Assembly (NCBI GenBank): GCA_903825645.1
Contig: CAIKBL010000023.1
Coordinates: forward strand, 1 to 64,000
Direction of reading: 5' to 3'
DNA: 64,000 nt
Source of the DNA: an uncultured Pseudomonadota bacterium
Lineage (GTDB): Bacteria; Pseudomonadota; Gammaproteobacteria; Ga0077536
Shown: positions 1 through 64,000 of the stretch, piece by piece
Numbering within the stretch: the first letter of the stretch is position 1
How the letters are laid out: each line of letters begins with the position of its first letter
Made by a program: the position numbers and the translations under genes
Notes under the pieces: model-generated
Databases searched by the model: none
What the model was told of the DNA's origin: nothing
The model's input: the letters and a program-made list of their open reading frames with translations, nothing else

Positions 1-60
1 ATTATATAATATATTGATTTAATGAAAATTTTTTAAATTAAAATATCATTTCTAACTTTA
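1..60. other. Extremely AT-rich tract at the window edge
   Basis: The first 60 bases are almost entirely A and T, in a window that is otherwise mostly slightly above 50% G+C. No gene is visible in it. It could be a promoter/UP-element region, a nucleoid-protein binding tract or the edge of an acquired segment. The window ends here, so the left context is unknown. Confidence 0.5.
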
Positions 61-651
61 GTTTCAACCGGTCTCGCCTCCACATCTGACCTCGATCGGC
101 GTGGGTATGTGAACACCCGGTCAGTAAGTCCGAGGAGGATCCCGGCTAGGTTTTGCGGCGCCGCCACGCTGATAATCTCGGGAGATTGCATACGCCGGCC
201 CGAATGCATCGCAAGCGTTTGCAAACGGCCCTCCGTCCCACGAAGAATTGCTCGCAATATCTTTGGCTCTGCGGGCCAACTCAGCAGTCGCAACAGACAC
301 GCACAGAGGGCCAATTCAGGCGCGATGGCGCAGGACCGAAACTGATTGGGGTGGACAATGCTCGTACCCAAGCCCCGAACCACACCAGATCGCGTGACCG
401 AGATGGGCCTGACTCGAAGCACTGGATACCAGTACCTGTGTATGTCGAGGGGTGTGGATCAGCAAGAAACTAAATTTCCGGCTTATGATCGCCGGATGAA
501 AAAAACCGGTTGTTCAGGATGCAAGACGTGCGCTGTCCCAGACTTCAACAGATCCTTCAAATCCCACCAGCCGCTCAAAGATCCGTTAGAGTCGTTTGCC
601 TTTTCCAAGGCTATCTATCCATGATGCAGCAACATAATCAGGCCACCGAGC
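61..651. other. Gap without a recognisable gene
   Basis: About 590 bases with no gene I recognise. Open frames occur on both strands, including a 129-codon minus-strand frame at 33-422, but none shows a known domain, a credible ribosome binding site or a convincing residue pattern. A plus-strand stretch near 370-450 vaguely resembles a helix-turn-helix end of a recombinase, too weakly to call. Confidence 0.4.
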
Positions 652-1113
652 GTGCAACAAACCTTAACCTCAATCCCGCTCACCGCGATAGGTTTTGCCA
701 AGACCGATATGCCAGACGAAGAAATCGCGCGTTGCCGACGAACGCTTGTTTCCGAGATCATCATTGAACCTCAGTACGAAAGCGCGCTAACCGGCATAGA
801 AGCCTACTCGCACTTAATCGTGTTGTTCTGGATGGGACGCACACCGCCCTTTGAAAACGTATTACTACACCCTAGCGCGGAAGCGTCTGCACCCAGGGTG
901 GGCGCATTTGCCATGCGTAGGCGTAACCGACCCAATCCGATTGGACTTGCCGTCGTGGACCTCATTCAGCGGGTCAACAACCGCCTTATCGTGCGGAGAC
1001 TTGACGCGTACGACCAGTCGCCCATTATAGATATCAAGCCGTATGACCATTACGACACGTTCACGCAGCTCAGGGTCCCCGCCTGGTCCAACAGCGCACC
1101 GCGAACTCCTTGA
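652..1113 (+). CDS. trmO: TrmO-like tRNA methyltransferase (TsaA/UPF0066 family)
   Basis: A 153-residue protein of the TsaA/UPF0066 family. In E. coli, TrmO uses S-adenosylmethionine to methylate N6 of t6A37 in tRNA-Thr. The sequence shows the family's IxPxYxxAL-type N-terminal region followed by the conserved RRRNRPNPIGL block near residues 89-99, then a short DIKPYxxxxD segment. It starts at GTG 652, because a stop lies just upstream in frame; the ribosome binding site is weak. It is shorter than E. coli TrmO and lacks its C-terminal extension, as many single-domain members do. Family membership is clear; the exact tRNA substrate is inferred. Confidence 0.8.
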   Translation: MQQTLTSIPLTAIGFAKTDMPDEEIARCRRTLVSEIIIEPQYESALTGIEAYSHLIVLFWMGRTPPFENVLLHPSAEASAPRVGAFAMRRRNRPNPIGLAVVDLIQRVNNRLIVRRLDAYDQSPIIDIKPYDHYDTFTQLRVPAWSNSAPRTP

Positions 1114-1166
1114 CAAACGCCTATCTTCGCTAGTTAGGTCGCTTTGGACAGGCTAAAATAAAGCCA

Positions 1167-1736
1167 ATGATGAAAGCCGCCACCCGCTACCCACCCATCT
1201 TGGAAACCCTATGCCGTTGGAGCTGGTTACTCTGCTTAATTCCTCTACTGCTTTTGTTTCCCGGTCTCGCGGCAAGGGCACTGGAAGAAACGACGTTCGG
1301 GAGCTGGACGGCGAAATGTGAGACGGTCCACGAAAACAAGCTCGGTGGATGCTTCATTTTCCAGAACATTGTGCTGCGAAAAGGGGGGCAACGCGTGCTC
1401 CAGATCGCTATTGGCTATGTTCCGAATACAGCGGAACCGATCGCCTTACTTAGCTTGCCATTGGGCATTTCACTACCTCCCGGTGTCAGCATTGAGTTGT
1501 CAGCTGACAAACCAATAAAGTTTCCGGTGGAGCGCTGTGAACCAACAGGTTGTCGGGCTGGCCTCAAAATAAACGGAGAGCTACTCGACGCACTAACACG
1601 TGCTGAAAAGCTTATCGTGCGTTTCCATGATGCACAACGTCAACCTATTGAAGTTCCGCTCTCTCTGTCGGGATTTAGCGCCGGATTAGCGGCACTGCGT
1701 CAGGAGCCAACCGGAAAGAGAGATCCCGGACAGTAG
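1167..1736 (+). CDS. IalB-like exported protein (invasion-associated locus B family)
   Basis: A 189-residue secreted or periplasmic protein of the invasion-associated locus B family. Residues 19-37 form a hydrophobic signal peptide ending near AARA. The mature part begins with the family's FGSWTAKC-type block and has several cysteines (near AKCE, GGCF, ERCEPTGCR) suited to disulfides. The family is widespread in proteobacteria, mostly of unknown function; the name comes from Bartonella and does not imply invasion here. It ends 17 bases from the convergent DUF192 gene, with no obvious terminator between them. Confidence 0.8.
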   Translation: MMKAATRYPPILETLCRWSWLLCLIPLLLLFPGLAARALEETTFGSWTAKCETVHENKLGGCFIFQNIVLRKGGQRVLQIAIGYVPNTAEPIALLSLPLGISLPPGVSIELSADKPIKFPVERCEPTGCRAGLKINGELLDALTRAEKLIVRFHDAQRQPIEVPLSLSGFSAGLAALRQEPTGKRDPGQ

Positions 1737-1753
1737 CAATTTGATTCGGAAAA

Positions 1754-2242
1754 TCATTTGGGCGCACGCGCGAGGCTACTCAGACAGTTACTCAGCGTCA
1801 ACTGATTGAGGTGCGTGTCAAGTGAGAATGATTGTCCCTCTCCTGCATTCACCTCGAGAATATATCGCACGGCGACCGGGGGCGTGATTAACGAGAGAGA
1901 GAGTGGAGTCGTATCATTCGATAAGTAGAGCAATCGGCCATCTTCTCCAAAGAAGACCATGTCGAGCGGGATCAAAGTGTCCTTCATCCACATTGAGACG
2001 TGCGCCATCTCGCCGAGATCAAAAAACATGGCGTGATGCGGGCTTAGCGTTTTTCGGCCCATCAATCCCCTTTCTCTCTCAGCGGGTTCCAGCGCCATTT
2101 CCGAAACGAAAGAAAAATCGCGTCCCTCCGTGGTCAGCAACAACGTACAAGTCTGCAATGCATGGGCACGCCCGCTCGTGAAAAGTAGTGGAATCACCAA
2201 AAAAACGAAACTAATTTGCGTGCGGTAAGAAGCAGTAAACAT
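1754..2242 (-). CDS. DUF192 family exported protein
   Basis: A 162-residue DUF192 protein with an N-terminal signal peptide (hydrophobic core in the first 20 residues, ending near GRAHA). Family signatures are present: ERGLMGR and, further on, MWMKDTLIPLDMVF. The structure of family members is a small beta barrel of unknown function. I chose the ATG at 2242 because a GAGG lies eight bases upstream; an in-frame ATG at 2272 would add ten residues ahead of the signal peptide. It is convergent with the IalB-like gene and lies 60 bases downstream of the epimerase-like gene on the same strand, so the two may be cotranscribed. Confidence 0.82.
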   Translation of the reverse strand: MFTASYRTQISFVFLVIPLLFTSGRAHALQTCTLLLTTEGRDFSFVSEMALEPAERERGLMGRKTLSPHHAMFFDLGEMAHVSMWMKDTLIPLDMVFFGEDGRLLYLSNDTTPLSLSLITPPVAVRYILEVNAGEGQSFSLDTHLNQLTLSNCLSSLARAPK

Positions 2243-2302
2243 AGGTTTAACCTCAGTTGTAGCGACAGGCATCCCTAAATGCCGCGTGTGGGTTTCATAG
2301 GG

Positions 2303-3166
2303 TCACTCTGTCCCTTCGGTTCCTAGGGCATCCGGCAGCCCCTCTCGATAGCTAGGGAACCGCGGCCACCAGCCCAACCGTTCGTAAGACGAGCTCGGAT
2401 CTACCGCTTTGCCTTGGTCCCCATCCCCACGGGTCCTGTCGAACACAGGCGGCGCAGCGCCAATCTCCCGTGCGAGAAATCGGTAATAATCTTCCCGTAC
2501 AACCGGTGTTCCATCGCTCCCAACTTCTATGCGTAGAGCTCCCTGCGGGTGCATGCACCGGCGCAGTAACCCAACGGCATCAGCTGCATGAATCAGATTG
2601 AGTAATGCCGATGGTTCACCCGGCACGGGCCTGCCCTCCCTCAACGCTCGGGCACCTATCACCCTCCCGGGTCCGTAGATACCCGCTAGCCGAACGATGC
2701 GGCCTCCGGGCAGTTCTGACCAGCATTCCTCTATCGCACACAATCTCCGTTCGCGTTCGGTGACCGGTCGGATTTCTGTCGTCGCCGTAACGATACCTCC
2801 GGCGCACTCGCCATAAATGCCTGTGCTCGAGGTCAACACCGCCCGGTTGACTGGAAGTCGCTGAAGAAGCGCTTTCAATCGTTCTCTGGACAACGTGTCG
2901 GCGAGCGCAGAAGGAGGTAACAAGCAGAAGACATCGAGACGGTCAATACGATCTAGTACAGGCTGGATAGAATGTGTCTGCGGATCTGCGGGATCAAACA
3001 ATATTCCCGAAGCGCCCAACTCATTCTTAAGTGTAGCTAGACGTTCCGGTGACCGAGACGTCGCGAAAACTGTGGTACCTGTCTGACCAAGTTGATGAGC
3101 CAGTATCGTGCCCAGATAACCACAGCCGATGATAAGACTGCCGTGTCTCACGTCCGTCCCTTCCAT
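2303..3166 (-). CDS. NAD(P)-binding epimerase/dehydratase-like protein (extended SDR, YeeZ-like)
   Basis: About 287 residues, with a Rossmann nucleotide-binding motif near the N-terminus (LIIGCGYLGT, a GxGxxG variant), an SSTGIYG segment in the position of the extended-SDR catalytic region, and RLAGIYGPGR further on. This pattern fits YeeZ-like atypical or extended SDRs rather than a sugar epimerase of known substrate. The start is uncertain: ATG 3166 is listed, but GTG 3151, preceded by AAGGGAC, is equally plausible; the open frame runs to 3250. The substrate is unknown. Confidence 0.7.
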   Translation of the reverse strand: MEGTDVRHGSLIIGCGYLGTILAHQLGQTGTTVFATSRSPERLATLKNELGASGILFDPADPQTHSIQPVLDRIDRLDVFCLLPPSALADTLSRERLKALLQRLPVNRAVLTSSTGIYGECAGGIVTATTEIRPVTERERRLCAIEECWSELPGGRIVRLAGIYGPGRVIGARALREGRPVPGEPSALLNLIHAADAVGLLRRCMHPQGALRIEVGSDGTPVVREDYYRFLAREIGAAPPVFDRTRGDGDQGKAVDPSSSYERLGWWPRFPSYREGLPDALGTEGTE

Positions 3167-3703
3167 CGGTGTGCAGAATGCTCGCAGAATGACGCGACGC
3201 GCGTAAAAATTTCCCGACGACACATTATGGCCAACTCCCTCCATCCGCACTCGTCATAAATCCGCACCATGCGCGATTATTTCGACCATCAGATCAAATC
3301 CGGCGCTGTATGGAATTAGGCGTCAGTAACAGCCCGGACCACTAACCATCCTTCGGTATATCAGCGCTTACGCAATGCCATTCCCGAGAACCGATTGAAT
3401 CAGGCCATCAGACCGGACGCCGCGACCTGACAACCAAACTCCCTGCCACCAGTCCAAGTACAGGTTGATCTTCTGAAAATTGATGAGGGAAAGAAAAAAA
3501 TCGTGCCGTCAACGCACGACATCGTAGAAGCCTAGGCCTCGAGCCTGCCAGCCATGCGCCCACGACAACACAGGCTGCGGCAACATTCCTTAAATTCGAG
3601 CTTCGACGCCCGAACGAACGCGATTCGGTCGCTTTTCGTTGGAAAGCCTGGACCTAGCGATCTAAACCGCGAAGCCCATTTATTAAGACGATAATGACCC
3701 GCA
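3167..3703. other. Intergenic region with a minus-strand terminator
   Basis: Roughly 500 bases between the epimerase-like gene and the GGDEF/EAL gene. I see no coding sequence with family resemblance. It holds a clear intrinsic terminator (3494-3519) for the leftward two-component operon and presumably the promoter of the epimerase-like gene downstream of it. Confidence 0.5.
3494..3519 (-). terminator. Intrinsic terminator after the two-component/GGDEF-EAL operon
   Basis: Read on the minus strand, a six-base-pair GC-rich stem (TCGTGC at 3501-3506 pairing with GCACGA at 3514-3519, seven-base loop) is followed directly by seven T residues. It lies about 185 bases past the stop of the GGDEF-EAL gene, so the transcript would carry a moderately long 3' tail. 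Confidence 0.72.
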
Positions 3704-5836
3704 TCAGTGAGCCACAAAGGTGGAAACTTCCGTTGTCAGATGTCCCCCTACACGCAGATAGTCGCTGACGGCGTCCTGATGCATCGGCCGAGAGTACCAA
3801 TAACCCTGCGCGGAGGGGCAATGCATCGCGCGCAAACGACGAACCTGATCTGCCGTTTCCACACCTTCGGCCACGACCTTCATCCCCAGTGTTGCACTCA
3901 GTGTAATGATGGCCTCGACAATTGCGCTGCTGTCGATCTTATCGGACATCGTTTGTATAAAGCTCCGGTCAATTTTTAGCGTGTCATAACGGAATCTTTG
4001 CAAATAGCTTAGCGAAGAATAACCCGTTCCAAAATCGTCAACATGGAGCTCTACGCCGAGATCCCGAAGATCCGCGAGTGTACTCAACACCAGATCGCCG
4101 TGATCCATGACAACACGTTCCGTAATTTCCAACCGAAGTGAGTTGGGTGCTAACCCGCAATCTTCGAGAAGCGCTGCAATACGTTTTGCCATGTCATCGG
4201 TCAGGAAGAGACGTCCAGAAACATTGACACTCATCGTGAGTGGAGGAACGCCTGGGAAAAGACGCTGCCACACGGCCAGTTGGTGGCATGCGTGTTCGAT
4301 CACCCACCAGCCTATGGGTGCGACGAGACTGGTGTCTTCAACCACTCCAATGAATTCTTCCGGCATGACCAGTCCCCGACTGGGATGATGCCAGCGCAGT
4401 AGGGCTTCGAACCCTTCTACCCGTTCGCTTCGTAGGTCGACGATCGGCTGATAATAAATCTCGAACTCGCCCTTATCGAGAGCTCGTCGCAGATCCGTCT
4501 CCAGGCGGTGCTGGAACATGGCCTGATCGTGCATATAAGTGTCGAATACGGCATAAGTTGCCTGACCAGCGCTCTTGGCTCGATACATCGCGATATCGGC
4601 ATCTCGCAACATCTCATCCGGAGCACGATAAATTTCCGAGCTAACGGCAATCCCTATGCTTGCTGATGTGTAGACCGTATGGGCCTCGATTTCGAATTCG
4701 AGCGCGAGCGCTTCCTGCACACGTTCCACAACGTAAATCGGGTCGCTCGGGCCTGCGATATCGTTGAGCACGATCCCGAACTCATCGCCACCCAAGCGAG
4801 CCAGCGTATCGCCGGGCCTCAAACATCCTAAAATGCGGCTAGCAACCTGCGCCAACAGTTCGTCTCCAACGGCGTGCCCCAAGCTGTCATTAATGTGTTT
4901 AAAGCGATCAAGATCGAAAAACAAGACGGCAAACAGTTTAGAAGGATCTCGTCGAAACCGACGTAGTATCAGATCCAGACGGTCCATGAACAAAATACGG
5001 TTCGGCAAGCCCGTCAACGCATCATGCATGGCCTCGTGTAGCAAACGAGCCTCGGTTTGCTTGCGACGCGTAATGTCGGTCATAGAACCTGCCATCCGCA
5101 GCGCGGTACCCACTTCGTCCTTAATCGCCACACCACGCGTCGATACCCAACGAACATCACCACCCTTGGTCATCATGCGATATTCGCACTCGAAATATTG
5201 CGTTCGTCCTTCTAGATGTTGATTCAGCGCCTCATTGAAGCGTTCGCGATCGCGCTGGTCAACGCGCTCGAACCATTCGCGAACTTGATCGGCGATCTCG
5301 CCATCCGAATAGCCTAAGATCCCCTTCCATCGAGACGAAAAATAAACTTCATCTTCCCGAATTTCCCAATCCCAAATACCATCATTAGCGCCTGAAACAG
5401 CGAGTGCGTAGCGCTGTTCGCTCTCCCGCAGGGCTTTATCCACTCGGAAACGTTCGATCGCATAACGAATCGCTCTACCGAGGGTCGGACCATCCACTTC
5501 ACGTTTAATAAGGTAGTCTTGCGCGCCCTCGCGCAGTGCTTTGGTGCCAAGCTCTGCGCTAGTCTGATTGGTCAATACGATAATGGGGGTCTGCGGTGCG
5601 GATTTTCGCATGCGCTGACAGACTTCGAGCCCAGCCCCATCCGGCAAATTCAGATCCAACAAAATGACATCGTAGCGTTCGTCGCTAGCTCGTTCGAGCC
5701 CTGGGGTAAGACGGTCGCAATGGTCGATGATAAACCGCCACCCACTGACTCGTCGCAGGTGTTTGGTAACCAGTTGCGCCTCTGATTCGATGTCTTCCAC
5801 CAGCAGAAGCTTGCAGGTGACACTCAATTCCGTCAT
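3704..5836 (-). CDS. Response regulator with PAS, GGDEF and EAL domains (cyclic-di-GMP enzyme)
   Basis: A 710-residue protein. Residues 8-125 are a receiver domain with acidic D15, phospho-acceptor D61 and K111. A PAS/PAC region spans about 140-258. The GGDEF domain (about 270-430) has intact GGDEF at 349-353 and an RxxD inhibitory site (RPGD, 340-343) five residues before it. The EAL domain (about 445-700) keeps EAL at 477-479, the NVS, LEITE, DDFGTGYSS and AEGVE motifs expected of an active phosphodiesterase. Both enzyme domains look catalytically competent, so net output must be regulated. Its ATG overlaps the kinase stop by one base (TGATG), implying translational coupling; the kinase is the likely phosphodonor. 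Confidence 0.93.
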   Translation of the reverse strand: MTELSVTCKLLLVEDIESEAQLVTKHLRRVSGWRFIIDHCDRLTPGLERASDERYDVILLDLNLPDGAGLEVCQRMRKSAPQTPIIVLTNQTSAELGTKALREGAQDYLIKREVDGPTLGRAIRYAIERFRVDKALRESEQRYALAVSGANDGIWDWEIREDEVYFSSRWKGILGYSDGEIADQVREWFERVDQRDRERFNEALNQHLEGRTQYFECEYRMMTKGGDVRWVSTRGVAIKDEVGTALRMAGSMTDITRRKQTEARLLHEAMHDALTGLPNRILFMDRLDLILRRFRRDPSKLFAVLFFDLDRFKHINDSLGHAVGDELLAQVASRILGCLRPGDTLARLGGDEFGIVLNDIAGPSDPIYVVERVQEALALEFEIEAHTVYTSASIGIAVSSEIYRAPDEMLRDADIAMYRAKSAGQATYAVFDTYMHDQAMFQHRLETDLRRALDKGEFEIYYQPIVDLRSERVEGFEALLRWHHPSRGLVMPEEFIGVVEDTSLVAPIGWWVIEHACHQLAVWQRLFPGVPPLTMSVNVSGRLFLTDDMAKRIAALLEDCGLAPNSLRLEITERVVMDHGDLVLSTLADLRDLGVELHVDDFGTGYSSLSYLQRFRYDTLKIDRSFIQTMSDKIDSSAIVEAIITLSATLGMKVVAEGVETADQVRRLRAMHCPSAQGYWYSRPMHQDAVSDYLRVGGHLTTEVSTFVAH

Positions 5837-7380
5837 CAGTTCTGAACTCCACCGCGGGCGCTACGAATACCAGTGGTGCGTAAAGCAGCGCCTTTGAATT
5901 CAATGATAAAGCAGCTACCGCGCCCGGGTGTCGATTCGACCAGAATCTCGCCCCCGTTCGCGCGCACAATTTGCCTGCAGATAGCGAGACCCACGCCGAT
6001 CCCTGGATACTCTCGTTCGTTATGAAGCCGTTGAAACATGCCAAAAATTCGGCCGACGTCTCGCGGTTCTATCCCGATGCCATTGTCCTCGACCAAAATG
6101 CGTACAGCATCTCCATTCTTTTCGGCGCTAATACGAACGCGGGGAATTTTGTTTCCTCGGAACTTGAGCGCGTTCGCGAGGAGATTCTGAAAAACCTGGA
6201 CCATCTGCTGACGATTAACGATGAGTGCCGGCAACGTATGTCGTTCAATCGTGGCACTTGTCTGCTCAATTTCGCTCCGCAGATTTTCCATGGCATCCTG
6301 CAGGGCGCCATCAAGATTCACCAACTCGGGTTCCCGCTGGTCCGCCCGCACCGAGGCGATCTGCAGCATACCGTCCAGCATGAGCTGCATGCGTGCGGTA
6401 AGCGCACCGATTTCCCTTGCGGCAAGACGTGCCTCAAGGCCATCCGGAGCATCCGTGACCGCGAGTGTTTTAGCATGGCTAGCGAGTGAATTCAGTGGTG
6501 CCTGAAGGTCGTGGGACACGGCGAAGAGGAGATTATCGAGCTCGCTTTCGCCACCCGTTGGCTGCGGTGACGGACCGACCGAAATCCATCGCGTGATATC
6601 GAAAAGCTGCACTGCCCATAAGGCCTGTGCGGATGTTTGACCATCGATAGGGGTTGCGGTGAGCACAACTAACGGCCGCTCCTCACCGTTGACGCTCACC
6701 GTGCCACTAAACTCCCAACGCTCCCGCACACCCGATACGCGTCGGCGGCATTCTTCCTGCCCACCCGGCTCCACCAATAGTTGATCAAATAGACCTTCGA
6801 CTAATTCGTAGCGGGCCCGTTTGAAGAGTTCCTCAAACTCGCGATTTACGGCCGCAATCCGTCCATCGTTGCTTAGCAGACAGGCCGGAACAGAGAACAC
6901 GCCCGTAAGCATCGTGCCCGGGCCTAGGGGGAAACGCCCATGCAACTCACGAGCGGCGCGTAAACGCTCACCGAGGGCAATCGGCATGGTCAGGAAACCC
7001 GCGCTGGTCTTATTCGTACGGCCGTCAACACCGCATCCGACACATTCCAGGACGCTTGGGAGCGCGTCTGCGGTGAACAGCCAGAACAGACTGTGAGGCG
7101 AGCGTCTGCGGATCTGGGATGCGAGAAGCGCGACCTCGACAAAACTCCGCCCTGGATCAGCGACCAGTGCATCCACAGGCCCCGCGCTCACGTGCTGGGC
7201 TATCTCAAGGGCTGAAGATGCCTCCAGAATCTCAAAACCCGAATCAGAGCTGCGTAAAGCAAGCGCGAGCAAGCCTCGGTCGTTACGCTCTTCGTCGAAG
7301 ATTATTATTCTGTATTTATAATTCAATGGCTTGCAGCTGACTTTGGACGTCTTTACTAATCCGGAGAAAGCATATTGCAT
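5836..7380 (-). CDS. PAS-containing sensor histidine kinase with degenerate receiver domain
   Basis: A soluble kinase of about 514 residues with no membrane segment. Residues 22-140 resemble a receiver domain, but the usual aspartate pocket is not preserved. A PAS-like domain follows (about 160-265). The H-box SHDLQAPLNSL carries H290, and the ATPase domain shows the N box (NLLANALKFRG), DNGIGI and GVGLAICRQI. The C-terminal region resembles the phytochrome/bacteriophytochrome-type kinases. It is the first gene of a two-gene operon with the GGDEF-EAL regulator. Start: ATG 7380 chosen; a TTG at 7464 in frame would add 28 residues of low-complexity basic sequence. Confidence 0.87.
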   Translation of the reverse strand: MQYAFSGLVKTSKVSCKPLNYKYRIIIFDEERNDRGLLALALRSSDSGFEILEASSALEIAQHVSAGPVDALVADPGRSFVEVALLASQIRRRSPHSLFWLFTADALPSVLECVGCGVDGRTNKTSAGFLTMPIALGERLRAARELHGRFPLGPGTMLTGVFSVPACLLSNDGRIAAVNREFEELFKRARYELVEGLFDQLLVEPGGQEECRRRVSGVRERWEFSGTVSVNGEERPLVVLTATPIDGQTSAQALWAVQLFDITRWISVGPSPQPTGGESELDNLLFAVSHDLQAPLNSLASHAKTLAVTDAPDGLEARLAAREIGALTARMQLMLDGMLQIASVRADQREPELVNLDGALQDAMENLRSEIEQTSATIERHTLPALIVNRQQMVQVFQNLLANALKFRGNKIPRVRISAEKNGDAVRILVEDNGIGIEPRDVGRIFGMFQRLHNEREYPGIGVGLAICRQIVRANGGEILVESTPGRGSCFIIEFKGAALRTTGIRSARGGVQN

Positions 7381-7575
7381 GCCCCGCCGTTTCTCAATTA
7401 AAACTTTGTGACGAAACGCACCTCCTGAACATTTTCTCCCCGAATTTAGTGCTGTCGACCGCAATCAGACCGTCAGGGCGCCTACGAAGGGCCATCATGC
7501 CCCGACACCGACATGACAACGGAGGGCTGTTTGTGGAACACTTGGCGTGCATTTAGGTATCTGGGAGATAAGGCA

Positions 7576-8871
7576 TTGGCTACGCAAGCTTCGGCGCCGA
7601 TTGGCGGCAGCAAAATTACAATTTCAAACGGACGTCTGACGGTTCCCGACGATCCGGTCATTCCATTTATTGAAGGTGACGGCATCGGACCTGACGTTTG
7701 GCGGGCGAGCCAACGCGTCATGGATGCGGCCGTGGCAAAAGCCTATGGCGGCAAGCGAAAAATCGCATGGCTTGAAGTTCTGGCCGGAGAGAAAGCCAAC
7801 AACCTGACGGGCTCTTGGCTACCGGATGCAACACTCGACGCCTGCCGCGAATATCTGGTTGCCATAAAGGGACCATTGACGACCCCAGTAGGTGGCGGAA
7901 TTCGTTCGCTCAACGTGGCGTTGCGCCAAATTTTAGATCTTTACGTTTGCCTCCGACCAGTTCGTTGGTTCGAAGGCGTACCTTCGCCAGTAAAACACCC
8001 GGAAGCCGTGGACATGGTTATCTTCCGGGAGAACTGCGAGGATATTTATGCGGGTATCGAATTCGAATCGGGCTCCGCAGACTGCAAACGCTTCATGTCC
8101 ATGTTTGAAGAAGCGTTCCCCGCCTTATTTAAGAAGATTCGCTTCCCGGAAAATTCCGGAATAGGAATCAAACCGGTATCTCGCGATGGGAGCTCGCGTC
8201 TGATGCGCGCGGCAATCCGTTATGCAATCGCCAATAATCGTAAGAGTGTCACCCTCGTCCATAAGGGGAACATCATGAAGTTCACCGAAGGGGCGTTCCG
8301 TAACTGGGGTTACGATGTCGCTGAAACGGAATTCGGCAACGAGACCTACACTTGGAATCAATGGGAAAAAACCGTTGCCGCACAGGGAAGCAAAGCGGCG
8401 AATGCCGAGCAGGATGCTGCGCTGGCGGCGGGCAAACTGTTAATTAAAGACTCCATCGCAGATATCACTCTCCAGCAGGTCATGACGCGGCCACGCGAAT
8501 TTGACGTGATAGCGACGCTTAACTTGAATGGTGATTACCTCTCCGACGCACTTGCTGCGCAGGTTGGGGGGATTGGGATAGCACCTGGCGGTAATATCAA
8601 TTACGAAACTGGACACGCCATTTTCGAAGCTACTCATGGCACAGCTCCGAAATATGCGAATCAGGACAAAGTGAATCCAGGTTCAGTTCTGCTCTCAGGT
8701 GAAATGATGTTCCGCTACCTTGGATGGACCGAGGTTGCGGACATGATGATCAAGGCCATGGACCGCACGATCCATGACCGAATTGTCACTTATGACTTTG
8801 CTCGCTTGATGGACAACGCGAAGGAAGTTAAATGCAGCGAATTCGGTACCGCACTGATTGAACGACTCTAA
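7576..8871 (+). CDS. icd: NADP-type isocitrate dehydrogenase
   Basis: Oxidative decarboxylation of isocitrate to 2-oxoglutarate in the TCA cycle. The protein matches the E. coli Icd pattern throughout: [10 protein letters not shown] near the N-terminus, the substrate loop [41 protein letters not shown] and the C-terminal GTAPKYA. The phospho-regulatory serine region is the GGGIRSLNV loop. A TTG at 7576, preceded by GGGAGATAAGG, gives 431 residues and fits the family length best; an upstream ATG at 7513 would add 21 residues without an evident ribosome site. aceK, whose product phosphorylates this enzyme, follows 18 bases after the stop, so the two form an operon. Confidence 0.95.
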
Positions 8872-8889
8872 GAAAGGGCTTTCTGACTC

Positions 8890-10650
8890 GTGGATCCCGT
8901 CTCTCGCCGAGAACTTATATTCGAGGCTGGAAAAGGCGTCCACGAGGCGTTCGCTAAGTACAATGACAATTTTGGGCGGATCACGCGACGCGCCAAGGAT
9001 CGTTTCGAATCACGAGATTGGCGTGGTGCTGAACAGGATTTCGTCGAGCGTCTTGAACTATACACAAAATCCGTAGAGCGAACGGTCGCATCCCTCACGC
9101 GACAACTTGGCCCGCTCGTGGAGGAACGGGAGTTATGGGCAGAACTCAAACAGTCCTTCGGTGATCGCGTTAGCGGCATTGCAGATGGTTCATTCTGCAA
9201 AACCTATTTCAACTCAGTCACCCGTCGTATCTTCCACACGGTCGGTACCGATCCGCAAACAGAGTTTCTCGACATGCGGTTCAATGTGCGTGATGCACAG
9301 CGGTACGCCATTGATCACAAGTCCTATTTAAATTGGGGCGCACTTCCGGCGCTTATCCGACAGCTCCTGAAAGAATTTAAGTTTGCGGCTGACTACGTAG
9401 ATCTCGCACGCGACGAAACGGTAATCACCGAAACTCTTGAAGCTCATGCGGCGTCATACGCTAAGGGCGCTGAGCTATTGCGTGTGGATTTTTTGCCCGC
9501 GATTTTCTATCAATCTACTGGCGCCTACCTAATCGGGAAGGCTTTCTGGCCGAACTATAGTGCACCGCTGGTCGTTGAGTTCCGCCATCTAGAGGAAGGT
9601 GTAAAGGTCGGGCAGATTTTGATGGATATAGATGAAATCAGCATCCTGTTCGGCTTTACGCGCTCGTATTTTTTTGTAGATATCGAGCCAGTCGAAGGCG
9701 CCATTTATTTCATCCATTCGCTGCTGCCTCATAAACCAATCGACGAACTCTACACAGTCCTCGGGCGTGTAAGACAAGGGAAAACTGAGCGGTATCGACA
9801 ATTCACAAGCCATCTCTCGAATTGCCAAGATCGATTCGTTCACGCACCAGGAGACAAAGGGTTGGTCATGATTGTCTTTACCCTTCCCTCATATGATTTG
9901 GTATTCAAGGTTATCCGTGACCGCTTCGGATTTCCGAAGAATTCCAATCGCGAAGAGGTGATGGAAAAATATCAGCTAGTTTTCAAGCACGACCGGGCAG
10001 GACGCCTGATCGACACACAGGAATTCACCCATATTGGGTTTCCCCTAAACAAGTTTGATCCTGCCGTGATAGAAGAGCTTTTCGAAGAAGCTGCGGAGTC
10101 AACTCGCGTCGACGCTGATCAACTGGTCATTCGCCATCTATACGTAGAGCGCCGTCTTCAACCGCTCAATCTTTTCCTCAGGGCATGTCCCCGCGAAATA
10201 GGTAACGCGGCCGTTATTGATTATGGAAATGCTATCAAGGATTTAGCCCAGACCAACGTTTTCCCCGGAGATCTCCTGCTCAAGAATTTTGGCGTTACCC
10301 GCCATGGGCGAGTCATCTTCTACGACTACGACGAGTTATGTCTAGTGACTGATTGTAATTTCCGTGAAGTGCCGGAGGCTCGCTACGAAGAAGATGAAAT
10401 GCGGCAGGAATCTTGGTTTTATGTACACGGGAATGATATTTTCCCTGAAGAATTCCTCCGCTTCTTGGCAATGGATGGGGAATATCGCCGGGTTTTCCTC
10501 GCCGCACACGCCGATCTACTCACCGTCGATTATTGGCGAGAAATGAAGACACACCACCTGACGAATGTCTCCCTCGAGCGCATTGGCGGTGCACGGACCG
10601 AAGCAGAGCACTTGTACTTGCAGCCTCGTCTCGCCGACAGTATCAACTGA
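8890..10650 (+). CDS. aceK: Isocitrate dehydrogenase kinase/phosphatase
   Basis: Bifunctional enzyme that phosphorylates and dephosphorylates isocitrate dehydrogenase to divide flux between the TCA cycle and the glyoxylate bypass. At 586 residues it matches the family length. The N-terminal regulatory half is followed by the kinase-like half, with the FTLPSYDLVFKVIRD nucleotide-binding region and the GNAIKDLAQTNVFPGDLLLKNFG catalytic and magnesium-binding region, then YDYDEL. It starts at GTG 8890, since the family N-terminus aligns there. Placement directly after icd rather than in an aceBAK operon puts regulator and target together; no isocitrate lyase or malate synthase lies in the window. 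Confidence 0.95.
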   Translation: MDPVSRRELIFEAGKGVHEAFAKYNDNFGRITRRAKDRFESRDWRGAEQDFVERLELYTKSVERTVASLTRQLGPLVEERELWAELKQSFGDRVSGIADGSFCKTYFNSVTRRIFHTVGTDPQTEFLDMRFNVRDAQRYAIDHKSYLNWGALPALIRQLLKEFKFAADYVDLARDETVITETLEAHAASYAKGAELLRVDFLPAIFYQSTGAYLIGKAFWPNYSAPLVVEFRHLEEGVKVGQILMDIDEISILFGFTRSYFFVDIEPVEGAIYFIHSLLPHKPIDELYTVLGRVRQGKTERYRQFTSHLSNCQDRFVHAPGDKGLVMIVFTLPSYDLVFKVIRDRFGFPKNSNREEVMEKYQLVFKHDRAGRLIDTQEFTHIGFPLNKFDPAVIEELFEEAAESTRVDADQLVIRHLYVERRLQPLNLFLRACPREIGNAAVIDYGNAIKDLAQTNVFPGDLLLKNFGVTRHGRVIFYDYDELCLVTDCNFREVPEARYEEDEMRQESWFYVHGNDIFPEEFLRFLAMDGEYRRVFLAAHADLLTVDYWREMKTHHLTNVSLERIGGARTEAEHLYLQPRLADSIN

Positions 10651-11383
10651 ATTTACGGCGCTAGGCCGAACCCCGTGCGGCAGCAATCTATTGCGCCGCG
10701 GGAATGGTAGCGTGATACCCAGATCGTAAAGTCGTGGGCAGCAGAAAGCACACGAACCATCCCCATCACCACTTTAGTTAATCGAGCGGGTGTCTTCGAA
10801 CGCTGAATAGCGTTATGACCCGACAATACTTGGGAATGGCGGGAATCCTTAGGAAGGCATCGTCGCGCTCACCATCTGCTAGAGACACCGCTCGGGCTCG
10901 CTAGTTGGCCTACGAGATGTCCCCGCTCCCCAACCTGACGCCGCATTGGGCCGTTGAATTTCTCGACGCCATCACCGTGTAACCGCACGCACTATCCCTA
11001 GACATGATTGAACTCGCTGCCCCAACTTCAGACCTTTATAGCTTAAGTGGCGCCGCACTTGCGCGCTAGGTGACGACGAACACCGTGAGCATTTTTGGTG
11101 TCACCTTCAAAAATACCGGGGATGAGAGAGCGGGCTCCCCGCAGACTAATGATTAAATTAAGCCCTGACCGAAGTATCACGAACGCTGGTGGCTGTCCTA
11201 AAACGTCTCCACGCCGACACCAATACTGATTTGAGTCCGACCTAGGGCTCACAGGGTTGAATCTGGAAACCTCGTTACCGCGGCTTCGATATTCACGCAT
11301 CTGGCATAACGATATTCAACTTCGGACTAATTTGTGTAGCACGACACAAGGAATAATGGCGCCATAGACAATCCCTGAGTGGA
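10651..11383. other. Gap without a recognisable gene
   Basis: About 730 bases between aceK and cysH. Frames on both strands are broken by stops. Fragments such as a plus-strand run near 10915-10980 have a protein-like composition but match nothing I can name. A hairpin follows aceK at 10677-10699. Given the clear pseudogene elsewhere in this window, eroded coding sequence is possible but not shown. Confidence 0.5.
10677..10699 (+). terminator. Hairpin downstream of aceK
   Basis: GCGGC (10677-10681) pairs with GCCGC (10695-10699), and GCAAT pairs with ATTGC inside it, with one bulged A and a very tight loop. It begins 27 bases after the aceK stop, where a terminator would sit. There is no following T-run, so this is at most a Rho-independent-like or RNA-stabilising stem. 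Confidence 0.4.
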
Positions 11384-12061
11384 ATGGACCCCATGTCGAC
11401 GAACCAGTTACTCGCCAATGAATTGCAAATTATGCCAGACGCCGTTGGGCACTGTCTGCCAAACGGATCGAACGACCCTGAGATGATAATCCGTTGGGCG
11501 TTTGAGCGTGCAAAGGTCCCTGTAGTCTCAACCAATTTTCGCCCCCATGCAGCGGTTTTGCTGCACTTGGTGACTCAGGTCAAACCGGATATTCCGGTGA
11601 TCTGGGTTGACAGCGGCTACAACACGCGGGAGACCTACGAGTACGCCGAGCGATTGACTGCCCTTCTGGGACTCAATCTGCAGGTTTACACCCCTCGAGT
11701 GACTGCCGCACGACGCGCCATCGCATTCAACGGCGTGCCTGCGCTTGATAGAGCTGACCACGCAACGTTCACCCGAGAAGTAAAGTTAGAACCCTTCGAA
11801 AGAGCCTTCAGAGAAATACAACCGGATGTCTGGCTTACCGGAATTCGCGCTGACCAAAACGCCTTTCGAAAATCGCTTGGCGTGGTCTCTTCCGGGGTGC
11901 TCGGATCGCTTAAGGTCGCGCCGCTATACCACTGGACGGAAGTTGATCTGGAAAATTACCTCTACGAGTTCGGTCTGCCTGACAATCTGAATTATACGGA
12001 CCCCACCAAAGTGGAGGCCGATCGAGAATGTGGGCTACAGCGTTTGGGGGGCGGTATTTGA
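11384..12061 (+). CDS. cysH: Phosphoadenylyl-sulfate (PAPS) reductase family protein
   Basis: Reduces activated sulfate to sulfite in assimilatory sulfate reduction, using thioredoxin or glutaredoxin. The 225-residue protein has the adenine-nucleotide alpha-hydrolase fold signature (VVSTNFRPHAA, VIWVDSGYNTRETY), TGIRADQ and a C-terminal ECGL with the redox cysteine. It lacks the paired CC...CxxC cysteines of APS reductases that bind a [4Fe-4S] cluster, so PAPS is the likelier substrate. The C-terminus reads ECGLQ where ECGLH is usual, and it ends soon after. No other sulfate-assimilation genes are adjacent, which is unusual. The start is uncertain between ATG 11384 and the in-frame ATG at 11393. 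Confidence 0.85.
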   Translation: MDPMSTNQLLANELQIMPDAVGHCLPNGSNDPEMIIRWAFERAKVPVVSTNFRPHAAVLLHLVTQVKPDIPVIWVDSGYNTRETYEYAERLTALLGLNLQVYTPRVTAARRAIAFNGVPALDRADHATFTREVKLEPFERAFREIQPDVWLTGIRADQNAFRKSLGVVSSGVLGSLKVAPLYHWTEVDLENYLYEFGLPDNLNYTDPTKVEADRECGLQRLGGGI

Positions 12062-12343
12062 CCGGTCTCCTGTAGTCCCCCTTAAGTTAAGCCTCCTTTG
12101 TCCTTCTGCGCCTCGTCCAGTTCTACGCACCTTGGCGCCGAGGAGTCGCCGGGACCGCGCTAGTGCGATAGGATCGCGCAGTGCCCGCCTGCAAGGGAGT
12201 TCTGCGGCCAGATGGTTGTTCGCTGCCTCATCGCCGAAAACGTCACGGCAAAGGCGCTTTGGTCGCATAGGCTCTGCGCTGACGGCACAGTGCCACCAGC
12301 ATCGGGTGAAATCTCTTTACTCATCAAGTCGATTGGAGTCGTT

Positions 12344-13054
12344 ATGTCTTCCAAGCTCTATCCGGATGCCCAGAGCGCTTTGTCGGGACTCACCGCCGAC
12401 AACATCACTGTGATGTCTGGCGGATTCGGTCTCTGCGGAATCCCCGAAAACCTGATTGTAGGCTTACGGGATTCCGGCGCTAAAAACCTTACTGTGATTG
12501 GAAATAATGTCGGATGTGATGAGCATGGCATGTGGCTGGTTTTGGCCAATAATCAGATACGCAAAGTACTTGCCAGTTATGTCGGTGAAAATAAGATTCT
12601 AGAGAGTCGCTACATGAGTGGTGACATCGAAATCGAGTTCAATCCGCAAGGAACGCTGGCAGAGCGCATTCGTGCGGGAGGTGCCGGCATCCCGGCCTTC
12701 TTCACCCGCACCGGCTACGGCACTGCAGTCGCCGAAGGCAAAGAAACCCGTCAGTTCAATGGTGAATGGTACGTCATGGAAACAGGTCTCACTGCGGATT
12801 TGTCGCTTGTGAAGGCATGGAAAGGCGATACCGCAGGAAACCTCGTTTATCGCAAAACCGCGAGGAATTTCAATCCAATGATCGCAACAGCAGGTAAAGT
12901 TACCGTTGCCGAAGTAGAAGAACTGGTCCCGGCCGGAACACTTGATCCCGACCAAATACACACGCCGGGCATTTTCGTTCAGCGAATGATCGTCGGCAAA
13001 AGTTATACCAAGCACATTGAACGGCTTACGACTCGTGCACGGGAGAAAAACTGA
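12344..13054 (+). CDS. scoA: 3-oxoacid CoA-transferase, subunit A
   Basis: First subunit of a heteromeric CoA-transferase (succinyl-CoA:3-oxoacid type), which moves CoA between acyl donors such as succinyl-CoA and acetoacetate. The family signature GGFGLCGIPENLI is near residues 26-38, followed by the NNVGCDEHG region and GTLAERIRAGGAGIPAFFT. The ATG at 12344 has a GGAG five bases upstream and gives 236 residues, as expected; the open frame extends further upstream without homology. The stop overlaps the start of subunit B by one base. It may serve ketone-body, polyhydroxybutyrate or beta-ketoacid use. Confidence 0.93.
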   Translation: MSSKLYPDAQSALSGLTADNITVMSGGFGLCGIPENLIVGLRDSGAKNLTVIGNNVGCDEHGMWLVLANNQIRKVLASYVGENKILESRYMSGDIEIEFNPQGTLAERIRAGGAGIPAFFTRTGYGTAVAEGKETRQFNGEWYVMETGLTADLSLVKAWKGDTAGNLVYRKTARNFNPMIATAGKVTVAEVEELVPAGTLDPDQIHTPGIFVQRMIVGKSYTKHIERLTTRAREKN

Positions 13055-13698
13055 TGGCTTGGACACGCGAACAGATGGCAGCGCGCGCGGCGCGCGAATT
13101 ACGAGACGGTTTTTACGTTAATCTTGGCATCGGGATACCTACCCTGGTCGCAAATGTGATCCCCCAGGGCATGACAGTGACCTTGCAGAGCGAGAACGGA
13201 ATGCTAGGGATGGGCCCATTCCCCTACGAAGGAGAGGAGGATGCCGACCTTATCAATGCAGGCAAACAAACCATTACTGAACTTCCACAGACTAGCTATT
13301 TTTCTAGTGCTGATAGCTTCGCCATGATACGTGGCGGGCACATCAACTTGTCTATCCTGGGCGGGATGCAGGTTTCCGAAACTGGAGATCTCGCAAACTG
13401 GATGGTACCCGGCAAGATGATCAAGGGAATGGGTGGCGCGATGGATCTGGTCGCCGGCGTTAAGCGCGTCGTCGTCGTCATGGATCATTGCGAAAAAAGT
13501 GGCGAATCTAAATTTCGGCAGATCTGCAGCCTTCCATTGACAGGCAAAGGCGTTGTCGACCTGTTGGTAACTGATCTTGCGGTTTTTGAAATCGATCGAA
13601 AGGGCTCTGGCGCCACGCTAGTAGAACTAGCCGACGGTGTTACGCTAGACGAGATAAAGGCAAAGACGGAGGCCACTTTCGCGGTTCGCCTTGGGTAA
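13054..13698 (+). CDS. scoB: 3-oxoacid CoA-transferase, subunit B
   Basis: Catalytic partner of the preceding subunit. The active-site glutamate lies in SENGMLGMGP (residues 46-55), the family hallmark; YVNLGIGIPT near the N-terminus and the GGHINLSILGGMQVS block are also present. At 214 residues it is of normal length. Its ATG overlaps the TGA of subunit A (TGATG), indicating translational coupling for a 1:1 complex. Confidence 0.94.
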   Translation: MAWTREQMAARAARELRDGFYVNLGIGIPTLVANVIPQGMTVTLQSENGMLGMGPFPYEGEEDADLINAGKQTITELPQTSYFSSADSFAMIRGGHINLSILGGMQVSETGDLANWMVPGKMIKGMGGAMDLVAGVKRVVVVMDHCEKSGESKFRQICSLPLTGKGVVDLLVTDLAVFEIDRKGSGATLVELADGVTLDEIKAKTEATFAVRLG

Positions 13699-13823
13699 GC
13701 ATCTCTTCGGACTGGATACGCCGGCCTCATCCGGAGGACGGCGCATCACTGCTACCTGCCGTCCCTCCGCTAAGAGTCAATGCATGCAGCAGCACCAGGC
13801 TGCATCGATGCGGGTAAAGAGGG

Positions 13824-13839
13824 CCACCCGCCCGGGTGG
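13824..13839. other. GC-rich inverted repeat between convergent genes
   Basis: CCACCCG (13824-13830) pairs with CGGGTGG (13833-13839), between the convergent scoB and fumarase genes. The loop is very short and neither side has a T-run, so it is only weak evidence for a bidirectional terminator. Confidence 0.35.
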
Positions 13840-13883
13840 GAATATTCCACACCCAGTGCCAGTGCTTCCAATTTTTTCGAGAT

Positions 13884-15410
13884 TTAGCTGACCGTTTTAA
13901 CCGGAATTTTGCCAATACGTTGTTGCCATTCGGCAGGTCCTGTCTTGTGGACGGATTCGCCATTGGAATCCACCGCCACAGTCACCGGCATATCCTCGAC
14001 TTCAAACTCGTAGATCGCTTCCATACCCAGATCTTCGAAAGCAATCACTCGCGATTTACGGATAGCCTTTGACACAAGATAGGCAGCCCCTCCCACCGCC
14101 ATCAAATAAACGGCGCGATGTTTTTTGATAGCCTCAATGGCAACCGGTCCACGTTCAGCTTTACCTATCATTCCGAGCAATCCGGTCTGCGCCAACATCA
14201 TCTCCGTGAATTTATCCATACGGGTTGCAGTGGTGGGTCCCGCAGGACCAACCACTTCATCACGAACAGGATCAACCGGGCCAACGTAATAAATAAATCT
14301 ACCTTTGAAGTCGACGCCTGAGGGGAGCGCTTCCCCGCGCGACAGAATTTCCTGAATCCGTTTGTGTGCCGCGTCCCGGCCGGTCAGCATCGCACCGTTC
14401 AGCAACAAAGTCTCGCCCGGTTTCCAGGTCGCAATCTCTGCGGCCGTGACTGTCGCAAGATTTACGCGTCGGGCCGTGGCGCCTGCCGACCAACTAATAA
14501 TTGGCCAATCAGACAATTTCGGTACGTGCATCTCTGCAGGACCGGATCCGTCCAACACAAAATGCGCATGCCGGGTTGCGGCACAATTCGGGATCATGGC
14601 TACCGGCTTTGATGCCGCATGCGTCGGGAAGTCTTTGATTTTGACGTCCAGGACGGTGGTTAACCCACCGAGTCCTTGAGCACCAATCCCGAGCGCATTG
14701 ACCTTCTCGTAAAGTTCTAGACGAAGTTCCTCAAGTCCGCTACGAGCGCCACGAACCCGAAGCTCCTGTATATCGATGGGATCCATGAGGGCTTCTTTGG
14801 CCATTACCATGGCCTTTTCCGCCGTACCGCCAATACCAATTCCGAGCATCCCGGGTGGACACCATCCCGCTCCCATCAACGGAACCGTCGCGAGAACCCA
14901 GTCAACCAAATTATCATTAGGGTTCATCATGATAAATTTCGACTTGTTTTCGGAACCGCCGCCTTTTGCTGCGACCGTAATCTCAAGCTCATCACCCGGA
15001 ATCAACTCCATGTGGATAACAGCAGGTGTGTTGTCCTTAGTATTGATACGCTTGCCGGCTGGATCGGCGACGATTGACGCCCTGAGCTTGTTCTCCGGGT
15101 CCAGATAGGCTCGCCTAACGCCCTCGTTGATCATCTCCGTCAAACTCAACTTGGCCTCCCAACGAACCCCCATACCAATCTTACAAAAGACCGTCACAAT
15201 CCCAGTGTCCTGACAAATCGGCCGATGACCCTCCGCACACATACGGGAGTTAATTAGGATCTGTGCCATGGCATCCTTCGCTGCACGCGATTCCTCTCGC
15301 TCATACGCGGCTGCGAGATTGGTGATGTAGTCCTTCGGATGGTAGTAGGAAATATACTGCAGCGCGTCGGCAACACTCTGGATTACATCTTCCTGACGAA
15401 TAGCTGTCAT
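13884..15410 (-). CDS. fumA: Class I fumarate hydratase (iron-sulfur)
   Basis: Interconverts fumarate and malate in the TCA cycle, using an oxygen-sensitive [4Fe-4S] cluster. Three cysteines in conserved contexts can ligate the cluster: PICQDTG, GWCPPGMLG and PNCAATRH. Unlike two-subunit archaeal-type enzymes, both the alpha (N-terminal) and beta (C-terminal, from about residue 300) domains are in one 508-residue chain. ATG 15410 was chosen because a purine-rich AGGAGCGAGG precedes it; the frame stays open 50 codons upstream without homology. It is a single gene convergent with scoAB. Confidence 0.94.
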   Translation of the reverse strand: MTAIRQEDVIQSVADALQYISYYHPKDYITNLAAAYEREESRAAKDAMAQILINSRMCAEGHRPICQDTGIVTVFCKIGMGVRWEAKLSLTEMINEGVRRAYLDPENKLRASIVADPAGKRINTKDNTPAVIHMELIPGDELEITVAAKGGGSENKSKFIMMNPNDNLVDWVLATVPLMGAGWCPPGMLGIGIGGTAEKAMVMAKEALMDPIDIQELRVRGARSGLEELRLELYEKVNALGIGAQGLGGLTTVLDVKIKDFPTHAASKPVAMIPNCAATRHAHFVLDGSGPAEMHVPKLSDWPIISWSAGATARRVNLATVTAAEIATWKPGETLLLNGAMLTGRDAAHKRIQEILSRGEALPSGVDFKGRFIYYVGPVDPVRDEVVGPAGPTTATRMDKFTEMMLAQTGLLGMIGKAERGPVAIEAIKKHRAVYLMAVGGAAYLVSKAIRKSRVIAFEDLGMEAIYEFEVEDMPVTVAVDSNGESVHKTGPAEWQQRIGKIPVKTVS

Positions 15411-15604
15411 GCCTCGCTCCTCATTACATTGTCTCAAAAGATAAATTCTGTCCCAGCCGCCGGCTATTCCACCATGTCGGACGGAAGAACGATGCACCCT
15501 ATTCAGATAGATTAGCGCGTTGAACCGAGCCTTACTTGTCCTCACATTTATGTGGTGCAAAAAAAGCGGCCAGACCGCACCGGTCTTACAGAGAACTTGC
15601 AGCC

Positions 15605-16267
15605 TTATGCACTTTCACTGCCAACCTGCTGGTCTGGTTGCCCCTGCTGGAATGCGTCAAGCACAAGGCATGCCGCTTCAATTTCGCATAATCTCGGAAA
15701 ATCATCTAAAGGCAATTTGAAACGGCGCGCGGAATGCATCAGCGGCACTAGACAGATATCTGCAAGGGTTATCTGATCGGAAAGGCTATACCGATATCTT
15801 TCGCCCTCTGAGGTCAACCAGAGTTCAAGCGCATCAAGTCCTTCGAGGAACCAGTGTCGGAACCATAGGCTGCGCTGGTCTCTGCTCGTTTTCAATGTCT
15901 TGCGGAGGTAGGACAGGACCCGAAGGTTTGTCATCGATTGAATGTCTGAAACAATCATCTGGGAGAACTGCCGCGCACGCGCACGGCGTTCAGGCTCGCT
16001 CGGGAGGAACGGAGGATCTGGCTTAATATCATCCAAATATTCGAGAATCGCGAGTGACTGGGAAACGATGAACGTGTTGTCCGTCAGGGTTGGCAAAACG
16101 CCTTGAGGGTTGACTGTCCGATAGTCAGCCAATAGTTGCTCTCCACCCTGCTGGGTGAGCGAGACGGGGATGCTGCGGTATGCGAGACCTTTGAGAGAGA
16201 GGCCAATGCGCACGCGATGAGAGGCTGGCGAGAGGAAAAATTCATGGAGCTCAAGCATCTTCGGCAT
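15605..16267 (-). CDS. maiA: Zeta-class glutathione transferase / maleylacetoacetate isomerase-like
   Basis: A 220-residue GST-fold protein. The N-terminal thioredoxin-like domain has SPASHRVRIGL in place of the zeta motif SSCSxRVRIAL, keeping the first serine but with alanine where the eukaryotic catalytic cysteine lies, as in many bacterial members. VNPQGVLPTL and QSLAILEYLD are typical. Maleylacetoacetate isomerase works in tyrosine and homogentisate breakdown, but no other gene of that pathway is nearby, so the substrate may differ. It is the last gene of the etf-ferredoxin run, about 200 bases after the preceding gene, so cotranscription is uncertain. Confidence 0.78.
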   Translation of the reverse strand: MPKMLELHEFFLSPASHRVRIGLSLKGLAYRSIPVSLTQQGGEQLLADYRTVNPQGVLPTLTDNTFIVSQSLAILEYLDDIKPDPPFLPSEPERRARARQFSQMIVSDIQSMTNLRVLSYLRKTLKTSRDQRSLWFRHWFLEGLDALELWLTSEGERYRYSLSDQITLADICLVPLMHSARRFKLPLDDFPRLCEIEAACLVLDAFQQGQPDQQVGSESA

Positions 16268-16465
16268 TTTCTTTCTTGTACCGGAACCGTCGCGAAGAGC
16301 CTTTGGCCGAGCAAAGGGACCGCTAACCCAGCGCCTCCCTTACTGATCCCGCCCAACCTTGCACACTGCATCACCCAAGCGTCCACAAACTAGCCGCTGG
16401 TGATATTTAACTATCTGAAGATCATCGTAACACCCTGTCGGCGCCGAATTATCTCGAGAACTCCC

Positions 16466-16783
16466 TTAGTCATTCTTGGCGACGTGAATGACCAGTCCAT
16501 CCAATTCAGGTGTGACCACGATCTGACACGTCAATCGACTAAGGGGCTTGCGATCATTGGCCAACTCAAGCGTCGCGTCTTCTATTTCATTTGGAGCGCC
16601 CACCACGCCGGCCCAAGCGTCGTCCACATAGGCGTGACAGGTACTGCAGGCGCAGCTGCCTCCGCAGATAGCAAGAATGCCAGGGACGCCATTAGCGATA
16701 GCACCTTCCATGACAGAAAGACCAATGGCAACATCAGTGACGTGCTGTTGACCGTCGAGATCGATAAAGGTAATTTTTGGCAT
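16466..16783 (-). CDS. [2Fe-2S] ferredoxin, adrenodoxin/putidaredoxin type (first)
   Basis: A 105-residue ferredoxin. The cluster-binding pattern of vertebrate-type/P450 ferredoxins is complete: ICGGSCACSTCH supplies three cysteines (first, seventh and tenth of the CGGSCACSTC run) and LTCQ the fourth. Such proteins shuttle single electrons from an NAD(P)H reductase to cytochrome P450s or other oxygenases. It sits 17 bases downstream of the ferredoxin reductase gene on the same strand. A second, divergent copy lies on the other side of that reductase. Confidence 0.92.
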   Translation of the reverse strand: MPKITFIDLDGQQHVTDVAIGLSVMEGAIANGVPGILAICGGSCACSTCHAYVDDAWAGVVGAPNEIEDATLELANDRKPLSRLTCQIVVTPELDGLVIHVAKND

Positions 16784-16800
16784 GGCTCTGAATTTTCGTG

Positions 16801-18015
16801 TTAGAAGATTGTTTTGAGATCAATAGCAGTATCTGCAAGCTGTGCTTTAGGGTAGCAGCCTCCGGGGGTGGCTATAAGCTTACGCGAAACCATGTGTTCG
16901 GCCGGGCGATTGATAGAGTCGGCGGCAATCAAGCGCTCGTCCGCGTAGTAAAAAACCGAGAAAGCCCCCTTCTCAGGTTCGCCCCTCAGAACAAGTTCAT
17001 CGTATCCGGTGGAAATCCCCGTCATCTGTAATTTAAAATCGTATTGATCGGACCAGAACCATGGGACCTGTGCATACGCGACAGGATGATCAAGCAAGGT
17101 ACCGGCCGCAACCTTCGCCTGGTCCACGGCATTCTGCACCGACTCAATGCGGTGCGGCCGAGGGTACAATAAATTACGGTGCATGGTGCAATCTCCAGCC
17201 GAAACGATGGAGGGATCGCTAGTCCGCGCGAATTCGTCCACCACGATTCCACCGTCACATAATAACCCAGAGGCCCTAGCCAACTCGATGTTAGGAAGCA
17301 CCCCAATCCCGGCCACGATCAGATCCGCCACCACACTTGAACCGTCAGCCGTGATTATCGTGAGCGCGTCCGGTGTGGCATCAATAGCACTCACCTGCTG
17401 TGCAAGTTGAATGTTGACGCCCCGCTCGCGATGTATACGTGCAAAAAAATCTGAGACTACAGGTGCCACCACTCGTTGCAGTACCCTAGATTGGGTCTCC
17501 AGTACCGCTACTTCACAGCCAAGTCCGCGCGCTATTGCGGCCACCTCGAGCCCGATAAAACCACCCCCGATGATGGCTACGCGGCGAGCCTGAGAGAGCC
17601 GCACGCGCAGGTTTTCGGCATCGTTCAGCCCCCGCAGATAACATACCCGTGGATCACCTGCGCCCGGTACCGTGAGTTCCCGGACACGCGCACCCGTCGT
17701 CAACGCTAGGCGGTCGTAACAGAGCTCCGCGCCGTCGGCCAGATAGACGATGCGGTTCTCCTTGTCCAGCTTTGCGACTGGCACGCCAAGATGGCATGCG
17801 ATGCCTAGCTTGGCGTAATGATCTGCGGGTCGGAATAGGAGTCGAGGGGCCTCTACTTCGCCAAGCAAGTATTTCTTCGACAGTGGCGGACGCTGATAAG
17901 GCAAGCTCGCTTCCTCGCCCACCAGTAAAACCTCACCATCGAAGCCACCGCGACGCAAGCTCTCTGCGACCTGCAAGCCCGCCTGACCGGCCCCGACAAT
18001 GATGAAACGCTTCAT
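16801..18015 (-). CDS. FAD-dependent ferredoxin reductase (putidaredoxin/rhodocoxin reductase type)
   Basis: A 404-residue NAD(P)H:ferredoxin reductase. It carries an N-terminal FAD Rossmann motif (IIVGAGQAGLQVAESLR), the LPYQRPPLSK motif typical of this class, a central NAD(P)-binding motif (VAIIGGGFIGLEVAA, about 146-160) and the FAD-contacting SAGDCT (about 275-280). The C-terminal WFWSDQYDFKLQ block is characteristic of oxygenase-coupled reductases. It lies between two [2Fe-2S] ferredoxin genes with gaps of 17 and 21 bases, so the three form one electron-transfer unit. The terminal acceptor, expected to be a P450 or other monooxygenase, is not in the window. Confidence 0.93.
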   Translation of the reverse strand: MKRFIIVGAGQAGLQVAESLRRGGFDGEVLLVGEEASLPYQRPPLSKKYLLGEVEAPRLLFRPADHYAKLGIACHLGVPVAKLDKENRIVYLADGAELCYDRLALTTGARVRELTVPGAGDPRVCYLRGLNDAENLRVRLSQARRVAIIGGGFIGLEVAAIARGLGCEVAVLETQSRVLQRVVAPVVSDFFARIHRERGVNIQLAQQVSAIDATPDALTIITADGSSVVADLIVAGIGVLPNIELARASGLLCDGGIVVDEFARTSDPSIVSAGDCTMHRNLLYPRPHRIESVQNAVDQAKVAAGTLLDHPVAYAQVPWFWSDQYDFKLQMTGISTGYDELVLRGEPEKGAFSVFYYADERLIAADSINRPAEHMVSRKLIATPGGCYPKAQLADTAIDLKTIF

Positions 18016-18036
18016 ACGTTGCTTTTGGTGGCCGCG

Positions 18037-18360
18037 TTAGGTCTGCCGTTGAGGCAAATGCACCACCATGCCATCCATTTCTGGGGTTAGCTTTATCTGA
18101 CAGCTCAACCGAGAATTGGACTGGCGGGGAACGGCCGTGCAGTCCAGCAGATCTTTCTCACTCGGCGTCTGCTCAGGCAGTTTGTCCAACCATGCAGGTT
18201 CGATGAAGACGTGGCATGTCGCGCAGGCGCATCCCCCGCCACACTCCGCGACAATCTCCGTTACGTCGTTTTGCACAGCCCCCTCCATTAGGGACCATCC
18301 GCCCGATATTTCAATCTCCCGACGTGTCTGATCTGACGCAACAAAAATCACTTTAGGCAT
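18037..18360 (-). CDS. [2Fe-2S] ferredoxin, adrenodoxin/putidaredoxin type (second)
   Basis: A 107-residue ferredoxin with the same cluster pattern as the other copy (ECGGGCACATCH and LSCQ). The two share the fold and cysteine spacing but differ clearly outside the cluster loop, so they look functionally divergent rather than recently duplicated. GGAGAAA precedes the ATG. It lies 23 bases downstream of the ETF:quinone oxidoreductase gene, tying the oxygenase-type chain to the fatty-acid electron-transfer operon. Confidence 0.92.
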   Translation of the reverse strand: MPKVIFVASDQTRREIEISGGWSLMEGAVQNDVTEIVAECGGGCACATCHVFIEPAWLDKLPEQTPSEKDLLDCTAVPRQSNSRLSCQIKLTPEMDGMVVHLPQRQT

Positions 18361-18383
18361 GACTGGTTATTTCTCCGCGCTAG

Positions 18384-20015
18384 TTACATGTTTGGATAAT
18401 TGGGGCCGCCGCCCCCTTCAGGAGTCACCCAATCAATATTTTGTGAAGGATCCTTAATGTCACAGGTCTTGCAGTGCACGCAGTTTTGCGCATTGATGCG
18501 CAAACTTTGCTGACCAGATTCTTCGACGAACTCGTAGACACCTGCCGGACAGTAACGCTGCTCTGGCCCAGCGTAGACGGCGAGATTAAGCCGAACGGGA
18601 ACGCCCGCGTCTTTCAGCGTCAGATGGCAGGGTTGGTTTTCCTCATGGTTGGTGTTTGACAAAAACACCGAGGACAGCTTATCGAAGGTCAGTTGGCCAT
18701 CCGGTTTGGGATAATCAATGGGCTTGCATTGTGCCGCAGGTTTGAGCGAAGTGTGATCCGGCGTATGCCTGAATGTCCAAGGTGCCTTACCGCGTAAGAC
18801 CAAGGTATCGAGCGCCCCGTAGCCTAGGGCCACCCAAAGCCCCCAATGGAATGCCGGCTTGATGTTCCTCACTCGGTAGAGTTCATCCCAGAGCCACGAG
18901 TTCTTCAGGCGATGGGGGTAATCCACGGCTTCGCGCCCAATTTTATCGTCGACCCGGAGTAATTCGAACACGGCTTCCGCAGCCGTCATCCCCGATTTCA
19001 TCGCCGTGTGGCTGCCTTTTATTTTCGGCAAATTGAGAAAACCGGCGGTGTCCCCGACGAGCATGCCGCCCGGGAACGTCAACTTGGGAATGGATTGAAA
19101 ACCACCCGCGCTTATTGCGCGTGCACCGTAGGAAACGCGGCGCCCGCCACTAAATGTTTCACGAATGGCCGGATGCGTTTTGAACCGCTGCATTTCATCG
19201 AAAGGGCTCAGATAGGGATTACTGTAATTGAGGCCCAACACATAACCAACCGCGACCAAGTTGTTCTCAAGATGATAGAGAAAAGAGCCCCCGTACGTTG
19301 CCTGATCGACGGGCCAACCAATAGTATGGCTGACCAGACCTTCGAGGTGCTGATCAGGCTTCACTTCCCATAATTCCTTAATGCCTATCCCATAGACCTG
19401 CGGATCGACACCACTGCGCAACTGGAAGCGCTCAAATAATGTCTTGGTCAGTGACCCACGGCAACCTTCAGCAAAAATAGTCTGCCGCGCATGAAGTTCC
19501 ATTCCAGGCGCAAAATTCGCACCCTCCTCACCCGCCTTCGTCCGCCCCATGTCTCCGGTTGCGACGCCCTTTACAGAGCCATCTGGATGATAGAGGACTT
19601 CGGCCGCGGCAAATCCGGGATAGATGTCAACGCCCAAGGCCTCTGCCTGCTGCGCAAGCCATCGACAAACATTACCCAAACTGACGATATAGTTCCCATG
19701 ATTATGCATGGGGGGCGGCGTGGGCAATCTAAATGCCCGTTTTTCAGTCAGAAACAGAAAGCGATCTTCCGTGACCGGGGTGTTAAGTGGTGCGCCAAGC
19801 GTCTTCCAATCCGGGAGCAACTCGTCTAAAGCCCGTGGCTCAAAGACGGCGCCTGACAGCGTGTGCGCGCCTATCTCCGAGCCTTTCTCGAGCACACACA
19901 CCGAAAGCTCATGGCCGTGCTCCGTCGCCAACTGTTTCAACCGTATCGCCGCAGCAAGGCCCGCTGGCCCACCGCCCACGATGACGACATCGAACTCCAT
20001 TGCCTCTCGCTCCAT
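18384..20015 (-). CDS. Electron transfer flavoprotein:ubiquinone oxidoreductase
   Basis: Membrane-associated flavoprotein that passes electrons from reduced ETF to ubiquinone. The 543 residues match the family: N-terminal FAD motif ([17 protein letters not shown]), TLSGAVFEP, the [16 protein letters not shown] contact, and a C-terminal [4Fe-4S] ligand set, YCPAGVYE plus [16 protein letters not shown] 20015 is preceded by AAAGGGAG; an in-frame ATG five codons later is less likely. It lies 20 bases after etfA in the same direction, giving a complete ETF to quinone route for the acyl-CoA dehydrogenases encoded in this window. Confidence 0.96.
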
Positions 20016-20035
20016 GAGCTTGCTCCCTTTCGACG

Positions 20036-20968
20036 CTACTTACTGAGCGCGTCGATTAACGCGGGCACTTCCTTGAACAGATCACCCACCAGCCCATAAT
20101 CCGCCACTTGAAAAATAGGCGCTTCCTCGTCCTTGTTGATGGCGACAATGACCTTGCTGTCCTTCATGCCCGCAAGATGTTGAATAGCACCGGAGATCCC
20201 AACAGCGACGTAAAGCTGCGGCGCTACTACCTTGCCAGTCTGACCAACCTGATAGTCATTGGGGACGTACCCGGCATCGACCGCTGCCCGAGAGGCACCC
20301 ACTGCCGCACCGAGGGTATCCGCCAACTTTTCGATAATCGCAAAATTCTCGGCACTGCCGACGCCCCGTCCACCTGACACGATAATGTCGGCCGCCGCGA
20401 GTTCTGGTCGGCTAGATTTTGTAAGTTCTTCCCCCTTGAAAGAAGATAACCCTGCATCTGGCCCTGGTGGCACCTTTTCGATCGCGGCGCTACCGCCCGT
20501 GGCGGCCACCGGATCAAAACCTGTAGTCCGCACCGTGATCGCTTTGACTCGATCGATTGACTGCACTGTCGCCAAGACATTGCCGGCATAGATCGGTCGC
20601 ACGAAGGTATCCTCACTGACAACACTTATGATGTCTGAGAGCTGCGCCACATCCAGTAACGCGGCTATTCGCGGCATTACGTTTTTCCCGTTGCTCGTTG
20701 CGGCCACCAGAAGATGACTGTAGCCGGCGGCCAACTGCACTACCAAGGGTGCGAGATTTTCCGCCAATCCATGTGCATAATGTCCGGCATCAGCGAGCAG
20801 CACTTTGCTGACACCCATTACCTGTGCAGCTGCATCTGCCACAGCCTGACATTCGTGGCCTGCCACGAGGATGTCCACTGAACCCAGTTTACTCGCCGCG
20901 GCGACGGCGTTAAGCGTCGCGATGTTGAGCATGACGTTGTTATGTTCTGCAATGACGAGGGCACCCAT
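20036..20968 (-). CDS. etfA: Electron transfer flavoprotein, alpha subunit
   Basis: FAD-binding subunit of the ETF heterodimer, which accepts electrons from acyl-CoA dehydrogenases. The C-terminal FAD signature is intact: [17 protein letters not shown] followed by [19 protein letters not shown]. The [12 protein letters not shown] block is also typical. At 310 residues it has normal length. It follows etfB with a three-base gap, so the subunits are translationally linked. Confidence 0.96.
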
Positions 20969-20971
20969 AAT

Positions 20972-21721
20972 TCAAATTACCTTAGCTTCGTTGCGGAGTT
21001 TTGCTACTAATTCTTGAACATCTGCGACCTTCACACCGCCCGCCCTTGCGGCAGGCTCCGCGGCCTTAACGAGTTTCAGGCGCGGACTGATGTCTACCCC
21101 GAGTTCGGATGGGGTCACGATATCTAGGGGCTTCTTTTTTGCCTTCATGATGTTCGGTAATTTGACATAGCGAGGTTCGTTGAGTCGTAGATCGGCGGTG
21201 ACTACTGCAGGCAGCTTAAGACTCAAGGTCTGCAGTCCGCCGTCAACTTCACGCTTCACTTCCAAGGTCTCCGATTGAACATCTAGTTTGGCCGCAAAGG
21301 TGCCCTGCGCCCAACCAAGTAATCCGGCGAGCATCTGGCCCGTCTGATTGGAATCGTCGTCGATCGCCTGCTTGCCAAGAATCACCAACCCCGGTTGCTC
21401 TTTATTGACCAACGCTTGCAATAACTTGGCGACCGCTAAGGGCTGCACCTCTTCATCGGTTTGTACCAAAATGCCCCGATCCGCACCCATGGCCATCGCC
21501 GTCCGCAAGGTTTCCTGACATTGGGCTGAGCCAATCGAAACCGCCAAGATTTCTTGGGCCTTACCGGCCTCCTGGAGGCGAATAGCCTCTTCTATCGCGA
21601 TTTCGTCAAAAGGGTTCATCGACATCTTGACGTTGGCGAGTTCAACGCCGGAGCCATCAGATTTCGGACGCGCTTTAACGTTGTAATCAATAGCGCGCTT
21701 CACGGCCACCAGGATCTTCAT
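20972..21721 (-). CDS. etfB: Electron transfer flavoprotein, beta subunit
   Basis: AMP-binding and recognition-loop subunit of ETF. The N-terminus [14 protein letters not shown] and the [11 protein letters not shown] block are family signatures, and the recognition region ([19 protein letters not shown]) is present. ATG 21721 has a strong GGAGG seven bases upstream, giving 249 residues; the frame is open seven codons further without need. It is first in a run of six or seven genes. Its promoter must lie in the 250-base interval shared with the divergent gcdH. Confidence 0.96.
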
Positions 21722-21875
21722 GATTGCCTCCAGCTTAAGCAATTGGCGCCATCACGCACGCGGACCCTTCTCTGGGCGCGCGTAGGATGAGGCATGGACT
21801 CTATCAGGACGCCGGATATTACCAGTAAAGGCCTGATCGAAAAAGGCGAGATAAACGAGCAGACTGCGACACCGA

Positions 21876-21889
21876 GCGGCGCGCGCCGC
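21876..21889. promoter_or_regulatory. Perfect 14-base palindrome between etfB and gcdH
   Basis: GCGGCGC followed by GCGCCGC forms a perfect palindrome roughly in the middle of the divergent interval between etfB and gcdH. It could be an operator serving both promoters; its purely G/C composition means chance cannot be excluded. Confidence 0.35.
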
Positions 21890-21972
21890 GACGGTAGTTT
21901 GTGTGGGCTCGACCCACCCCGAGCGTGGTGCGAAGATGCCACCCGTCGTACGTCAACAGAAGGAAACACCGC

Positions 21973-23196
21973 ATGCCTAATCGCTCAGATTCGCTCAAAA
22001 ATGCACCGTCGGCCTCTGCCGAGAGCGCCTTTAACTGGGAAGATCCACTCTTGATCAGCAACCAGTTAACCGAGGAGGAGCGACTTGTACGGGACGCTGC
22101 GCGCGCCTTTTGCCAGGAGCGTCTGCAGCCCAGAGTCCGTGATATGCATCGGCACGAAACATTCGAACGCAGCCTCATGGAGGAATTTGGCGCGTTGGGT
22201 TTCCTAGGTTCCACTATCCCGACCGAATTCGGAGGTGGTGGATTGAATTATGTGTCCTATGGCCTTATCGCACGGGAAGTTGAGCGCGTGGATTCGGGAT
22301 TTCGCTCCGCAATGAGCGTGCAATCGAGTCTCGTGATGTATCCGATCTATGCGTATGGAAATGACGCGCAGCGACGGAAATATCTACCCAAGTTGGCCTC
22401 CGGTGAGTGGGTCGGCTGTTTCGGACTCACCGAGCCTGACCATGGCTCAGATCCCGGCGGTATGCAGACGAAAGCTGTCTCCGTCGCCGGTGGGTACAAA
22501 CTCACCGGAAACAAAATGTGGATCACTAACTCTCCGTTAGCGGACGTTCTGGTCGTATGGGCGAAAACTTCTGACAGTATTATTCGAGGTTTTGTGCTGG
22601 AGCGCGGTATGGCGGGCCTCGGCACACCCAAAATTGAAGGGAAGTTCTCGCTTCGCGCATCGGTAACCGGCGAAATTGTAATGGCGGATGTTTTCGTCCC
22701 CGAGGCTAATCTGTTGCCCAATGTCCAGGGCCTTCGTGGTCCCTTTGGCTGTCTGAACAGGGCTCGCTATGGCATTTCTTGGGGTGCTATGGGAGCGGCG
22801 GAGTTCTGTTGGCATGCGGCTCGTCAATACACGCTCGACCGCAAGCAGTTCGGTCGTCCGCTCGCCGCGACCCAGTTAGTTCAAAAAAAGCTAGCCGACA
22901 TGCAGACCGAAATCACGCTGGGACTGCAAGGCGCCCTACAGCTTGGCCGAATGATCGACGCGGGCGTAGGGGCACCGGAAGCAATTTCATTGATGAAAAG
23001 AAACAACTGCGGTAAAGCTTTGGATATCGCCCGCCAAGCACGTGACATGCACGGTGGTAACGGCGTCTCAGACGAATACCACGTAATTCGCCATCTCATG
23101 AACCTCGAAGCCGTCAATACCTATGAGGGTACCCATGATGTTCATGCGCTCATTCTCGGACGAGCCCAAACGGGTTTACAAGCCTTCACGGCCTAA
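21973..23196 (+). CDS. gcdH: Glutaryl-CoA dehydrogenase
   Basis: Oxidises and decarboxylates glutaryl-CoA to crotonyl-CoA in lysine, tryptophan and some aromatic-acid pathways, giving electrons to ETF. The 407-residue sequence follows mitochondrial GCDH closely: [68 protein letters not shown] and [17 protein letters not shown]. The last contains the catalytic glutamate (YEGT). ATG 21973 has AAGGAAA upstream and begins at the family N-terminus. It is divergent from etfBA, which supplies its electron acceptor. Confidence 0.96.
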
Positions 23197-23377
23197 CTGA
23201 GAGGAACGCCTTACATTGCGCAAGGCAGGCCCGGTATGGTTGAATTCGATACCGACTGCCCATTCTATATTTTGCAACTTGGGCGCGGAATGACCGTTTA
23301 CGAGAGCCGCGAGGACTGGCGCGACGGCAACGACGGCGACACTTTCACATAGCAATCACGATGGGTCGAATCAACAA

Positions 23378-23776
23378 ATGAATATTTATGTCGGGAACCT
23401 GCCCTACAACGTCCGTGACGAAGAACTTCGGGCCACTTTCGAACCTTATGGCACCGTTGTGTCCGCAGAGGTAATTTTTGACAAACGAACGCGTCGGTCG
23501 CGAGGATACGGCTTTGTGGAGATGACCGTCGACGCTGAAGGACAACGTGCAATCGCCGCCCTAAACGGCTCGGAACTTTACGGTCGCGAGTTGCGCGTAG
23601 ATGCCTCTCAACCGAAAAGCGACAAGCCCGAGCCGGGAAGCCGCGAAGGGGGCTCTGAGCGTGATAACCGCGGCAGAAGCCCGCGTAGTGGAAACAACGA
23701 GCGCTCCAACCCTTCGCCTACCGCACCGGAAAGTGCAGCAGGCATTAAAGGGTTCTTCAAGCGGTTGTTCGGCTAG
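23378..23776 (+). CDS. RRM-domain RNA-binding protein
   Basis: A 132-residue protein with one N-terminal RNA recognition motif (residues 1-78): RNP2 is IYVGNL and RNP1 is RGYGFVEM. A disordered tail rich in Arg, Gly, Ser, Asn and Glu (about 80-120) ends in a short basic-hydrophobic motif, GIKGFFKRLFG. Bacterial RRM proteins of this size occur in proteobacteria and cyanobacteria and are often linked to mRNA binding or cold adaptation. The gene appears monocistronic. Confidence 0.9.
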   Translation: MNIYVGNLPYNVRDEELRATFEPYGTVVSAEVIFDKRTRRSRGYGFVEMTVDAEGQRAIAALNGSELYGRELRVDASQPKSDKPEPGSREGGSERDNRGRSPRSGNNERSNPSPTAPESAAGIKGFFKRLFG

Positions 23777-24131
23777 CTCAACATGGCGCCGAAGCCATGC
23801 GCTGACAGGTCGCCCTGCTCCGCATGGCACATCGGCAGAGCGTTGTGCCACGCGAGAATAGTCCCTGTCGGGACGGCGCTCCCCTGATTCTGCCGCCAAC
23901 CCACCGGCGACGAGTCGTGGCATGCCCGATTTGTGACGGGAAAGGCTTGTCCACCATCTACGCGGCAAACAGTGCACTAAACGACACGTAAAAGCCCGCT
24001 CGAATTGAACGACTCACAGTACGTGCACCATTGGCGCACCCGGCCGAAAAAACTCAACGGGTCAATCTAATGACGGCGAGGACAGGCAGGCTGCATTGCC
24101 CGCCTCTCAACGCGCAACCATCCATCTACCG
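23777..24131. other. Gap without a recognised gene
   Basis: About 355 bases between the RRM gene and the convergent SDR gene. A short plus-strand frame ending at 23991 contains CPICDGKGL, a single CxxCxGxG-type knuckle, but has no good start and no second knuckle. No clear terminator is visible. Confidence 0.4.
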
Positions 24132-25034
24132 TTACGGCCCCTCGCCAGCGGCGTCAAGCCGACGCGTGGCGTCGGCGAAATAGTCGGGCTTGTCCGTTGT
24201 CCAGATTTCCCCCCAATGCTGGCCAGCGCCATCGATGGTGAGGATTTCTCCGTTAATGTATCCACCTGCTGGGCCCCCGATAAAAACGGCAGCCTCCGCA
24301 ATCTGCCAAGGCGACCCGACCCGCTGCATCGGGTTAGTCAATGGGTATTTCGCGCGCGCCGCCTCACTATAGACCGCCCACCCTTCCGTCTGAATCGTGC
24401 CCGGGGCAATACAGTTGACGCGAATATCGAGAGGGGCCCATTCGACAGCGACAGCTTGTGACACCGCCACAACCCCTGCACGTGCGGCGACCGTATGGGC
24501 GACGCCATGCAGTCCCCGAGGCACCACCACAATATTCACGATGCTGCCAGGAAGATGCGTATCGCGCCATTTACGTGCGTGTGCCTGCATCATCGACCAC
24601 GTACCATTTAAGTTGGTGTTAATGACCGTATTCCAGCCCTTTTCCGAGAAATCGAGAGCGGCCTGCGGAAACTGCCCACCTGCACTGTTGATAAGGATGT
24701 CGACTTTCTCAAAGCGCCCCCATATCGTCTCCGTTGAGCGTTCAACCCAAGCTCGATCGCGAATATCGACCGGTTCAAACTCCGCATCCAACCCGTGTTC
24801 CCGCATAGCATCGACTACGCCAACAAGCTTGTCCTCGTTTCGTCCACAGATGATGACGCTCGCCCCGAGACGCCCTGCGAGCCAAGCCGTCGCCCGACCA
24901 ATACCGCTACCGCCGCCTGACACGAGAACAACTTTACCTTGCAGCATATCCGGCGCGAAGACCGTAGGATGAATCGCAAGTTCTTCGTTGCTGGTCGGAA
25001 TTTCATTGAGGTCCGTCATGGTCGCCGTACTCAT
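24132..25034 (-). CDS. SDR family oxidoreductase resembling peroxisomal-type 2,4-dienoyl-CoA reductase
   Basis: A 300-residue short-chain dehydrogenase. The cofactor motif SGGGSGIGRA (39-48) and INSAGG are standard, but the catalytic YxxxK is missing: the region reads AHTVAARAG, with Arg185 at the lysine position and Thr181 at the tyrosine position, and His180 just before. That layout, followed by AVEWAPLDIRVN and APGTIQTEG, matches the peroxisomal 2,4-dienoyl-CoA reductase type and related SDRs of acyl-CoA pathways. It overlaps the acyl-CoA dehydrogenase stop (ATGA) and is last in the operon, so a dienoyl- or oxoacyl-CoA substrate is likely. Confidence 0.83.
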   Translation of the reverse strand: MSTATMTDLNEIPTSNEELAIHPTVFAPDMLQGKVVLVSGGGSGIGRATAWLAGRLGASVIICGRNEDKLVGVVDAMREHGLDAEFEPVDIRDRAWVERSTETIWGRFEKVDILINSAGGQFPQAALDFSEKGWNTVINTNLNGTWSMMQAHARKWRDTHLPGSIVNIVVVPRGLHGVAHTVAARAGVVAVSQAVAVEWAPLDIRVNCIAPGTIQTEGWAVYSEAARAKYPLTNPMQRVGSPWQIAEAAVFIGGPAGGYINGEILTIDGAGQHWGEIWTTDKPDYFADATRRLDAAGEGP

Positions 25035-26245
25035 CGCCGTTGTAACAATTCGCGACTAATGATCATTTTTCGTACTTCAGTAGTGCCTGCGCCAATTTCC
25101 AAAAGTTTGATCGAACGATAGAGCCGATTGATCTCTGCTTCCCAGATGTAACCATAGCCACCGTGGATTTGAAGCGCCTCGTTCAGTACCTGATTGAGAG
25201 TATTCGCGGTATACATCAGCGAAGCTGCTGTCTGGGCATGGATCATGCCGCGACCACCCTCGCCAACTTCCAAATCGTTGGCTTCTGCGAGCACGCCGTA
25301 ACATAGCGCGCGCATGCTCTCGACCCAAACGTACATGTCGGCAATCTTCGATTGGATCATTTGAAATTCAGACAACGGCTTGCCGAATTGGACACGCGTT
25401 TTCGCGTAATCAATCGAAAGCTCAAGCGCACGCTCAGCAACCCCAACGCAGATAGGCGAAATCACGGCGCGCTCGAGATCGAGTCCGCTCATAACCACGG
25501 CGACACCCATGTTTTCCTGCCCAACCAGATTTTCAACAGGAACTTTACAGTTATCGAAAACCAACTCTCCGGTCTGACTCCCGCGAAAGCCCATTTTTAT
25601 GAGTTTTTGCGCGACACGAAAGCCTGGAAAGTTCTTTTCGACGATAAACGCGGATATACCATGAGGACCTCGCTCGGGAGCGGTCTTCGCGTAAACGAGC
25701 AAGGTATCGGCAACTGGTCCATTCGTGATGTAGATCTTGCGCCCATTCAAGATGTAGTAACCGCCGTCTCGCTTCGCCGTCGTGCGCATGGAACCGAGCG
25801 CATCGGAACCTGCCTCGGGCTCTGTCAATCCCAAGGCGCCAATGGCTTTACCGGAACACAAGTCAGGCACGTATTTTCGACGCAAATCGTCGTTGGAGTT
25901 ACGATAAATATTATTCAGGCACAGATTTTCGTGTGCTATCCAGGACAAGCTAAGCGCGTAGTTCCACCGCGCCATGGCCTGACAAACTAGTCCACTGGTA
26001 AAGAAATCCAGACCGGCGCCCCCATACTCTTCTGGCACAGTGATTCCGAAGTAGCCTTGTTCTCCAATTTTCTCAAACACATCCTCCGGCCACCATTCCT
26101 CGTTGTCCATACGCGCAGCTAGTGGGTACAGCACATTACGTGAGAACTTGTCCGCTTCATCCAGAATGGTTTGTTGATCCGGTGTCAACTTGAATGCATG
26201 TGAACGCGGGGCAGCACTATCAAGGCTTGAAGATGGCTGGGACAT
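25031..26245 (-). CDS. Acyl-CoA dehydrogenase (isovaleryl-CoA dehydrogenase-type active site)
   Basis: A 404-residue flavoenzyme. GALGLTEPEAGSDA and YITNGPVADT are the FAD and substrate motifs. The catalytic glutamate is at the isovaleryl/long-chain position, E258 in SGLDLER, while the usual C-terminal position reads EIGAGTTEVR without glutamate. This points to branched or otherwise unusual acyl-CoA substrates. ATG 26245 follows a GGAG; a GTG four codons earlier is possible. It lies 117 bases after the enoyl-CoA hydratase and overlaps the SDR start. In LvaC and ACAD10/11 systems a dehydrogenase-family protein acts on a phosphorylated 4-hydroxyacyl-CoA; here that role is inferred from context. 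Confidence 0.9.
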   Translation of the reverse strand: MSQPSSSLDSAAPRSHAFKLTPDQQTILDEADKFSRNVLYPLAARMDNEEWWPEDVFEKIGEQGYFGITVPEEYGGAGLDFFTSGLVCQAMARWNYALSLSWIAHENLCLNNIYRNSNDDLRRKYVPDLCSGKAIGALGLTEPEAGSDALGSMRTTAKRDGGYYILNGRKIYITNGPVADTLLVYAKTAPERGPHGISAFIVEKNFPGFRVAQKLIKMGFRGSQTGELVFDNCKVPVENLVGQENMGVAVVMSGLDLERAVISPICVGVAERALELSIDYAKTRVQFGKPLSEFQMIQSKIADMYVWVESMRALCYGVLAEANDLEVGEGGRGMIHAQTAASLMYTANTLNQVLNEALQIHGGYGYIWEAEINRLYRSIKLLEIGAGTTEVRKMIISRELLQRR

Positions 26246-26362
26246 CGTAAACTCCACTCGGCAGGTTGAAATCTAAATTTTCCGTGGCATCTAGCCATCG
26301 GCATTTGTTTGTCGGACCATAACGAATGCCCCCGGGGTTGTCCAACCAGAGGGCCTTAGCAG

Positions 26363-27142
26363 TCAGGTCTGTGGCTTACTCTTGGCGAGAAACGCCTCCA
26401 TCGTGGCGAGCGTTGCGGGTGTTGCCGCGAGGCTTGCAATGGCCGCGCCTTCAAGCTCCAGTTGCTCAGGCAGTGTGTTTCGCAAACTTTGACGCAATAG
26501 CGCCTTCAAATTACCGACTGCATCGGAAGGCATAGATGCGAGTTGCAGCACCAATTTTTCGACCTCTTGTTCGAAGGTCTCGTCATCGACTACCCGGGCG
26601 ATCAACCCCAGCTTTTGCGCCATATCCGCTGTCAGCGTTGGGTTGGTCGCAAGAATATCGAATGCGCGCTGCACCCCCACAAGTCGTGGCAGGAAATAAG
26701 TCGCCCCACCATCCGGCGTAAGGCCTGATCGCGTATAGGCGAAATTAAATTTCGAAGAGCGACTCGCGATGGCGAGATCGGTCATGCATACAAGGCTAAC
26801 GCCGCCTCCCGCCGCGAGGCCATTAACCGCGGCTACCACCGGCACCGCCAATTTATTTAAGACCGCGATCGCCGAGTGAAAATCAATCGTCATTTCACGC
26901 ACATGCGACTGAATGTGATCGCGCTCTCGCACAAACTCTCGCAAATCGCCCCCGACCGAAAACTGGTGGCCCTCGGCACTCAACAATACGCAACGTAACC
27001 CGGGCGTCACCTCACATTGGACCGCGGCGGTCCTGAGACCCTGCGTAACGAGTCGATCAACGGCGTTATAACCAGTCGGGTTAGAAAGCGTAATTCGAGC
27101 AATTCCGTTCTGGATTGAGAATTTAACCTTGCCACCACTCAT
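26363..27142 (-). CDS. Enoyl-CoA hydratase/isomerase family protein
   Basis: A 259-residue crotonase-fold protein. The oxyanion-hole motifs are present (SVGGDLREF and NGLAAGGGVSLV), as is the SGLTPDGGATYFLPRLVG segment. The first catalytic glutamate position of classical hydratases is less clear than in FadB, so isomerase or hydratase activity cannot be separated. The overall pattern resembles PaaG-like members. Its ATG overlaps the stop of the preceding DUF6285-like gene by four bases. Confidence 0.87.
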   Translation of the reverse strand: MSGGKVKFSIQNGIARITLSNPTGYNAVDRLVTQGLRTAAVQCEVTPGLRCVLLSAEGHQFSVGGDLREFVRERDHIQSHVREMTIDFHSAIAVLNKLAVPVVAAVNGLAAGGGVSLVCMTDLAIASRSSKFNFAYTRSGLTPDGGATYFLPRLVGVQRAFDILATNPTLTADMAQKLGLIARVVDDETFEQEVEKLVLQLASMPSDAVGNLKALLRQSLRNTLPEQLELEGAAIASLAATPATLATMEAFLAKSKPQT

Positions 27143-27513
27143 CGACGTTCCTCTCTATGGATAGCGTTTAAATGCTCCGGCTTAGACACCATAACCTTGT
27201 CGATTACGTGATGAAGAACCAGCTCCGTCACCTTGTCCCACTGTTCGTCGAAGCGACCTTCGCGCAGTCCTGCCGCTAACGCTCGAGTTGCCGCCAACGG
27301 CACCATAGGTCTTCCTAAAAATGTGCAAAGCACGTCATTTTTTTTATCCGCAAGGCGCGCATCATCAGAAATTTCGCGCTCGGCTACACTCAACAGATAA
27401 CTGCAGCACATAGCATGGTATCGATCTTTATCAGGCACATCTTCTTTGATCTGTTCGATGAAATCACGGACTACTCTCAGTATATCGGGTAGCGACGGCT
27501 GGTCTTGGCTCAT
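27139..27513 (-). CDS. DUF6285-like small protein (LvaB-like position)
   Basis: A 124-residue, probably all-helical protein without signal or membrane segment. It fits the family I know as DUF6285: DILRVVRDFIEQ at the N-terminus, a long helix with YHAMCCSYLLSVAEREI, and a C-terminal helix. Such proteins are encoded beside APH-like acyl-CoA kinases; in the P. putida lva system the equivalent small protein, LvaB, is needed with kinase LvaA. It lies 12 bases after the kinase gene and overlaps the hydratase gene, so the three are tightly coupled. The family assignment is from memory of the pattern, not from a search. Confidence 0.7.
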   Translation of the reverse strand: MSQDQPSLPDILRVVRDFIEQIKEDVPDKDRYHAMCCSYLLSVAEREISDDARLADKKNDVLCTFLGRPMVPLAATRALAAGLREGRFDEQWDKVTELVLHHVIDKVMVSKPEHLNAIHREERR

Positions 27514-27525
27514 AGTAGAATTGTC

Positions 27526-28548
27526 TCAGTGGTAGTGACCGAGCAGGGTCATTAGCAGGTCATATTCAATCAGTGCGGTGTTACGTCCACACGCTGCAAA
27601 GGCTGGCGAGCGACGTACACCGGTCCAGTGGCCGTGAGCCTGCATAATATTGAGCACTATCCAGCGAACAAACCCGAATACCTCCCACCAGTGCACGGCT
27701 TCGGCGTCAACCTCAATCCCGCTTGCCGCCGTGTATGCCCGATACAGTGGCTCGCGACCGCAGAATCCACCAACTGGTTTGTCGATGAGCCCGAAGCGCC
27801 ATGAACGCAAACACAGCCAACCGAATTCTTCCATGGGATCGCCAAGATGAGCGCATTCCCAGTCCAGTACCGCCCGGATTCCTTCCTGCCCCATAAGCAG
27901 ATTGCCGGTGCGAAAGTCACCATGGAGAAGACAGCGATTTGACGCGCGACGGGGGTGTCGAACCAACCAGCGAATCGCTAATTCGAGTGCCGGATGGGCC
28001 TCACCGTAATAATCAAAGCGCGCGAGTTGCGCCGCTACCGGATCGAGACTATCCGGGGTCTGTTCGAGGAACACTGCTTCCAGCGTCGAGATCGCGTGCA
28101 GCCGTCCAATAAAGTCACCTGCCTGCGTAGGAAAGTTCTGGCGTGCCATTTCGAATCGAGGGTCGGTCAGGAGTCGTCGGGGCAACGTTTCTCCCTCAAC
28201 AAAGGCCACGACATAGCCACGGTCAAGTCCATCTTGCGGTTCAAACTCGAAAATCGGCTCCGGAATCGCCAACCCATGGCGCTGCGCGACTTCAAGCAAC
28301 TGGTACTGGTCATGTGGCGCAATAAATGGCGACTGCTCGAGACGATAAGTTTCTTGCCTGAAGACCAAGCGACGGCGCGTAGGGCCTTCGACTAGGTCGA
28401 AAAGCAGTGTGCGATTTGAGCCGCCAAGCGTTGCTACCTCGATATTTTCAAGGGCGGCAGCCGTTCCAAAACGACGCCTTACCGCGCCCTCGAGCCGCTG
28501 TAGCAGCTCTCGGGGCGCCGCGGGTGAAGATGTTGCATCCATGTTCAT
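27526..28548 (-). CDS. APH-like phosphotransferase (acyl-CoA pathway kinase; LvaA/ACAD10-11 kinase-domain type)
   Basis: A 340-residue aminoglycoside-phosphotransferase-fold kinase. The catalytic loop is HGDFRTGN (209-216) and the metal-binding segment is LDWECAHLGDP (228-238). The GGSNRTLLF loop near residue 42 replaces the usual glycine-rich motif. Members of this subgroup are fused to, or encoded beside, acyl-CoA dehydrogenases (ACAD10/11, LvaA) and phosphorylate the hydroxyl of hydroxyacyl-CoAs rather than antibiotics. Its neighbours here support that reading and argue against a resistance gene. The stop of the paralogue pair's second gene abuts it directly. Confidence 0.85.
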   Translation of the reverse strand: MNMDATSSPAAPRELLQRLEGAVRRRFGTAAALENIEVATLGGSNRTLLFDLVEGPTRRRLVFRQETYRLEQSPFIAPHDQYQLLEVAQRHGLAIPEPIFEFEPQDGLDRGYVVAFVEGETLPRRLLTDPRFEMARQNFPTQAGDFIGRLHAISTLEAVFLEQTPDSLDPVAAQLARFDYYGEAHPALELAIRWLVRHPRRASNRCLLHGDFRTGNLLMGQEGIRAVLDWECAHLGDPMEEFGWLCLRSWRFGLIDKPVGGFCGREPLYRAYTAASGIEVDAEAVHWWEVFGFVRWIVLNIMQAHGHWTGVRRSPAFAACGRNTALIEYDLLMTLLGHYH

Positions 28549-29550
28549 TCAGAGCGGATAACCGACCGGTTTTCCATCTTCTAGGACTTCGATGTATTCC
28601 GTCATCCCTACTCCCGAACGATCGCCCCACTGCCAATGTGTGAAACCCTCGGCAATTCGGGATTCCAGCGTCCCGGCCCCCTCTTTGCGCCGATTACGCA
28701 ACGGCAACAAGGTTTTGATTTCCCCCGTCACCTGTACCGCCCGTTGTGCCGTGCGGATACCGAGCTGTACATGACGGGGATCTTTTTCAGGCGTCCAATC
28801 TGTCCAAACATCCAAATCGGTAATTTCCTCGTACCCCCCGTCGTATTGAAGCACACCACATCGACGAGTAACCCCATCTCGCCCCGTGATTTTAAGTAAC
28901 ATAAAGCCCCGATCTGGACCAAAATTTGCGATAAAAAGACGATAAAAATAAATGTTAGTCCAGAAGCGCGGTCCCCAGGAATGATCACGCCAACCATGCC
29001 CGTCGAGGGGGAAAAATTCGTCTCCGACCCGGATGTGACCTAATACATTGGTATGTTGATTGAAATGGCCCAGCGAGAAATCGCGGCCATACATCGTCTC
29101 GATGTGAGGGTCCATCGGCTCACCACCATGCAATGGCGAATTACCCGTTGCTTCAAGCACGACTTCACAGGCTAACCGCGGGGCATTGGCAAATACTTTT
29201 TTTGGATCGCGCATCTGCTCCGCGCCAGACAGCACCATAACTTCGCCCTCATAGCGCATGCCCACCCGTTTCAAAGGCTCCGACACATGATATTTGAGCC
29301 CGCCCGCATCGTGCTGACCATTGGAGACGATAGTCGGTCGTTGGAACTGGCAGGCAACTCGGCCATCAGGAAGATAAAGACACACGGAAAGCTCCGCGTA
29401 TCCTTCATTGACCCGATTGCCGAGCCGCATCCAGGCACCGTAGCGGCCTGCTGGATGAAAGCCATTCAGATAGACGCTTTCGTTGAAATTTTTTTCAGAA
29501 GACGGCGTATGGGTTAACTCATCCTGTGCGGTAAGGCGAAACGATTGCAT
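28549..29550 (-). CDS. AttH/CrtC-like uncharacterised protein, copy 2 (DUF7064/7065-like)
   Basis: A 333-residue cytosolic protein with no signal peptide. The conserved core is GWRDHSWGPR at 186-195, preceded by YGRDFSLGHFNQHT (154-167); the WxDHxWGxR pattern recalls the hydroxyneurosporene-synthase/AttH lipocalin-like superfamily. It aligns without gaps to the next gene upstream across at least 200 residues, and both end in GMTEYxEVxxDGxPxGYPL. The function is unknown; a role in binding or hydrating a hydrophobic substrate is only a guess. Its stop directly abuts the kinase ATG at 28548, so the two are cotranscribed. Confidence 0.75.
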   Translation of the reverse strand: MQSFRLTAQDELTHTPSSEKNFNESVYLNGFHPAGRYGAWMRLGNRVNEGYAELSVCLYLPDGRVACQFQRPTIVSNGQHDAGGLKYHVSEPLKRVGMRYEGEVMVLSGAEQMRDPKKVFANAPRLACEVVLEATGNSPLHGGEPMDPHIETMYGRDFSLGHFNQHTNVLGHIRVGDEFFPLDGHGWRDHSWGPRFWTNIYFYRLFIANFGPDRGFMLLKITGRDGVTRRCGVLQYDGGYEEITDLDVWTDWTPEKDPRHVQLGIRTAQRAVQVTGEIKTLLPLRNRRKEGAGTLESRIAEGFTHWQWGDRSGVGMTEYIEVLEDGKPVGYPL

Positions 29551-29644
29551 GGATTCTCTTTCGATTGTGGACGGGACTGTCTGTCAAATTGTCTAATGAA
29601 GCCCGTAAAAGGCGCGATTTTCGCGCCAGTCCGGAAGCATGTAG

Positions 29645-30646
29645 CTAGAGAGGATAACCCGAAGGAATCCCGTCGCGCATGACCTCTACATATTCGGTCA
29701 TGCCATACCCCTTCAACTCGCCCCAAGTGTACTCGGTGAAACACTCAGCGATCCGAGATTCTGTCAGCACACCCGCAATCTCGCGACGATTACGCAATGG
29801 CGCACAGTTCAATATACGTCCTTCAATTAGAGCCGCTCGGCGTGCAGTCCTCACGCTCAGACGGAAACTGACCGGATCTCGTTCATCAGACCACTCGTTG
29901 AAGATGTCCAAATCTATAATTTCTTCATATTTGCCATTTACTTGCAAAACACCGCCACGACGGACCTGCCCGTCCCCATTTGCGATTTTCAATAACATCA
30001 ACCCATGGCATGAATCAAAATTCGCCATGTAAAGCCGGTCAAACAAAATGTTTTGCCAAAGCCGAGGTCCCCACGAGTGATCACGCCAGCCAAGCCCATC
30101 CAGATCCCAGTGCTCGTCGCCCAGCTGGAGGCGGCCGGTAACCTGGGTATGTTGGTTGAAATGACCGAGGGAAAAATTCCTACCATAAAGTGTTTCCTGA
30201 TCATCACGCGTCGGTAAGCCGCCATGGACAGGCGACACCCCTTTATGAACCCATTGAACTTCGGCGGAGACTCTCGGTGCGCGCGCAAACAAGGTCTTTG
30301 GATCTCTGAACCAGTCAGGATCTGATACCAGCATCAATTCACCGCGGTAAGTCATCGTGATGGCTTGCAGCGGCTCCTGGACCGTTACCTCCAAGCCACC
30401 GGCGGAAAAACGCGAATTGTCTAGGATCTTTGGGCGCTTGAACTGACAGGCAATACGCCCGTCGGGCAAATACAGACAGACCGCCAGCTCGGCATAACCC
30501 TCGTGAACTCGGTTACCAAGCCGCATCCAACCGCCCCACTGGTGTCGGTGATCGAAGGCATTCATATAAACGCTTTCGTTAAAACAGCTCTCCGCGGATG
30601 GCGAGTGCGGATATTCGTCCTCTGCAGTCAAAAGATAGGATGACAT
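29645..30646 (-). CDS. AttH/CrtC-like uncharacterised protein, copy 1 (DUF7064/7065-like)
   Basis: A 333-residue paralogue of the next gene downstream, the same length and gaplessly alignable. The same core motifs are present: YGRNFSLGHFNQHT and GWRDHSWGPR at identical positions. Divergence is spread along the chain, indicating an old duplication and possibly a heterodimer or two substrates. ATG 30646 was chosen because its product aligns exactly with the N-terminus of the other copy; the frame stays open 22 codons upstream. It is the first gene of the leftward operon. The 94 bases between the copies show no strong terminator. Confidence 0.75.
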   Translation of the reverse strand: MSSYLLTAEDEYPHSPSAESCFNESVYMNAFDHRHQWGGWMRLGNRVHEGYAELAVCLYLPDGRIACQFKRPKILDNSRFSAGGLEVTVQEPLQAITMTYRGELMLVSDPDWFRDPKTLFARAPRVSAEVQWVHKGVSPVHGGLPTRDDQETLYGRNFSLGHFNQHTQVTGRLQLGDEHWDLDGLGWRDHSWGPRLWQNILFDRLYMANFDSCHGLMLLKIANGDGQVRRGGVLQVNGKYEEIIDLDIFNEWSDERDPVSFRLSVRTARRAALIEGRILNCAPLRNRREIAGVLTESRIAECFTEYTWGELKGYGMTEYVEVMRDGIPSGYPL

Positions 30647-30771
30647 CGGCGGTTCGGCCCCTGATTGAATATCTTGATATCGTAATGCGGGCGCCCCCGC
30701 TTGGCGACACACACGTGTGCAAAAGCCATGGTTGAGTTACGCTTGAGCGCTTAGCCGATATCTTCCCTTAT

Positions 30772-30786
30772 GGTCTGCGGCAGACC
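30772..30786. promoter_or_regulatory. Inverted repeat in divergent promoter region (candidate operator)
   Basis: GGTCTGC, one central G, then GCAGACC: perfect seven-base arms, between the divergent starts of the leftward catabolic operon (30646) and the LLM oxidoreductase (30844). Size and position suit a dimeric repressor site. No regulator gene sits immediately beside it; the nearest in the window is the TetR gene at 36.4-37.1 kb. Confidence 0.45.
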
Positions 30787-30843
30787 TTAGGGTTCGGCCA
30801 AAAAAATCTGCTATCCATTACATTCAAACCGGGAGGATCCAAC

Positions 30844-31860
30844 ATGCGCTTTGGCTTTATGGAAGATTTTCGCAACCCCGTAAAATGGCGCAAGCCCTTT
30901 CCGGAGTTCTATTCATCTATTTTTGATCAAATCGTGCGGGCGGAAGAATTGGGCTATGACAACGTCTGGCTGACTGAGCATCACTTCACCGAGGACGGCT
31001 ATAATCCGTCCATGTTCCCGACCGCCGCCGCAATCGCGGCTCGGACCAGTCGAATCCGCATTGGCACCTTCATTCATCTTCTACCATTCACGCATCCAGT
31101 CCGCGCGGCAGAAGATCTCGCTTGCGCCGACATTATCTCCAACGGCCGTATCGATTATGGCATTGGCCAAGGGTACTCCTATCACGAATTCAATGCCTTC
31201 TGCATGAACCGGAGCGAGCGTGGCCTGCGCATGCGTGAAGGCATTAACCTCATGGTTAAGCTTTTCACCGAAGAAAAAGTGACTTTCGATGGGCGCTTCA
31301 CGCAAGTCAAGGAAATGACCCTTTCACCAAAGTCAGTGCAACTCCCCCATCCACCAATCTGGGTAGGTGCGCGCGGGCCGAAAGCGATTAAGCGTGCTGC
31401 TGAGATGGGCTACCACCTGATGGCGACGCTTGGACCTGATCCGGCGCCGCTCTACCAGCAGACTTTGCAGGAGACTGGGCGCAACCCGGCAGACTTCAAT
31501 ATATGTCAATTGCGGATGGTGTATTGCGCCGAAAACGAAGACCAAGCCTGGGACGAATGCCAACATCACCTATTCCACCTATTTGATTTTTATCAGGATA
31601 TCCTGTCCGAAGCGAACGATGCGGAAGGGGATGACAAACCGCTACCCATCTCGCGGGCAGAAGATATTCGCCACTCCCCCCTCGCAGAGGGATTGATGAT
31701 TGGGACACCCGAGCAGGTTGCCCGCAAGATGGAGAAATTCGCGGCTACTTATCAGTGCACTGACTTCATCATGGATTGTCAGTTCCCGGGACTAAATCCT
31801 AAGCTAGGTACACGCTCGTTGGAACTCTTCGCTAAGGAAGTTATGCCGGCATTCCGCTAA
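30844..31860 (+). CDS. LLM-class flavin-dependent oxidoreductase (first)
   Basis: A 338-residue luciferase-like monooxygenase-fold protein. Typical features are MRFGFMEDFRNP at the N-terminus, AEELGYDNVWLTEHHF (helix and strand 2), RIRIGTFIHLLPF, RIDYGIGQGY and WVGARGPKAIKRAAEMG. The EHHF motif favours FMN-dependent monooxygenases over F420-dependent dehydrogenases. GGGAGG precedes the ATG with good spacing. It is divergent from the tandem-paralogue operon across a palindrome-bearing promoter region and probably belongs to the same catabolic function. The substrate is unknown. Confidence 0.9.
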   Translation: MRFGFMEDFRNPVKWRKPFPEFYSSIFDQIVRAEELGYDNVWLTEHHFTEDGYNPSMFPTAAAIAARTSRIRIGTFIHLLPFTHPVRAAEDLACADIISNGRIDYGIGQGYSYHEFNAFCMNRSERGLRMREGINLMVKLFTEEKVTFDGRFTQVKEMTLSPKSVQLPHPPIWVGARGPKAIKRAAEMGYHLMATLGPDPAPLYQQTLQETGRNPADFNICQLRMVYCAENEDQAWDECQHHLFHLFDFYQDILSEANDAEGDDKPLPISRAEDIRHSPLAEGLMIGTPEQVARKMEKFAATYQCTDFIMDCQFPGLNPKLGTRSLELFAKEVMPAFR

Positions 31861-31900
31861 GCCGCGCGACGCTACCGTCTCGCTGTTGTTCGTGAAACGG

Positions 31901-31937
31901 CTGGCCTCCGGACGGGTAATTACCGTCCAGCGGCCAG
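31901..31937. terminator. Bidirectional hairpin between convergent LLM and CoA-transferase genes
   Basis: An outer stem CTGGCC/GGCCAG (31901-31906 with 31932-31937) and an inner stem GGACGG/CCGTCC (31910-31915 with 31923-31928) enclose a GTAATTA loop. It is centred between the convergent stops at 31860 and 31947. No long T-run follows on either strand, so termination strength is uncertain. Confidence 0.5.
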
Positions 31938-31946
31938 TCGTCATGT

Positions 31947-33104
31947 TCAGATCACATTGTCCGCTATAAGCCCACGGATTTCCGCATCGTTGTAACCCAG
32001 TTCACGCGCAATTTGTCCGGAATGCTCGCCCAATGCCGGCACTCTAAAATCCACTTGTCCAGGCTCACTCGCATATTTGATCGGAATGCCAAGGTGATCG
32101 CGGCCCATGGCATCCTGCAGAAGCATCTCGCGTTCGGTCGTGTTCGGATCTAACGTCCCTTCGAGTAAGGTCCGCAGAGGCGCGTAACAACAGTCCACAT
32201 CACTCAGCCATTCCAGGGCTTCAGCTTGCGTCTTCGCCTGGAAGAAATCTCGTAAAAATTCAATGACTGGTACCTGCGTGCGCCCCGGCGGATTTCGACA
32301 CAAATCGAGCAGATCCAGTCGATCTGATTTGCGTAGAAAATTCTCACAAAAATGCAGTTCAATACCACCAAGTACGATCCACTTACCATCACTGGTTTCG
32401 TACATGTTGTAGAACGCCTGTCCGCCCCAATTACGCTCGAACTTGACGTCGTGCGCTTGACGCGCCGCGAACACCGGCCCTTGATAGTTAGCTGTCCAGG
32501 CCAGTAGCGCGTCATGCATGGAAATATCGAGGAAGTCTCCTTGTCCGGTTGTGCGCTGTCGCACCAGCGCCATTAAAACACCTGCAAACGCCGTGAGGGA
32601 CCCACACATGTCAGCCGACGGCATGCCAACCAGCGTGGGTTTGCCATCATGTCCAACATTGAACGACATCACGCCCAGCAACGCTTCCACGGCGACGTTA
32701 TGCGCGGGCCGGTCGCGGTAGCGCCCAGCTTGTCCGAAGGCGGAAAGCGAACAGTAGACCAACTGAGGGGCATGTGTCTTGAGCACGTCATAACCAAGAC
32801 CGAGCCGCTCAATCACGCCTGGCCGAAATCCCTCGACAAACACGTCGGCGTTCTTCACAAGCCTGAGTAACAGCTCTTTGCCGCGTGGATCCTTGAGATT
32901 CAAACGAAGACTACGTTTGCCTCGATGGGTGTTTCGGAACCAAATGGACTCTCCGTCCTGCATCCAGCCGACCTGCCGCACGGGCTCTCCGCTGAACGAC
33001 TCGACGCGGATGACATCGGCACCATGGTCCGACATCATCATCGTGAAATGCGGACCTGGCAGGAACATCGACAGGTCGACGACTTTGATACCTTCAAGCT
33101 TCAT
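31947..33104 (-). CDS. Class III (CaiB/BaiF) CoA-transferase
   Basis: Transfers CoA between carboxylic acids through an aspartyl intermediate. The 385-residue chain has the family start LEGIKVVDLSMFLPGPHFT, the EGFRPGVIERLGLGYD block, and the expected catalytic aspartate D165 in MPSADMCGS. ATG 33104 is the family N-terminus; the frame remains open 13 codons upstream. It could activate the acid handled by the neighbouring operons. A terminator just upstream at 33142-33171 isolates it from the SRPBCC gene, so it needs its own promoter in about 40 bases or depends on readthrough. Confidence 0.92.
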   Translation of the reverse strand: MKLEGIKVVDLSMFLPGPHFTMMMSDHGADVIRVESFSGEPVRQVGWMQDGESIWFRNTHRGKRSLRLNLKDPRGKELLLRLVKNADVFVEGFRPGVIERLGLGYDVLKTHAPQLVYCSLSAFGQAGRYRDRPAHNVAVEALLGVMSFNVGHDGKPTLVGMPSADMCGSLTAFAGVLMALVRQRTTGQGDFLDISMHDALLAWTANYQGPVFAARQAHDVKFERNWGGQAFYNMYETSDGKWIVLGGIELHFCENFLRKSDRLDLLDLCRNPPGRTQVPVIEFLRDFFQAKTQAEALEWLSDVDCCYAPLRTLLEGTLDPNTTEREMLLQDAMGRDHLGIPIKYASEPGQVDFRVPALGEHSGQIARELGYNDAEIRGLIADNVI

Positions 33105-33141
33105 AACTAGGACACCCCGTCGCACGCAATAAAACGCAAAC

Positions 33142-33171
33142 AAAAAAAAGCGGGGACTCGAGGCCCCCGCT
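33142..33171 (-). terminator. Strong intrinsic terminator after the SRPBCC gene
   Basis: On the minus strand a seven-base stem AGCGGGG/CCCCGCT (33165-33171 with 33149-33155) is followed by eight T residues (the A run at 33142-33149). It ends the SRPBCC transcript 24 bases after its stop. Confidence 0.85.
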
Positions 33172-33194
33172 CAGACTAGTCAGATCTGTAACAG

Positions 33195-33614
33195 TCAGGC
33201 TTTCGCAATCGCATTAATCAAATTTTCGTAAAGACCTGTCAGCATCGTTTTTACTTCCGCCTCCGGCGCACCTTTTGCTACCCAGTTGCTCCCCCAAACA
33301 ACCCGGCAGCCCCCATCAGGCGCGTCCGACAACGTGACAACGGCGTGATAATGGTCGAGTGGTAACGGGCTAGGTGCGACGATCGAGTACGAAAAAACTG
33401 ACTGTTCATACGCGCAGTCAAGACGTTCTATGACCTCACCCGGCGCGCCCTTAAGCTTGATCGTGCGCTCAGCTCCGACGCCGACACCCGTCAGGGTGCA
33501 TGATTCGACGGCATCACCGAGTAGCTTACCCACACCGCCAAAATCCATCAGCGAGGCAAACACCTTCGAACGTGCGACCGGAATGGTTTTGTCGACGACT
33601 ACAGCATATCCCAT
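33195..33614 (-). CDS. SRPBCC (START-like) family protein
   Basis: A 139-residue helix-grip protein of the polyketide-cyclase/START superfamily. The pattern KTIPVARSKVFASLMDFGG at the start, a central ERLDCAYEQSVFSYSIV strand and a long C-terminal helix (VKTMLTGLYENLINAIAKA) are typical. These proteins bind hydrophobic ligands in a deep cavity; some are cyclases or hydratases. GGAGG lies eight bases upstream of ATG 33614. Its place among catabolic genes suggests ligand binding for the same pathway; no catalytic role can be claimed. Confidence 0.85.
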   Translation of the reverse strand: MGYAVVVDKTIPVARSKVFASLMDFGGVGKLLGDAVESCTLTGVGVGAERTIKLKGAPGEVIERLDCAYEQSVFSYSIVAPSPLPLDHYHAVVTLSDAPDGGCRVVWGSNWVAKGAPEAEVKTMLTGLYENLINAIAKA

Positions 33615-33817
33615 TTGAAACCTCCATCTCGTTTGGTTGGAATTAACTACGTCTGCCCCGTCGCACTTGCAGCGGAGAAGTGGAACAGAAGAGTGCAGGA
33701 TCTGGAGCAGGTCGGCAACTCGAGCCCCTGCGCCACGAGGGAAAGCGTTGAGGAGAGAGGGGACGTCTACTGCCCCTGACTCTCTCCAGTCGCGACTACA
33801 ACAGATCCTTATTCGAT

Positions 33818-34261
33818 CTATTTCTTGGCGGCCAGCGGATTCACAAATTCAGTCTTGAAGCCAAGTTTACGCATGCCAACGAGACAACATTCGCTGTCTT
33901 CCTCAATAGTACCGCCGCTGGCACCGATGCCCCCGATTATTTCACCTAGTTCATCAAAAATAGGGTAACCCCCACCTACCATACAAATGCGCTCATCCGT
34001 ATGCTGGAGGCCATACCCGAAGGCGCCAGGCAGCATGACGTCGCGGACCATATCGGTGGGGCGCTGGAATGCCACGGCCGTCCAAGCCTTCTTTTCCGCG
34101 ATGAGGATATTAGCAATACGCCCTTTGTCTGGGCGTAGTGCGCCCCGTAGATGTCCCCCAAAGTCGACGACCGAGATCGAACTCGGTCGACCAATGGATT
34201 GGGCATAAGCAATGCCTTCTTTGAGCAAGGTCTCGACTTCAGCAAGCGTCAGTTCGCGCAT
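33818..34261 (-). CDS. GlcG/HbpS-type heme-binding-like protein
   Basis: A 147-residue protein of the GlcG/HbpS family (DUF336). It has the N-terminal LTLAEVETLLKEGIAYAQ helix, ISVVDFGGHLRGALRPD, and the glycine-rich GGGYPIF / IGGIGASGGTIEEDSECCLVG C-terminal block. No signal peptide is present. Members bind heme or act beside oxidoreductases and are common in aromatic and alkane catabolic clusters; the role is usually unproven. Two adjacent cysteines (ECCLVG) lie near the C-terminus. It is about 200 bases upstream of the SRPBCC gene on the same strand. Confidence 0.87.
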   Translation of the reverse strand: MRELTLAEVETLLKEGIAYAQSIGRPSSISVVDFGGHLRGALRPDKGRIANILIAEKKAWTAVAFQRPTDMVRDVMLPGAFGYGLQHTDERICMVGGGYPIFDELGEIIGGIGASGGTIEEDSECCLVGMRKLGFKTEFVNPLAAKK

Positions 34262-34414
34262 AATGACTCCAGATTCAAACTTTGATTAACAACACCCCGT
34301 AGGGATCGTGCGGCGCACAGGGGTACCTAGGCAGCAAGTATCTCGCATCTTCGCATTGCCAGCACAGGAGCGCGAGACTGTCTGTCTGTGCTTACCGCGG
34401 CGGTTCTTACATGA

Positions 34415-35341
34415 CTAAGGATTTCGCCGCCCGCCTGTAACCGTCTCATGGACAGGGGTAACCCACGCACCCTGCCGATGCGCACCCCAATAGCGCGCAT
34501 GCAGTCGGCGTGTCATGGGCCCTGGTGTGCCGTCGCCGATCAAACGGCCATCCACACTCATTACCGGGACGATTCCGCCAGCCGTACTGGTCAGAAACAC
34601 TTCATCCGCGTCGTATAGCGTCTCCGCGCCAAAGCGCGTGACCCTAGCGGCGATATGCTCAAGCGCGGCCAATTCGAGCACCGTCTGGCGGGTTATTCCC
34701 GGCAAAATACCCTCCCCAGGCGTCAGCAAGGTGCCACGGCTGTAGACAAACAGGTTAAACCCGGGCCCCTCCGTCAGATGGCCTGCGGAATCCAGCAGCA
34801 CAGCCGTGTGAGCGTCACGTTCGAGCGCCTCGAACTGGGCACAGGTGAAATCACGCCATTGAAAACTTTTGACCGTGGGGTCGATTCCTCGGGTGGAAAT
34901 TCGTTCAACCTGACCCGCAATTATCAAGGAGATCCCACTCTCCAGCGCGTCAACGGCGGCGATCCCGTCATAGGGTGCTGCAAAGGCGTAGAAACAATTC
35001 ACCGCTATGCGTAGATCGCGCAATGCGGAAGACATAGTCCCCCGGGTACAAATCATTTCGACATAGGCGTATTCTAATCCGCTACGCCGCACACACTCTC
35101 CAAGAATTATCGAAATTTCGGCGAACGCAATAGGCGGGACCAGCTGCAGACAAAAACAATTTCGCTCAAAGCGATTAAGATGATCTGCCAGACGAAAAAA
35201 ATTTCCACGCCAAGTGGTGACCCCATCGTAGACAGCATCACCGCGCCGGAATCCGGCGTCACCAAGAGGAATGCACGCCGTGCTGAGGGGCACATAATGT
35301 CCATCAATCCAAGCGCAGCCTGCCTCGAAAAAATCACTCAT
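34415..35341 (-). CDS. Fold-type IV PLP aminotransferase (branched-chain/D-amino-acid family)
   Basis: A 308-residue PLP enzyme. The N-terminus carries WIDGHYVPLSxA..LGDAGFRRGDAVYDG, the PLP lysine is K158 in PTVKSFQWRDF, and LTEGPGFNLFVY holds the PLP-contacting glutamate E191. LPGITRQTVLELA matches the class IV C-terminal signature. Substrate (branched-chain, D-amino acid or aminodeoxychorismate-like) cannot be decided from sequence alone. ATG 35341 fits the family start; the frame is open 36 codons upstream. It is divergent from the SDR gene at 35608. Confidence 0.86.
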   Translation of the reverse strand: MSDFFEAGCAWIDGHYVPLSTACIPLGDAGFRRGDAVYDGVTTWRGNFFRLADHLNRFERNCFCLQLVPPIAFAEISIILGECVRRSGLEYAYVEMICTRGTMSSALRDLRIAVNCFYAFAAPYDGIAAVDALESGISLIIAGQVERISTRGIDPTVKSFQWRDFTCAQFEALERDAHTAVLLDSAGHLTEGPGFNLFVYSRGTLLTPGEGILPGITRQTVLELAALEHIAARVTRFGAETLYDADEVFLTSTAGGIVPVMSVDGRLIGDGTPGPMTRRLHARYWGAHRQGAWVTPVHETVTGGRRNP

Positions 35342-35607
35342 TTTGCAGTGAACCTGTTTGTAAAAAAAAGGATTGTGCGCTGCTTGCCTCTGTAGTGGAA
35401 ATATGCGTCCAAATCGGCCCCGATCGAACTTGACACAGGGGGACCTCAAGCTTGGGTTCCGAAGAAATTTGGGAATTAGATTGATTTGTCTGCATAACCG
35501 TCCTGTGCGGCTGCCCCCTATGCCAACGGATGAAAGGACTCTTCGATCGATACCAACTTTAGTGAGAGAACAGAAACGTGGTCTGCACAGATATTCGGAG
35601 AAAGAAG

Positions 35608-36360
35608 ATGTATGAAAAAGGCTCCATTCTTGTTACTGGCGCACTCGGTGGTTTGGGAACCGCGATCGTCGCCAGGCTACTGGCCGATGGTGGGAAGGTA
35701 ATTGCGGTCGATCGCCGTTCCGACGATACGGCAGCCTGGCGCGCTCAATTTAGCGCTGATGTTCAGCGCAGACTCGATATCCGGGTACTTGACGTGACAC
35801 GCGAATCTGATGTCATCGCGCTGGGTATGGCACTCAAGAAAGAAGAACGTCCTGTTGCCTATCTCATCAATAATGCGGGCGTAGCCGGCGCCGGGGCCCC
35901 TAGTCAGACAATGACCGCCAAAAATTTTGATATCGTCATCAAGGTCAATGTGCATGGTACTTTTTTCTGTACGCGAACTTTCTGTGGAGACATGCAGGCA
36001 CGCGGGTTTGGACGAATCGTGAATCTCGCCTCGCTATATGCCTATCAGCCCGGACCAGGACAAGGCGCCTATGCCGCGGCTAAGGCCGGCATCGTGGGAT
36101 ATACCCATTCCGTTGCGCGCGATCTCGCTCCGTTCGGCGTTACCGTGAACGTGATCGCCCCGGGCTTGATTTGGCATGATCGGTTGCGCGGCGTTTTGCC
36201 GGAGGAGGAATACCGCGAGATGACCCGGTCTACTCCCATGCAACGGGCAGGCACACCTGACGAAATTGCCGGCACCGTTACTTTTCTGCTATCCAAGGAT
36301 GCATCATACGTCACTGGTCAAACACTTCACGTAAATGGTGGCGTCTACATGACCGGTTAA
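35608..36360 (+). CDS. SDR family oxidoreductase (3-oxoacyl reductase-like)
   Basis: A 250-residue classical short-chain dehydrogenase. TGALGGLGTA is the cofactor motif, NNAG is at 88-91, and the catalytic Ser142, Tyr155 and Lys159 are all in place (NLAS...YAAAK). The APGLIWHDRLRG and YVTGQTLHVNGG blocks follow. ATG 35608 is preceded by GGAGAAAGAAG; GTG 35578 in frame is less likely. It is the only plus-strand gene between the aminotransferase and the TetR regulator, and is convergent with tetR. Likely an NAD(P)-dependent alcohol or 3-oxoacyl reductase of unknown substrate. Confidence 0.9.
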   Translation: MYEKGSILVTGALGGLGTAIVARLLADGGKVIAVDRRSDDTAAWRAQFSADVQRRLDIRVLDVTRESDVIALGMALKKEERPVAYLINNAGVAGAGAPSQTMTAKNFDIVIKVNVHGTFFCTRTFCGDMQARGFGRIVNLASLYAYQPGPGQGAYAAAKAGIVGYTHSVARDLAPFGVTVNVIAPGLIWHDRLRGVLPEEEYREMTRSTPMQRAGTPDEIAGTVTFLLSKDASYVTGQTLHVNGGVYMTG

Positions 36361-36438
36361 GTCCATTATTCGGGCTTCGATCAACTCCTTCCGCCTCACC
36401 GAACGACGTTGTGTTCGACATCGACGCGATTTGGGCAG

Positions 36439-37056
36439 TCAGGCCGTCACGGAAACTTGGAGAAGGGCGGAGATACTGAGACGCGGAAGACGGTTGGCAA
36501 GTTCTTCATCGAGCGGCTGATGGCCCACCATCAGCCGATACCAAATCGGACCATAAATCAAATCGATAGCAAGCTCTATGTCTAGATCGTGACGGAATTC
36601 ACCGTTGGCAATACCTGTCCGGAAAATTTCCGTAGCCGCGGCGCGACGTTGGAGCAGGAAGACTTCCCGAAAATGTGCCAGCACGTCCGGATTAGATTGG
36701 CCCTCGGCAATGATCTGCGCCGCGATCCGCCCGATTGGCCCACCTATCGTATGCACCATGCGGACAACTTGATCACGAATAGCTTCGACAGCGGTTGGCG
36801 CACGTTCAAAAGCGGTGCGCTGCTCAACTTCCTCAAAAAAAGCATCGATCACGATCGCTGCCTTGTTCGGCCACCAACGATAAATCGTGGTCTTTCCTAC
36901 TCCGGCTTCGCGCGCGATGTTCTCTATCGCGAGGTTCCTAAGTGACACACGTTGCAACAGGCGCGCCGTGGCATCCAGGATGGACTTGCGCGCCAACTCG
37001 GAGCGGGGTCTCCCACTGGGACGTTTCTCGTCGCTCCTGAAATAAGCAAAGGACAT
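36439..37056 (-). CDS. TetR/AcrR family transcriptional regulator
   Basis: A 205-residue regulator. The N-terminal helix-turn-helix is clear: ILDATARLLQRVSLRNLAIENIAREAGVGKTTIYRWWPNKAAIV (about 26-69), including the GVGKTTIYRWWPNK recognition helix. The C-terminal ligand domain resembles the TetR_C subgroup with a WYRLMVGHQPLDEELANRL segment. It is the only dedicated regulator in the 30-38 kb catabolic block, so it is a candidate repressor of one or more of those units; no operator can be assigned with confidence. Confidence 0.92.
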   Translation of the reverse strand: MSFAYFRSDEKRPSGRPRSELARKSILDATARLLQRVSLRNLAIENIAREAGVGKTTIYRWWPNKAAIVIDAFFEEVEQRTAFERAPTAVEAIRDQVVRMVHTIGGPIGRIAAQIIAEGQSNPDVLAHFREVFLLQRRAAATEIFRTGIANGEFRHDLDIELAIDLIYGPIWYRLMVGHQPLDEELANRLPRLSISALLQVSVTA

Positions 37057-37452
37057 TCAGCGGCAGCTTCTCGAAGTAAAAAATCATAAAGAGGCTAACG
37101 TCGCCCGAGCTTAGCAGTGCTTCAATCGCTAAAAAAGCCCCAGTGCAAACATCCATAACGCAAGAATTTAATGCAACTTATTGTCGTAAAAACCCGCTAC
37201 TATCCCTGGATAGACGAGCATATCTGTCTCTCGCGCAGCAACCCGTTCGCCTTGCTGGTCATCGACTATGGTCTGATGCTCGAATTGAACCGCCCACGCC
37301 CCGTAACTGAGATTTCCCTATCCGCGGCTGCGTCAACGATAGGGGATAGATTTCAAGTCGAGAAGATGGCTACACTTGTGCGCCGCAATATTTGCGGAGA
37401 TATAGAACAATTGCCCTCTCAAACACTCACCCAAACCTGCCAGGAGAATTCA
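37057..37452. other. Divergent intergenic region between tetR and the NTF2-like gene
   Basis: About 395 bases. A plus-strand frame continuous with the NTF2-like gene is open from 37171, but its first 94 codons have no family resemblance and a good ribosome site lies at 37441-37447. Promoters for both divergent genes are expected here. I see no convincing palindrome. Confidence 0.45.
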
Positions 37453-37848
37453 ATGCTTACCAAAGCAGCAACGGACATCGGGAAAATCATCAAAGAAAAC
37501 AACAAGGCGCTCTGCGCCGAATTGGCGGCAGGCAATGCGGCTGGGATTACCCAAATGTACGGCAAGGGCGCGAAACTCATGCCACAACACACGGGAATCC
37601 TAAAAGGTAAAGAGATCGCGGCTTTCTGGCAGGGCGCCATCGACAAGGGGATCCGCGGCGCAAAATTGAAAACACTAGAAGTTGAAGTGTTTAGTGGCAA
37701 AACGGCCATCGAAGTGGGGACCTACATCCTCACCGGCGCCGAGCGTGCAGTGCTGGATGAAGGTAAGTACGTCGTTATCTGGAAAAAAGACGGTAAGGCC
37801 TGGAAAATCCATCGAGATATTCTCAACAGCAATCGACCGGCTGTCTAA
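37453..37848 (+). CDS. SnoaL/NTF2-like (DUF4440-type) protein
   Basis: A 131-residue protein of the NTF2-like fold. Signs are the N-terminal helix, the ALCAELAAGNAAGITQMYGKGAKLMP block (residues 18-43), GILKGKEIAAFWQGAI, and the terminal GKYVVIWKKDGKAWKIHRDILNSN. Such proteins are small cone-shaped binders or isomerase-like enzymes. ATG 37453 follows AGGAGAA with good spacing. No catalytic residues can be assigned. A strong hairpin follows within eight bases of the stop. Confidence 0.85.
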   Translation: MLTKAATDIGKIIKENNKALCAELAAGNAAGITQMYGKGAKLMPQHTGILKGKEIAAFWQGAIDKGIRGAKLKTLEVEVFSGKTAIEVGTYILTGAERAVLDEGKYVVIWKKDGKAWKIHRDILNSNRPAV

Positions 37849-37855
37849 AGTTACT

Positions 37856-37892
37856 GCCGTCGTCGTCGGTGCGCAGGACCGACGACGACGGC
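37856..37892. terminator. Perfect 15-base-pair hairpin between convergent genes
   Basis: GCCGTCGTCGTCGGT (37856-37870) pairs perfectly with 37878-37892 across a seven-base loop. It begins eight bases after the NTF2-like stop and ends 25 bases before the stop of the convergent AsmA-like gene. Neither strand has a following T-run, but a stem this long and GC-rich is a likely transcript end or barrier for both genes. Confidence 0.65.
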
Positions 37893-37916
37893 ATAGCATA
37901 CCCCGTCAATCGCTCA

Positions 37917-40900
37917 TCAGCGCCTCTGCGACCCGTCCGCTGCCTTGGGTTGCGCATCTGCGGACTGAGACGGCTCTGCGACGGATTTCAGCGACGTGTC
38001 GTCCAGCCAGCGATATTTCACATTACCGATTAAGCCAGAAATGGGTCGCGTGATTCCGCCTCTAAGCGTGCCGTGCCCCGCACGCGCAATGATATCCTCA
38101 AAATTTGATTGCGGCGCATCGACGCTACCCCAAATGCGGAACTCGGGACCACGCCAATAGCCCTGCTCGTTCCGTAAATCTCCCATGAGATCCATGCTGT
38201 AAAGAATGGCTGCCCCGCGACCGAGCATATCGAGACTGCCGCCGAGCTCAAGCGGCGCGTCAAGAAGGTCCCGCCCGGGCTGATATTTGATCCCGCCGGC
38301 CATAGTCAATGCGACTGTCGGGCTCAACATGCGAAACTGCTCAACTTTCACATCGCGAGATTCGTCGCGCCGCAAATGAATGTCAATGCTATCGTAATCA
38401 ATGCGCTCGATATAGTTCACGAGGCGAGCCACTGCCCCAGCACCGAAACCGCCCGTAGGCACGTAAGATAAGCCTTCTCCTAGGAATCCCAATACATCTG
38501 ATGCCCCAATCAATAAACGACTGTCCGGCGGCAGCGGCCTGAATAATCCGCGGCGACTGTTCATTCGGAGATCGAAGAGCGCGCGATTGCGTAATTGCGA
38601 AAAATTGGGAAATTTACCTGTGGAGGTAAAATTCACCCCAAACAACCCCTCGATTCGGGCTTTTTTATCAGGCGCAAGCGCCTTACAAAATTCATTTAAA
38701 TCGAAATCCGTGACCTTTCCTGCTAACGCCAAATTGTATGGCTCCGGTACGCCACCATTGAAGCGGGTAACCCCTTCAAAGACGAAGGCGCTGTCGTGGA
38801 AGTGGGCTTTGAGGCCGCTTAAGGCGAATTTATTCGCCCCCACCTCCAAGGCCCCCTCTAGCTTAGTAAAAAGCAAATAATCCGAATAAAAAAGCTTGTC
38901 TATCTTCAGCGCCACTTCAAAACCATAAGGCAATACGTTCCACGCTGCGACCGAATCAGGCGCCTCGTCAAGGCGAGCATTGGTTTTCGGTGATGACGAT
39001 GTTCCCGCCGCTACTGGGGAAGCTCTCGCCTCAGCTGGAGAAATTGCTTTAGCGCTCGCCAGAATGTCATTTAAATAAAAAACCGCACTGGCTATGTCGA
39101 GACGCATGATGTCCGGTTGACCAGGTCGCGGCGCATAGTGTCCAACTAAAGTGGCGTTGGTCAGACCCGATTTTCCCTGCCCACTCAAGGGGGCGGTGAA
39201 CTGAAAACCGTGACCATCCGCATTCATTTCCCCCGTAAGGGGTAACTCGAAGTTATCTATAGCGAGAGGCACGCGAGCGGCCAGCCTGTCGAGCGACGCC
39301 ACGCCGGCGAGGTGACGGGCGGCATCGATTTTAACCTTCAGACTCAAACCACCCTGCGTCAATTTATGTCCAGGCATGACTGCCGGTTGGGACAAAAGTT
39401 GAGGAAGGTCAGCATGGAGCGACATATCCAGCGACGTCAGCGGGACTGTCTTCCCCGGCTCAATCTGCACATTGACATCGCCTGACACGGCGGCATGGTC
39501 ACCTTGCCCAGAAAATAGTAGCCCAATTTTCGTCAAATCAGCTAGAATCCTCTGTTTTTCTACTCGAAGTTTGGCGAACGCCCTGACCGTAAATGGATTT
39601 AAGAGCGCACGCTTTCCATCGTCGATGCGCACATCCTCCACGCCCAGTGGTGAAACACTTTCTGCGACGAGCACGTCGCCATCGGAGTTGAGTTGGAGGC
39701 TGGCGTTAATCTCCGCGAAATGAATATTCTCCATCGGGGCGAATCTACCGATGACATCCGACGACAGATTGGCAATATTGAGCGCGACAGCGCCCACGAC
39801 GTGCTGCGCCCAATTCTCTCCTGGCGAGATCTGTGCCCGCAAGGTAAGCCCTGGCGCCGCTCGCAGTTGAATCGTCGCGCGTGGACCCACCTTTAATGTG
39901 GCATCCGCCCGCGTGAACGAAAAAATGTCGCCTTCCCTCTTCACGCCATAGACCACATCGGCCACAACTGGCAGATCGGAAAAATCCTTAGACAAGGCGG
40001 CTGCTATAACAGGTTGTGCTACGACGGCATTGACGTCGACGGTAAGCCCGCCGCTCAAGGCAAATTCTGGTGAGGCCGACACCGTTGTATTCAGCGTTAA
40101 ATCGTTGTCCCCTCGCAGCAATACTCTTCGGCCGGAGCGCAGTTTGGTATTCATGAGCGACAGCTCTAGCTTCGCGCCATCGTAACGAACGCTGGGGACG
40201 GCCTCGACGTCCAGATTGCGCAGTTGGGGCTTGCCCTGGGCCAGCATAGATATGCCCGTCAGTTTGACCGACGAGCCGGAATTTAGTGCCAAGATTTTTT
40301 CCGTTGGAGCACTCAGCGTCAGCACCGCGGAGGCGAGTTTCCCGCGAAAATTTATCCCCGAAAGAAAAGGGTTAAACCAGCTCAGCTCCACGCCCTTAGA
40401 CGATAGTTCAAGGAGATCACCACGAGATCGCTGCAACCTGATGCCGTCTGGTCCATCGGATAAGTGCAAGGTCCGCAGCCCGGTCAGCGTCAGTAGCTCG
40501 GCTTGCGATGGCACCCCGACGCGCAAACCGAATGCCTCGACATCCCATTCACCGGTGCGCTGCGCAATCCGTGAATTAAACCGCAACGTCATGAAATTCG
40601 GCAGCGCACGATTCGCCAGCAATGTCGCGATGCGGGGAAGCTTGCTAATCGGATCAATTTCGATTTTTCCCTTCGCGCGATAACGCCACACGCCCTGCCC
40701 CTCCTTACGCAGACGCCGCGCCACTTTGACCGTGATGTTGGTCAGCAGTTGTGCCCCAGTTCGTATCTCGAAATCCCGCAGTCCCGCCCGGATATAATCC
40801 GTAGACCAGCTGGCAGATGGCTGCACCGAAAAGTCCACCTGTTCAGCCAGAATCTGGCCCTGCTGCACTACCCGTAATCCGGTCAATCGCGTCAATCCGG

Positions 40901-42332
40901 CCCCGGCCAGGCTAAAGCGAGCGTGTTCGTCGACCCGCAATTCATACTGCCCGGCGAGCTCTCCACCGAATTGAGCACCGGCGACGACGCCATTGAGCCA
41001 AGTCAGCGGAAGTGGTCCGACCGTAATATTGGCGAGCGGCCGTGGCGTGGCCAGAATACTCAGGGGTGAAGACAGATTGACCTCCACCGGTGCCACCAAC
41101 TGCATTGAGAATCGTGGCGTGACTGGCGCGTCGGCAAGGCTGAGTTTGAATTGTCCGAGATTTAGATGCTGAGGATCGAAAGTGATGCTAGTCCGTGCTT
41201 GAAGCACTAAGCGAGCCGGCAATCCGTCACCGGACCCAACGACCCGATCCAGTGCGCCCAAGGCGAGCGTGGATTCCAAGGACACTAAACCGGCCGCGCG
41301 CAGCGTGTCGATCTGCACAGCCCCTCGCGCTTCGCTCTCAAGGGTAGGAAGCGTTTTCGACGCCACATAAGGAGCGATAAGCCCCTCGTTGCCCACCAAT
41401 CGGTATCCCGCACTAAGGACACCATCCTCTCCCCGATAAAAACCGTTCAAGGTAAACCGGCCGCGTCTGAGTTTTTTCTCGCCGACCCGGACATCGAGTG
41501 AAACCGATTCTGGATTCGGGAGCAGCACTTCACTGCCATCATCTAATTTACGAAAACGTTTTCGGTAAGCGTCGCCCTCTAGCCCGGGTGGCGGTGAGAC
41601 TTTCAGACGTAATTCGACATGCTCGGCGTTCGTAAAACCGGGCGGAATAAAATCACTCAAAAGTTTCGCTTTCAGAAAACGAATACGTCCTTGAGAAAGC
41701 TGGCTGAGTTTAAGGATCCCTTTGGCCTCGACATCGATAGCTTTCCCCGCAGCAACCCGCAGGGCTATCCCCAGCTCTCCCGTCAGGTGCGGGCGAAGAT
41801 TGCCGCCGCTGAGATGAACCATAACCTTCTGATCCCCTTTGAGGCGCAGATCCAATTCTGCATCGACCCCTGCCAGGGCCACAGCATAGCCATGATTCAA
41901 AGTCGGGAACAAACCGGGGAAAGGCACGGTTGCCGCCGGGGATTCCGCCAAGCCGCGAAGATCAAGCTCGGTGTGCTGCACGATCAGATAGCGAATCGCC
42001 ACGGTATCAACAAACAACGCCAACGGATTGAAGCCAACTGCAAATTCACCGATATGGTAACGACCGCCCTTGAATCCGACGTCAAGTCCCCGCGCGACTA
42101 AGGACCATGGTGTCAAGCGCAGGTAGTCAACAGCGAGGGAATCGACCATTGGCGCAATGTTTCGTAACACAAATGCTCGCTGTACTGAGGGCCTGAATGT
42201 ATACATCACAGCCCCTACGAGAAGGCTCAAAAATAATAGCGCTAACCTGAATAGCCACCGCCGGTAACGCCCCGGTTTCCCACCGAAGCGCACCGACAAC
42301 TCGTCCGCCGGCGTTTTTAACATTGGCGTCAC
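37917..42332 (-). CDS. Giant AsmA-like inner-membrane-anchored protein (YdbH/TamB-like bridge family)
   Basis: A 1471-residue protein with one N-terminal membrane anchor (about residues 26-46) and a very long beta-rich periplasmic body. Repeated short amphipathic strands with GLxL/LxLS patterns run throughout, and the last 300 residues have the AsmA-type FNGGVPEPYNLALAGKVTDFDL, MLSPTVALTMAGGIKYQPGRDLLDAPLELGG and YWRGPEFRIWGSVDAP motifs. The C-terminus is a short polar tail. AsmA-superfamily proteins of this size (YhdP, TamB, YdbH) form grooves that carry phospholipids between membranes; this one is placed in that group by architecture. The exact subfamily is unsure. It appears monocistronic. 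Confidence 0.82.
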   Translation of the reverse strand: MTPMLKTPADELSVRFGGKPGRYRRWLFRLALLFLSLLVGAVMYTFRPSVQRAFVLRNIAPMVDSLAVDYLRLTPWSLVARGLDVGFKGGRYHIGEFAVGFNPLALFVDTVAIRYLIVQHTELDLRGLAESPAATVPFPGLFPTLNHGYAVALAGVDAELDLRLKGDQKVMVHLSGGNLRPHLTGELGIALRVAAGKAIDVEAKGILKLSQLSQGRIRFLKAKLLSDFIPPGFTNAEHVELRLKVSPPPGLEGDAYRKRFRKLDDGSEVLLPNPESVSLDVRVGEKKLRRGRFTLNGFYRGEDGVLSAGYRLVGNEGLIAPYVASKTLPTLESEARGAVQIDTLRAAGLVSLESTLALGALDRVVGSGDGLPARLVLQARTSITFDPQHLNLGQFKLSLADAPVTPRFSMQLVAPVEVNLSSPLSILATPRPLANITVGPLPLTWLNGVVAGAQFGGELAGQYELRVDEHARFSLAGAGLTRLTGLRVVQQGQILAEQVDFSVQPSASWSTDYIRAGLRDFEIRTGAQLLTNITVKVARRLRKEGQGVWRYRAKGKIEIDPISKLPRIATLLANRALPNFMTLRFNSRIAQRTGEWDVEAFGLRVGVPSQAELLTLTGLRTLHLSDGPDGIRLQRSRGDLLELSSKGVELSWFNPFLSGINFRGKLASAVLTLSAPTEKILALNSGSSVKLTGISMLAQGKPQLRNLDVEAVPSVRYDGAKLELSLMNTKLRSGRRVLLRGDNDLTLNTTVSASPEFALSGGLTVDVNAVVAQPVIAAALSKDFSDLPVVADVVYGVKREGDIFSFTRADATLKVGPRATIQLRAAPGLTLRAQISPGENWAQHVVGAVALNIANLSSDVIGRFAPMENIHFAEINASLQLNSDGDVLVAESVSPLGVEDVRIDDGKRALLNPFTVRAFAKLRVEKQRILADLTKIGLLFSGQGDHAAVSGDVNVQIEPGKTVPLTSLDMSLHADLPQLLSQPAVMPGHKLTQGGLSLKVKIDAARHLAGVASLDRLAARVPLAIDNFELPLTGEMNADGHGFQFTAPLSGQGKSGLTNATLVGHYAPRPGQPDIMRLDIASAVFYLNDILASAKAISPAEARASPVAAGTSSSPKTNARLDEAPDSVAAWNVLPYGFEVALKIDKLFYSDYLLFTKLEGALEVGANKFALSGLKAHFHDSAFVFEGVTRFNGGVPEPYNLALAGKVTDFDLNEFCKALAPDKKARIEGLFGVNFTSTGKFPNFSQLRNRALFDLRMNSRRGLFRPLPPDSRLLIGASDVLGFLGEGLSYVPTGGFGAGAVARLVNYIERIDYDSIDIHLRRDESRDVKVEQFRMLSPTVALTMAGGIKYQPGRDLLDAPLELGGSLDMLGRGAAILYSMDLMGDLRNEQGYWRGPEFRIWGSVDAPQSNFEDIIARAGHGTLRGGITRPISGLIGNVKYRWLDDTSLKSVAEPSQSADAQPKAADGSQRR

Positions 42333-42417
42333 CTACCCTCGCTACCTTTTCTCTCGCCTCGCCTAGAGGGAGATTTAGGACGCGTGGAGTTTTCAGTGTT
42401 CATTAAAATTGATGCCT

Positions 42418-43404
42418 TTATAGATTTAGCATCTGCATCCGGTCGACCGGATAGCGTTCTCCCATAGCGAAACCGATGGGGGCTACGGCTTCAAGCGCCT
42501 CGATATCTTCCGCTGATAGCGTGAGGGAAGTCGACTCCAAATTCTCTTCCAGACGCGTCAGTTTTGTCGTTCCCGGAATGGCAATGATATGGTCTCCCTG
42601 CGCTAACACCCACGCCAAAGCAACCTGAGCGGCGGTCGCGTCCCGTGCTTGCGCTATTCTAATGATCTGATCTACCACATCGAGGTTGCGGTTGAAATTT
42701 TCGCCCATGAAACGGGGTGATTCGCGTCTCACATCGTTAGTCGACAAATGCTGAAATTCGCGGATAGTACCTGTGAGGAAACCTCTTCCGAGCGGACTAT
42801 ACGCGACATAGCCGATGCCGAGCTCCTGACAAATCGTCAAAAGTTCGAGCTCCGGATCGCGAGACCACAACGAGTACTCAGTTTGCAGTGCCGAAATCGG
42901 ATGTTCACGACACGCGCGGCGGATGGTCATCGGTGAGGCTTCGGACAGTCCCAAAAACCGCACATTACCTGCCCGGACCAAGTCAGCCATTGCCCCCACC
43001 GATTCCTCAATCGGCACGGCAGGATCAACACGTTCTTGATAATACAAATCGATATGGTCGACCTTCAGTCGGCGCAGACTCGCCTCGCAGGCGGCCCGAA
43101 TATAATTAGGTCGCCCATTGACGCCGTGCCATCCTCCCTTTTCGTCTCGTACAAAACCAAATTTTGTCGCGACAAAGGCTTCTGAACGTCGCTTCACCAA
43201 CGCCTTTCCTAGCAAAATTTCATTAGCGAAAGGGCCGTACATATCCGACGAATCAAGAAAATTTACGCCGCGAGCCAGTGCCTCTTGAATTAGTTTAATG
43301 GACGATTCGTCATCCGTCGGTCCGTAAAACTCAGACAGCCCCATACAACCCAAACCAAGGCTTGAGACCATTGCCCCAGTATTGCCCAGTGCCCGCGTCT
43401 GCAT
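42418..43404 (-). CDS. Aldo/keto reductase with His-to-Glu active-site change
   Basis: A 328-residue AKR of the YakC/AKR13-like group. Catalytic Asp51 (FLDSSDMYG), Tyr56 and Lys81 (ATKFG) are present. The fourth residue, normally His in YYQHRVDP, is Glu124 here: the codon is GAA and the context reads YYQERVDP. In vertebrate 5-beta-reductases (AKR1D) the equivalent His-to-Glu change redirects the enzyme to carbon-carbon double-bond reduction. Whether that applies here is inference. The NADPH-binding [14 protein letters not shown] block is intact. Separated from the AsmA-like gene by 85 bases on the same strand. Confidence 0.88.
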
Positions 43405-43711
43405 CGATCAAATCCCCTTTGCAATAACCACTCGAAGAATCGCCTCGAGAATACTTGACGAGCATGCTACACGAAGCAAGGCCTCGAACTGAGCGAGGAG
43501 ACCAGGATAATAAACCACGGCACGCTACAAGGCGCAGCCCGAACACCCAAGTCATCCCCGGATGAGAGGGCTCGAAGGCGTGTCAATTTCGCCGGTGCTT
43601 GCATTTTTGAACGCGACTCACCGATACGACAAGCGAAGGGCCCTCCATCGGAGCCGTCTCAACCATCCCCGCCTTAGTCGGACACTTCCGGTGGCCGCTC
43701 AAAAAGGTCGA

Positions 43712-43729
43712 AGGGGACAGCGGTCCCCT
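43712..43729. repeat. Small GC-rich hairpin (REP-like)
   Basis: AGGGGAC, loop AGCG, GTCCCCT: a perfect seven-base-pair stem in non-coding sequence. Its form recalls short dispersed palindromic elements, but I see no second copy in this window, so the repeat identity is unproven. Confidence 0.35.
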
Positions 43730-44300
43730 GTAATGGAACCTAAATCCGATTTTTCGAGGCTATGTGCATTCTTAAAGCGCATGCATCACCCTAGGGTAAC
43801 GCATTTGAACATTCGTCAAGATTGTGGCACATGCAAATGTTCCGTTGCCGAATAGCGTCGTAATTTCACCGCGGTAGCCGTTCTGCACACCTGTTTTTTT
43901 GGTATACCATCCAAGCGCTCGATTACCGGAATAAGGGATAGCGATTGTGCAGGTCTATTGAGATGTTCACTATTTCTCGGAAACATAAAGAGAGATATAC
44001 CGCATACTCGAAGTCGTGCTGGAACGTGAGGGTTTTCACGAAAAAATTGGCCGAATCAACAGGGAATATACGAATACTAGGACAGTTAACCACAAGACAC
44101 CTCCCTGCAGAGTAGATTCTGCTGTTGAATCTTGCGTACAGCATTTAGCCAAAGATTTGTAGGATTTTTCCTAAATTTTTATTGCGCAGCGCATCAAGCA
44201 TCTAGGAACGAAGTCTGACTTAACGGCATTCAGCTTTTGCGCAGCCCTCTGCGTTGACGCGGGAAACCATAGGTCGTTTTTTTGCAAAAAATTCGCGCCA

Positions 44301-44312
44301 CGCCTTAAGGCG
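44301..44312. promoter_or_regulatory. Perfect 12-base palindrome upstream of the second LLM gene
   Basis: CGCCTTAAGGCG is self-complementary and sits about 80 bases ahead of the LLM start, next to AT-rich sequence, where an operator could be. There is no adjacent regulator gene to assign. Confidence 0.35.
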
Positions 44313-44389
44313 CGCAAAGCCGACAGTGTGCTCAAATGGGCCCCATGAGTAGCGGCCCTGCACTGTTGTGAAACCTACGGAGATTTTTT

Positions 44390-45469
44390 ATGAAATTTAG
44401 TTGCCACGTCCAGACCCGCATTTCGGATTACCGAATTGCCAAAGATCTCGAGGACTGGGGGTATGACGCTGTCTGGTTCCCCGATACCCAGATGATGTGG
44501 TCAGATTGCTATGCCACATTGGCTGCGGCCGCTTTATGCACGTCGAAAATACATCTCGGTACTGGCGTCGCAATCACAGGCACCCGTATCGCGCCAACTA
44601 CCGCAGCAGCCATCGCATCGATCAACGTACTTGCACCGGGACGAACCTTTCTAGGGATCGGTTCCGGGCATACGGCCATGCGAGTCATGGGACAAGATCC
44701 AACGCCCGTAAAAGAGTTCCGAGAATACCTCCGGGTCGTGCGTGAGATGCTGAAGGGTGAAAAGGTCGACTACACCTATCGGGAAAAAACTACCCAAATC
44801 GCTTGGCAAGACCATGGCGCCGGTTTTCGTAATACTTGGGATCACATACCCATGTACGTCGCCGCTAACGGACCATTAGCGCTCCGCGCGGCGGGTGCCT
44901 ACGGAGACGGACTTATCTCCATCTTCAACGAACAGCCAGAGGTAATGAAGAGTAATCTGGCACTGGTTACGGCTGGTGCAGAAAAAGTCGGCCAGCGCAT
45001 TACTGATAATTTCCATACTATTTCGCTGTGTCACGCAGTGGTACTGAGACCGGGCGAAAAACTCACGGACACGCGGGTAATCGAATCAGCCGGTTCGTGG
45101 GTCGTGACCGCGCTACACTTCGTCTACGAGGTTTGGCGCTACACGCGTGACGATAGTGTGATCCCGCCCTACATGCGCAATGTCTGGGAAAAATATTTGG
45201 ATAAAACAAAAAAAATAGCTCTGCCGGAAGCAGATCGACATCAGTTACTCCACGAGGGACACTGCAGTTATTATCCAGCAGAAGAACGTGGCTTGATTAC
45301 CCCGGAAATGATAGAAGGGACCTGCATCGTTGGCGAGCCAGCAGAAGTAGCCGAAAAAATTCGGGCCGCTGAGCGCGCTGGACTAAAAGAAGTCAGCTTG
45401 CTTCCGCCGCTCATGTATCTGCGCCAAGTAGCACGTGACTTTGCGACGAAAGTAATTCCGCTCATTTGA
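44390..45469 (+). CDS. LLM-class flavin-dependent oxidoreductase (second; methylene-H4MPT-reductase-like group)
   Basis: A 359-residue TIM-barrel flavoprotein of the luciferase-like superfamily, only distantly related to the other LLM gene here. DLEDWGYDAVWFPDTQMMWSDCYATLAAAA, IHLGTGVAITGTRIAPTTAAA and GRTFLGIGSGHTAMRVMG are typical of the group often labelled F420-dependent or 5,10-methylene-H4MPT reductase-like. Whether it uses FMN or F420 cannot be told; F420 biosynthesis genes are not in the window. GGAG precedes the ATG. A long hairpin follows the stop. Confidence 0.88.
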   Translation: MKFSCHVQTRISDYRIAKDLEDWGYDAVWFPDTQMMWSDCYATLAAAALCTSKIHLGTGVAITGTRIAPTTAAAIASINVLAPGRTFLGIGSGHTAMRVMGQDPTPVKEFREYLRVVREMLKGEKVDYTYREKTTQIAWQDHGAGFRNTWDHIPMYVAANGPLALRAAGAYGDGLISIFNEQPEVMKSNLALVTAGAEKVGQRITDNFHTISLCHAVVLRPGEKLTDTRVIESAGSWVVTALHFVYEVWRYTRDDSVIPPYMRNVWEKYLDKTKKIALPEADRHQLLHEGHCSYYPAEERGLITPEMIEGTCIVGEPAEVAEKIRAAERAGLKEVSLLPPLMYLRQVARDFATKVIPLI

Positions 45470-45505
45470 TAGGGGGAAGCTCGGAACATCGCATTCAAAA
45501 CCAAA

Positions 45506-45546
45506 CTCGGTCAATCGGTGGACAAGAAGTTCACTGATTGACCGAG
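45506..45546 (+). terminator. Long hairpin after the second LLM gene
   Basis: CTCGGTCAATC (45506-45516) pairs perfectly with GATTGACCGAG (45536-45546), extended inward by five more pairs including two G-U, leaving a nine-base loop. It starts 36 bases after the LLM stop. No T-run follows, so it may be a processing or stabilising stem, or a weak terminator ahead of the phosphodiesterase gene. Confidence 0.5.
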
Positions 45547-45632
45547 GAGAAATTCGTAGCCAGACGGGCTCGGCGTTCAGATAACCCGATAGATCGCGCA
45601 GTACCGAGATTTCTTATGCCGCGAGGTGAACC

Positions 45633-46727
45633 TTGCTCAGTGCCCTTCGACGCAGAAAACGCTTGCTTGTCATCGCCCACAGGGGCGCCAGTGGATATCG
45701 GCCAGAGCACACCCTCTCGGCTTATCAACTGGCCCTCGACCAGGGAGCCGATTTCATTGAACCAGATCTGGTCGCCACGCGTGATGGCATACTCATTTGT
45801 CGGCATGAAAACGCATTGGCGCTACTCAACCCTGACGATAGTTTGATCCTGACGGACTCCAGCACAGACGTTTACCGCCACGACGAGTTCCGCAATCGTT
45901 TGACCGAAAAATCGGTAGATGGACGGATCCTCAGGGGATGGTTCAGCGAAGACTTCACCCTAGCAGAAATAAAAAAGCTGAGGGCAGTGGAGCGAATTCC
46001 CGGACTACGTCCGCACAACACACGCTACGATTATCTAGATGCTATTCCGACGTTTTCCGAAGTGCTGGACCTCATAAAATCACATGAGGAGCGGTCAGGA
46101 AACGCAGCAGGCGTCTATCCCGAGACAAAGCATCCGACCTACTTTCTGGAAGAAGGTACTTTTCTAAACGGACAAAAAATTCGCTTTGACCTTGGTCGCG
46201 CGTTGGTGAAAACGCTTTGGGATCTTGGTTTCACAGATCCACGGCGCATATTCATCCAGTCATTTGAATCGGCTAATCTCCGGACGTTAAAAAACGACAC
46301 GCTACCAGAATTTGGGCTGGAAATTCCGCTGATTCAGCTGATAGAGGCCGACGGCGCACCCTATGAAACAGTGCGCGCCGGTCGAGCGGAACCCTACCAA
46401 CTGATGATCCAGCCGGCGGGACTATCACGAGTTGCGCGCTATGCAAGCGGCATCGGTCCGGATAAGTCGCTGCTTATCCCGAGAGATGGCTCGAACTCGT
46501 TGAGCAGTCCTACTGGACTTCTGCGCGACGCGCACGCAGTCGGACTTGAAGTACATGCCTGGACATTCCGAGCGGAGAATTACTTTCTCCCCACGCCTTA
46601 CCGTACGGGAAAAAATGACATCACTCATGGAGCAATCGAGCGCGAATTTTTCGAATTTATCAATGCTGGTGTGGATGGCGTATTTTCTGATCAACCAGAC
46701 TTGGCGGTGAAAATGCGCGACGCTTAA
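45633..46727 (+). CDS. Glycerophosphodiester phosphodiesterase (GlpQ-like, no signal peptide)
   Basis: Hydrolyses glycerophosphodiesters to an alcohol and glycerol 3-phosphate. The catalytic block IAHRGASGYRPEHTLSAY near the N-terminus and GADFIEPDLVATRDGILICRHE hold the general acid/base histidines and metal-binding Glu-Asp pair. Long insertions (YLDAIPTFSEVLDLI, IFIQSFESANL) match the GlpQ group of about 360 residues. Unlike E. coli GlpQ there is no signal peptide, so it looks cytoplasmic unless the start is misread. TTG 45633 is chosen because GAGGTGA lies four bases upstream. Confidence 0.87.
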   Translation: MLSALRRRKRLLVIAHRGASGYRPEHTLSAYQLALDQGADFIEPDLVATRDGILICRHENALALLNPDDSLILTDSSTDVYRHDEFRNRLTEKSVDGRILRGWFSEDFTLAEIKKLRAVERIPGLRPHNTRYDYLDAIPTFSEVLDLIKSHEERSGNAAGVYPETKHPTYFLEEGTFLNGQKIRFDLGRALVKTLWDLGFTDPRRIFIQSFESANLRTLKNDTLPEFGLEIPLIQLIEADGAPYETVRAGRAEPYQLMIQPAGLSRVARYASGIGPDKSLLIPRDGSNSLSSPTGLLRDAHAVGLEVHAWTFRAENYFLPTPYRTGKNDITHGAIEREFFEFINAGVDGVFSDQPDLAVKMRDA

Positions 46728-46797
46728 TCTGAAAAAATAACCAGTACCCTCGACTAGTGAGTAGCCCGGCTCCACAGAAACACGAGTATTAGCGGGC

Positions 46798-47509
46798 ATG
46801 AAAAATCTTAGGATCTGGATGTGCGACGAAGTGCGGAAAAAGCTCGTGCGCATCCACGGTCAATACCGGGCCATGTTTAGCGCCCTATTCAAGATGATTG
46901 CCCCCGAGATCTCCATCACGACTTACCGCGTCTACGCCGGCGAATACCCTGACCTGGTCGATGCGCACGACGCCTAGCTTAGTTCAGGTTCCCCCTATTC
47001 GGTCTATGACGATTGACTATGAATTCGTCAATTCGAAGCCTTTTTCCGCGAACTGTTCAAGACACGCAAACCGACAGTTGGAATTTTTTTCGGACACCAG
47101 ATATGACGAGAGCCCTCGGTGGTACCACCGAAAAAGCCTCACACGGATGGGGAATTGGTAAACATGTCTCGACGGTATTACTCCGGCGTCCCACCTGGAT
47201 GAACTCTATAGCGTATACGTACGGTGTCTTCTACAGTAACCAGAACCAAGTAACCCGCCTGCCCAGCAGTGCCACACTTCTTGCTGGCAACCACCCTTTT
47301 CGGAACGCGACATTTACCTTCGAGAATATCTTCTTGGGGGGTCCAGAGTCACCCAGAAATCACCAGTGCATCGGGCCTTATTCTATCCAGACGATGTCCA
47401 TGCGAGAGCGGAGGCGACCTTCGATAAGCCTATTGACGTCTGTTTACTAGCCCAGTCGGGTTTCCTCTCGCTCCTCGCGCTTCGTAACGGAGGAGGCACA
47501 GGCCCTTGA
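46798..47509 (+). pseudogene. Decayed class I glutamine amidotransferase
   Basis: The reading frame from ATG 46798 gives a glutamine-amidotransferase-like N-terminus (GQYRAMFSALF, YRVYAGEYPD, DAHDA) and is stopped by TAG at 46975. In the same frame it resumes as SGSPYSVYDD, hits TGA at 47014 and 47020, then reads FFRELFKTRKPTVGIFFGHQ. The catalytic cysteine of the usual GICFGHQ is replaced by Phe (codon TTT 47086-47088), followed by TGA 47104. After a frameshift near 47101, ALGGTTEKASHGWGIG and NQVTRLPSSATLLAGN continue the family. A tail in a third register ends near 47509. Three in-frame stops in one stretch, lost catalytic Cys and frameshifts show it is dead. Confidence 0.88.
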
Positions 47510-47643
47510 AGTCAACCAAGAGGAAGTCGACGTCCGCCTAAACATCTTTTATGCTTCGCGCCGAAGGATCGGCGACTCAGTTGCCATCAATGGCGAATCG
47601 GGCACCCCTCTTCGTACCAACACAGCAATCTTAGGGAGACAGC
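47510..47643. other. Short gap before the MAPEG gene
   Basis: About 134 bases with no gene. It ends in TTAGGGAGACAGC, which supplies the ribosome binding site of the MAPEG gene. Its own promoter presumably lies here or in the pseudogene. Confidence 0.4.
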
Positions 47644-48048
47644 ATGAATACTACAGGACTCGCATTGGTTGGACTCGCCTCATGGGCGATTATCCTGTCA
47701 CTCTTCTTGGTAACGGTACGTGTCAACGCAATCCGGAGCGGGAAAGCACTCAACTCATTTGATCCCGCCGGTAAGGATCTTGAAGGATTCAGTTACCGAA
47801 TGACTCGAGTTCATGCGAATATGTTGGAGAATCTCCCGATTCTCGCGTCTTTTTTGCTTTATGCCCTCGCAACGGGCCAAAGCGCTGTCACTGCCGGCTT
47901 GGCAGTCTGGCTGCTCTACGCCCGCCTCGCTCAGTCCGTCGTTCATATGATCTCCACCAGCGTCCCCTTTGTGATGATGCGCGCGACCCTTTTCAGCGCG
48001 CAGCAGTTCATTTGCTTGTATTGGGCATGGCAGTTCTGGCACGCCTAA
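47644..48048 (+). CDS. MAPEG family membrane protein
   Basis: A 134-residue protein with four predicted membrane segments (about 5-24, 60-78, 80-98 and 108-130). The family signature is MTRVHANMLENLPILASFLLY, with the RxHxNxxEN core that binds glutathione in MAPEG enzymes. Bacterial members may be glutathione transferases or peroxidases. Normal length and uninterrupted. GGGAG precedes the ATG. It is convergent with the aldo/keto reductase across 400 bases. Confidence 0.92.
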   Translation: MNTTGLALVGLASWAIILSLFLVTVRVNAIRSGKALNSFDPAGKDLEGFSYRMTRVHANMLENLPILASFLLYALATGQSAVTAGLAVWLLYARLAQSVVHMISTSVPFVMMRATLFSAQQFICLYWAWQFWHA

Positions 48049-48448
48049 CCGCCACGGAGGGAAAGCGACGTCTGCCCGCGAAGTGGTGTGGTCCTAGGAT
48101 GGACTTCGCGTCGCCGGCAGATCCAACCGAAGGCGCTTGAGGGAACCCCGATCGCGTACCGGTCATTGACCATAAAGAGGATAAGCGGCAACCCCAACAG
48201 ATCCGAACCGTGCGATCGCAAGGATTCTTCTAAGCCTATTTGTGAATGACGAGCACGGACGTCGTAAGTGCCGGATCTGTGAAAAACGCAGGGCCTCGCG
48301 ATGGTCAGCAATCATCCGCGTTGGCTTGGGAGACTAATCAAAAATGAAGCCCGTGACGTCTCGCTTTGCGCCGCGTTGGAGCCAAACTAAACTTTTTCGG
48401 CACCCTTTCTGGTAAGCGAGGCTTTTGCCAACCAAACAACCAGATGAT
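48049..48448. other. Gap between convergent MAPEG and aldo/keto reductase genes
   Basis: About 400 bases with no recognisable gene. A minus-strand frame at 48045-48311 is open but shows no family features. I see no clear intrinsic terminator in it. Confidence 0.45.
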
Positions 48449-49435
48449 TTAAAAGTGGATCCCGAGCACCGGATGCGGCTTGTAAGGAAATTCGAGTACT
48501 TTCTTTTCGTCACCATCTAATTCGATTGAAAGTGCCGAGATTGCATCCTCAAGATGTGCCATCTTTGTTGCACCGATTATAGGCGCCGTTATTCCCGGTT
48601 GCCCGATGACCCAGGCCAACGCCACCTGCGCATTACTGACGCCCCGAGCTTTTGCGACTGCCGAGACTTGTTCGACAATGGCAAAATCTTCGGGTTGGTA
48701 ATAAAGGCGTCCGGCGAAATCATCACTTTTCGCACGCGTCGTATTCCCTTTGCTGACGGCCTTACGATTGCCGACCAGAAAACCCCGTGCCAGAGGACTC
48801 CAAGGGATCACGGCAATATTTTCATCGCGACAGAACGGAATCATTTCACGTTCCTCTTCGCGGTAGACAAGGTTGTAGTGGTTCTGCATGGACACAAATC
48901 GAGTCCAGCCATGGCGCTCAGCTACTGCCTGCATTTTCGCAAATTGCCACGCGTACATACTTGAAGCACCGATGTACAGTGCCTTACCTGAACGGACGAT
49001 GTCGTGCAGCGCCTCCATCGTTTCCTCGATCGGCGTATTCGGATCGAACCGATGAATCTGGTACAGATCAATATAGTCGGTTCCTAGCCGTTTCAGCGAA
49101 GCATCGACAGAGTGCATGAGGTGTTTTCTCGACAGCCCGCGATCGTTGGAATCCTCACTCATCGGATTGAAAGCTTTAGTGGCTAACACGGCTTTTTCTC
49201 GACTTTCCGCGTATTTTTTTACGGCCTTACCCAGAATTTCCTCACTCACTCCCAGGGAATACACGTCCGCACTATCGTAAAAATTGATACCCGCCTCGAA
49301 TGCGCGACGGAAAAACGGCAGGGACGTTTTATGATCAAGTACCCAATCGCGCCAGGTTGGCGTGCCATAGGACATACAGCCTAGGCAAAGTTGCGAAACC
49401 CTGAGCCCTGTCCCACCGAAATTGACGTATTTCAT
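48449..49435 (-). CDS. Aldo/keto reductase (YajO-like group)
   Basis: A 328-residue AKR with the complete tetrad: Asp54 and Tyr59 (FYDSADVYS), Lys in LATKAFN, and His in LYQIHRFDP. The FTRFVSMQNHYNLVYREEEREMIPFC segment and C-terminal GATKMAHLEDAI cofactor block are typical. It is distinct from the other aldo/keto reductase in this window, which lacks the catalytic His. 70 bases separate it from hisC upstream on the same strand. The substrate is probably an aldehyde or ketone, unspecified. Confidence 0.92.
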   Translation of the reverse strand: MKYVNFGGTGLRVSQLCLGCMSYGTPTWRDWVLDHKTSLPFFRRAFEAGINFYDSADVYSLGVSEEILGKAVKKYAESREKAVLATKAFNPMSEDSNDRGLSRKHLMHSVDASLKRLGTDYIDLYQIHRFDPNTPIEETMEALHDIVRSGKALYIGASSMYAWQFAKMQAVAERHGWTRFVSMQNHYNLVYREEEREMIPFCRDENIAVIPWSPLARGFLVGNRKAVSKGNTTRAKSDDFAGRLYYQPEDFAIVEQVSAVAKARGVSNAQVALAWVIGQPGITAPIIGATKMAHLEDAISALSIELDGDEKKVLEFPYKPHPVLGIHF

Positions 49436-49504
49436 AGCTATCCCCTTCTTTTATAGTTCCCTTTTTTCGACAGTTCCGGCGACCTGTCTGCTCAAGATTG
49501 TATT

Positions 49505-50563
49505 TCAGCAGACCATTTCCCGAAGCGCACCGAGCAAGCTGGCGCAGTGCTCATCACTACCCACAGTAATGCGCAGAAACTGCTCGATCCTAGGTCGATC
49601 AAAATGCCGCACGATGATATGACGCACCCGCAGGCCTGCCTGAAGATCAGCGGCATCGTATTTAGGGTGTCGCACGAAAACGAAATTCGCCGACGAAGGA
49701 AGCACTTCAAAACCAAGCACAACCAATTCCGAGCACAACATTTCCCGGGTAGTCAGGATAGCTTGCCTCGTCTGTTCGAAATAAGATTGATCCGCAACTG
49801 CCTCCACGGCTCCAGCAATGGCTAACCGATCGAGCGGATAGGAGTTAAAACTATTTTTGACCCGTTCTAGCGCCTCAATCAAATCCGGATCTCCAACGGC
49901 ATACCCCACTCGCAGCCCCGCCAACGATCTGGATTTCGAAAGCGTCTGCACAATCAATAAATTCGGATATTGATTGACGAGAGAAACCGCCGATTCCGCC
50001 CCGAAATCGACGTATGCCTCATCGACCACCACAACAGACTCCGTGTTGTGTTCGAGCAGCTTTTGGATTTCGGTCACCGGTACCGCACACCCTGTCGGCG
50101 CGTTGGGGTTAGGGAAAATGATACCCCCATTGGTCCGTCTATAATCCGCCAGACGGATCCCAAATTGATCCGTCAGTGGGATCTCCTCGAAATCTATTCC
50201 ATAAAGACCGCAGTAAACCGGATAAAAACTGTAGGTGATGTCAGGGAACAATACCGGTTCATCCTGCGCAAGAAGCGCGAGAAAGGCATGTGCGAGTACT
50301 TCGTCTGATCCATTTCCGACGAAAATCTGATCGGGAGACAAGCGGAAATGCTCAGCCAGCGCTTCGCGGAGGCGATCCGAATTAGGATCCGGATATAGTC
50401 GAAGATTACCCAATTCCCCTTCAATCGCCGCCAATACCCGCGGCGAGGGGGGATATGGATTTTCATTTGTATTGAGCTTGATGAGATTCGCGATCTTCGG
50501 CTGTTCACCTGGTGAGTAAGGCGACAAGTCTCGGACAACATCGCTCCAGTAGCGTGAAGTCAT
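49505..50563 (-). CDS. hisC: Histidinol-phosphate aminotransferase
   Basis: PLP-dependent transfer of an amino group to imidazole acetol phosphate in histidine synthesis. The 352-residue sequence has [25 protein letters not shown] at the start, [32 protein letters not shown] and the PLP-lysine motif [18 protein letters not shown] 50563 aligns with the family start; an in-frame ATG at 50602 adds 13 residues. No other histidine genes are adjacent, so it is a dispersed or paralogous copy; related aromatic aminotransferases look similar. Confidence 0.9.
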
Positions 50564-50910
50564 ATTGCTTTTTTCATCCGGTCGATTGGGGGTGAGAGAC
50601 ATCTTAAGAATAACCCATTCGGCGTGCGATGGCGCGCCGTTCGAAAAGGCTCTTGAGCGTCCGGTTTCGACCCGTTATCGTGTGCAGATGCTAATTGAAC
50701 AAAAGCCGCCGGCAGGGGGGGAATTCCTGAGGGGCGGCCGAAAAAATCGGATGCCGGTGCTGGCTAAATCTGTCCCGGGCCCGTTTATCGCACAGCTAGG
50801 TGCTAGAAAGGCAGGAGATAAGGTGGCGGCGCCTGCAATCTGGCATATTGGCCCGTTTAATAATCGCAGTCCTAGCGGATAGCTTGGCCAGCATGCGGGA
50901 GGCGCAATCC

Positions 50911-51642
50911 ATGCTCGGTGAATGGCTAGCGACAGCCCGGCGCGTCGTCGTATTTACTGGTGCAGGGATCAGTACGGAATCGGGTATTCCCGACTTTCGC
51001 AGTCCGCAGGGGATCTGGGCACAATTCAAGCCGATCCAGTTTTCGGATTTTATTGCCTCCGAGGAAAGCCGTCGGGAATCGTGGCGCCGCAAATTCATAA
51101 TCGACCACGACATGCGGGTCGCTCGGCCTAATCGAGGACACCGTGCGGTGCAGGCTCTGGTGGCGCGTGGACAGTGCATTTGCGTCATCACTCAGAATAT
51201 CGATGGTCTGCATCAGGTAAGCGGCATTACCGAAAGCCACCTCGTCGAGCTGCATGGCAACGGCACTTATGCAAAATGTCTCGAGTGCGGCCATCGCCAC
51301 GAACTTGCACCAATTGAGCATGCATTTACCGGTCGTGGTGAGCTGCCGCATTGCCTAATCTGCGGTGGACTCGTGAAAGCGGCCACGATTTCTTTCGGTC
51401 AGACCATGCCAACCACCGCAATTCAACGGGCAGATGAAGCCTGTCAGAACTGTGATCTCTTCCTCGTCCTCGGTTCTTCTCTTGTCGTATATCCGGCCGC
51501 GACGTTCCCGTTGCGTGCCAAGCGAAACGGCGCCCGTTTGATCATCATCAATCGAGAGCCAACGCCTCAGGATGCTCACGCCGATCTTGTATTGCATGGT
51601 GAAATCGGACCCACGCTCGGTGCTGCAATTGATGTCTTTTAG
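50911..51642 (+). CDS. Sir2-family NAD-dependent deacylase
   Basis: Removes acyl groups from lysines at the cost of NAD. The 243 residues hold FTGAGISTESGIPDFRS (16-32), TQNIDGLHQ (94-102), catalytic His115 in VELHGN and the zinc cysteines C123, C126, C148 and C151. The STESGIPDFR variant places it nearer to class II/III than to eukaryotic class I. ATG 50911 follows GGGAGG; the frame is open upstream to 50800. It may act on acetylated metabolic enzymes such as acyl-CoA synthetases. Divergent from hisC. Confidence 0.92.
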   Translation: MLGEWLATARRVVVFTGAGISTESGIPDFRSPQGIWAQFKPIQFSDFIASEESRRESWRRKFIIDHDMRVARPNRGHRAVQALVARGQCICVITQNIDGLHQVSGITESHLVELHGNGTYAKCLECGHRHELAPIEHAFTGRGELPHCLICGGLVKAATISFGQTMPTTAIQRADEACQNCDLFLVLGSSLVVYPAATFPLRAKRNGARLIIINREPTPQDAHADLVLHGEIGPTLGAAIDVF

Positions 51643-51682
51643 CTAGTTTTATTTATCACTGGAACCTCCACAGGAGATCCCC

Positions 51683-52858
51683 ATGAACTTGATCAAGGCC
51701 ATCGTTGATCGTCAAGACGCCTATATGGCATGGCGCCGAAACCTCCACGCACATCCCGAGCTCGCCTATCAGGAACATCGAACCAGTGACTTCGTCGCGG
51801 CCAAGCTGACCGAGTTCGGCATTCCTGTTACTCGGGGACTTGGAAAAACAGGCGTTGTCGGGTCCCTGACTTCCGGGATCGGGACACGCCGAATTGGTCT
51901 GCGAGCTGACATGGATGCACTGCCTCTTCAGGAGTTGAATAAATTTGAACACTGCTCTCGCGAACCCGGGACTATGCATGCCTGTGGCCATGACGGGCAT
52001 ACTGTCATGCTGCTCGCCGCCGCCGAATATCTCGCAAGAACCAGGGATTTCGATGGAACGATTCATTTCATTTTTCAACCTGCAGAAGAAGGCGAAGCTG
52101 GCGCGAAGGCCATGATGAAAGACGGTTTGTTTACGCGGTTTCCTGTTGATGGTGTCTTCGGGCTACATAATTGGCCGTGGCTGGCCCCAGGTCATTTCGT
52201 TGTCCGGAATGGCCCCATGATGGCCGCTATGGATATTTTCGAAGCGACACTCCGTGGCCGAGGTGGCCACGCCGCCCAACCGCATCTGACCGTTGATCCC
52301 ATCGTAGTCGCGAGCTTACTCATCCAGAGTTGGCAAACCGTGATATCAAGAAATGTCGATCCGCTTGAATCGGCGGTCGTGTCCGTCACTCAAATCCATG
52401 CCGGTAACGCATGGGCAGTAATCCCCGAAGAAGTCGTCCTGCGTGGAACGGTTCGAACTTTCAATCCTGATGTTCAACAAAAAATCGAGCATCGATTGCA
52501 AGAAATCGGTCAGGGGATCGCCGTCGCACACCAATGTAACTTCGACTGGCGATATGAGCGGCGCTTCCCGCCTACGGTCAATTCTCCCCGGGAGACCGAA
52601 TGGGCAGCGCAGGCAGCTAGCCGCGTGTTTGGCGAGCAAGGAATTCGTCGCGACGTGGCGCCGAGCATGGGGTCGGAGGATTTCGGATGGATGCTACTCG
52701 AGCAGCCGGGCAACTATGCGTGGATTGGCAGCGGCGGCAGTGGAGACTGCCTGCTCCATAATCCATATTACGACTTTAACGACGAGATAATCCCGGCGGG
52801 CGCGAGCTATTGGGTCACCCTGGCGCAGCAGTTCCTCCATAACGTAGCACTAAGCTGA
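51683..52858 (+). CDS. M20 family amidohydrolase (hippurate hydrolase/N-acyl amino acid type)
   Basis: A 391-residue metallopeptidase-fold amidohydrolase. Metal ligands are in GLRADMDALPL, MHACGHDGHTVMLLA, FQPAEEGEAGAKAM and the late MGSEDFGWML; an insert dimerisation domain lies at about 185-300. It fits hippurate hydrolase, IAA-amino-acid hydrolase and diaminopimelate relatives. AGGAG lies seven bases before the ATG, 40 bases after the sirtuin stop. The shared deacylation theme may be coincidental. Confidence 0.92.
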   Translation: MNLIKAIVDRQDAYMAWRRNLHAHPELAYQEHRTSDFVAAKLTEFGIPVTRGLGKTGVVGSLTSGIGTRRIGLRADMDALPLQELNKFEHCSREPGTMHACGHDGHTVMLLAAAEYLARTRDFDGTIHFIFQPAEEGEAGAKAMMKDGLFTRFPVDGVFGLHNWPWLAPGHFVVRNGPMMAAMDIFEATLRGRGGHAAQPHLTVDPIVVASLLIQSWQTVISRNVDPLESAVVSVTQIHAGNAWAVIPEEVVLRGTVRTFNPDVQQKIEHRLQEIGQGIAVAHQCNFDWRYERRFPPTVNSPRETEWAAQAASRVFGEQGIRRDVAPSMGSEDFGWMLLEQPGNYAWIGSGGSGDCLLHNPYYDFNDEIIPAGASYWVTLAQQFLHNVALS

Positions 52859-52968
52859 AGCACAGCAACAGCTACCCTTGTTCTTGGCTCAAGCCTCCTG
52901 ATCGCCGGCCGATATCCTTCACGTAGGCTTGCGATTATGGTCGAAAAAGCGCGCTCGGCGAGGGAAAA

Positions 52969-53940
52969 ATGACACAACTACTAGAGAAAATTGACGCGCG
53001 GACTAAACTCGCCGGCACTAATAAGCTCGAAATCCTGCTCTTCAGTCTCGGTCAAGATTTACGCACCGGGCGCAAGGAAACTTTCGGCATCAATGTCTTC
53101 AAGGTTCGCGAAGTCATGCGCGCACCAAGCGTTACGGCGGCACCGGATATGCCCAATGCAGTCGAAGGCATGGTGAGTTTGCGCGGCGCCCTCGTCCCCG
53201 TCATCGACCTAGCGAAATACGCCATGATTCAGACGGACACCCCACCCGGCATTATGATGGTGACAGAATACGCTAATCATGCTCAGGGTTTTCTAGTCGA
53301 GTCGGTCGATACCATTCTGCGGCTTGACTGGTCCGCGATGAAAGTTCCCCCGGACATGCTCACCGCCCAAACAGGCGGGCTCGTGACCGCGGTGACTGAA
53401 ATCGCCGACGGCCGCTTGGTGATGCTGATGGATGTGGAGAAAATCCTGTCCGAGACCACGCGCTACGATAGTGACGCCCTTTTTGAAGAAATCCAGCCGC
53501 TCGAAATAAAAAATTGCTCGGTGATTTTTGCTGATGATTCGCACGTCGCGCGGCGTCAGCTCAGTCGTGCGCTCGATGTCATGCAGATAAAGTACAAAGG
53601 CCTTGTGAATGGCCTCCAAGCGTGGAACGAACTCTTACGCTTGGCCGAATACGCAGAGGCGAATGATATGCCTGTGAGACGGCTGGTTCAGGCCGTGATC
53701 ACCGACGTGGAAATGCCTGAAATGGATGGTTACATGCTGACCAAACACATTAAAAACGATGCCCGGTTCGCCGGCATCCCCGTTATTATGCATTCCTCGC
53801 TGTCCAGCGGACAAAATCAGGAATTGGGGCGCTCAGTAGGGGTCGACGATTACGTGCCCAAACTCGACCCTCAACTGCTCGCCACTACGCTTACCCGATT
53901 AATCAAAAGCGGCGCGCCTCCGCGGCAAACGGCGGCCTGA
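52969..53940 (+). CDS. cheV: CheV-type chemotaxis coupling protein (CheW-REC)
   Basis: A 323-residue chemotaxis adaptor. Residues 20-165 form a CheW domain (FGINVFKVREVM, GMVSLRGALVPVIDL). Residues 183-315 form a receiver with acidic D189/D190, phospho-acceptor D246 (VITDVEMPEMDGY) and the switch Lys of YVPKL. CheV links receptors to CheA and is tuned by phosphorylation. No other chemotaxis or flagellar genes are next to it. It starts at ATG 52969 with GAGGG upstream. Confidence 0.94.
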   Translation: MTQLLEKIDARTKLAGTNKLEILLFSLGQDLRTGRKETFGINVFKVREVMRAPSVTAAPDMPNAVEGMVSLRGALVPVIDLAKYAMIQTDTPPGIMMVTEYANHAQGFLVESVDTILRLDWSAMKVPPDMLTAQTGGLVTAVTEIADGRLVMLMDVEKILSETTRYDSDALFEEIQPLEIKNCSVIFADDSHVARRQLSRALDVMQIKYKGLVNGLQAWNELLRLAEYAEANDMPVRRLVQAVITDVEMPEMDGYMLTKHIKNDARFAGIPVIMHSSLSSGQNQELGRSVGVDDYVPKLDPQLLATTLTRLIKSGAPPRQTAA

Positions 53941-54278
53941 CGCGAACACGGCTGGTAGATAAGAAAAAGCGAACTGCCTCAATCGGTATATTAGGGCCAT
54001 AGATATTCATTTTTGTGGCCGTCAGCGTGTGCGGCGCTACCGAAATTGGCCTTAAATCAAAACTGCAGATTGTGCGGCGAGTAGCGCTTCCAGCGGTCCA
54101 GTTCTGAGTTCTCGCATCCCCACCCCATAAGCAGCCCTCCATCTCTCCTGCCAGACCGTACACCGCACCCCGCTAGGCCCAGTAAAGCCCCGAACGGGCC
54201 TAACCAGTTTCGCCCGTTAGGGACGGAGTCCCGTCCGGCCTTTATAATGCTGTCGCACCTATCAGGGAGTCGACCGAC
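53941..54278. other. Gap with tandem inverted repeats before the deacetylase gene
   Basis: About 338 bases without a gene. Toward the right end are two adjacent hairpins (54193-54236) and a TATAAT at 54243-54248, about 30 bases before the deacetylase ATG. This may be a promoter with a leader stem or the terminator of cheV. Confidence 0.5.
54193..54236. promoter_or_regulatory. Tandem, partly exclusive hairpins upstream of the deacetylase
   Basis: AACGGGC (54193-54199) pairs with GCCCGTT (54212-54218). A second helix, CCTAAC with GTTAGG, would use part of the same bases, so the two exclude each other. GGACGG/CCGTCC (54221-54226 with 54231-54236) follows. TATAAT at 54243 is next. If transcription starts further upstream, this could be an attenuator-like leader; otherwise it may terminate cheV. 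Confidence 0.35.
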
Positions 54279-55169
54279 ATGTCCAATGCACCCTTGACCT
54301 GCTGCCTTACCTTCGACTTCGACGCGATGTCCTCATGGATCGGGAGCGTCAAATCCATGAATCCGAGCATGATATCTCGTGGGCAATTTGGGGCAGTGGC
54401 CATCCCGCGCCTACTGCACTTACTCGAGCAGTTCCAGGCAAAAGCCACTTTCGCGATTCCGGGACATACGGCTTATGCCTATCCGAATCTCGTTGAAACG
54501 ATTTACGCGCGAGGGCATGAGATCGCCCACCACGGCTGGGTTCACGAAAATCCGGCCACCTTCGATGAAGCGGGCGAGCGCCGGATTCTTGACAAGGGAC
54601 TGGAAGCGATTGCGCGCGTGATTGGCGTGCGTCCCATCGGATACCGCTCCCCAGCCTGGGATTTAAGTCCCCGCAGCATCGACCTCCTGCAGGAATATGG
54701 CTTCGTCTACGAATCAAGCTGCATGGGACATGACTTCTACCCCTACTATTTGCGTAGTGGAGACCGCTGGTCCCTTGATAGTGCGTATCACTTCGGGACC
54801 ACCGTGGATTTAGTCGAAATGCCCGTGACTTGGATGCTTGACGATTTCCCGCCCAGCGAATTTGTATTAGGAATGAACACCGGACTACAACCGCCCTCTC
54901 AAATAGAGGAAAATTGGCGTGCCGATTTCGATTTTGCTCGCCAGCGCTGTCCCGACGGCGTCTTTATTCTAACGATGCATCCGCAGACCATCGCCCGAGG
55001 TCGATACTTTTTAATGTTGGAACGCCTACTCACCTATTTTTCTGGCCACCCCAATGTGACATTCGAGACGATGGGTAGCTATGCCGTGAATTGGCGTGCG
55101 GCCAATCCCTGTGCGGACTGGATTGCTGCAAATCCAGACCTAACCGGTCGTGACGCAATAGAACCGTAA
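54279..55169 (+). CDS. Polysaccharide deacetylase family protein (PgdA-like)
   Basis: A 296-residue NodB-domain deacetylase of carbohydrate esterase family 4. Motif 1 is TFDFDA (11-16), motif 2 HEIAHHGWVHE (80-90) with metal-binding histidines 85 and 89, motif 3 RSPAWDLS (123-130), and the late TMHPQ supplies the catalytic His. The TFDFD variant and AHHGWVHE spacing match the Helicobacter PgdA / cyclic-imidase subgroup more than chitin deacetylases. No signal peptide, so a cytoplasmic small-molecule amide or imide is also possible. Confidence 0.9.
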   Translation: MSNAPLTCCLTFDFDAMSSWIGSVKSMNPSMISRGQFGAVAIPRLLHLLEQFQAKATFAIPGHTAYAYPNLVETIYARGHEIAHHGWVHENPATFDEAGERRILDKGLEAIARVIGVRPIGYRSPAWDLSPRSIDLLQEYGFVYESSCMGHDFYPYYLRSGDRWSLDSAYHFGTTVDLVEMPVTWMLDDFPPSEFVLGMNTGLQPPSQIEENWRADFDFARQRCPDGVFILTMHPQTIARGRYFLMLERLLTYFSGHPNVTFETMGSYAVNWRAANPCADWIAANPDLTGRDAIEP

Positions 55170-55290
55170 TTTCACCACACCGGACGCGGTCCGTGGCAGA
55201 ATCGTATACTGCACCGCTACGTGGTTCGCCCACAAAGGATGCGGCGCCGGACACCAAACTTAAGTCTACGCTTCGAGGTCACAGCATTCT

Positions 55291-56427
55291 ATGTTGCTTT
55301 CTGAAGATCAGTTAATTGTCCGGGACATGGCGCGCCGATTCGCCACCGAAGTCCTCGCCCCTGCTGCCGCACGATGGGACCGCGAACGCGTGTTTCCTGC
55401 GGCGGCGCTCCGCCAAATGGGCGACCTCGGGATGCTGGGTATGCTTGTCCCACCTGAATTTGATGGCGCCGGGCTCGACCATGTTTCCTTAGCCATTGCC
55501 CTCGAAGAGATTGCCGCGGGAGATGGCGCGACTTCTACCATCATGAGTGTGCAGAATTCGGTCGTCTGCATGCCAATTCTTCGGTTTGGAACTACTGAAC
55601 AGAAGGAGAAATTTCTTCGTCCACTGGCTCGTGGGGCGCAGATCGGAGCCTTTTGCCTTACCGAGCCGCATGCGGGTTCGGACGCTGCAGCTATACGGTC
55701 GAGAGCCGAACGCACCTCGCGTGGATGGAAAATAAACGGCGTCAAACAATTCATTACCAGCGGAAAAAATGCGGACATCGCGATAGTCTTTGCGGTCACC
55801 GATCCAGCGGCGGGCAAGCGCGGTATCAGCGCTTTTCTCGTGCCTACCATCACCCCTGGCTACCGGGTAGCTCACGTCGAGAACAAACTCGGCCAGCGAG
55901 CCTCCGACACCGCACAAATAGCTTTCGAAGATTGCGAAGTGCCGGCTGACCATCTCCTCGGCGAAGAGGGTGGCGGCTACAAAGCAGCCCTTTCGAATCT
56001 GGAAGGTGGTCGAATCGGGATCGCGGCTCAGGCGATTGGGATGGCGCGCGCGGCCTTGGCAGCCGCATTAAAATACGCGGCAGAACGTGAAGCCTTTGGG
56101 GTCCCCCTCACCGGGCACCAAGCCATATCCTTCCGCCTTGCTGATATGGCGACACGAATCGAAGTGGCACGCCAGATGGTATTCCATGCGGCGGAGTTGC
56201 GTGATGCAGACAGGCCATGTTTGCGCGAAGCTTCAATGGCCAAGTTATTCGCGTCGGAAATGGCAGAACAGGTCTGCTCGGACGCAATCCAAATCCATGG
56301 TGGTTATGGCTACGTCGAAGACTTTCCGGTCGAGCGTATTTATCGTGACGTGCGCGTGTGCCAGATATACGAGGGAACCAGCGACGTTCAACGATTGGTC
56401 ATCGCTCGCCAACTCGAGTTAGGCTAG
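55291..56427 (+). CDS. Acyl-CoA dehydrogenase (short/medium-chain type)
   Basis: A 378-residue flavoenzyme introducing a 2,3 double bond into acyl-CoA, with ETF as electron acceptor. [12 protein letters not shown] and FITSGKNAD are the FAD/substrate motifs, and the catalytic Glu lies in the standard C-terminal position, [17 protein letters not shown]. That differs from the isovaleryl-type enzyme in the 24-30 kb operon. [18 protein letters not shown] is typical of short/branched- and butyryl-CoA dehydrogenases. First of a three-gene plus-strand group with the SCP2-like protein and an alpha/beta hydrolase. Confidence 0.93.
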
Positions 56428-56520
56428 CCACAGCCCGGTGCTTAACCAAAATTTCGATAAAAATCCCGAGTCGCATAACCTCGAGCCCAGATCTCGAAGA
56501 CTGTCCCCAGGAGGAATGAA

Positions 56521-56892
56521 ATGCCCTTGTTTAATCAATCACGCTTCCTAGAAGCCGTGAATGCAGATGGGGAATTCAAGATTGCAGCACGATTTTTTAA
56601 TGGTGCCCTCAAGCTTTATTTTGAAAAAGAGTCCCTCTTACTGAAATTTCGCGACGGTACGCTACTGGCCATCTCCCCGGGCCAGAAATTCGACTCAGCG
56701 GATATTACGATTCGAGGGTCACTCGCCAACTGGGAAGAATTTTTAAAACCCATCCCCAGACCTTTTCTGCATGACATGTTCGCCGCTATCGTGCGGGACG
56801 AATTTGACTGGGCGGGCAATTCCGAGACGTTCTTTGCCTACTACGGGGCATTACGACGAATGTTTCAACTCATGCGCCAATGCGCAACCTGA
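56521..56892 (+). CDS. Small SCP2-like protein
   Basis: A 123-residue protein with FKIAARFFNGALKLYF, a DGTLLAISPGQKFDSADITIRGSLANWEEFL middle section and a helical C-terminus. The middle resembles the sterol-carrier-protein 2 fold, which binds acyl-CoAs and lipids, but the match is weak. A strong AGGAGG precedes the ATG. It lies between an acyl-CoA dehydrogenase and an alpha/beta hydrolase that follows 14 bases later, suggesting a lipid- or acyl-binding helper. No catalytic motif is visible. Confidence 0.62.
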   Translation: MPLFNQSRFLEAVNADGEFKIAARFFNGALKLYFEKESLLLKFRDGTLLAISPGQKFDSADITIRGSLANWEEFLKPIPRPFLHDMFAAIVRDEFDWAGNSETFFAYYGALRRMFQLMRQCAT

Positions 56893-56906
56893 GGAGAGAA
56901 AGTTTC

Positions 56907-57752
56907 ATGGCAAGACATGACGCGGCGACCGGACATTACGTCTATCTCACTATCGATGGCATCGAGTACCGGGTTTACTATGAAAGTGCCGGGCAGGGTA
57001 TCCCGCTAGTCTGTCAACATACGGCGGGTGCTCACGGCTCTCAGTGGCGGCACTTGCTTGAAGATCCCGAGATCACGTCACGTTATCGGGTAATAGCGTG
57101 GGATCTGCCGTTTCATGGCAAATCCTTGCCCCCCCTGGGCGATCTTCACTGGACCAGACCCTACAATCTGACGCGCGATTTTTTTCTCAAATTTATTACG
57201 ATTTTTTGTGCCACGCTTGAGCTTGATCGCCCCATCTTCATGGGGTGCTCTATGGGCGGACAAATCGCTGTTGATCTTGCAGCAGAATATCCAGACCGCT
57301 TCCGCGCGGTGATTGGCGTGGAGTCTTCTTTGAGTAGCCCCGGATACTACTTGGACGAGTGGTATCACCCACGGGTCAGTAATGAAGCGAAACCCGCGAT
57401 GATGTACGCGCTATGTGCCCCCACAAGTCCAGAAGCAAACGTGCGGGAAACCGTCTTTGGCTACAGTCAGGGCGCCCCGATGGTCTTCAAGGGCGATCTG
57501 TTCTACTACTCAGTTGAGTACGATGGCGCAAAGGTGGTCAATAAAATCGACACGCAAAAAATATCAGTTTATTTCCTGACAGGAGAATATGACTTCGCGA
57601 CCAGTCCGGACATGACCCGCGAACTCGCTGCGAAGATAGCAGGAGCCCAATTTACGGAGATGAAAGACAACGGACATTTTCCGATGAGTGAAAATCCCAC
57701 AAAATTCATGGCTTATTTAAAGCCTATTCTAAAGGAAGTCGCGGAACGCTAA
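56907..57752 (+). CDS. Alpha/beta hydrolase
   Basis: A 281-residue alpha/beta-fold hydrolase. The nucleophile elbow is GCSMGGQIAVDLA, the oxyanion region CQHTAGAHGSQWRHLL, and the catalytic acid and base follow in GEYDFATSPDM and DNGHFPMSENP. ATG 56907 follows GGAGAGAAAG; the open frame overlaps the end of the preceding gene but the homology begins at 56907. It may hydrolyse an ester, thioester or C-C bond in the same route as the dehydrogenase. Convergent with the FadB/J-like gene. Confidence 0.9.
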   Translation: MARHDAATGHYVYLTIDGIEYRVYYESAGQGIPLVCQHTAGAHGSQWRHLLEDPEITSRYRVIAWDLPFHGKSLPPLGDLHWTRPYNLTRDFFLKFITIFCATLELDRPIFMGCSMGGQIAVDLAAEYPDRFRAVIGVESSLSSPGYYLDEWYHPRVSNEAKPAMMYALCAPTSPEANVRETVFGYSQGAPMVFKGDLFYYSVEYDGAKVVNKIDTQKISVYFLTGEYDFATSPDMTRELAAKIAGAQFTEMKDNGHFPMSENPTKFMAYLKPILKEVAER

Positions 57753-57807
57753 TTCCGCGACAATACAGGACAAGTGCGGCGCGCGTACTGGCGCTGCATC
57801 TCGTCTT

Positions 57808-59949
57808 TCAATAAAAATTCTGCCCGATCGCCGCGCGCGCTTCGAGCCACGCCGATGGCGCAAAACGCGGCCCATACAATTCTGCCATTTGCTTGCATTC
57901 CGCCACGAAGTCTTTGATCCCGACAGTGTCGATGAAGGACAGCGTGCCCCCGGTCCATGGTGGGAACCCCCAACCCAAAATTGAGCCGAGATCACCATCG
58001 ATCGGGTTGGTCAACACACGCTCCTCGACGCAACGCGCCGTCTCCAACGCCTGGATATACAGGAGCCGCTTACGCACCTCCTCCGCTTCCGGTTGCGCCT
58101 TGGCGAGTGGGAAGTGCTCGGAAAGACCCGCCCATAGAGACTTCCGCGCGTCGGCGGGATAGTCGTAAAAGCCATGGCCATATCGTTTGCCCGGCCGTTT
58201 TAGCACTTCCATCATCTTCCGCAAGACCGGCCAACCTGAGGCATCCTTGTAACTAGCCCCCAGATCCCGCCGAGTCTGCTCTGTGACGTGATAGGCGAGC
58301 TCCAAGGTCACTTCATCAAGGACAGCAAGAGGTCCTACCGGCATACCAGCTTGCCTCGCGACGTTCTCTATTAACGCCGGACTGACCCCCTCGCCGACCA
58401 AGGTCATCCCTTCGTTGGTAAACGTTGCGAAAACGCGACTGGTATAAAAACCGCGCGAATCGTTGACAACAATCGGTGTTTTTCGCAACTGAATAACATA
58501 ATCAATCGCGCAGGCTAGGGTTTCGGCCGAGGATTGTTTGCCCACAATGATTTCGACCAATGGCATTTTTTCCGCCGGAGAGAAAAAGTGCACGCCGATA
58601 AAATTCGCTGGTCTAGCAGAGGCCTCCGCCAGACTGGTGATCGGCAATGTCGAGGTATTACTCGCAAAAATCGCCGTGGACGGAATGACAGCTTCCGCCT
58701 GACGGGTCACATCCGCCTTGATAGTTCGATCCTCGAACACGGCTTCGACCACTAAATCGCAGCCTGTAAGATCCGCATACCCACTAACCGTCTGGATTCT
58801 GGACAGCAACTCCGCGCCCTTGGCCGCACTGCTACGTCCACGTTCCACATCCTTGGCGACGAGCTTCTCGCTGTACTGCTTACCTTTCTCCGCTTTCTCG
58901 ATCGTGCTATCCAGCAATTTCACCTGCATGCCGGCCCGCGCCGAGATATAGGCAATGCTGGCGCCCATCATTCCTGCCCCCAAGATCCCCACTGTCGACA
59001 CCTTCCTAACGGGAACGTCAGCCGGCCGTCGCGCGCCCTTTTCCGCGGCCCCCTTGTTCACGAACATGGTACGAATCATGTTACGTGACACAGGCGAAAG
59101 TAGCAGGGTCGACAAGTAGCGGGATTCGATCTTCAATCCGGTCTCGATTGGTACCTGCGTACCTTCATAGACCGCAGACATGATGGCGATAGGTGCTGGA
59201 TAATTGTGCTGTGTTCGCTTGGAAACAAGTGCAGTGCCACCCATGAATAGCTGGGCGCTGCGGGGATCCATTCCACCCGCGCCTCCGGGTACTTTGAACC
59301 CCTTGGTATCCCAGGGTTGCACGCCAATGCCCCCATCCAGAATCCACTCGCGCGCTACCCTGATCAGCTGATCCTGCGGTACGACCTTATGGAAAATTTT
59401 CTTCGCCAAGGCCTCCTGAACACTCAGGTGTGTCCCCTCTATGATAATCATCAACGCGTCGTGGATACCGATAAGGCGAGGCAATCGCTGCGTACCACCC
59501 GCACCTGGGAGTAGCCCGACCAAGACTTCAGGCAAGCCAATCCGGGCAGTTTGGTTGTCAGCAGCAACGCGATAGTGACAAGCTAACGCCAGCTCCAAGC
59601 CTCCGCCAAGCGCTGTTCCATTGATCGCCGCGGCAATCGGCTTACCGCAGGTTTCAAGTTTACGAAAAAGCTCGTTCAACGGCCAAGCAAATGCCATCGC
59701 GCTCTTCGCATCCGTAATCTTTTCGTGGGAAGCGAGGAGCCACTTGAGATCAGCGCCGGCCATGAAATCGGCTTTTGCGGAAGTAATGACAGCGCCCTTA
59801 ATAGCGGGACTGGTCGAAATTTGCTGTATTGCGGCAGTCAGCTCCTCCATGAAATCAGGAGTCACCACATTCATGGGACGTCCTTGGACGTCGATCGTCA
59901 GCAAAGCGATACCGTCGTTATCGACGGCAATACTCAATGTTTGGTTCAT
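57808..59949 (-). CDS. fadJ: FadB/FadJ-like enoyl-CoA hydratase/3-hydroxyacyl-CoA dehydrogenase
   Basis: A 713-residue fusion for two beta-oxidation steps. The N-terminal crotonase domain has [12 protein letters not shown] and [20 protein letters not shown]. The NAD-binding domain starts at about 320 ([20 protein letters not shown]) and the dehydrogenase signature [15 protein letters not shown] holds the catalytic His. The C-terminal 3-hydroxyacyl domain follows. ATG 59949 aligns with the family start. FadB versus FadJ is not certain; the architecture is shared. A thiolase gene lies 60 bases upstream on the same strand, forming the usual two-gene unit. Confidence 0.93.
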
Positions 59950-60009
59950 GATAATGCCTTCATTGGATGCAGATCCGGGCGGCATTTGCGCCCAGATAAA
60001 CTGAACGTG

Positions 60010-61221
60010 TTAGTTGACTCGCTCAATGATGGTCGCTGTTCCCATACCTGCGCCAACGCAGAGATTGATCAGCGCAGTGCCCTGATTTCGGCGCTCCAGC
60101 TCATCTAGCACAGTCCCGAGAATCATCGCGCCGGTAGCTCCCAACGGGTGCCCCATCGCAATCGCGCCTCCGTTGACATTAATCTTCTCGTGCGAAATAT
60201 TCATATCCTGCATAAACAACATAACGACCGAGGCGAAAGCCTCGTTTAGTTCGAAAAGATCGATGTCACTGGTATTCATACCGGCCCGTTTCAGGGCTTT
60301 ACGCGCAGAAGGCGCGGGCCCGGTAAGCATGATTGTCGGTTCCGAACCTACGGACGCGAACGCACGAATTTTGGCGCGAGGTTTCAAGCCCAGTCGCTCG
60401 CCCATTTCTTTTGTCCCGAGCAGCACGGCCGCGCAACCGTCGACAATGCCACTGCTATTGCCACCAGTGTGGACGTGTTCGATCTGCTCGACCCCTGGAT
60501 AGCGCTGGAGCGCGACCGCGTCGAAACCGAATTCATTCCCCAGCTGCGTAAACGCCGGCTTGAGGCTCGCGAGCTCTTCTAGACTTGTTTGCGGCCGCAT
60601 GTGCTCGTCACGTGCCAAAACTACTTCTCCCAGGATGTCCCGAACGGGGATGACTGTGTTGTTGAACCATCCGTTCTTCCATGCTTGTCCTGCGCGCCGT
60701 TGGCTCTCGCAGGCGTACGCGTCCACATCCTTTCGAGAAAATCCATGGATTGTCGCGATCAGATCAGCTCCGATCCCTTGTGGTGCGAAATAGGACTTGT
60801 AGGCCACCGCAGGATCAGTGGCCCAAGCACCACCGTCCGAGCCCATTGGCACACGGGACATGGACTCGACTCCGCCACCGATAGTCAAATCGGACTGCCC
60901 AGCCATGATTTGCGCGGCCGCGGTGTTCACCGCTTCCAAACCAGAAGCGCAGAACCTGTTCAACTGCTTGCCCGGCACTGACTCGGCGTAATCCGCGATG
61001 ATCGCCGCCACCCGTGGGATGACGGCACCTTGTTCACCCACAGGTGACACGCAACCGAACACAATATCATCCACCAGCGTCGTATCAAGGTGATTGCGCT
61101 CTCTAATGGCAGTGAGTATTTGAGCTGCCAACTGAATCGGGGTGATTTCGTGCAATCCGCCAGTAGCTTTCCCGCGCCCGCGGGGGGTGCGCACACAGTC
61201 AAAAATGTAGGCGTCGGCCAT
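60010..61221 (-). CDS. fadI: Acetyl-CoA acyltransferase (3-ketoacyl-CoA thiolase)
   Basis: Cleaves 3-ketoacyl-CoA to acetyl-CoA and a shortened acyl-CoA. The nucleophilic Cys is in [13 protein letters not shown], the His in [18 protein letters not shown] and the second Cys in [11 protein letters not shown]. At 403 residues it has normal length. GAGGTAA lies seven bases before ATG 61221. It is the first gene of the unit with the downstream FadB/J-like gene; pairing thiolase first is the reverse of the fadBA order and closer to fadIJ. Confidence 0.94.
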
Positions 61222-62972
61222 CGTTGCTTACCTCTGTTGATAAAAACGCGGGCGCCGCTCCGAAAACGGCAGCGCCACTGTCACGGATAAAACGAAACTA
61301 CCCGGCAATCTTCAGGGACTATCGCGAGCGGGTCTGTGTCGATTATAGGCGGAATTGCGCACCCGGGTCTCGGGTCTGGCTCAAGACAACTACTCGACAT
61401 CAGATCTCGAGCACATAAGCACCGGCAGCGCTCGAGCGGGAGACTGGCCTTCCAGAACGGACGGGCCAAAATTAAACCAAGAAAGACTGGAAACTGTTTG
61501 TGTCGAGGGTTTTCCAGCGGGCAAACACGTCGCGAACCGCCCGCTCAAGATCGCCTCCGGGCCCTATTCTTGTCCGCCAAAGTATATCCGCGAGGCCATA
61601 ATTAAGCTGCGCCCGAGAGTAAAATAAGCAACGAAAGACGCTACCCTTCCGGAAAATCTCGATGGAGGATTGGGACCACGAATTCAAACCACCCGCTCGT
61701 CTCTGACATCGTCTCGACGATGAGTTCCTCACCGACCCCGAAGCTCTACGACCGAGGAGCGTTGGCCGGGACATGGATAGTGGCTTCACGGCAGTCGTAC
61801 TCAATTGCGTACAGCAGCACAACTTCCTGTTCTCGTCGATCCACGAGGTCACGTCGGCACCGATGGTGATCGTCGGGCATCGGGCTAAGCTCGTGGAGGT
61901 GGCGGCCGAGTTCGCGGACGAGCCTTTTCTTTATTTGAAATCCCCGGCCATTGTACGAAAGTACCGGCGCTTATGGGACCGGATAAGCAGATCCATGCAG
62001 TAATCCGCGCGGTATTGACGCCAGACCGTGCCACGGCTGGCGCCGTCGCACGAAATGCGTTGGGCTTCCATCTCCAACTTGCGGCTTATCATTGCTCTTG
62101 GGCGGGGGATGATGTTTGTGGCGAGGATTTCGCGGGTATCAGGAGTGACCGTCTGATGGATATCAGACTCCGGGTAGAGGTCACATGGCGTTGCGCGAGA
62201 CTATTTGGGCCTACCTGGACGACGGGGCATCGCAAATTAACCTAGATCCGATTAACGCAAAGGGAGAGTGTCCGGATCGCGCCGGGGGGTGGTATGTCAT
62301 GGGACTTATCGACCTTATAGGCGTTTCCACTCGATCGACGTCGAGCGCTCGGCCATGCCTCCTTGCCCTTGCCGACTACAGGCGGCAACAAAGAGTCAGA
62401 TAAAGCGAAGGTGGTGGATAGACGACGTCGTTAAGAATCGATCCGGGCATTCATCTAGGGTGTTGTTCTTGAACGTCGATAAAAGGATTAACCTCGAAGC
62501 CGCTACACGCCCCTGACTCCTTTTTTGTATCCGCTGATGTCTTCGAGTCGCGACCCTATCCATAACCATAGGCCGGGCGTGCGAGCAGTGCCCGCGCCCG
62601 GGAACAATGAGGGGCACCGCGGGCTGTTTAGTCCCCGGGCGGAGAGGCATCCCTGCCCATCCGCTCGTTCCGTCCATCGCGTTTCACCCGAACTCGGAGT
62701 CTACGATGCGCTTTTCTAACGGTTTTTTTTCTTGGTCATCGTCGTCTGCTTTGGCCTTAAAGCAATCATTCATCTACGCCGTGCCCGCTAGGAAGCCCTA
62801 TCGGTCCACGGTTTTTTAAGATGGCGGTGACAGCAATCTAACGCACCGAATATTTTCTTCCCCGCTTATCAGCTTTCTGATCCCTTACCCAGGACCTGCT
62901 AATGCATCAACCCTTGGTTGGCGCGGGCGCTGGTAGGTATTATCCCGACTGCAATACTCGCTCCACACCCCA
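61222..62972. other. 1.75-kb stretch without a recognisable gene
   Basis: The longest gene-poor interval in the window. Short frames exist on both strands, all under about 130 codons. A plus-strand frame at 61773-62003 has a protein-like stretch (VIVGHRAKLVEVAAEFADEP) and one minus-strand run near 62000-62160 looks coding-like, but neither can be extended or named. The pattern is what a region of decayed genes or an old insertion would look like. Confidence 0.55.
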
Positions 62973-63677
62973 TCAGCTTTTTCGCCGCTTCCAAGCGTAA
63001 GACAAACCGGTCAGCCCAATAGCGAATAACGAGAAGGTAGCCGGCTCGGGCACCGTCGCAGGATTTACCGCTGGGGGATTGGAAGTACTGGTAGCAAAGC
63101 TACACGCTTCATCAGGGTTGTTGATTATACCGCTCCCACCGCTCTGGAGCACGCAAGATGAATTCTGATACCCACCACTAACGAATGCCGATTGGTTTTC
63201 ATTTCCGTTCACGGAAGGGAATGCAGTCCCCGGTGCATTTAATACGTTACTTGTACTATTCCAAACGACGTCAAAATAAACGCTAGGGTACTGAGCATCG
63301 CCGCCATCAGCGCCGAGGACAATAATATTGCCGGTTCCATCCGTTTTCGCCCAAAGATCGAACAGTGTGGTGCCGCTGTTCGTGGAATTTAACGTCGACC
63401 CGTTTTGTGCGCTCGCAGACCAACTAGAGAGATCGCTGACGATATCCTGAAATGATAGACCAGGTGAGAGCGGACTGTTGAGCGTGAACGTGAAACTCAC
63501 ATAGTCAGTCGTAGAGAAGGACGTGCCAGTTGATCCATTAACAGCATAAGTGAAAGGGTTACCGGTATAAGTGTACGTCGCTCCCGCCTGACTCAGAATA
63601 GGTTGCGCCGGCGCGACAAAAGAGACGCACGAAAGAGTCACGGCAGCTGCGGTGATCAGTGATTTTCTTGTTTTCAT
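62973..63677 (-). CDS. PEP-CTERM sorting-domain exported protein
   Basis: A 234-residue secreted protein. A signal peptide (residues 1-24, ending near APAQP) is followed by a low-complexity Ser/Thr/Asn/Gly-rich body with two cysteines (SSCVLQ and EACSFA), typical of this class. The C-terminus VPEPATFSLFAIGLTGLSYAWKRRKS is a complete PEP-CTERM signal: PEP motif, hydrophobic segment and basic tail, recognised by an exosortase and linked to extracellular-polysaccharide producers. The exosortase is not in the window. A strong AAAGGAGG precedes ATG 63677. Confidence 0.92.
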   Translation of the reverse strand: MKTRKSLITAAAVTLSCVSFVAPAQPILSQAGATYTYTGNPFTYAVNGSTGTSFSTTDYVSFTFTLNSPLSPGLSFQDIVSDLSSWSASAQNGSTLNSTNSGTTLFDLWAKTDGTGNIIVLGADGGDAQYPSVYFDVVWNSTSNVLNAPGTAFPSVNGNENQSAFVSGGYQNSSCVLQSGGSGIINNPDEACSFATSTSNPPAVNPATVPEPATFSLFAIGLTGLSYAWKRRKS

Positions 63678-64000
63678 CTAAAATCCTCCTTTGGGTGAGC
63701 AGAATCCCGAAGTTTTTATTGACATGCTCAGGGGCGTCGACTGCTTTGAGACGAAGAATAAACACTTAATATGTCAGTTACGTTAACGTACAGACGCTGA
63801 GCGTGGTGTCTGGTTTTAAACGTTTCTGCGTGGGGGTCTTGATAAATTTAGCTAGGCCGATCAGACCTCACTGAAGAGGCAGGCCAAGGACGACAAGGAC
63901 GACAGCGGATGCTGGCCCGGAGACCAAAAAATAAAAAAATCAATCTTCTAGGAAACACGGTTGGCGTCGCAGCGTCCTCGGGCTTAAACTTGTCCCGCAA
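63678..64000. other. Upstream region of the PEP-CTERM gene
   Basis: About 320 bases running to the window end. It contains the strong ribosome binding site (63684-63692 on the minus strand) and presumably the promoter of the PEP-CTERM gene. A stretch near 63760-63800 (cagttacgttaacgtac) is locally symmetric and could be an operator. No gene is seen. Confidence 0.4.

Follow-up and report, generated by a model that had tools for sequence, protein, structure and literature searches.

A seven-gene operon of an uncultured gammaproteobacterium with a probable role in ATP-driven dehydration and branched acyl-CoA catabolism

Introduction

Which reactions are catalyzed by the products of an operon that combines two DUF7065/DUF7064 proteins, an APH-family kinase, and a DUF6285 protein with three enzymes typical of acyl-CoA metabolism? 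The question is raised by positions 24132-30646 of the window, a 64,000-nucleotide stretch of DNA (positions 1-64,000 of contig CAIKBL010000023.1, assembly GCA_903825645.1). A preliminary description likened this locus to the lva operon of Pseudomonas putida and predicted a catabolic step not yet described. We propose that the operon probably serves to dispose of a recalcitrant hydroxyl, to which a phosphate originating from ATP would be attached and then eliminated by a lyase, thereby rendering branched molecules digestible. There is a precedent in the anaerobic breakdown of sterols by Sterolibacterium denitrificans, in which ATP-dependent dehydration of a tertiary alcohol involves a kinase acting on the tertiary 25-hydroxyl followed by elimination of the phosphate by 25-phosphosteroid lyase (25-PSL) (excerpts of PMC8449060 and PMC7411048).

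Results

Seven open genes, all located on the minus strand, fill the interval 24132-30646 with spacings of 94, 0, 12, -4, 105, and -4 bases along the operon, in agreement with the tightly packed same-strand arrangement initially described (Table 1). The "several 4-base overlaps" amounted to two, in addition to one junction at which a stop codon abuts the following start codon (TGAATG). Pfam domains were DUF7065 plus DUF7064 (twice), APH, DUF6285, ECH_1, acyl-CoA dehydrogenase domains, and adh_short_C2. The acyl-CoA dehydrogenase (ACAD) reading frame opens at a GTG codon (26257), an ATG codon at 26245 being the likelier start. One promoter-like match was located in the gap upstream from this gene, in a scan that returned three matches versus a mean of 7.3, and hence fewer, than in shuffled sequence; the terminator scan revealed no excess over shuffled sequence.

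Table 1. Genes of the operon and of its surroundings in the window.
Feature	Position	Strand	Basis
PSL1, DUF7065/DUF7064 protein, predicted phosphate lyase, first tandem copy, 333 aa	29645..30646	-	Pfam; RDHSWG motif; PSL1 clade
PSL2, DUF7065/DUF7064 protein, predicted phosphate lyase, second tandem copy, 333 aa	28549..29550	-	Pfam; model; Foldseek; VIA; sequence match to 25-PSL fragment
APH-family small-molecule kinase, predicted alcohol kinase, 340 aa	27526..28548	-	Pfam; motifs; profile matches; tree
DUF6285 small protein, predicted kinase partner, 124 aa	27139..27513	-	Pfam; kinase fusions in relatives; all-helical model
Crotonase-fold protein, possibly PaaG-like enoyl-CoA isomerase	26363..27142	-	Pfam; PDB matches; residues
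Isovaleryl-CoA-dehydrogenase-like acyl-CoA dehydrogenase	25031..26257	-	PDB matches; LDLERA / EIGAGT; LvaC motif absent
SDR lacking YxxxK, predicted enoyl- or dienoyl-CoA reductase type	24132..25034	-	V-T-R replacing S-Y-K; PDB match 6lln
Luciferase-like monooxygenase, divergent, conserved neighbour, possible pathway member	30844..31860	+	Pfam; adjoins operon in same-family L035-L052, L057
Class III CoA-transferase	31947-33143		
SRPBCC-fold protein (Polyketide_cyc2), frequent neighbour	33195..33614	-	Pfam; near operon in L035-L049, L052, L057

A survey of gene neighbourhoods revealed that the order of the seven genes is conserved in nine further genomes from the family of the window's genome. 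Eight of the 38 fetched regions (L035-L072) harbored all seven genes in the same order on one strand, with extra sequence between some genes (L036-L039, L041, L043, L044, and L046), a proportion that is not a population estimate because 35 regions were chosen around DUF7064 matches and three came from the window's own genome (two around DUF6285 matches, one at the end of the window's contig). The ninth genome harbored the seven genes in L086, its fetched region (L040) ending early, and L035, L042, and L045 were cut by contig ends. A single predicted lyase was present in L047-L052 and L057 (L048 and L051 were cut; L052 and L057 were devoid of the ECH gene), and L053 retained only lyase, kinase, and DUF6285 genes. 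DUF7064 was detected in 32 of the 58 relatives searched, including 30 of the 36 genomes of the family.

Their Pfam domains place the two front proteins, PSL1 and PSL2, in the DUF7064/DUF7065 family; both also matched the NCBIfam "Rv3169 family" weakly, under the cut-off. The top Foldseek match of the PSL2 model (pLDDT 93.1) was 25-PSL (9g2i, E 6.6e-13, probability 1.00), and the best five rows (E 6.6e-13 to 2.8e-12) were all chains of this enzyme, phosphate or product being present in some. VIA aligned 276 residues of PSL2 and 25-PSL (Z 23.7, rmsd 3.2), structural alignments indicating an identity of about 15-17%. The pericyclases CghA, Fsa2, and Phm7 and the protein AttH were ranked slightly above 25-PSL (Z 25-26), and the fold alone therefore does not fix the chemistry. 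The motif RD[HK]SWG was present in 100 of 100 lyase rows, a count that partly depends on how the rows were picked, namely by profile score. It takes the form RDRSWG in 25-PSL, RDxSWG being common to both. In 9g4c, a structure containing phosphate and product, an Asn occupies the position of the aligned Asp, suggesting that this Asp is catalytic and was inactivated there. By sequence, the lyase family profile matched 25-PSL below significance (E 0.068); in a small search set, a stretch of 25-PSL matched PSL2 (E 6.7e-4 for the window copy, E 8.4e-6 for that of a closely related genome), and PSL1 alone had no meaningful match in the PDB, Dicer-2 (E 0.8) being ignored. The lyase tree was built from the 186 frames found, after merging of duplicates and omission of 37 frames from L001-L034 and of 16 others that were short or scored low. 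PSL1 of the window belonged to a 15-row PSL1 clade (100/99). Based on the match between the modelled fold and the solved 25-PSL, PSL1 and PSL2 are most likely phosphate-eliminating enzymes. The step initially regarded as not yet described would most likely be this elimination, for which an enzyme of the same fold has already been solved.

The genes surrounding the lyase were analyzed in 77 loci. An APH kinase was found at a distance of 2 kb or less in 55 of these and DUF6285 within 2 kb in 50, on a background of at least 13 APH matches in the 4.1-Mb genome of the window. Kinase genes also neighbour the lyase in Mycobacterium branderi and on Pseudonocardia plasmids. APH was absent from the examined stretch in 12 of the 77 loci (L087, L099, L108, L118, L125-127, L131, L132, L136, L139, and L140), some of which are short, whereas seven come from actinobacteria and have a CoA ligase gene in the vicinity. 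PSL1 and PSL2 might instead be hydratases, isomerases, or pericyclase-like enzymes devoid of phosphate chemistry, the kinase acting elsewhere, since kievitone hydratase, AttH, and the pericyclases share their fold (Z 23-26), and since APH was missing in eight of 15 loci encoding distant DUF7064 members (L054, L066, L068-L072, and L243, two being short) versus present nearby in seven (L060-L064, L239, and L244). We consider this explanation unlikely in view of the linkage to the kinase in the 77 loci, the motif common to a phosphate-binding lyase, and the top rank of 25-PSL in the Foldseek search.

If the front pair is composed of phosphate lyases, the module might be dedicated not to acyl-CoAs but to the side chain of 25-hydroxysterols, like its Sterolibacterium counterpart. 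In favor of this possibility, 25-PSL is the closest characterized lyase according to Foldseek, and one lyase carrier, Croceicoccus estronivorus (L144), is named for steroid use. Sterol specificity is nonetheless distinctly improbable, as the operon partners are acyl-CoA enzymes, accompanied by carboxylases in some relatives, and as the family profile is distant from 25-PSL, to which a protein encoded elsewhere (L063, E 7.7e-16) is much closer.

In the lva operon, elimination of the phosphate is the task of the dehydrogenase-family protein LvaC. The window ACAD lacks residues equivalent to all four ACAD11 residues used as a reference for LvaC-type enzymes (R626, H634, R637, and D753; excerpts of PMC12440821). 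A Glu (in LDLERA) and an Ala (in EIGAGT) were found at checked LvaC sites, and the best PDB matches were named isovaleryl-CoA dehydrogenase. Identification of the dehydrogenase as the LvaC counterpart was therefore rejected, implying that something else should eliminate the phosphate. LvaD is expected to be a classical SDR ketoreductase with a YxxxK motif. All 28 SDR rows analyzed, among them that of the window, lacked both the Tyr and the Lys of this motif, with V-T-R in place of the expected S-Y-K, and the assignment as LvaD was abandoned. The second PDB match of the SDR, 6lln, is annotated as a "putative dehydrogenase involved in catabolism of citronellol". The third enzyme, initially designated enoyl-CoA hydratase, does belong to the crotonase family, and its first four PDB matches bore that name, PaaG (4fzw_C) being fifth. 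Its role as a hydratase is doubtful because a Ser replaces the first hydratase Glu, at positions we took from rat crotonase, and because all 23 window-type rows counted retain TPD[GA]G; this count omits the distant paralogues L053_529, L060_13366, and L065_1473. Based on these residues, the protein may be a PaaG-like enoyl-CoA isomerase.

A true lva-type pathway would use the kinase and DUF6285 to make a 4-phosphoacyl-CoA, the ACAD to eliminate the phosphate, and the SDR to make the 4-hydroxy compound, the front pair being accessory. The order of kinase, small protein, dehydrogenase, and SDR genes, the homology of the kinase to the ACAD11 kinase domain, and the proximity of DUF6285 to LvaC-type ACADs in other loci agree with this scheme. 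It is made very unlikely by the missing ACAD and SDR residues, the resemblance to isovaleryl-CoA dehydrogenase, and the lack of an LvaE-like ligase among the seven genes. In nine alphaproteobacterial loci, an LvaC-type dehydrogenase was found 2 kb or less from the lyase, indicating that the lyase does not just take the place of LvaC. Window-type ACAD and SDR genes were present in 22 and 24 of the 77 lyase loci, respectively, and the acyl-CoA steps are therefore not universal.

The kinase, described from the outset as APH-like, carries the invariant catalytic motifs HGDFRxGN and LDW of APH-fold small-molecule kinases. Its profile matched 3dxp, 9o56, 3ats (presumably Rv3168), 9fsg, and ACAD11 at 72 to 52 bits. 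The APH-like 9fsg, which may be the 25-hydroxysteroid kinase (25-HSK), scored 56.7 bits, no better than 3ats or 3dxp. A resistance kinase acting on aminoglycosides or macrolides and present in the operon by chance, as the Pfam APH domain and weak PDB matches to macrolide phosphotransferases might suggest, is hardly credible given the lower scores of the macrolide kinases (33 bits at most) and the conserved linkage to the lyase. In the kinase tree, in which the placement of several long branches is uncertain, the kinase belonged to a 61-row clade (100/100), each row of which is near a lyase or DUF6285; two rows that neighbour both a lyase and DUF6285 lie outside this clade. The 124-residue protein was indeed assigned to DUF6285 (41.8 bits versus a cut-off of 28.1). 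Its pairing with the kinase, correctly anticipated, is recurrent, with fusions in 16 relatives and proximity to LvaC-type dehydrogenases in three loci (L180, L181, and L194). The DUF6285 model was all-helical (pLDDT 93.2), without a Foldseek match at E 0.001, and the best VIA match (Z 6.3 over 47 residues) was informative neither way. A sequence match to a designed protein in the PDB (E 0.36) was ignored.

A carboxyltransferase that matches the C39 copy of the window genome at 68-84% was found in seven of the 77 lyase loci and adjoins PSL2 in G033. The C39 protein, encoded on a contig different from that of the operon, scored 622 bits as methylcrotonyl-CoA carboxylase (MCC) beta and 479 bits as geranyl-CoA carboxylase beta, which is weak evidence alone because MCC-like enzymes are widespread. 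A single region of Sulfitobacter alexandrii contained AtuA, biotin carboxylase subunits, an ACAD-SDR pair (67% and 60% to those of the window), the kinase, and the lyase. Searching the window genome for AtuA gave no match, as was the case for the control genomes.

Discussion

Gene order, families, fold, motifs, and neighbourhood counts form the observed part of the case. The operon probably specifies an ATP-driven dehydration module joined to the catabolism of branched, unsaturated acyl-CoAs, of which we infer every catalyzed step and the substrate class. The kinase and its DUF6285 partner would transfer phosphate to a hydroxyl of low reactivity, probably a tertiary one, carried by an acyl-CoA or an isoprenoid, and the DUF7064/7065 proteins would eliminate the phosphate to generate a carbon-carbon double bond. 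The isovaleryl-CoA-dehydrogenase-like enzyme might then introduce a conjugated double bond, the SDR, as an enoyl- or dienoyl-CoA reductase, and the PaaG-like isomerase removing or shifting double bonds. The order of these reactions, for example from 4-enoyl- to 2,4-dienoyl-, 3-enoyl-, and 2-enoyl-CoA, is proposed by analogy with unsaturated fatty acid oxidation. The methyl branch may be handled by an MCC-type enzyme, the gene of which is located elsewhere in this genome and next to the lyase gene in certain relatives.

A broader proposal, which we put forward tentatively and with somewhat less than even confidence, is that of a modular two-step ATP-dependent alcohol dehydratase, in which a kinase-DUF6285 unit would be combined, depending on the bacterium, with a flavin-type LvaC eliminator or a DUF7064/7065 phosphate lyase to convert tertiary hydroxyls of isoprenoid-type acyl-CoAs into ordinary enoyl-CoAs. 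The tandem PSL1 and PSL2 would be a specialized pair (a heteromer or two regiospecificities) older than the genus split in the family.

The analysis points to possible functions of three protein families that lack a name and to another route in addition to that established for levulinate. If this is true, DUF7064/DUF7065 proteins are phosphate lyases, DUF6285 is a kinase subunit, and the same chemistry extends to Myxococcota and to many Alpha- and Gammaproteobacteria; it would then show how bacteria open branched, oxygenated carbon that is closed to beta-oxidation. It also corrects a misannotation, as a kinase beside a dehydrogenase does not on its own signify LvaC/ACAD11-type elimination. Mentions of DUF6285, DUF7064, or DUF7065 were not found in the literature search, and the excerpts on "25-phosphosteroid lyase" do not name its gene.

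Among known systems, the Rv3168-Rv3169 operon of Mycobacterium tuberculosis is composed of two adjacent genes, related to the window through the kinase match 3ats (presumably Rv3168) and the weak Rv3169 family match of the front proteins; the excerpts of PMC5340868 neither mention an acyl-CoA operon nor assign a function. The pathways for acyclic terpene (Atu) and leucine-isovalerate (Liu) utilization have carboxylase, acyl-CoA dehydrogenase, and crotonase steps in common with our proposal, and the enzyme list in the excerpts of PMC4847356 includes no kinase or phosphate lyase. The likeness to Atu extends to AtuA in the lyase region of Sulfitobacter and Bradyrhizobium loci and to the resemblance of the SDR to 6lln. 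ACAD10 and ACAD11 have a homologous kinase domain, and a hydroxyacyl-CoA is phosphorylated before elimination (excerpts of PMC12440821 and PMC11342911), as would be the case in our proposal, but the window kinase and dehydrogenase are encoded by separate genes, without fusion, and neither the HCMR motif nor the catalytic Asp is found in the dehydrogenase.

The comparison with the lva operon (excerpts of PMC6692424, PMC11342911, and PMC12440821) half holds. A kinase with a small partner protein (a predicted partner in the window), followed in order by a dehydrogenase-family protein and an SDR, is common to both, whereas an LvaC-type dehydrogenase and an SDR with the YxxxK expected of LvaD are not, and the window has an additional crotonase and two predicted lyases. 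The acyl-CoA synthetase LvaE has no AMP-binding counterpart among the seven genes; this enzyme is dispensable in P. putida (excerpts of PMC6692424). None of the LvaC-type plasmid matches inspected was a Pseudomonas lva operon.

The 25-HSK/25-PSL system of Sterolibacterium denitrificans (excerpts of PMC8449060, PMC7411048, and PMC11061730; PDB 9fzn, 9g2i, and 9g4c) resembles our proposal in that a kinase and a lyase together bring about dehydration at the expense of ATP, a phosphate ester being the intermediate, and in the fold and RDxSWG motif of the lyase. The excerpts of PMC8449060 report no lyase candidate near 25-HSK. In contrast, the kinase and lyase genes of the window are adjacent, the lyase is present in tandem, a DUF6285 protein is added, and the partners are acyl-CoA enzymes.

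Organization and conservation of the operon

The operon comprises seven genes, all located on the minus strand between positions 24132 and 30646 of the window and separated, in transcription order, by 94, 0, 12, −4, 105, and −4 bases. The seven names assigned in the preliminary description were correct at the family level. A luciferase-like gene is located upstream in divergent orientation. Downstream (18384-23196), inspection by eye suggests genes for ETF subunits, an ETF-quinone oxidoreductase, and another acyl-CoA dehydrogenase (ACAD). Elsewhere, the window encodes a secreted-looking protein (62973-63677) with the C-terminal tail VPEP...RRK, which resembles a PEP-CTERM sorting signal, and a 1471-residue protein (37917-42332) with an N-terminal hydrophobic stretch that is AsmA/TamB-like at a glance.

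Genes of the operon in the window
Product	Positions	Strand	Transcription order
PSL1, DUF7065/DUF7064 protein	29645-30646	-	first
PSL2, DUF7065/DUF7064 protein	28549-29550	-	second
APH kinase	27526-28548	-	third
DUF6285 protein	27139-27513	-	fourth
Crotonase-fold protein	26363-27142	-	fifth
Acyl-CoA dehydrogenase	25031-26257	-	sixth
SDR	24132-25034	-	seventh

This gene order was conserved in other genomes. Among 38 fetched regions (L035-L072), 35 of them picked around DUF7064 hits and three from the window's genome, eight contained all seven genes in the same order on one strand (L036-L039, L041, L043, L044, and L046), as did a ninth genome (L086). Three regions were truncated by contig ends (L035, L042, and L045). 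A single lyase gene was present in L047-L053 and L057, some of which were cut by contig ends; L052 and L057 lacked the crotonase-fold gene, and L053 lacked the window-type crotonase, ACAD, and SDR. The two lyase genes were separated by 1.5 to 4.1 kb in five loci (L038, L040, L043, L045, and L046), and genes for a solute-binding protein and a histidine kinase were found between them in L080. DUF7064 was present in 32 and DUF6285 in 29 of the 58 relatives searched, the latter being detected in just 12 of 370 genomes sampled across the class, members of the family included. In one relative, the SDR gene of the same operon was followed by a further kinase-DUF6285 pair (L039:15021-16435), and such a pair also followed ACAD and SDR genes in L193.

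Relationship of the front pair to 25-phosphosteroid lyase

The structure predicted for PSL2 (pLDDT 93.1) was used for a Foldseek search, in which the top five matches were chains of 25-phosphosteroid lyase (25-PSL; E-values of 6.6e-13 to 2.8e-12) from entries released in January 2026, some of which contain phosphate or phosphate and product. VIA-align superposed the model on 25-PSL with a Z score of 23.7 over 276 residues; pericyclases and AttH scored slightly higher (Z of about 25-26) and kievitone hydratase was close (23.2), indicating that the fold is common to several chemistries. The motif RD[HK]SWG was present in 100 of 100 aligned lyases, both window copies among them. Its counterpart in 25-PSL is RDRSWG, in which Asp reads Asn in the product-bound entry. 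The E-value of the family profile against 25-PSL was 0.068, and a stretch of 25-PSL matched PSL2 of a near relative (8.4e-6) and of the window (6.7e-4) in a small search set. By sequence, the front pair is thus linked to 25-PSL, if weakly. Another gammaproteobacterium encodes a nearer relative of 25-PSL (L063; 7.7e-16) in a gene run (L063:6892-11385) shared with an APH gene and a further DUF7064 member. The motif shared with 25-PSL, together with the frequent company of a kinase, favors phosphate chemistry for the front pair.

In the lyase tree, the PSL1 copies formed one clade (15 rows, 100/99), and the PSL2 copies grouped with the single-copy lyases of the window's family, Porticoccaceae, and kin (39 rows, 96/81). 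The gene was thus probably duplicated before the genera compared had diverged. Both PSL1 and PSL2 keep RDHSWG, which favors either two separate functions or assembly into a heteromer.

Association of the lyases with kinases and DUF6285

GTDB genomes were scanned with the lyase alignment, and the best 80 of 96 relatives were kept, corresponding to 77 loci, several of which are from the window's own family. An APH kinase gene was located within 2 kb of the lyase gene in 55 of these loci, DUF6285 in 50, a window-type crotonase in 26, and an LvaC-type dehydrogenase in nine. For comparison, the 4.1-Mb genome of the window contains 13 APH matches at an E-value of 1e-5. No APH gene was found in 12 of the 77 loci within the stretch of DNA examined for each; seven of these are actinobacterial with a CoA ligase gene nearby (L125, L126, L127, L132, L136, L139, and L140). 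Among 15 loci of distant DUF7064 members, APH was nearby in seven and not in eight. Kinase and DUF7064 genes are also adjacent on plasmids of Mycobacterium branderi and Pseudonocardia. PDB entry 3ats corresponds to Rv3168. Rv3168 and Rv3169 belong to one operon of M. tuberculosis (PMC5340868). Several metagenome bins with lyase loci bear titles that look wrong, namely Klebsiella pneumoniae (L073, L078, and L113) and Bifidobacterium breve (L136).

The kinase family retains the motifs HGDFRxGN and LDW. The window kinase is one of 61 rows that form a clade (support values 100/100), all of which have a lyase no more than 4.5 kb away or DUF6285 no more than 0.6 kb away; L142_10371, on a very long branch, and L200_4140 fell outside although both neighbors are present. 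Kinase and DUF6285 form a single open frame in 16 relatives from 16 different genomes. Two such fusions (L181 and L180) are adjacent to, or one gene from, an LvaC-type dehydrogenase gene, and the dehydrogenase, kinase, and DUF6285 genes lie side by side in L194. DUF6285 is predicted to be a partner of the kinase. It is plausibly LvaB-like, since LvaB is described in PMC6692424, reporting Rand 2017, as a 12-kDa protein that binds LvaA. A second kinase-DUF6285 fusion of the window's genome, on contig C7 (about 26477-27200; L055:9442-10524), is interrupted by stop codons, with what appears by eye to be transposase debris just upstream.

Alphaproteobacterial kinases near both a lyase and an LvaC-type enzyme formed a separate clade (11 rows, 100/99). 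In nine alphaproteobacterial loci (L098, L101, L105, L111, L114, L121, L123, L130, and L131), the lyase gene is within 2 kb of that of an LvaC-type dehydrogenase. No recognizable DUF6285 was found in these nine loci, eight of which (all except L131) encode another small protein. In an annotated Sulfitobacter region, this alternative small protein directly follows the kinase.

The dehydrogenase, SDR, and crotonase-fold protein

The dehydrogenase had been proposed to be the counterpart of LvaC. This assignment was not upheld, as the LvaC/ACAD11 residues, with roles taken from PMC12440821, were absent from the window ACAD and from five of five aligned relatives. At the same site, the fetched LvaC-type enzymes read RLGPGRIHHCMR and the window ACAD GLDLERAVISPI; DGPDE of the LvaC type is replaced by AGTTE, as in a protein annotated as isovaleryl-CoA dehydrogenase. 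In the SDR, V-T-R or a variant replaces S-Y-K in all 28 rows, that of the window among them. Its PDB matches included a citronellol-catabolism dehydrogenase (6lln), peroxisomal trans-2-enoyl-CoA reductase (1yxm), 2,4-dienoyl-CoA reductases (4fc6 and 1w6u), and many 3-oxoacyl reductases. For the crotonase-fold protein, PaaG ranked fifth in the PDB, behind four named hydratases. All 23 window-type rows kept TPDGG or TPDAG and carried Ser in place of the first hydratase glutamate. A dehydrogenase, a dienoyl/enoyl reductase, and an isomerase would together provide a toolkit for unsaturated acyl-CoAs.

Candidate substrates and comparison with known systems

A region of Sulfitobacter alexandrii encodes an enoyl-CoA hydratase, AtuA, biotin carboxylase, biotin carrier, carboxyltransferase, MaoC, kinase, CoA ligase, LvaC-type dehydrogenase, and lyase, in addition to an ACAD and an SDR matching those of the window at 67% and 60%, respectively. 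L119 and L128, both from Rhodospirillales, have a carboxyltransferase gene followed in one run by those for the lyase, kinase, DUF6285, and crotonase. The L119 carboxyltransferase is 74% identical to that encoded by contig C39 of the window's genome, a member of the methylcrotonyl/geranyl-CoA carboxylase family, and an 84% homologue of the C39 protein adjoins PSL2 in a relative (G033). A carboxyltransferase at 68% or more was absent from 70 of the 77 lyase loci within the stretch examined for each. The company of carboxyltransferase and AtuA genes at lyase loci points to methyl-branched, isoprenoid-like substrates.

On balance, we lean toward a dehydration chemistry similar to that of the 25-hydroxysteroid kinase and 25-PSL of Sterolibacterium denitrificans (PMC8449060; PMC7411048). 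The distant DUF7064 loci that provide counter-examples do not alter this estimate, since they lie outside the window's own subfamily. The dehydration probably acts on branched acyl-CoAs, and any one specific substrate would be far less likely than the chemistry itself. Membership in the lva operon proper, suggested by the preliminary description, is rejected because tested defining features, such as an LvaC-type dehydrogenase, are absent. The operon is a new combination, in which a kinase-DUF6285 unit is joined to a predicted DUF7064/7065 lyase.

Follow-up and report, generated by a model that had tools for sequence, protein, structure and literature searches.

Two adjacent genes of an uncultured gammaproteobacterium (lineage Ga0077536; NCBI GenBank assembly GCA_903825645.1, contig CAIKBL010000023.1) encode related proteins of 333 residues, copies A and B, which are predicted to adopt a two-domain lipocalin-like fold, are homologous to the 25-phosphosteroid lyase (25-PSL) and conserve their motifs intact. 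The gene of copy A adjoins that of an APH-fold kinase, and copy B is dispensable in related genomes. We propose that this locus probably serves an ATP-dependent dehydration in two steps: the kinase would phosphorylate a substrate, and copy A would eliminate the phosphate. The window, i.e., the whole stretch of 64,000 nucleotides that was analysed, corresponds to positions 1 to 64,000 of the forward strand of the contig, and its relevant features are collected in Table 1.

In the proposed pathway, the kinase would add a phosphate to a hydroxyl group; its substrate is most likely a catabolic intermediate linked to CoA, with a branched or isoprenoid-like structure. Copy A would then eliminate the phosphate, with Asp189 helping, and leave a C=C double bond, as 25-hydroxysteroid kinase (25-HSK) and 25-PSL do in Sterolibacterium denitrificans. 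The resulting alkene would pass to the enoyl-CoA hydratase, acyl-CoA dehydrogenase, SDR, and ETF enzymes of the operon, and copy B most likely would handle a second phosphorylated substrate or isomer. To our knowledge, the phosphorylation of an unactivated alcohol followed by its dehydration is rare, the cases being anaerobic sterol degradation, the repair of hydrated NAD(P)H, and the catabolism of 4-hydroxy acids (by a flavoenzyme).

Table 1. Genes and motifs of the window, with positions counted along the whole stretch.
Feature	Position	Strand	Remarks
ETF-quinone oxidoreductase, EtfA, and EtfB genes	18384..21742	-	Keep their synteny with the locus in related genomes
Short-chain dehydrogenase (2,4-dienoyl-CoA reductase-like)	24132..25034	-	4-base overlap with the acyl-CoA dehydrogenase gene
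Acyl-CoA dehydrogenase	25031..26257	-	Best solved relatives are isovaleryl-CoA dehydrogenases
Enoyl-CoA hydratase/isomerase (crotonase)	26363..27142	-	4-base overlap with the DUF6285 gene
DUF6285 protein, 124 aa	27139..27513	-	Directly downstream of the kinase; size and position like LvaB, the small partner of LvaA
APH-fold kinase	27526..28548	-	Starts at the base after the copy A stop codon; catalytic HGDFRTGN and LDWE intact
Copy A, predicted phosphate-eliminating lyase (DUF7065+DUF7064), 333 aa	28549..29550	-	Core copy, kept in all locus-bearing genomes
GWRDHSWGPR, copy A residues 186-195	28966..28995	-	Asp189 aligns with the 25-PSL Asp that is Asn in 9g4c
Copy B, derived paralogue, 333 aa	29645..30646	-	Tyr203->Asp and Thr198->Gln fixed when compared with A; accessory, absent from 10/25 genomes
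GWRDHSWGPR, copy B residues 186-195	30062..30091	-	Identical to the copy A core
Luciferase-like monooxygenase	30844..31860	+	Divergent from copy B; synteny kept, 68-91% identical

Sequence and fold of the tandem proteins

Copies A and B share 190 of 333 residues (57%) in a BLASTP alignment that runs over their whole length with 0 gaps (E 4e-143), so that the gapless match reported for at least the first 200 residues in the initial annotation extends in fact to the complete proteins. The cores YGRxFSLGHFNQHT and GWRDHSWGPR that it had pointed out are found in both copies alike, and GYPL closes the two proteins. Both genes are intact. The copy B gene starts at an ATG within a longer GTG ORF. Compared with their orthologues in a congener (G002), copies A and B have dN values of 0.15 and 0.14, respectively, and dS is 3.5 for copy A and saturated, not calculable, for copy B, which shows that both are under purifying selection. 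In Pfam, both copies pass the gathering cut-offs of DUF7065 (27 bits) and DUF7064 (24.7 bits), copy A with 37.5 and 70.1 bits and copy B with 49 and 50.1 bits, respectively. PF23213 is rare across the phylum, being present in 2 of the 398 sampled genomes, and our literature search found no paper naming DUF7064, DUF7065, or DUF6285.

A and B are the only full-length copies of this genome. Another contig carries one more DUF7065 gene, related to them far more remotely (G000:C42, L096:5432-9576), with an APH kinase of its own some 2 kb downstream and crotonase, CoA-transferase, and luciferase-like genes upstream.

The AlphaFold2 models reached a pLDDT of 94.1 for copy A (43-member alignment) and 93.4 for copy B (31-member alignment), with a pTM of 0.91 in both cases. 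The top Foldseek match of both models was the 25-PSL of the PDB (E 6.5e-13 for A and 3.0e-13 for B), followed by Diels-Alderases, kievitone hydratase, and AttH, which formed the same set for the two copies. When copy A was compared by VIA-align 2, where Z differences below 1 count as ties and the next unrelated rows appear at about 8, it gave Z 24.4 with 25-PSL 9g2i (rmsd 3.2 over 276 residues), 25.2 with AttH 2ich, 24.6-25.8 with CghA, Fsa2, and Phm7, and 23.5-23.6 with kievitone hydratase. The initial annotation had guessed from the cores a membership in the AttH/CrtC lipocalin-like superfamily and had proposed to predict the structure of each copy and to search with it; the two-domain lipocalin-like fold obtained for both, on which Foldseek and, for copy A, VIA-align 2 agree, shows that the guess was right. 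It had looked for the relatives in CrtC and AttH, and here the superfamily holds, whereas the closest solved relative is 25-PSL and not CrtC, which had been missed.

The relation to 25-PSL is also visible by sequence, once the family is considered as a whole. Copy A alone matches 25-PSL weakly (E 0.056), and a plain phmmer search of the PDB with copy B returned chance matches only, but a profile of the 43-sequence family finds 25-PSL with an E of 1.1e-5 and AttH next with 0.021. No relative other than 25-PSL passes E 0.001 by sequence. Profile and 25-PSL are colinear along three stretches (9-98 on 17-105, 158-195 on 142-182, and 301-320 on 333-352). The identity with the 25-PSL of Sterolibacterium is 16-18%, and this value, together with the tie at Z around 24-26 with hydratases and Diels-Alderases, speaks against the lyase model. 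We do not assign the copies to 25-PSL, because neither orthology nor close identity was found. A literature search for the structure of 25-PSL did not find any paper.

The RDHSWGPR motif and the comparison with known enzymes

The second colinear stretch places the RDHSWGPR of the family opposite the RDRSWGVR of 25-PSL. A sequence variant of 25-PSL (PDB 9g4c) reads RNRSWG, with Asn where the other 25-PSL has Asp, and its structure contains desmost-1,4-diene-3-one, the product of the reaction, along with phosphate; from this substitution we infer that the depositors probably replaced the motif Asp to trap the complex. The equivalent Asp in both window copies is Asp189. Arg188, Asp189, Ser191, Trp192, Gly193, Arg195, His162, Glu24, and a few more residues are invariant in 40 relatives that span two phyla, i.e., Alpha-, Beta-, and Gammaproteobacteria plus Actinomycetota.

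This Asp is not exclusive to the lyase. In the family profile, AttH has the motif Asp aligned as well, and CrtC requires His239, Trp241, Tyr266, and Asp268 (PMC4717167). In a match based on spacing only, His162 and Asp189 are separated similarly to the CrtC His and Asp, and Asp189 is possibly the counterpart of the catalytic Asp in the CrtC hydratases. Since the residue is aligned in AttH and has a similar counterpart in CrtC, it is a superfamily residue, necessary but not sufficient as evidence for the elimination of phosphate, so the motif Asp marks the superfamily and not this reaction alone, which tells against the lyase model.

These likenesses are the ground for supposing that the two proteins work without the kinase, as hydratases or dehydratases of the CrtC/kievitone hydratase type that add or remove water at an isolated isoprenoid C=C bond, and that the kinase uses the resulting tertiary alcohol for some other end. 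This appears rather improbable. Besides the spacing of His162 and Asp189, the supposition can call on the fold in common with kievitone hydratase (Z 23.6); however, the positions of the CrtC Trp and Tyr are occupied by Asn164 and Trp187 in the same spacing-based match, the only relative that is reached significantly by sequence is 25-PSL, and a kinase maintained next to the pair would have no obvious role. CrtC, AttH, kievitone hydratase, CghA, Fsa2, and Phm7 resemble the window proteins in their two-domain lipocalin-like fold (Z 23.5-25.8 over 273-292 residues), but they share 10-17% identity with them and perform other chemistry. We know of no kinase partner for CrtC, AttH, kievitone hydratase, or the Diels-Alderases.

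The elimination of phosphate by copy A has its model in Sterolibacterium, where 25-HSK attaches a phosphate to the tertiary hydroxyl at C25 and a second enzyme, a lyase, splits it off again to yield the alkene; in 2021, this lyase had not yet been named and there was no candidate near the 25-HSK gene (PMC8449060), a point that counts against the model. The PDB entries of January 2026 name it as 25-PSL. The window locus shares with this system the kinase plus lyase logic, the fold of the lyase, the motif RD(H/R)SWG(P/V)R, the colinear homology, and a kinase of the phosphotransferase family. In contrast, kinase and lyase are neighbours in the window, they belong to an operon with beta-oxidation genes and DUF6285, the lyase is duplicated, and the identity is low, as stated above. 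A further difference concerns the substrate: in a search for HsaA, which marks the aerobic degradation of steroid rings, all genomes of the order stayed below the cut-off, and thus a steroid ring substrate is unsupported at this locus. By analogy, the DUF7065/DUF7064 family would be on the lyase side of the 25-HSK/25-PSL logic, with the kinase here adjoining, and it is the position of 25-PSL as closest solved relative that turns the neighbouring kinase into a likely mechanistic partner.

The kinase and the surrounding catabolic genes

The kinase carries an APH domain (PF01636, E 5e-27), with HGDFRTGN at 209 and LDWE at 228, and shows weak matches to solved structures such as 3ats (E 4.2e-6), ACAD11, and others. 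The entry 3ats is listed with the same sequence as 3att, and 3ATT is the Rv3168 protein, in the literature a putative enzyme of aminoglycoside resistance (PMC3691515). In Mycobacterium tuberculosis, the kinase gene Rv3168 belongs to the same operon as Rv3169, and this operon is repressed by Rv3167c (PMC5340868). This operon fits the same pattern as the window locus, both containing an APH-fold kinase and a DUF7065/DUF7064-type gene, but it has a single lyase-type gene, and the window copies score 36.5 and 30.7 bits with the NCBIfam Rv3169 family (NF053593), below its curated cut-off of 150.

The initial annotation had given weight to the kinase neighbour, and the comparison of genomes agrees with it. 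The 25 loci with sufficient flank come from the window's order (36 genomes, one family) and from two further gammaproteobacterial contigs. In every one of them the kinase gene comes next after copy A on its downstream side, and the DUF6285 gene follows the kinase in all of them but one, where the contig ends. As these loci are orthologues, remote paralogues were tested too. An APH-type kinase, often as the next gene, was found on the same 7-15 kb stretch for 11 of 20 remote paralogues of the same order (found with PF23212, family-profile E 1e-6 to 1e-40) versus 0 of 18 arbitrary control stretches of similar length from that order (Fisher p 1.4e-4), although some of the 20 are mutually orthologous and represent fewer independent events.

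The kinase is also the next gene on plasmids of Pseudonocardia, Mycobacterium branderi, and Cupriavidus, and it lies within the same cluster on plasmids of Sulfitobacter, Variovorax, and, at a greater distance, Rhodococcus. A Mycobacterium avium plasmid encodes an ecdysteroid-kinase-like protein two genes upstream of the family gene, and a kinase gene and a DUF7065-type gene are adjacent in a genome of another family (G433). In the marine gammaproteobacterial clade with 34-38% identity no kinase was found nearby, and thus the link with the kinase is strong but not universal.

Several other loci deserve mention. Two Mycobacterium plasmids (L092:6912-8993 and L095:3738-6960) contain pairs of kinase and DUF7065/DUF7064 genes, one of them with an ecdysteroid-kinase-like gene instead of a plain APH. 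A marine gammaproteobacterium (L027:9980-11942) has an independent tandem pair whose two members differ strongly from each other, being 34% and 27% identical to copy A, with no kinase nearby. On the Sphingomonas paeninsulae plasmid NZ_CP032828.1 (L094:5908-9136), a weak homologue is followed by sulfotransferase and SDR genes, with cysD, cysN, and cysQ close to them, and sulfation might replace phosphorylation there in providing the leaving group; a sulfotransferase beside remote paralogues was seen on this plasmid and at none of the other loci checked.

More tentatively, it is possible that the DUF7065/DUF7064 proteins are in general phosphate-eliminating lyases paired with APH-type kinases in Proteobacteria and Actinobacteria, Rv3168-Rv3169 included, for the ATP-paid dehydration of unactivated alcohols, with tandem copies processing two products of one kinase and sulfation perhaps taking the place of phosphorylation in some lineages. 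If DUF7065/DUF7064 were the lyase half of such a module, a large family of "unknown function" and the neighbouring "aminoglycoside phosphotransferase" annotations would gain a joint function that can be tested, and this function would extend to Rv3168-Rv3169, whose kinase has so far been called a putative resistance enzyme.

The genes that follow the kinase in the window provide some hints about the substrate. The likeness of the acyl-CoA dehydrogenase to isovaleryl-CoA dehydrogenases hints at a branched acyl chain. The DUF6285 protein, which to judge from its size and position may be of the LvaB family, supports a CoA-linked substrate, yet it also feeds a different reading, in which the kinase and DUF6285 serve the acyl-CoA dehydrogenase by the LvaABC or ACAD10/11 route, this dehydrogenase eliminates the phosphate from a 4-phospho-acyl-CoA, and the DUF7065 pair hydrates, isomerises, or binds the lipophilic acyl chain. 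The gene order kinase, DUF6285, crotonase, acyl-CoA dehydrogenase, and SDR is in line with it, as are the facts that the kinase LvaA has a 12-kDa partner in LvaB (PMC6692424) and that LvaC performs the phosphate elimination (PMC11342911). In these systems a hydroxyacyl-CoA is phosphorylated and the phosphate eliminated, and a kinase with a small partner stands beside an acyl-CoA dehydrogenase, but the elimination is carried out by the dehydrogenase and no DUF7065 protein has been described. We regard this route as unlikely at the window locus, since the window dehydrogenase is nearest to isovaleryl-CoA dehydrogenase, with no ACAD10/11 among its best 60 matches in the PDB entries compared, the invariant immediate neighbour of the kinase is copy A and not the dehydrogenase, and kinase and DUF7065 also occur as a bare two-gene operon in Rv3168-Rv3169. 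In Variovorax, DUF6285 is encoded between the kinase gene and the acyl-CoA dehydrogenase gene.

Promoter and terminator scans of the locus gave no more than shuffled sequences did. A gene for an RRM-type RNA-binding protein (window 23378-23776) keeps its synteny across the order within the catabolic cluster, and G010 contains a second pair of APH kinase and DUF6285 genes (L064:17520-18934) that comes downstream of the operon's SDR gene, directly next to it. Three metagenome-assembled contigs labelled "Klebsiella pneumoniae" (L003, L006, and L013) carry the locus and look like misnamed bins.

Divergence and distribution of copy B

Copy B forms a single clade of 14 rows in both trees, with support of 98/90 and 100/98. 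Residue 203, located eight residues past the RDHSWGPR motif, is Tyr in every copy A and in almost every other relative and Asp in every copy B, indicating that B is the derived form at this position. The change Thr198 to Gln is fixed in B as well, and Thr222 to Ala is fixed in B and nearly so in A. All the conserved core residues are retained in copy B.

The initial annotation had explained the old duplication either by heterodimerisation or by two related substrates, and it had indicated that genomes routinely lacking one copy would count against it. Among the 25 genomes of the window's order with copy A, copy B is present in 15 and absent from 10, counts that come in part from incomplete genomes. 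The equal length of the proteins, their ungapped alignment, the adjacency of the genes, and a B clade that is monophyletic and conserved where present would suit an obligate heterodimer with one or both subunits catalytic. Nevertheless, we consider such a heterodimer very improbable, because, apart from the absences of B, a distance of 1-4 kb separates the two genes in several genomes, with other genes between them in G008; both observations argue instead for a second specificity. The genomes lacking B suggest that copy A is soluble and active alone. Two related substrates may be the explanation, one that the residues fixed differently in A and B favour, and the role of copy B would most likely be the one proposed for it above, on a second phosphorylated substrate or isomer. 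If A and B are lyases, the pair would represent a clean case of lyase duplication and change of specificity, in which A is always present, B is derived, and the Tyr to Asp change is fixed.

In two congeners without copy B (G001 and G003), copy A is directly beside the luciferase-like gene. This gene, which stays in place where copy B has been lost, shows one of the highest degrees of conservation at the locus.
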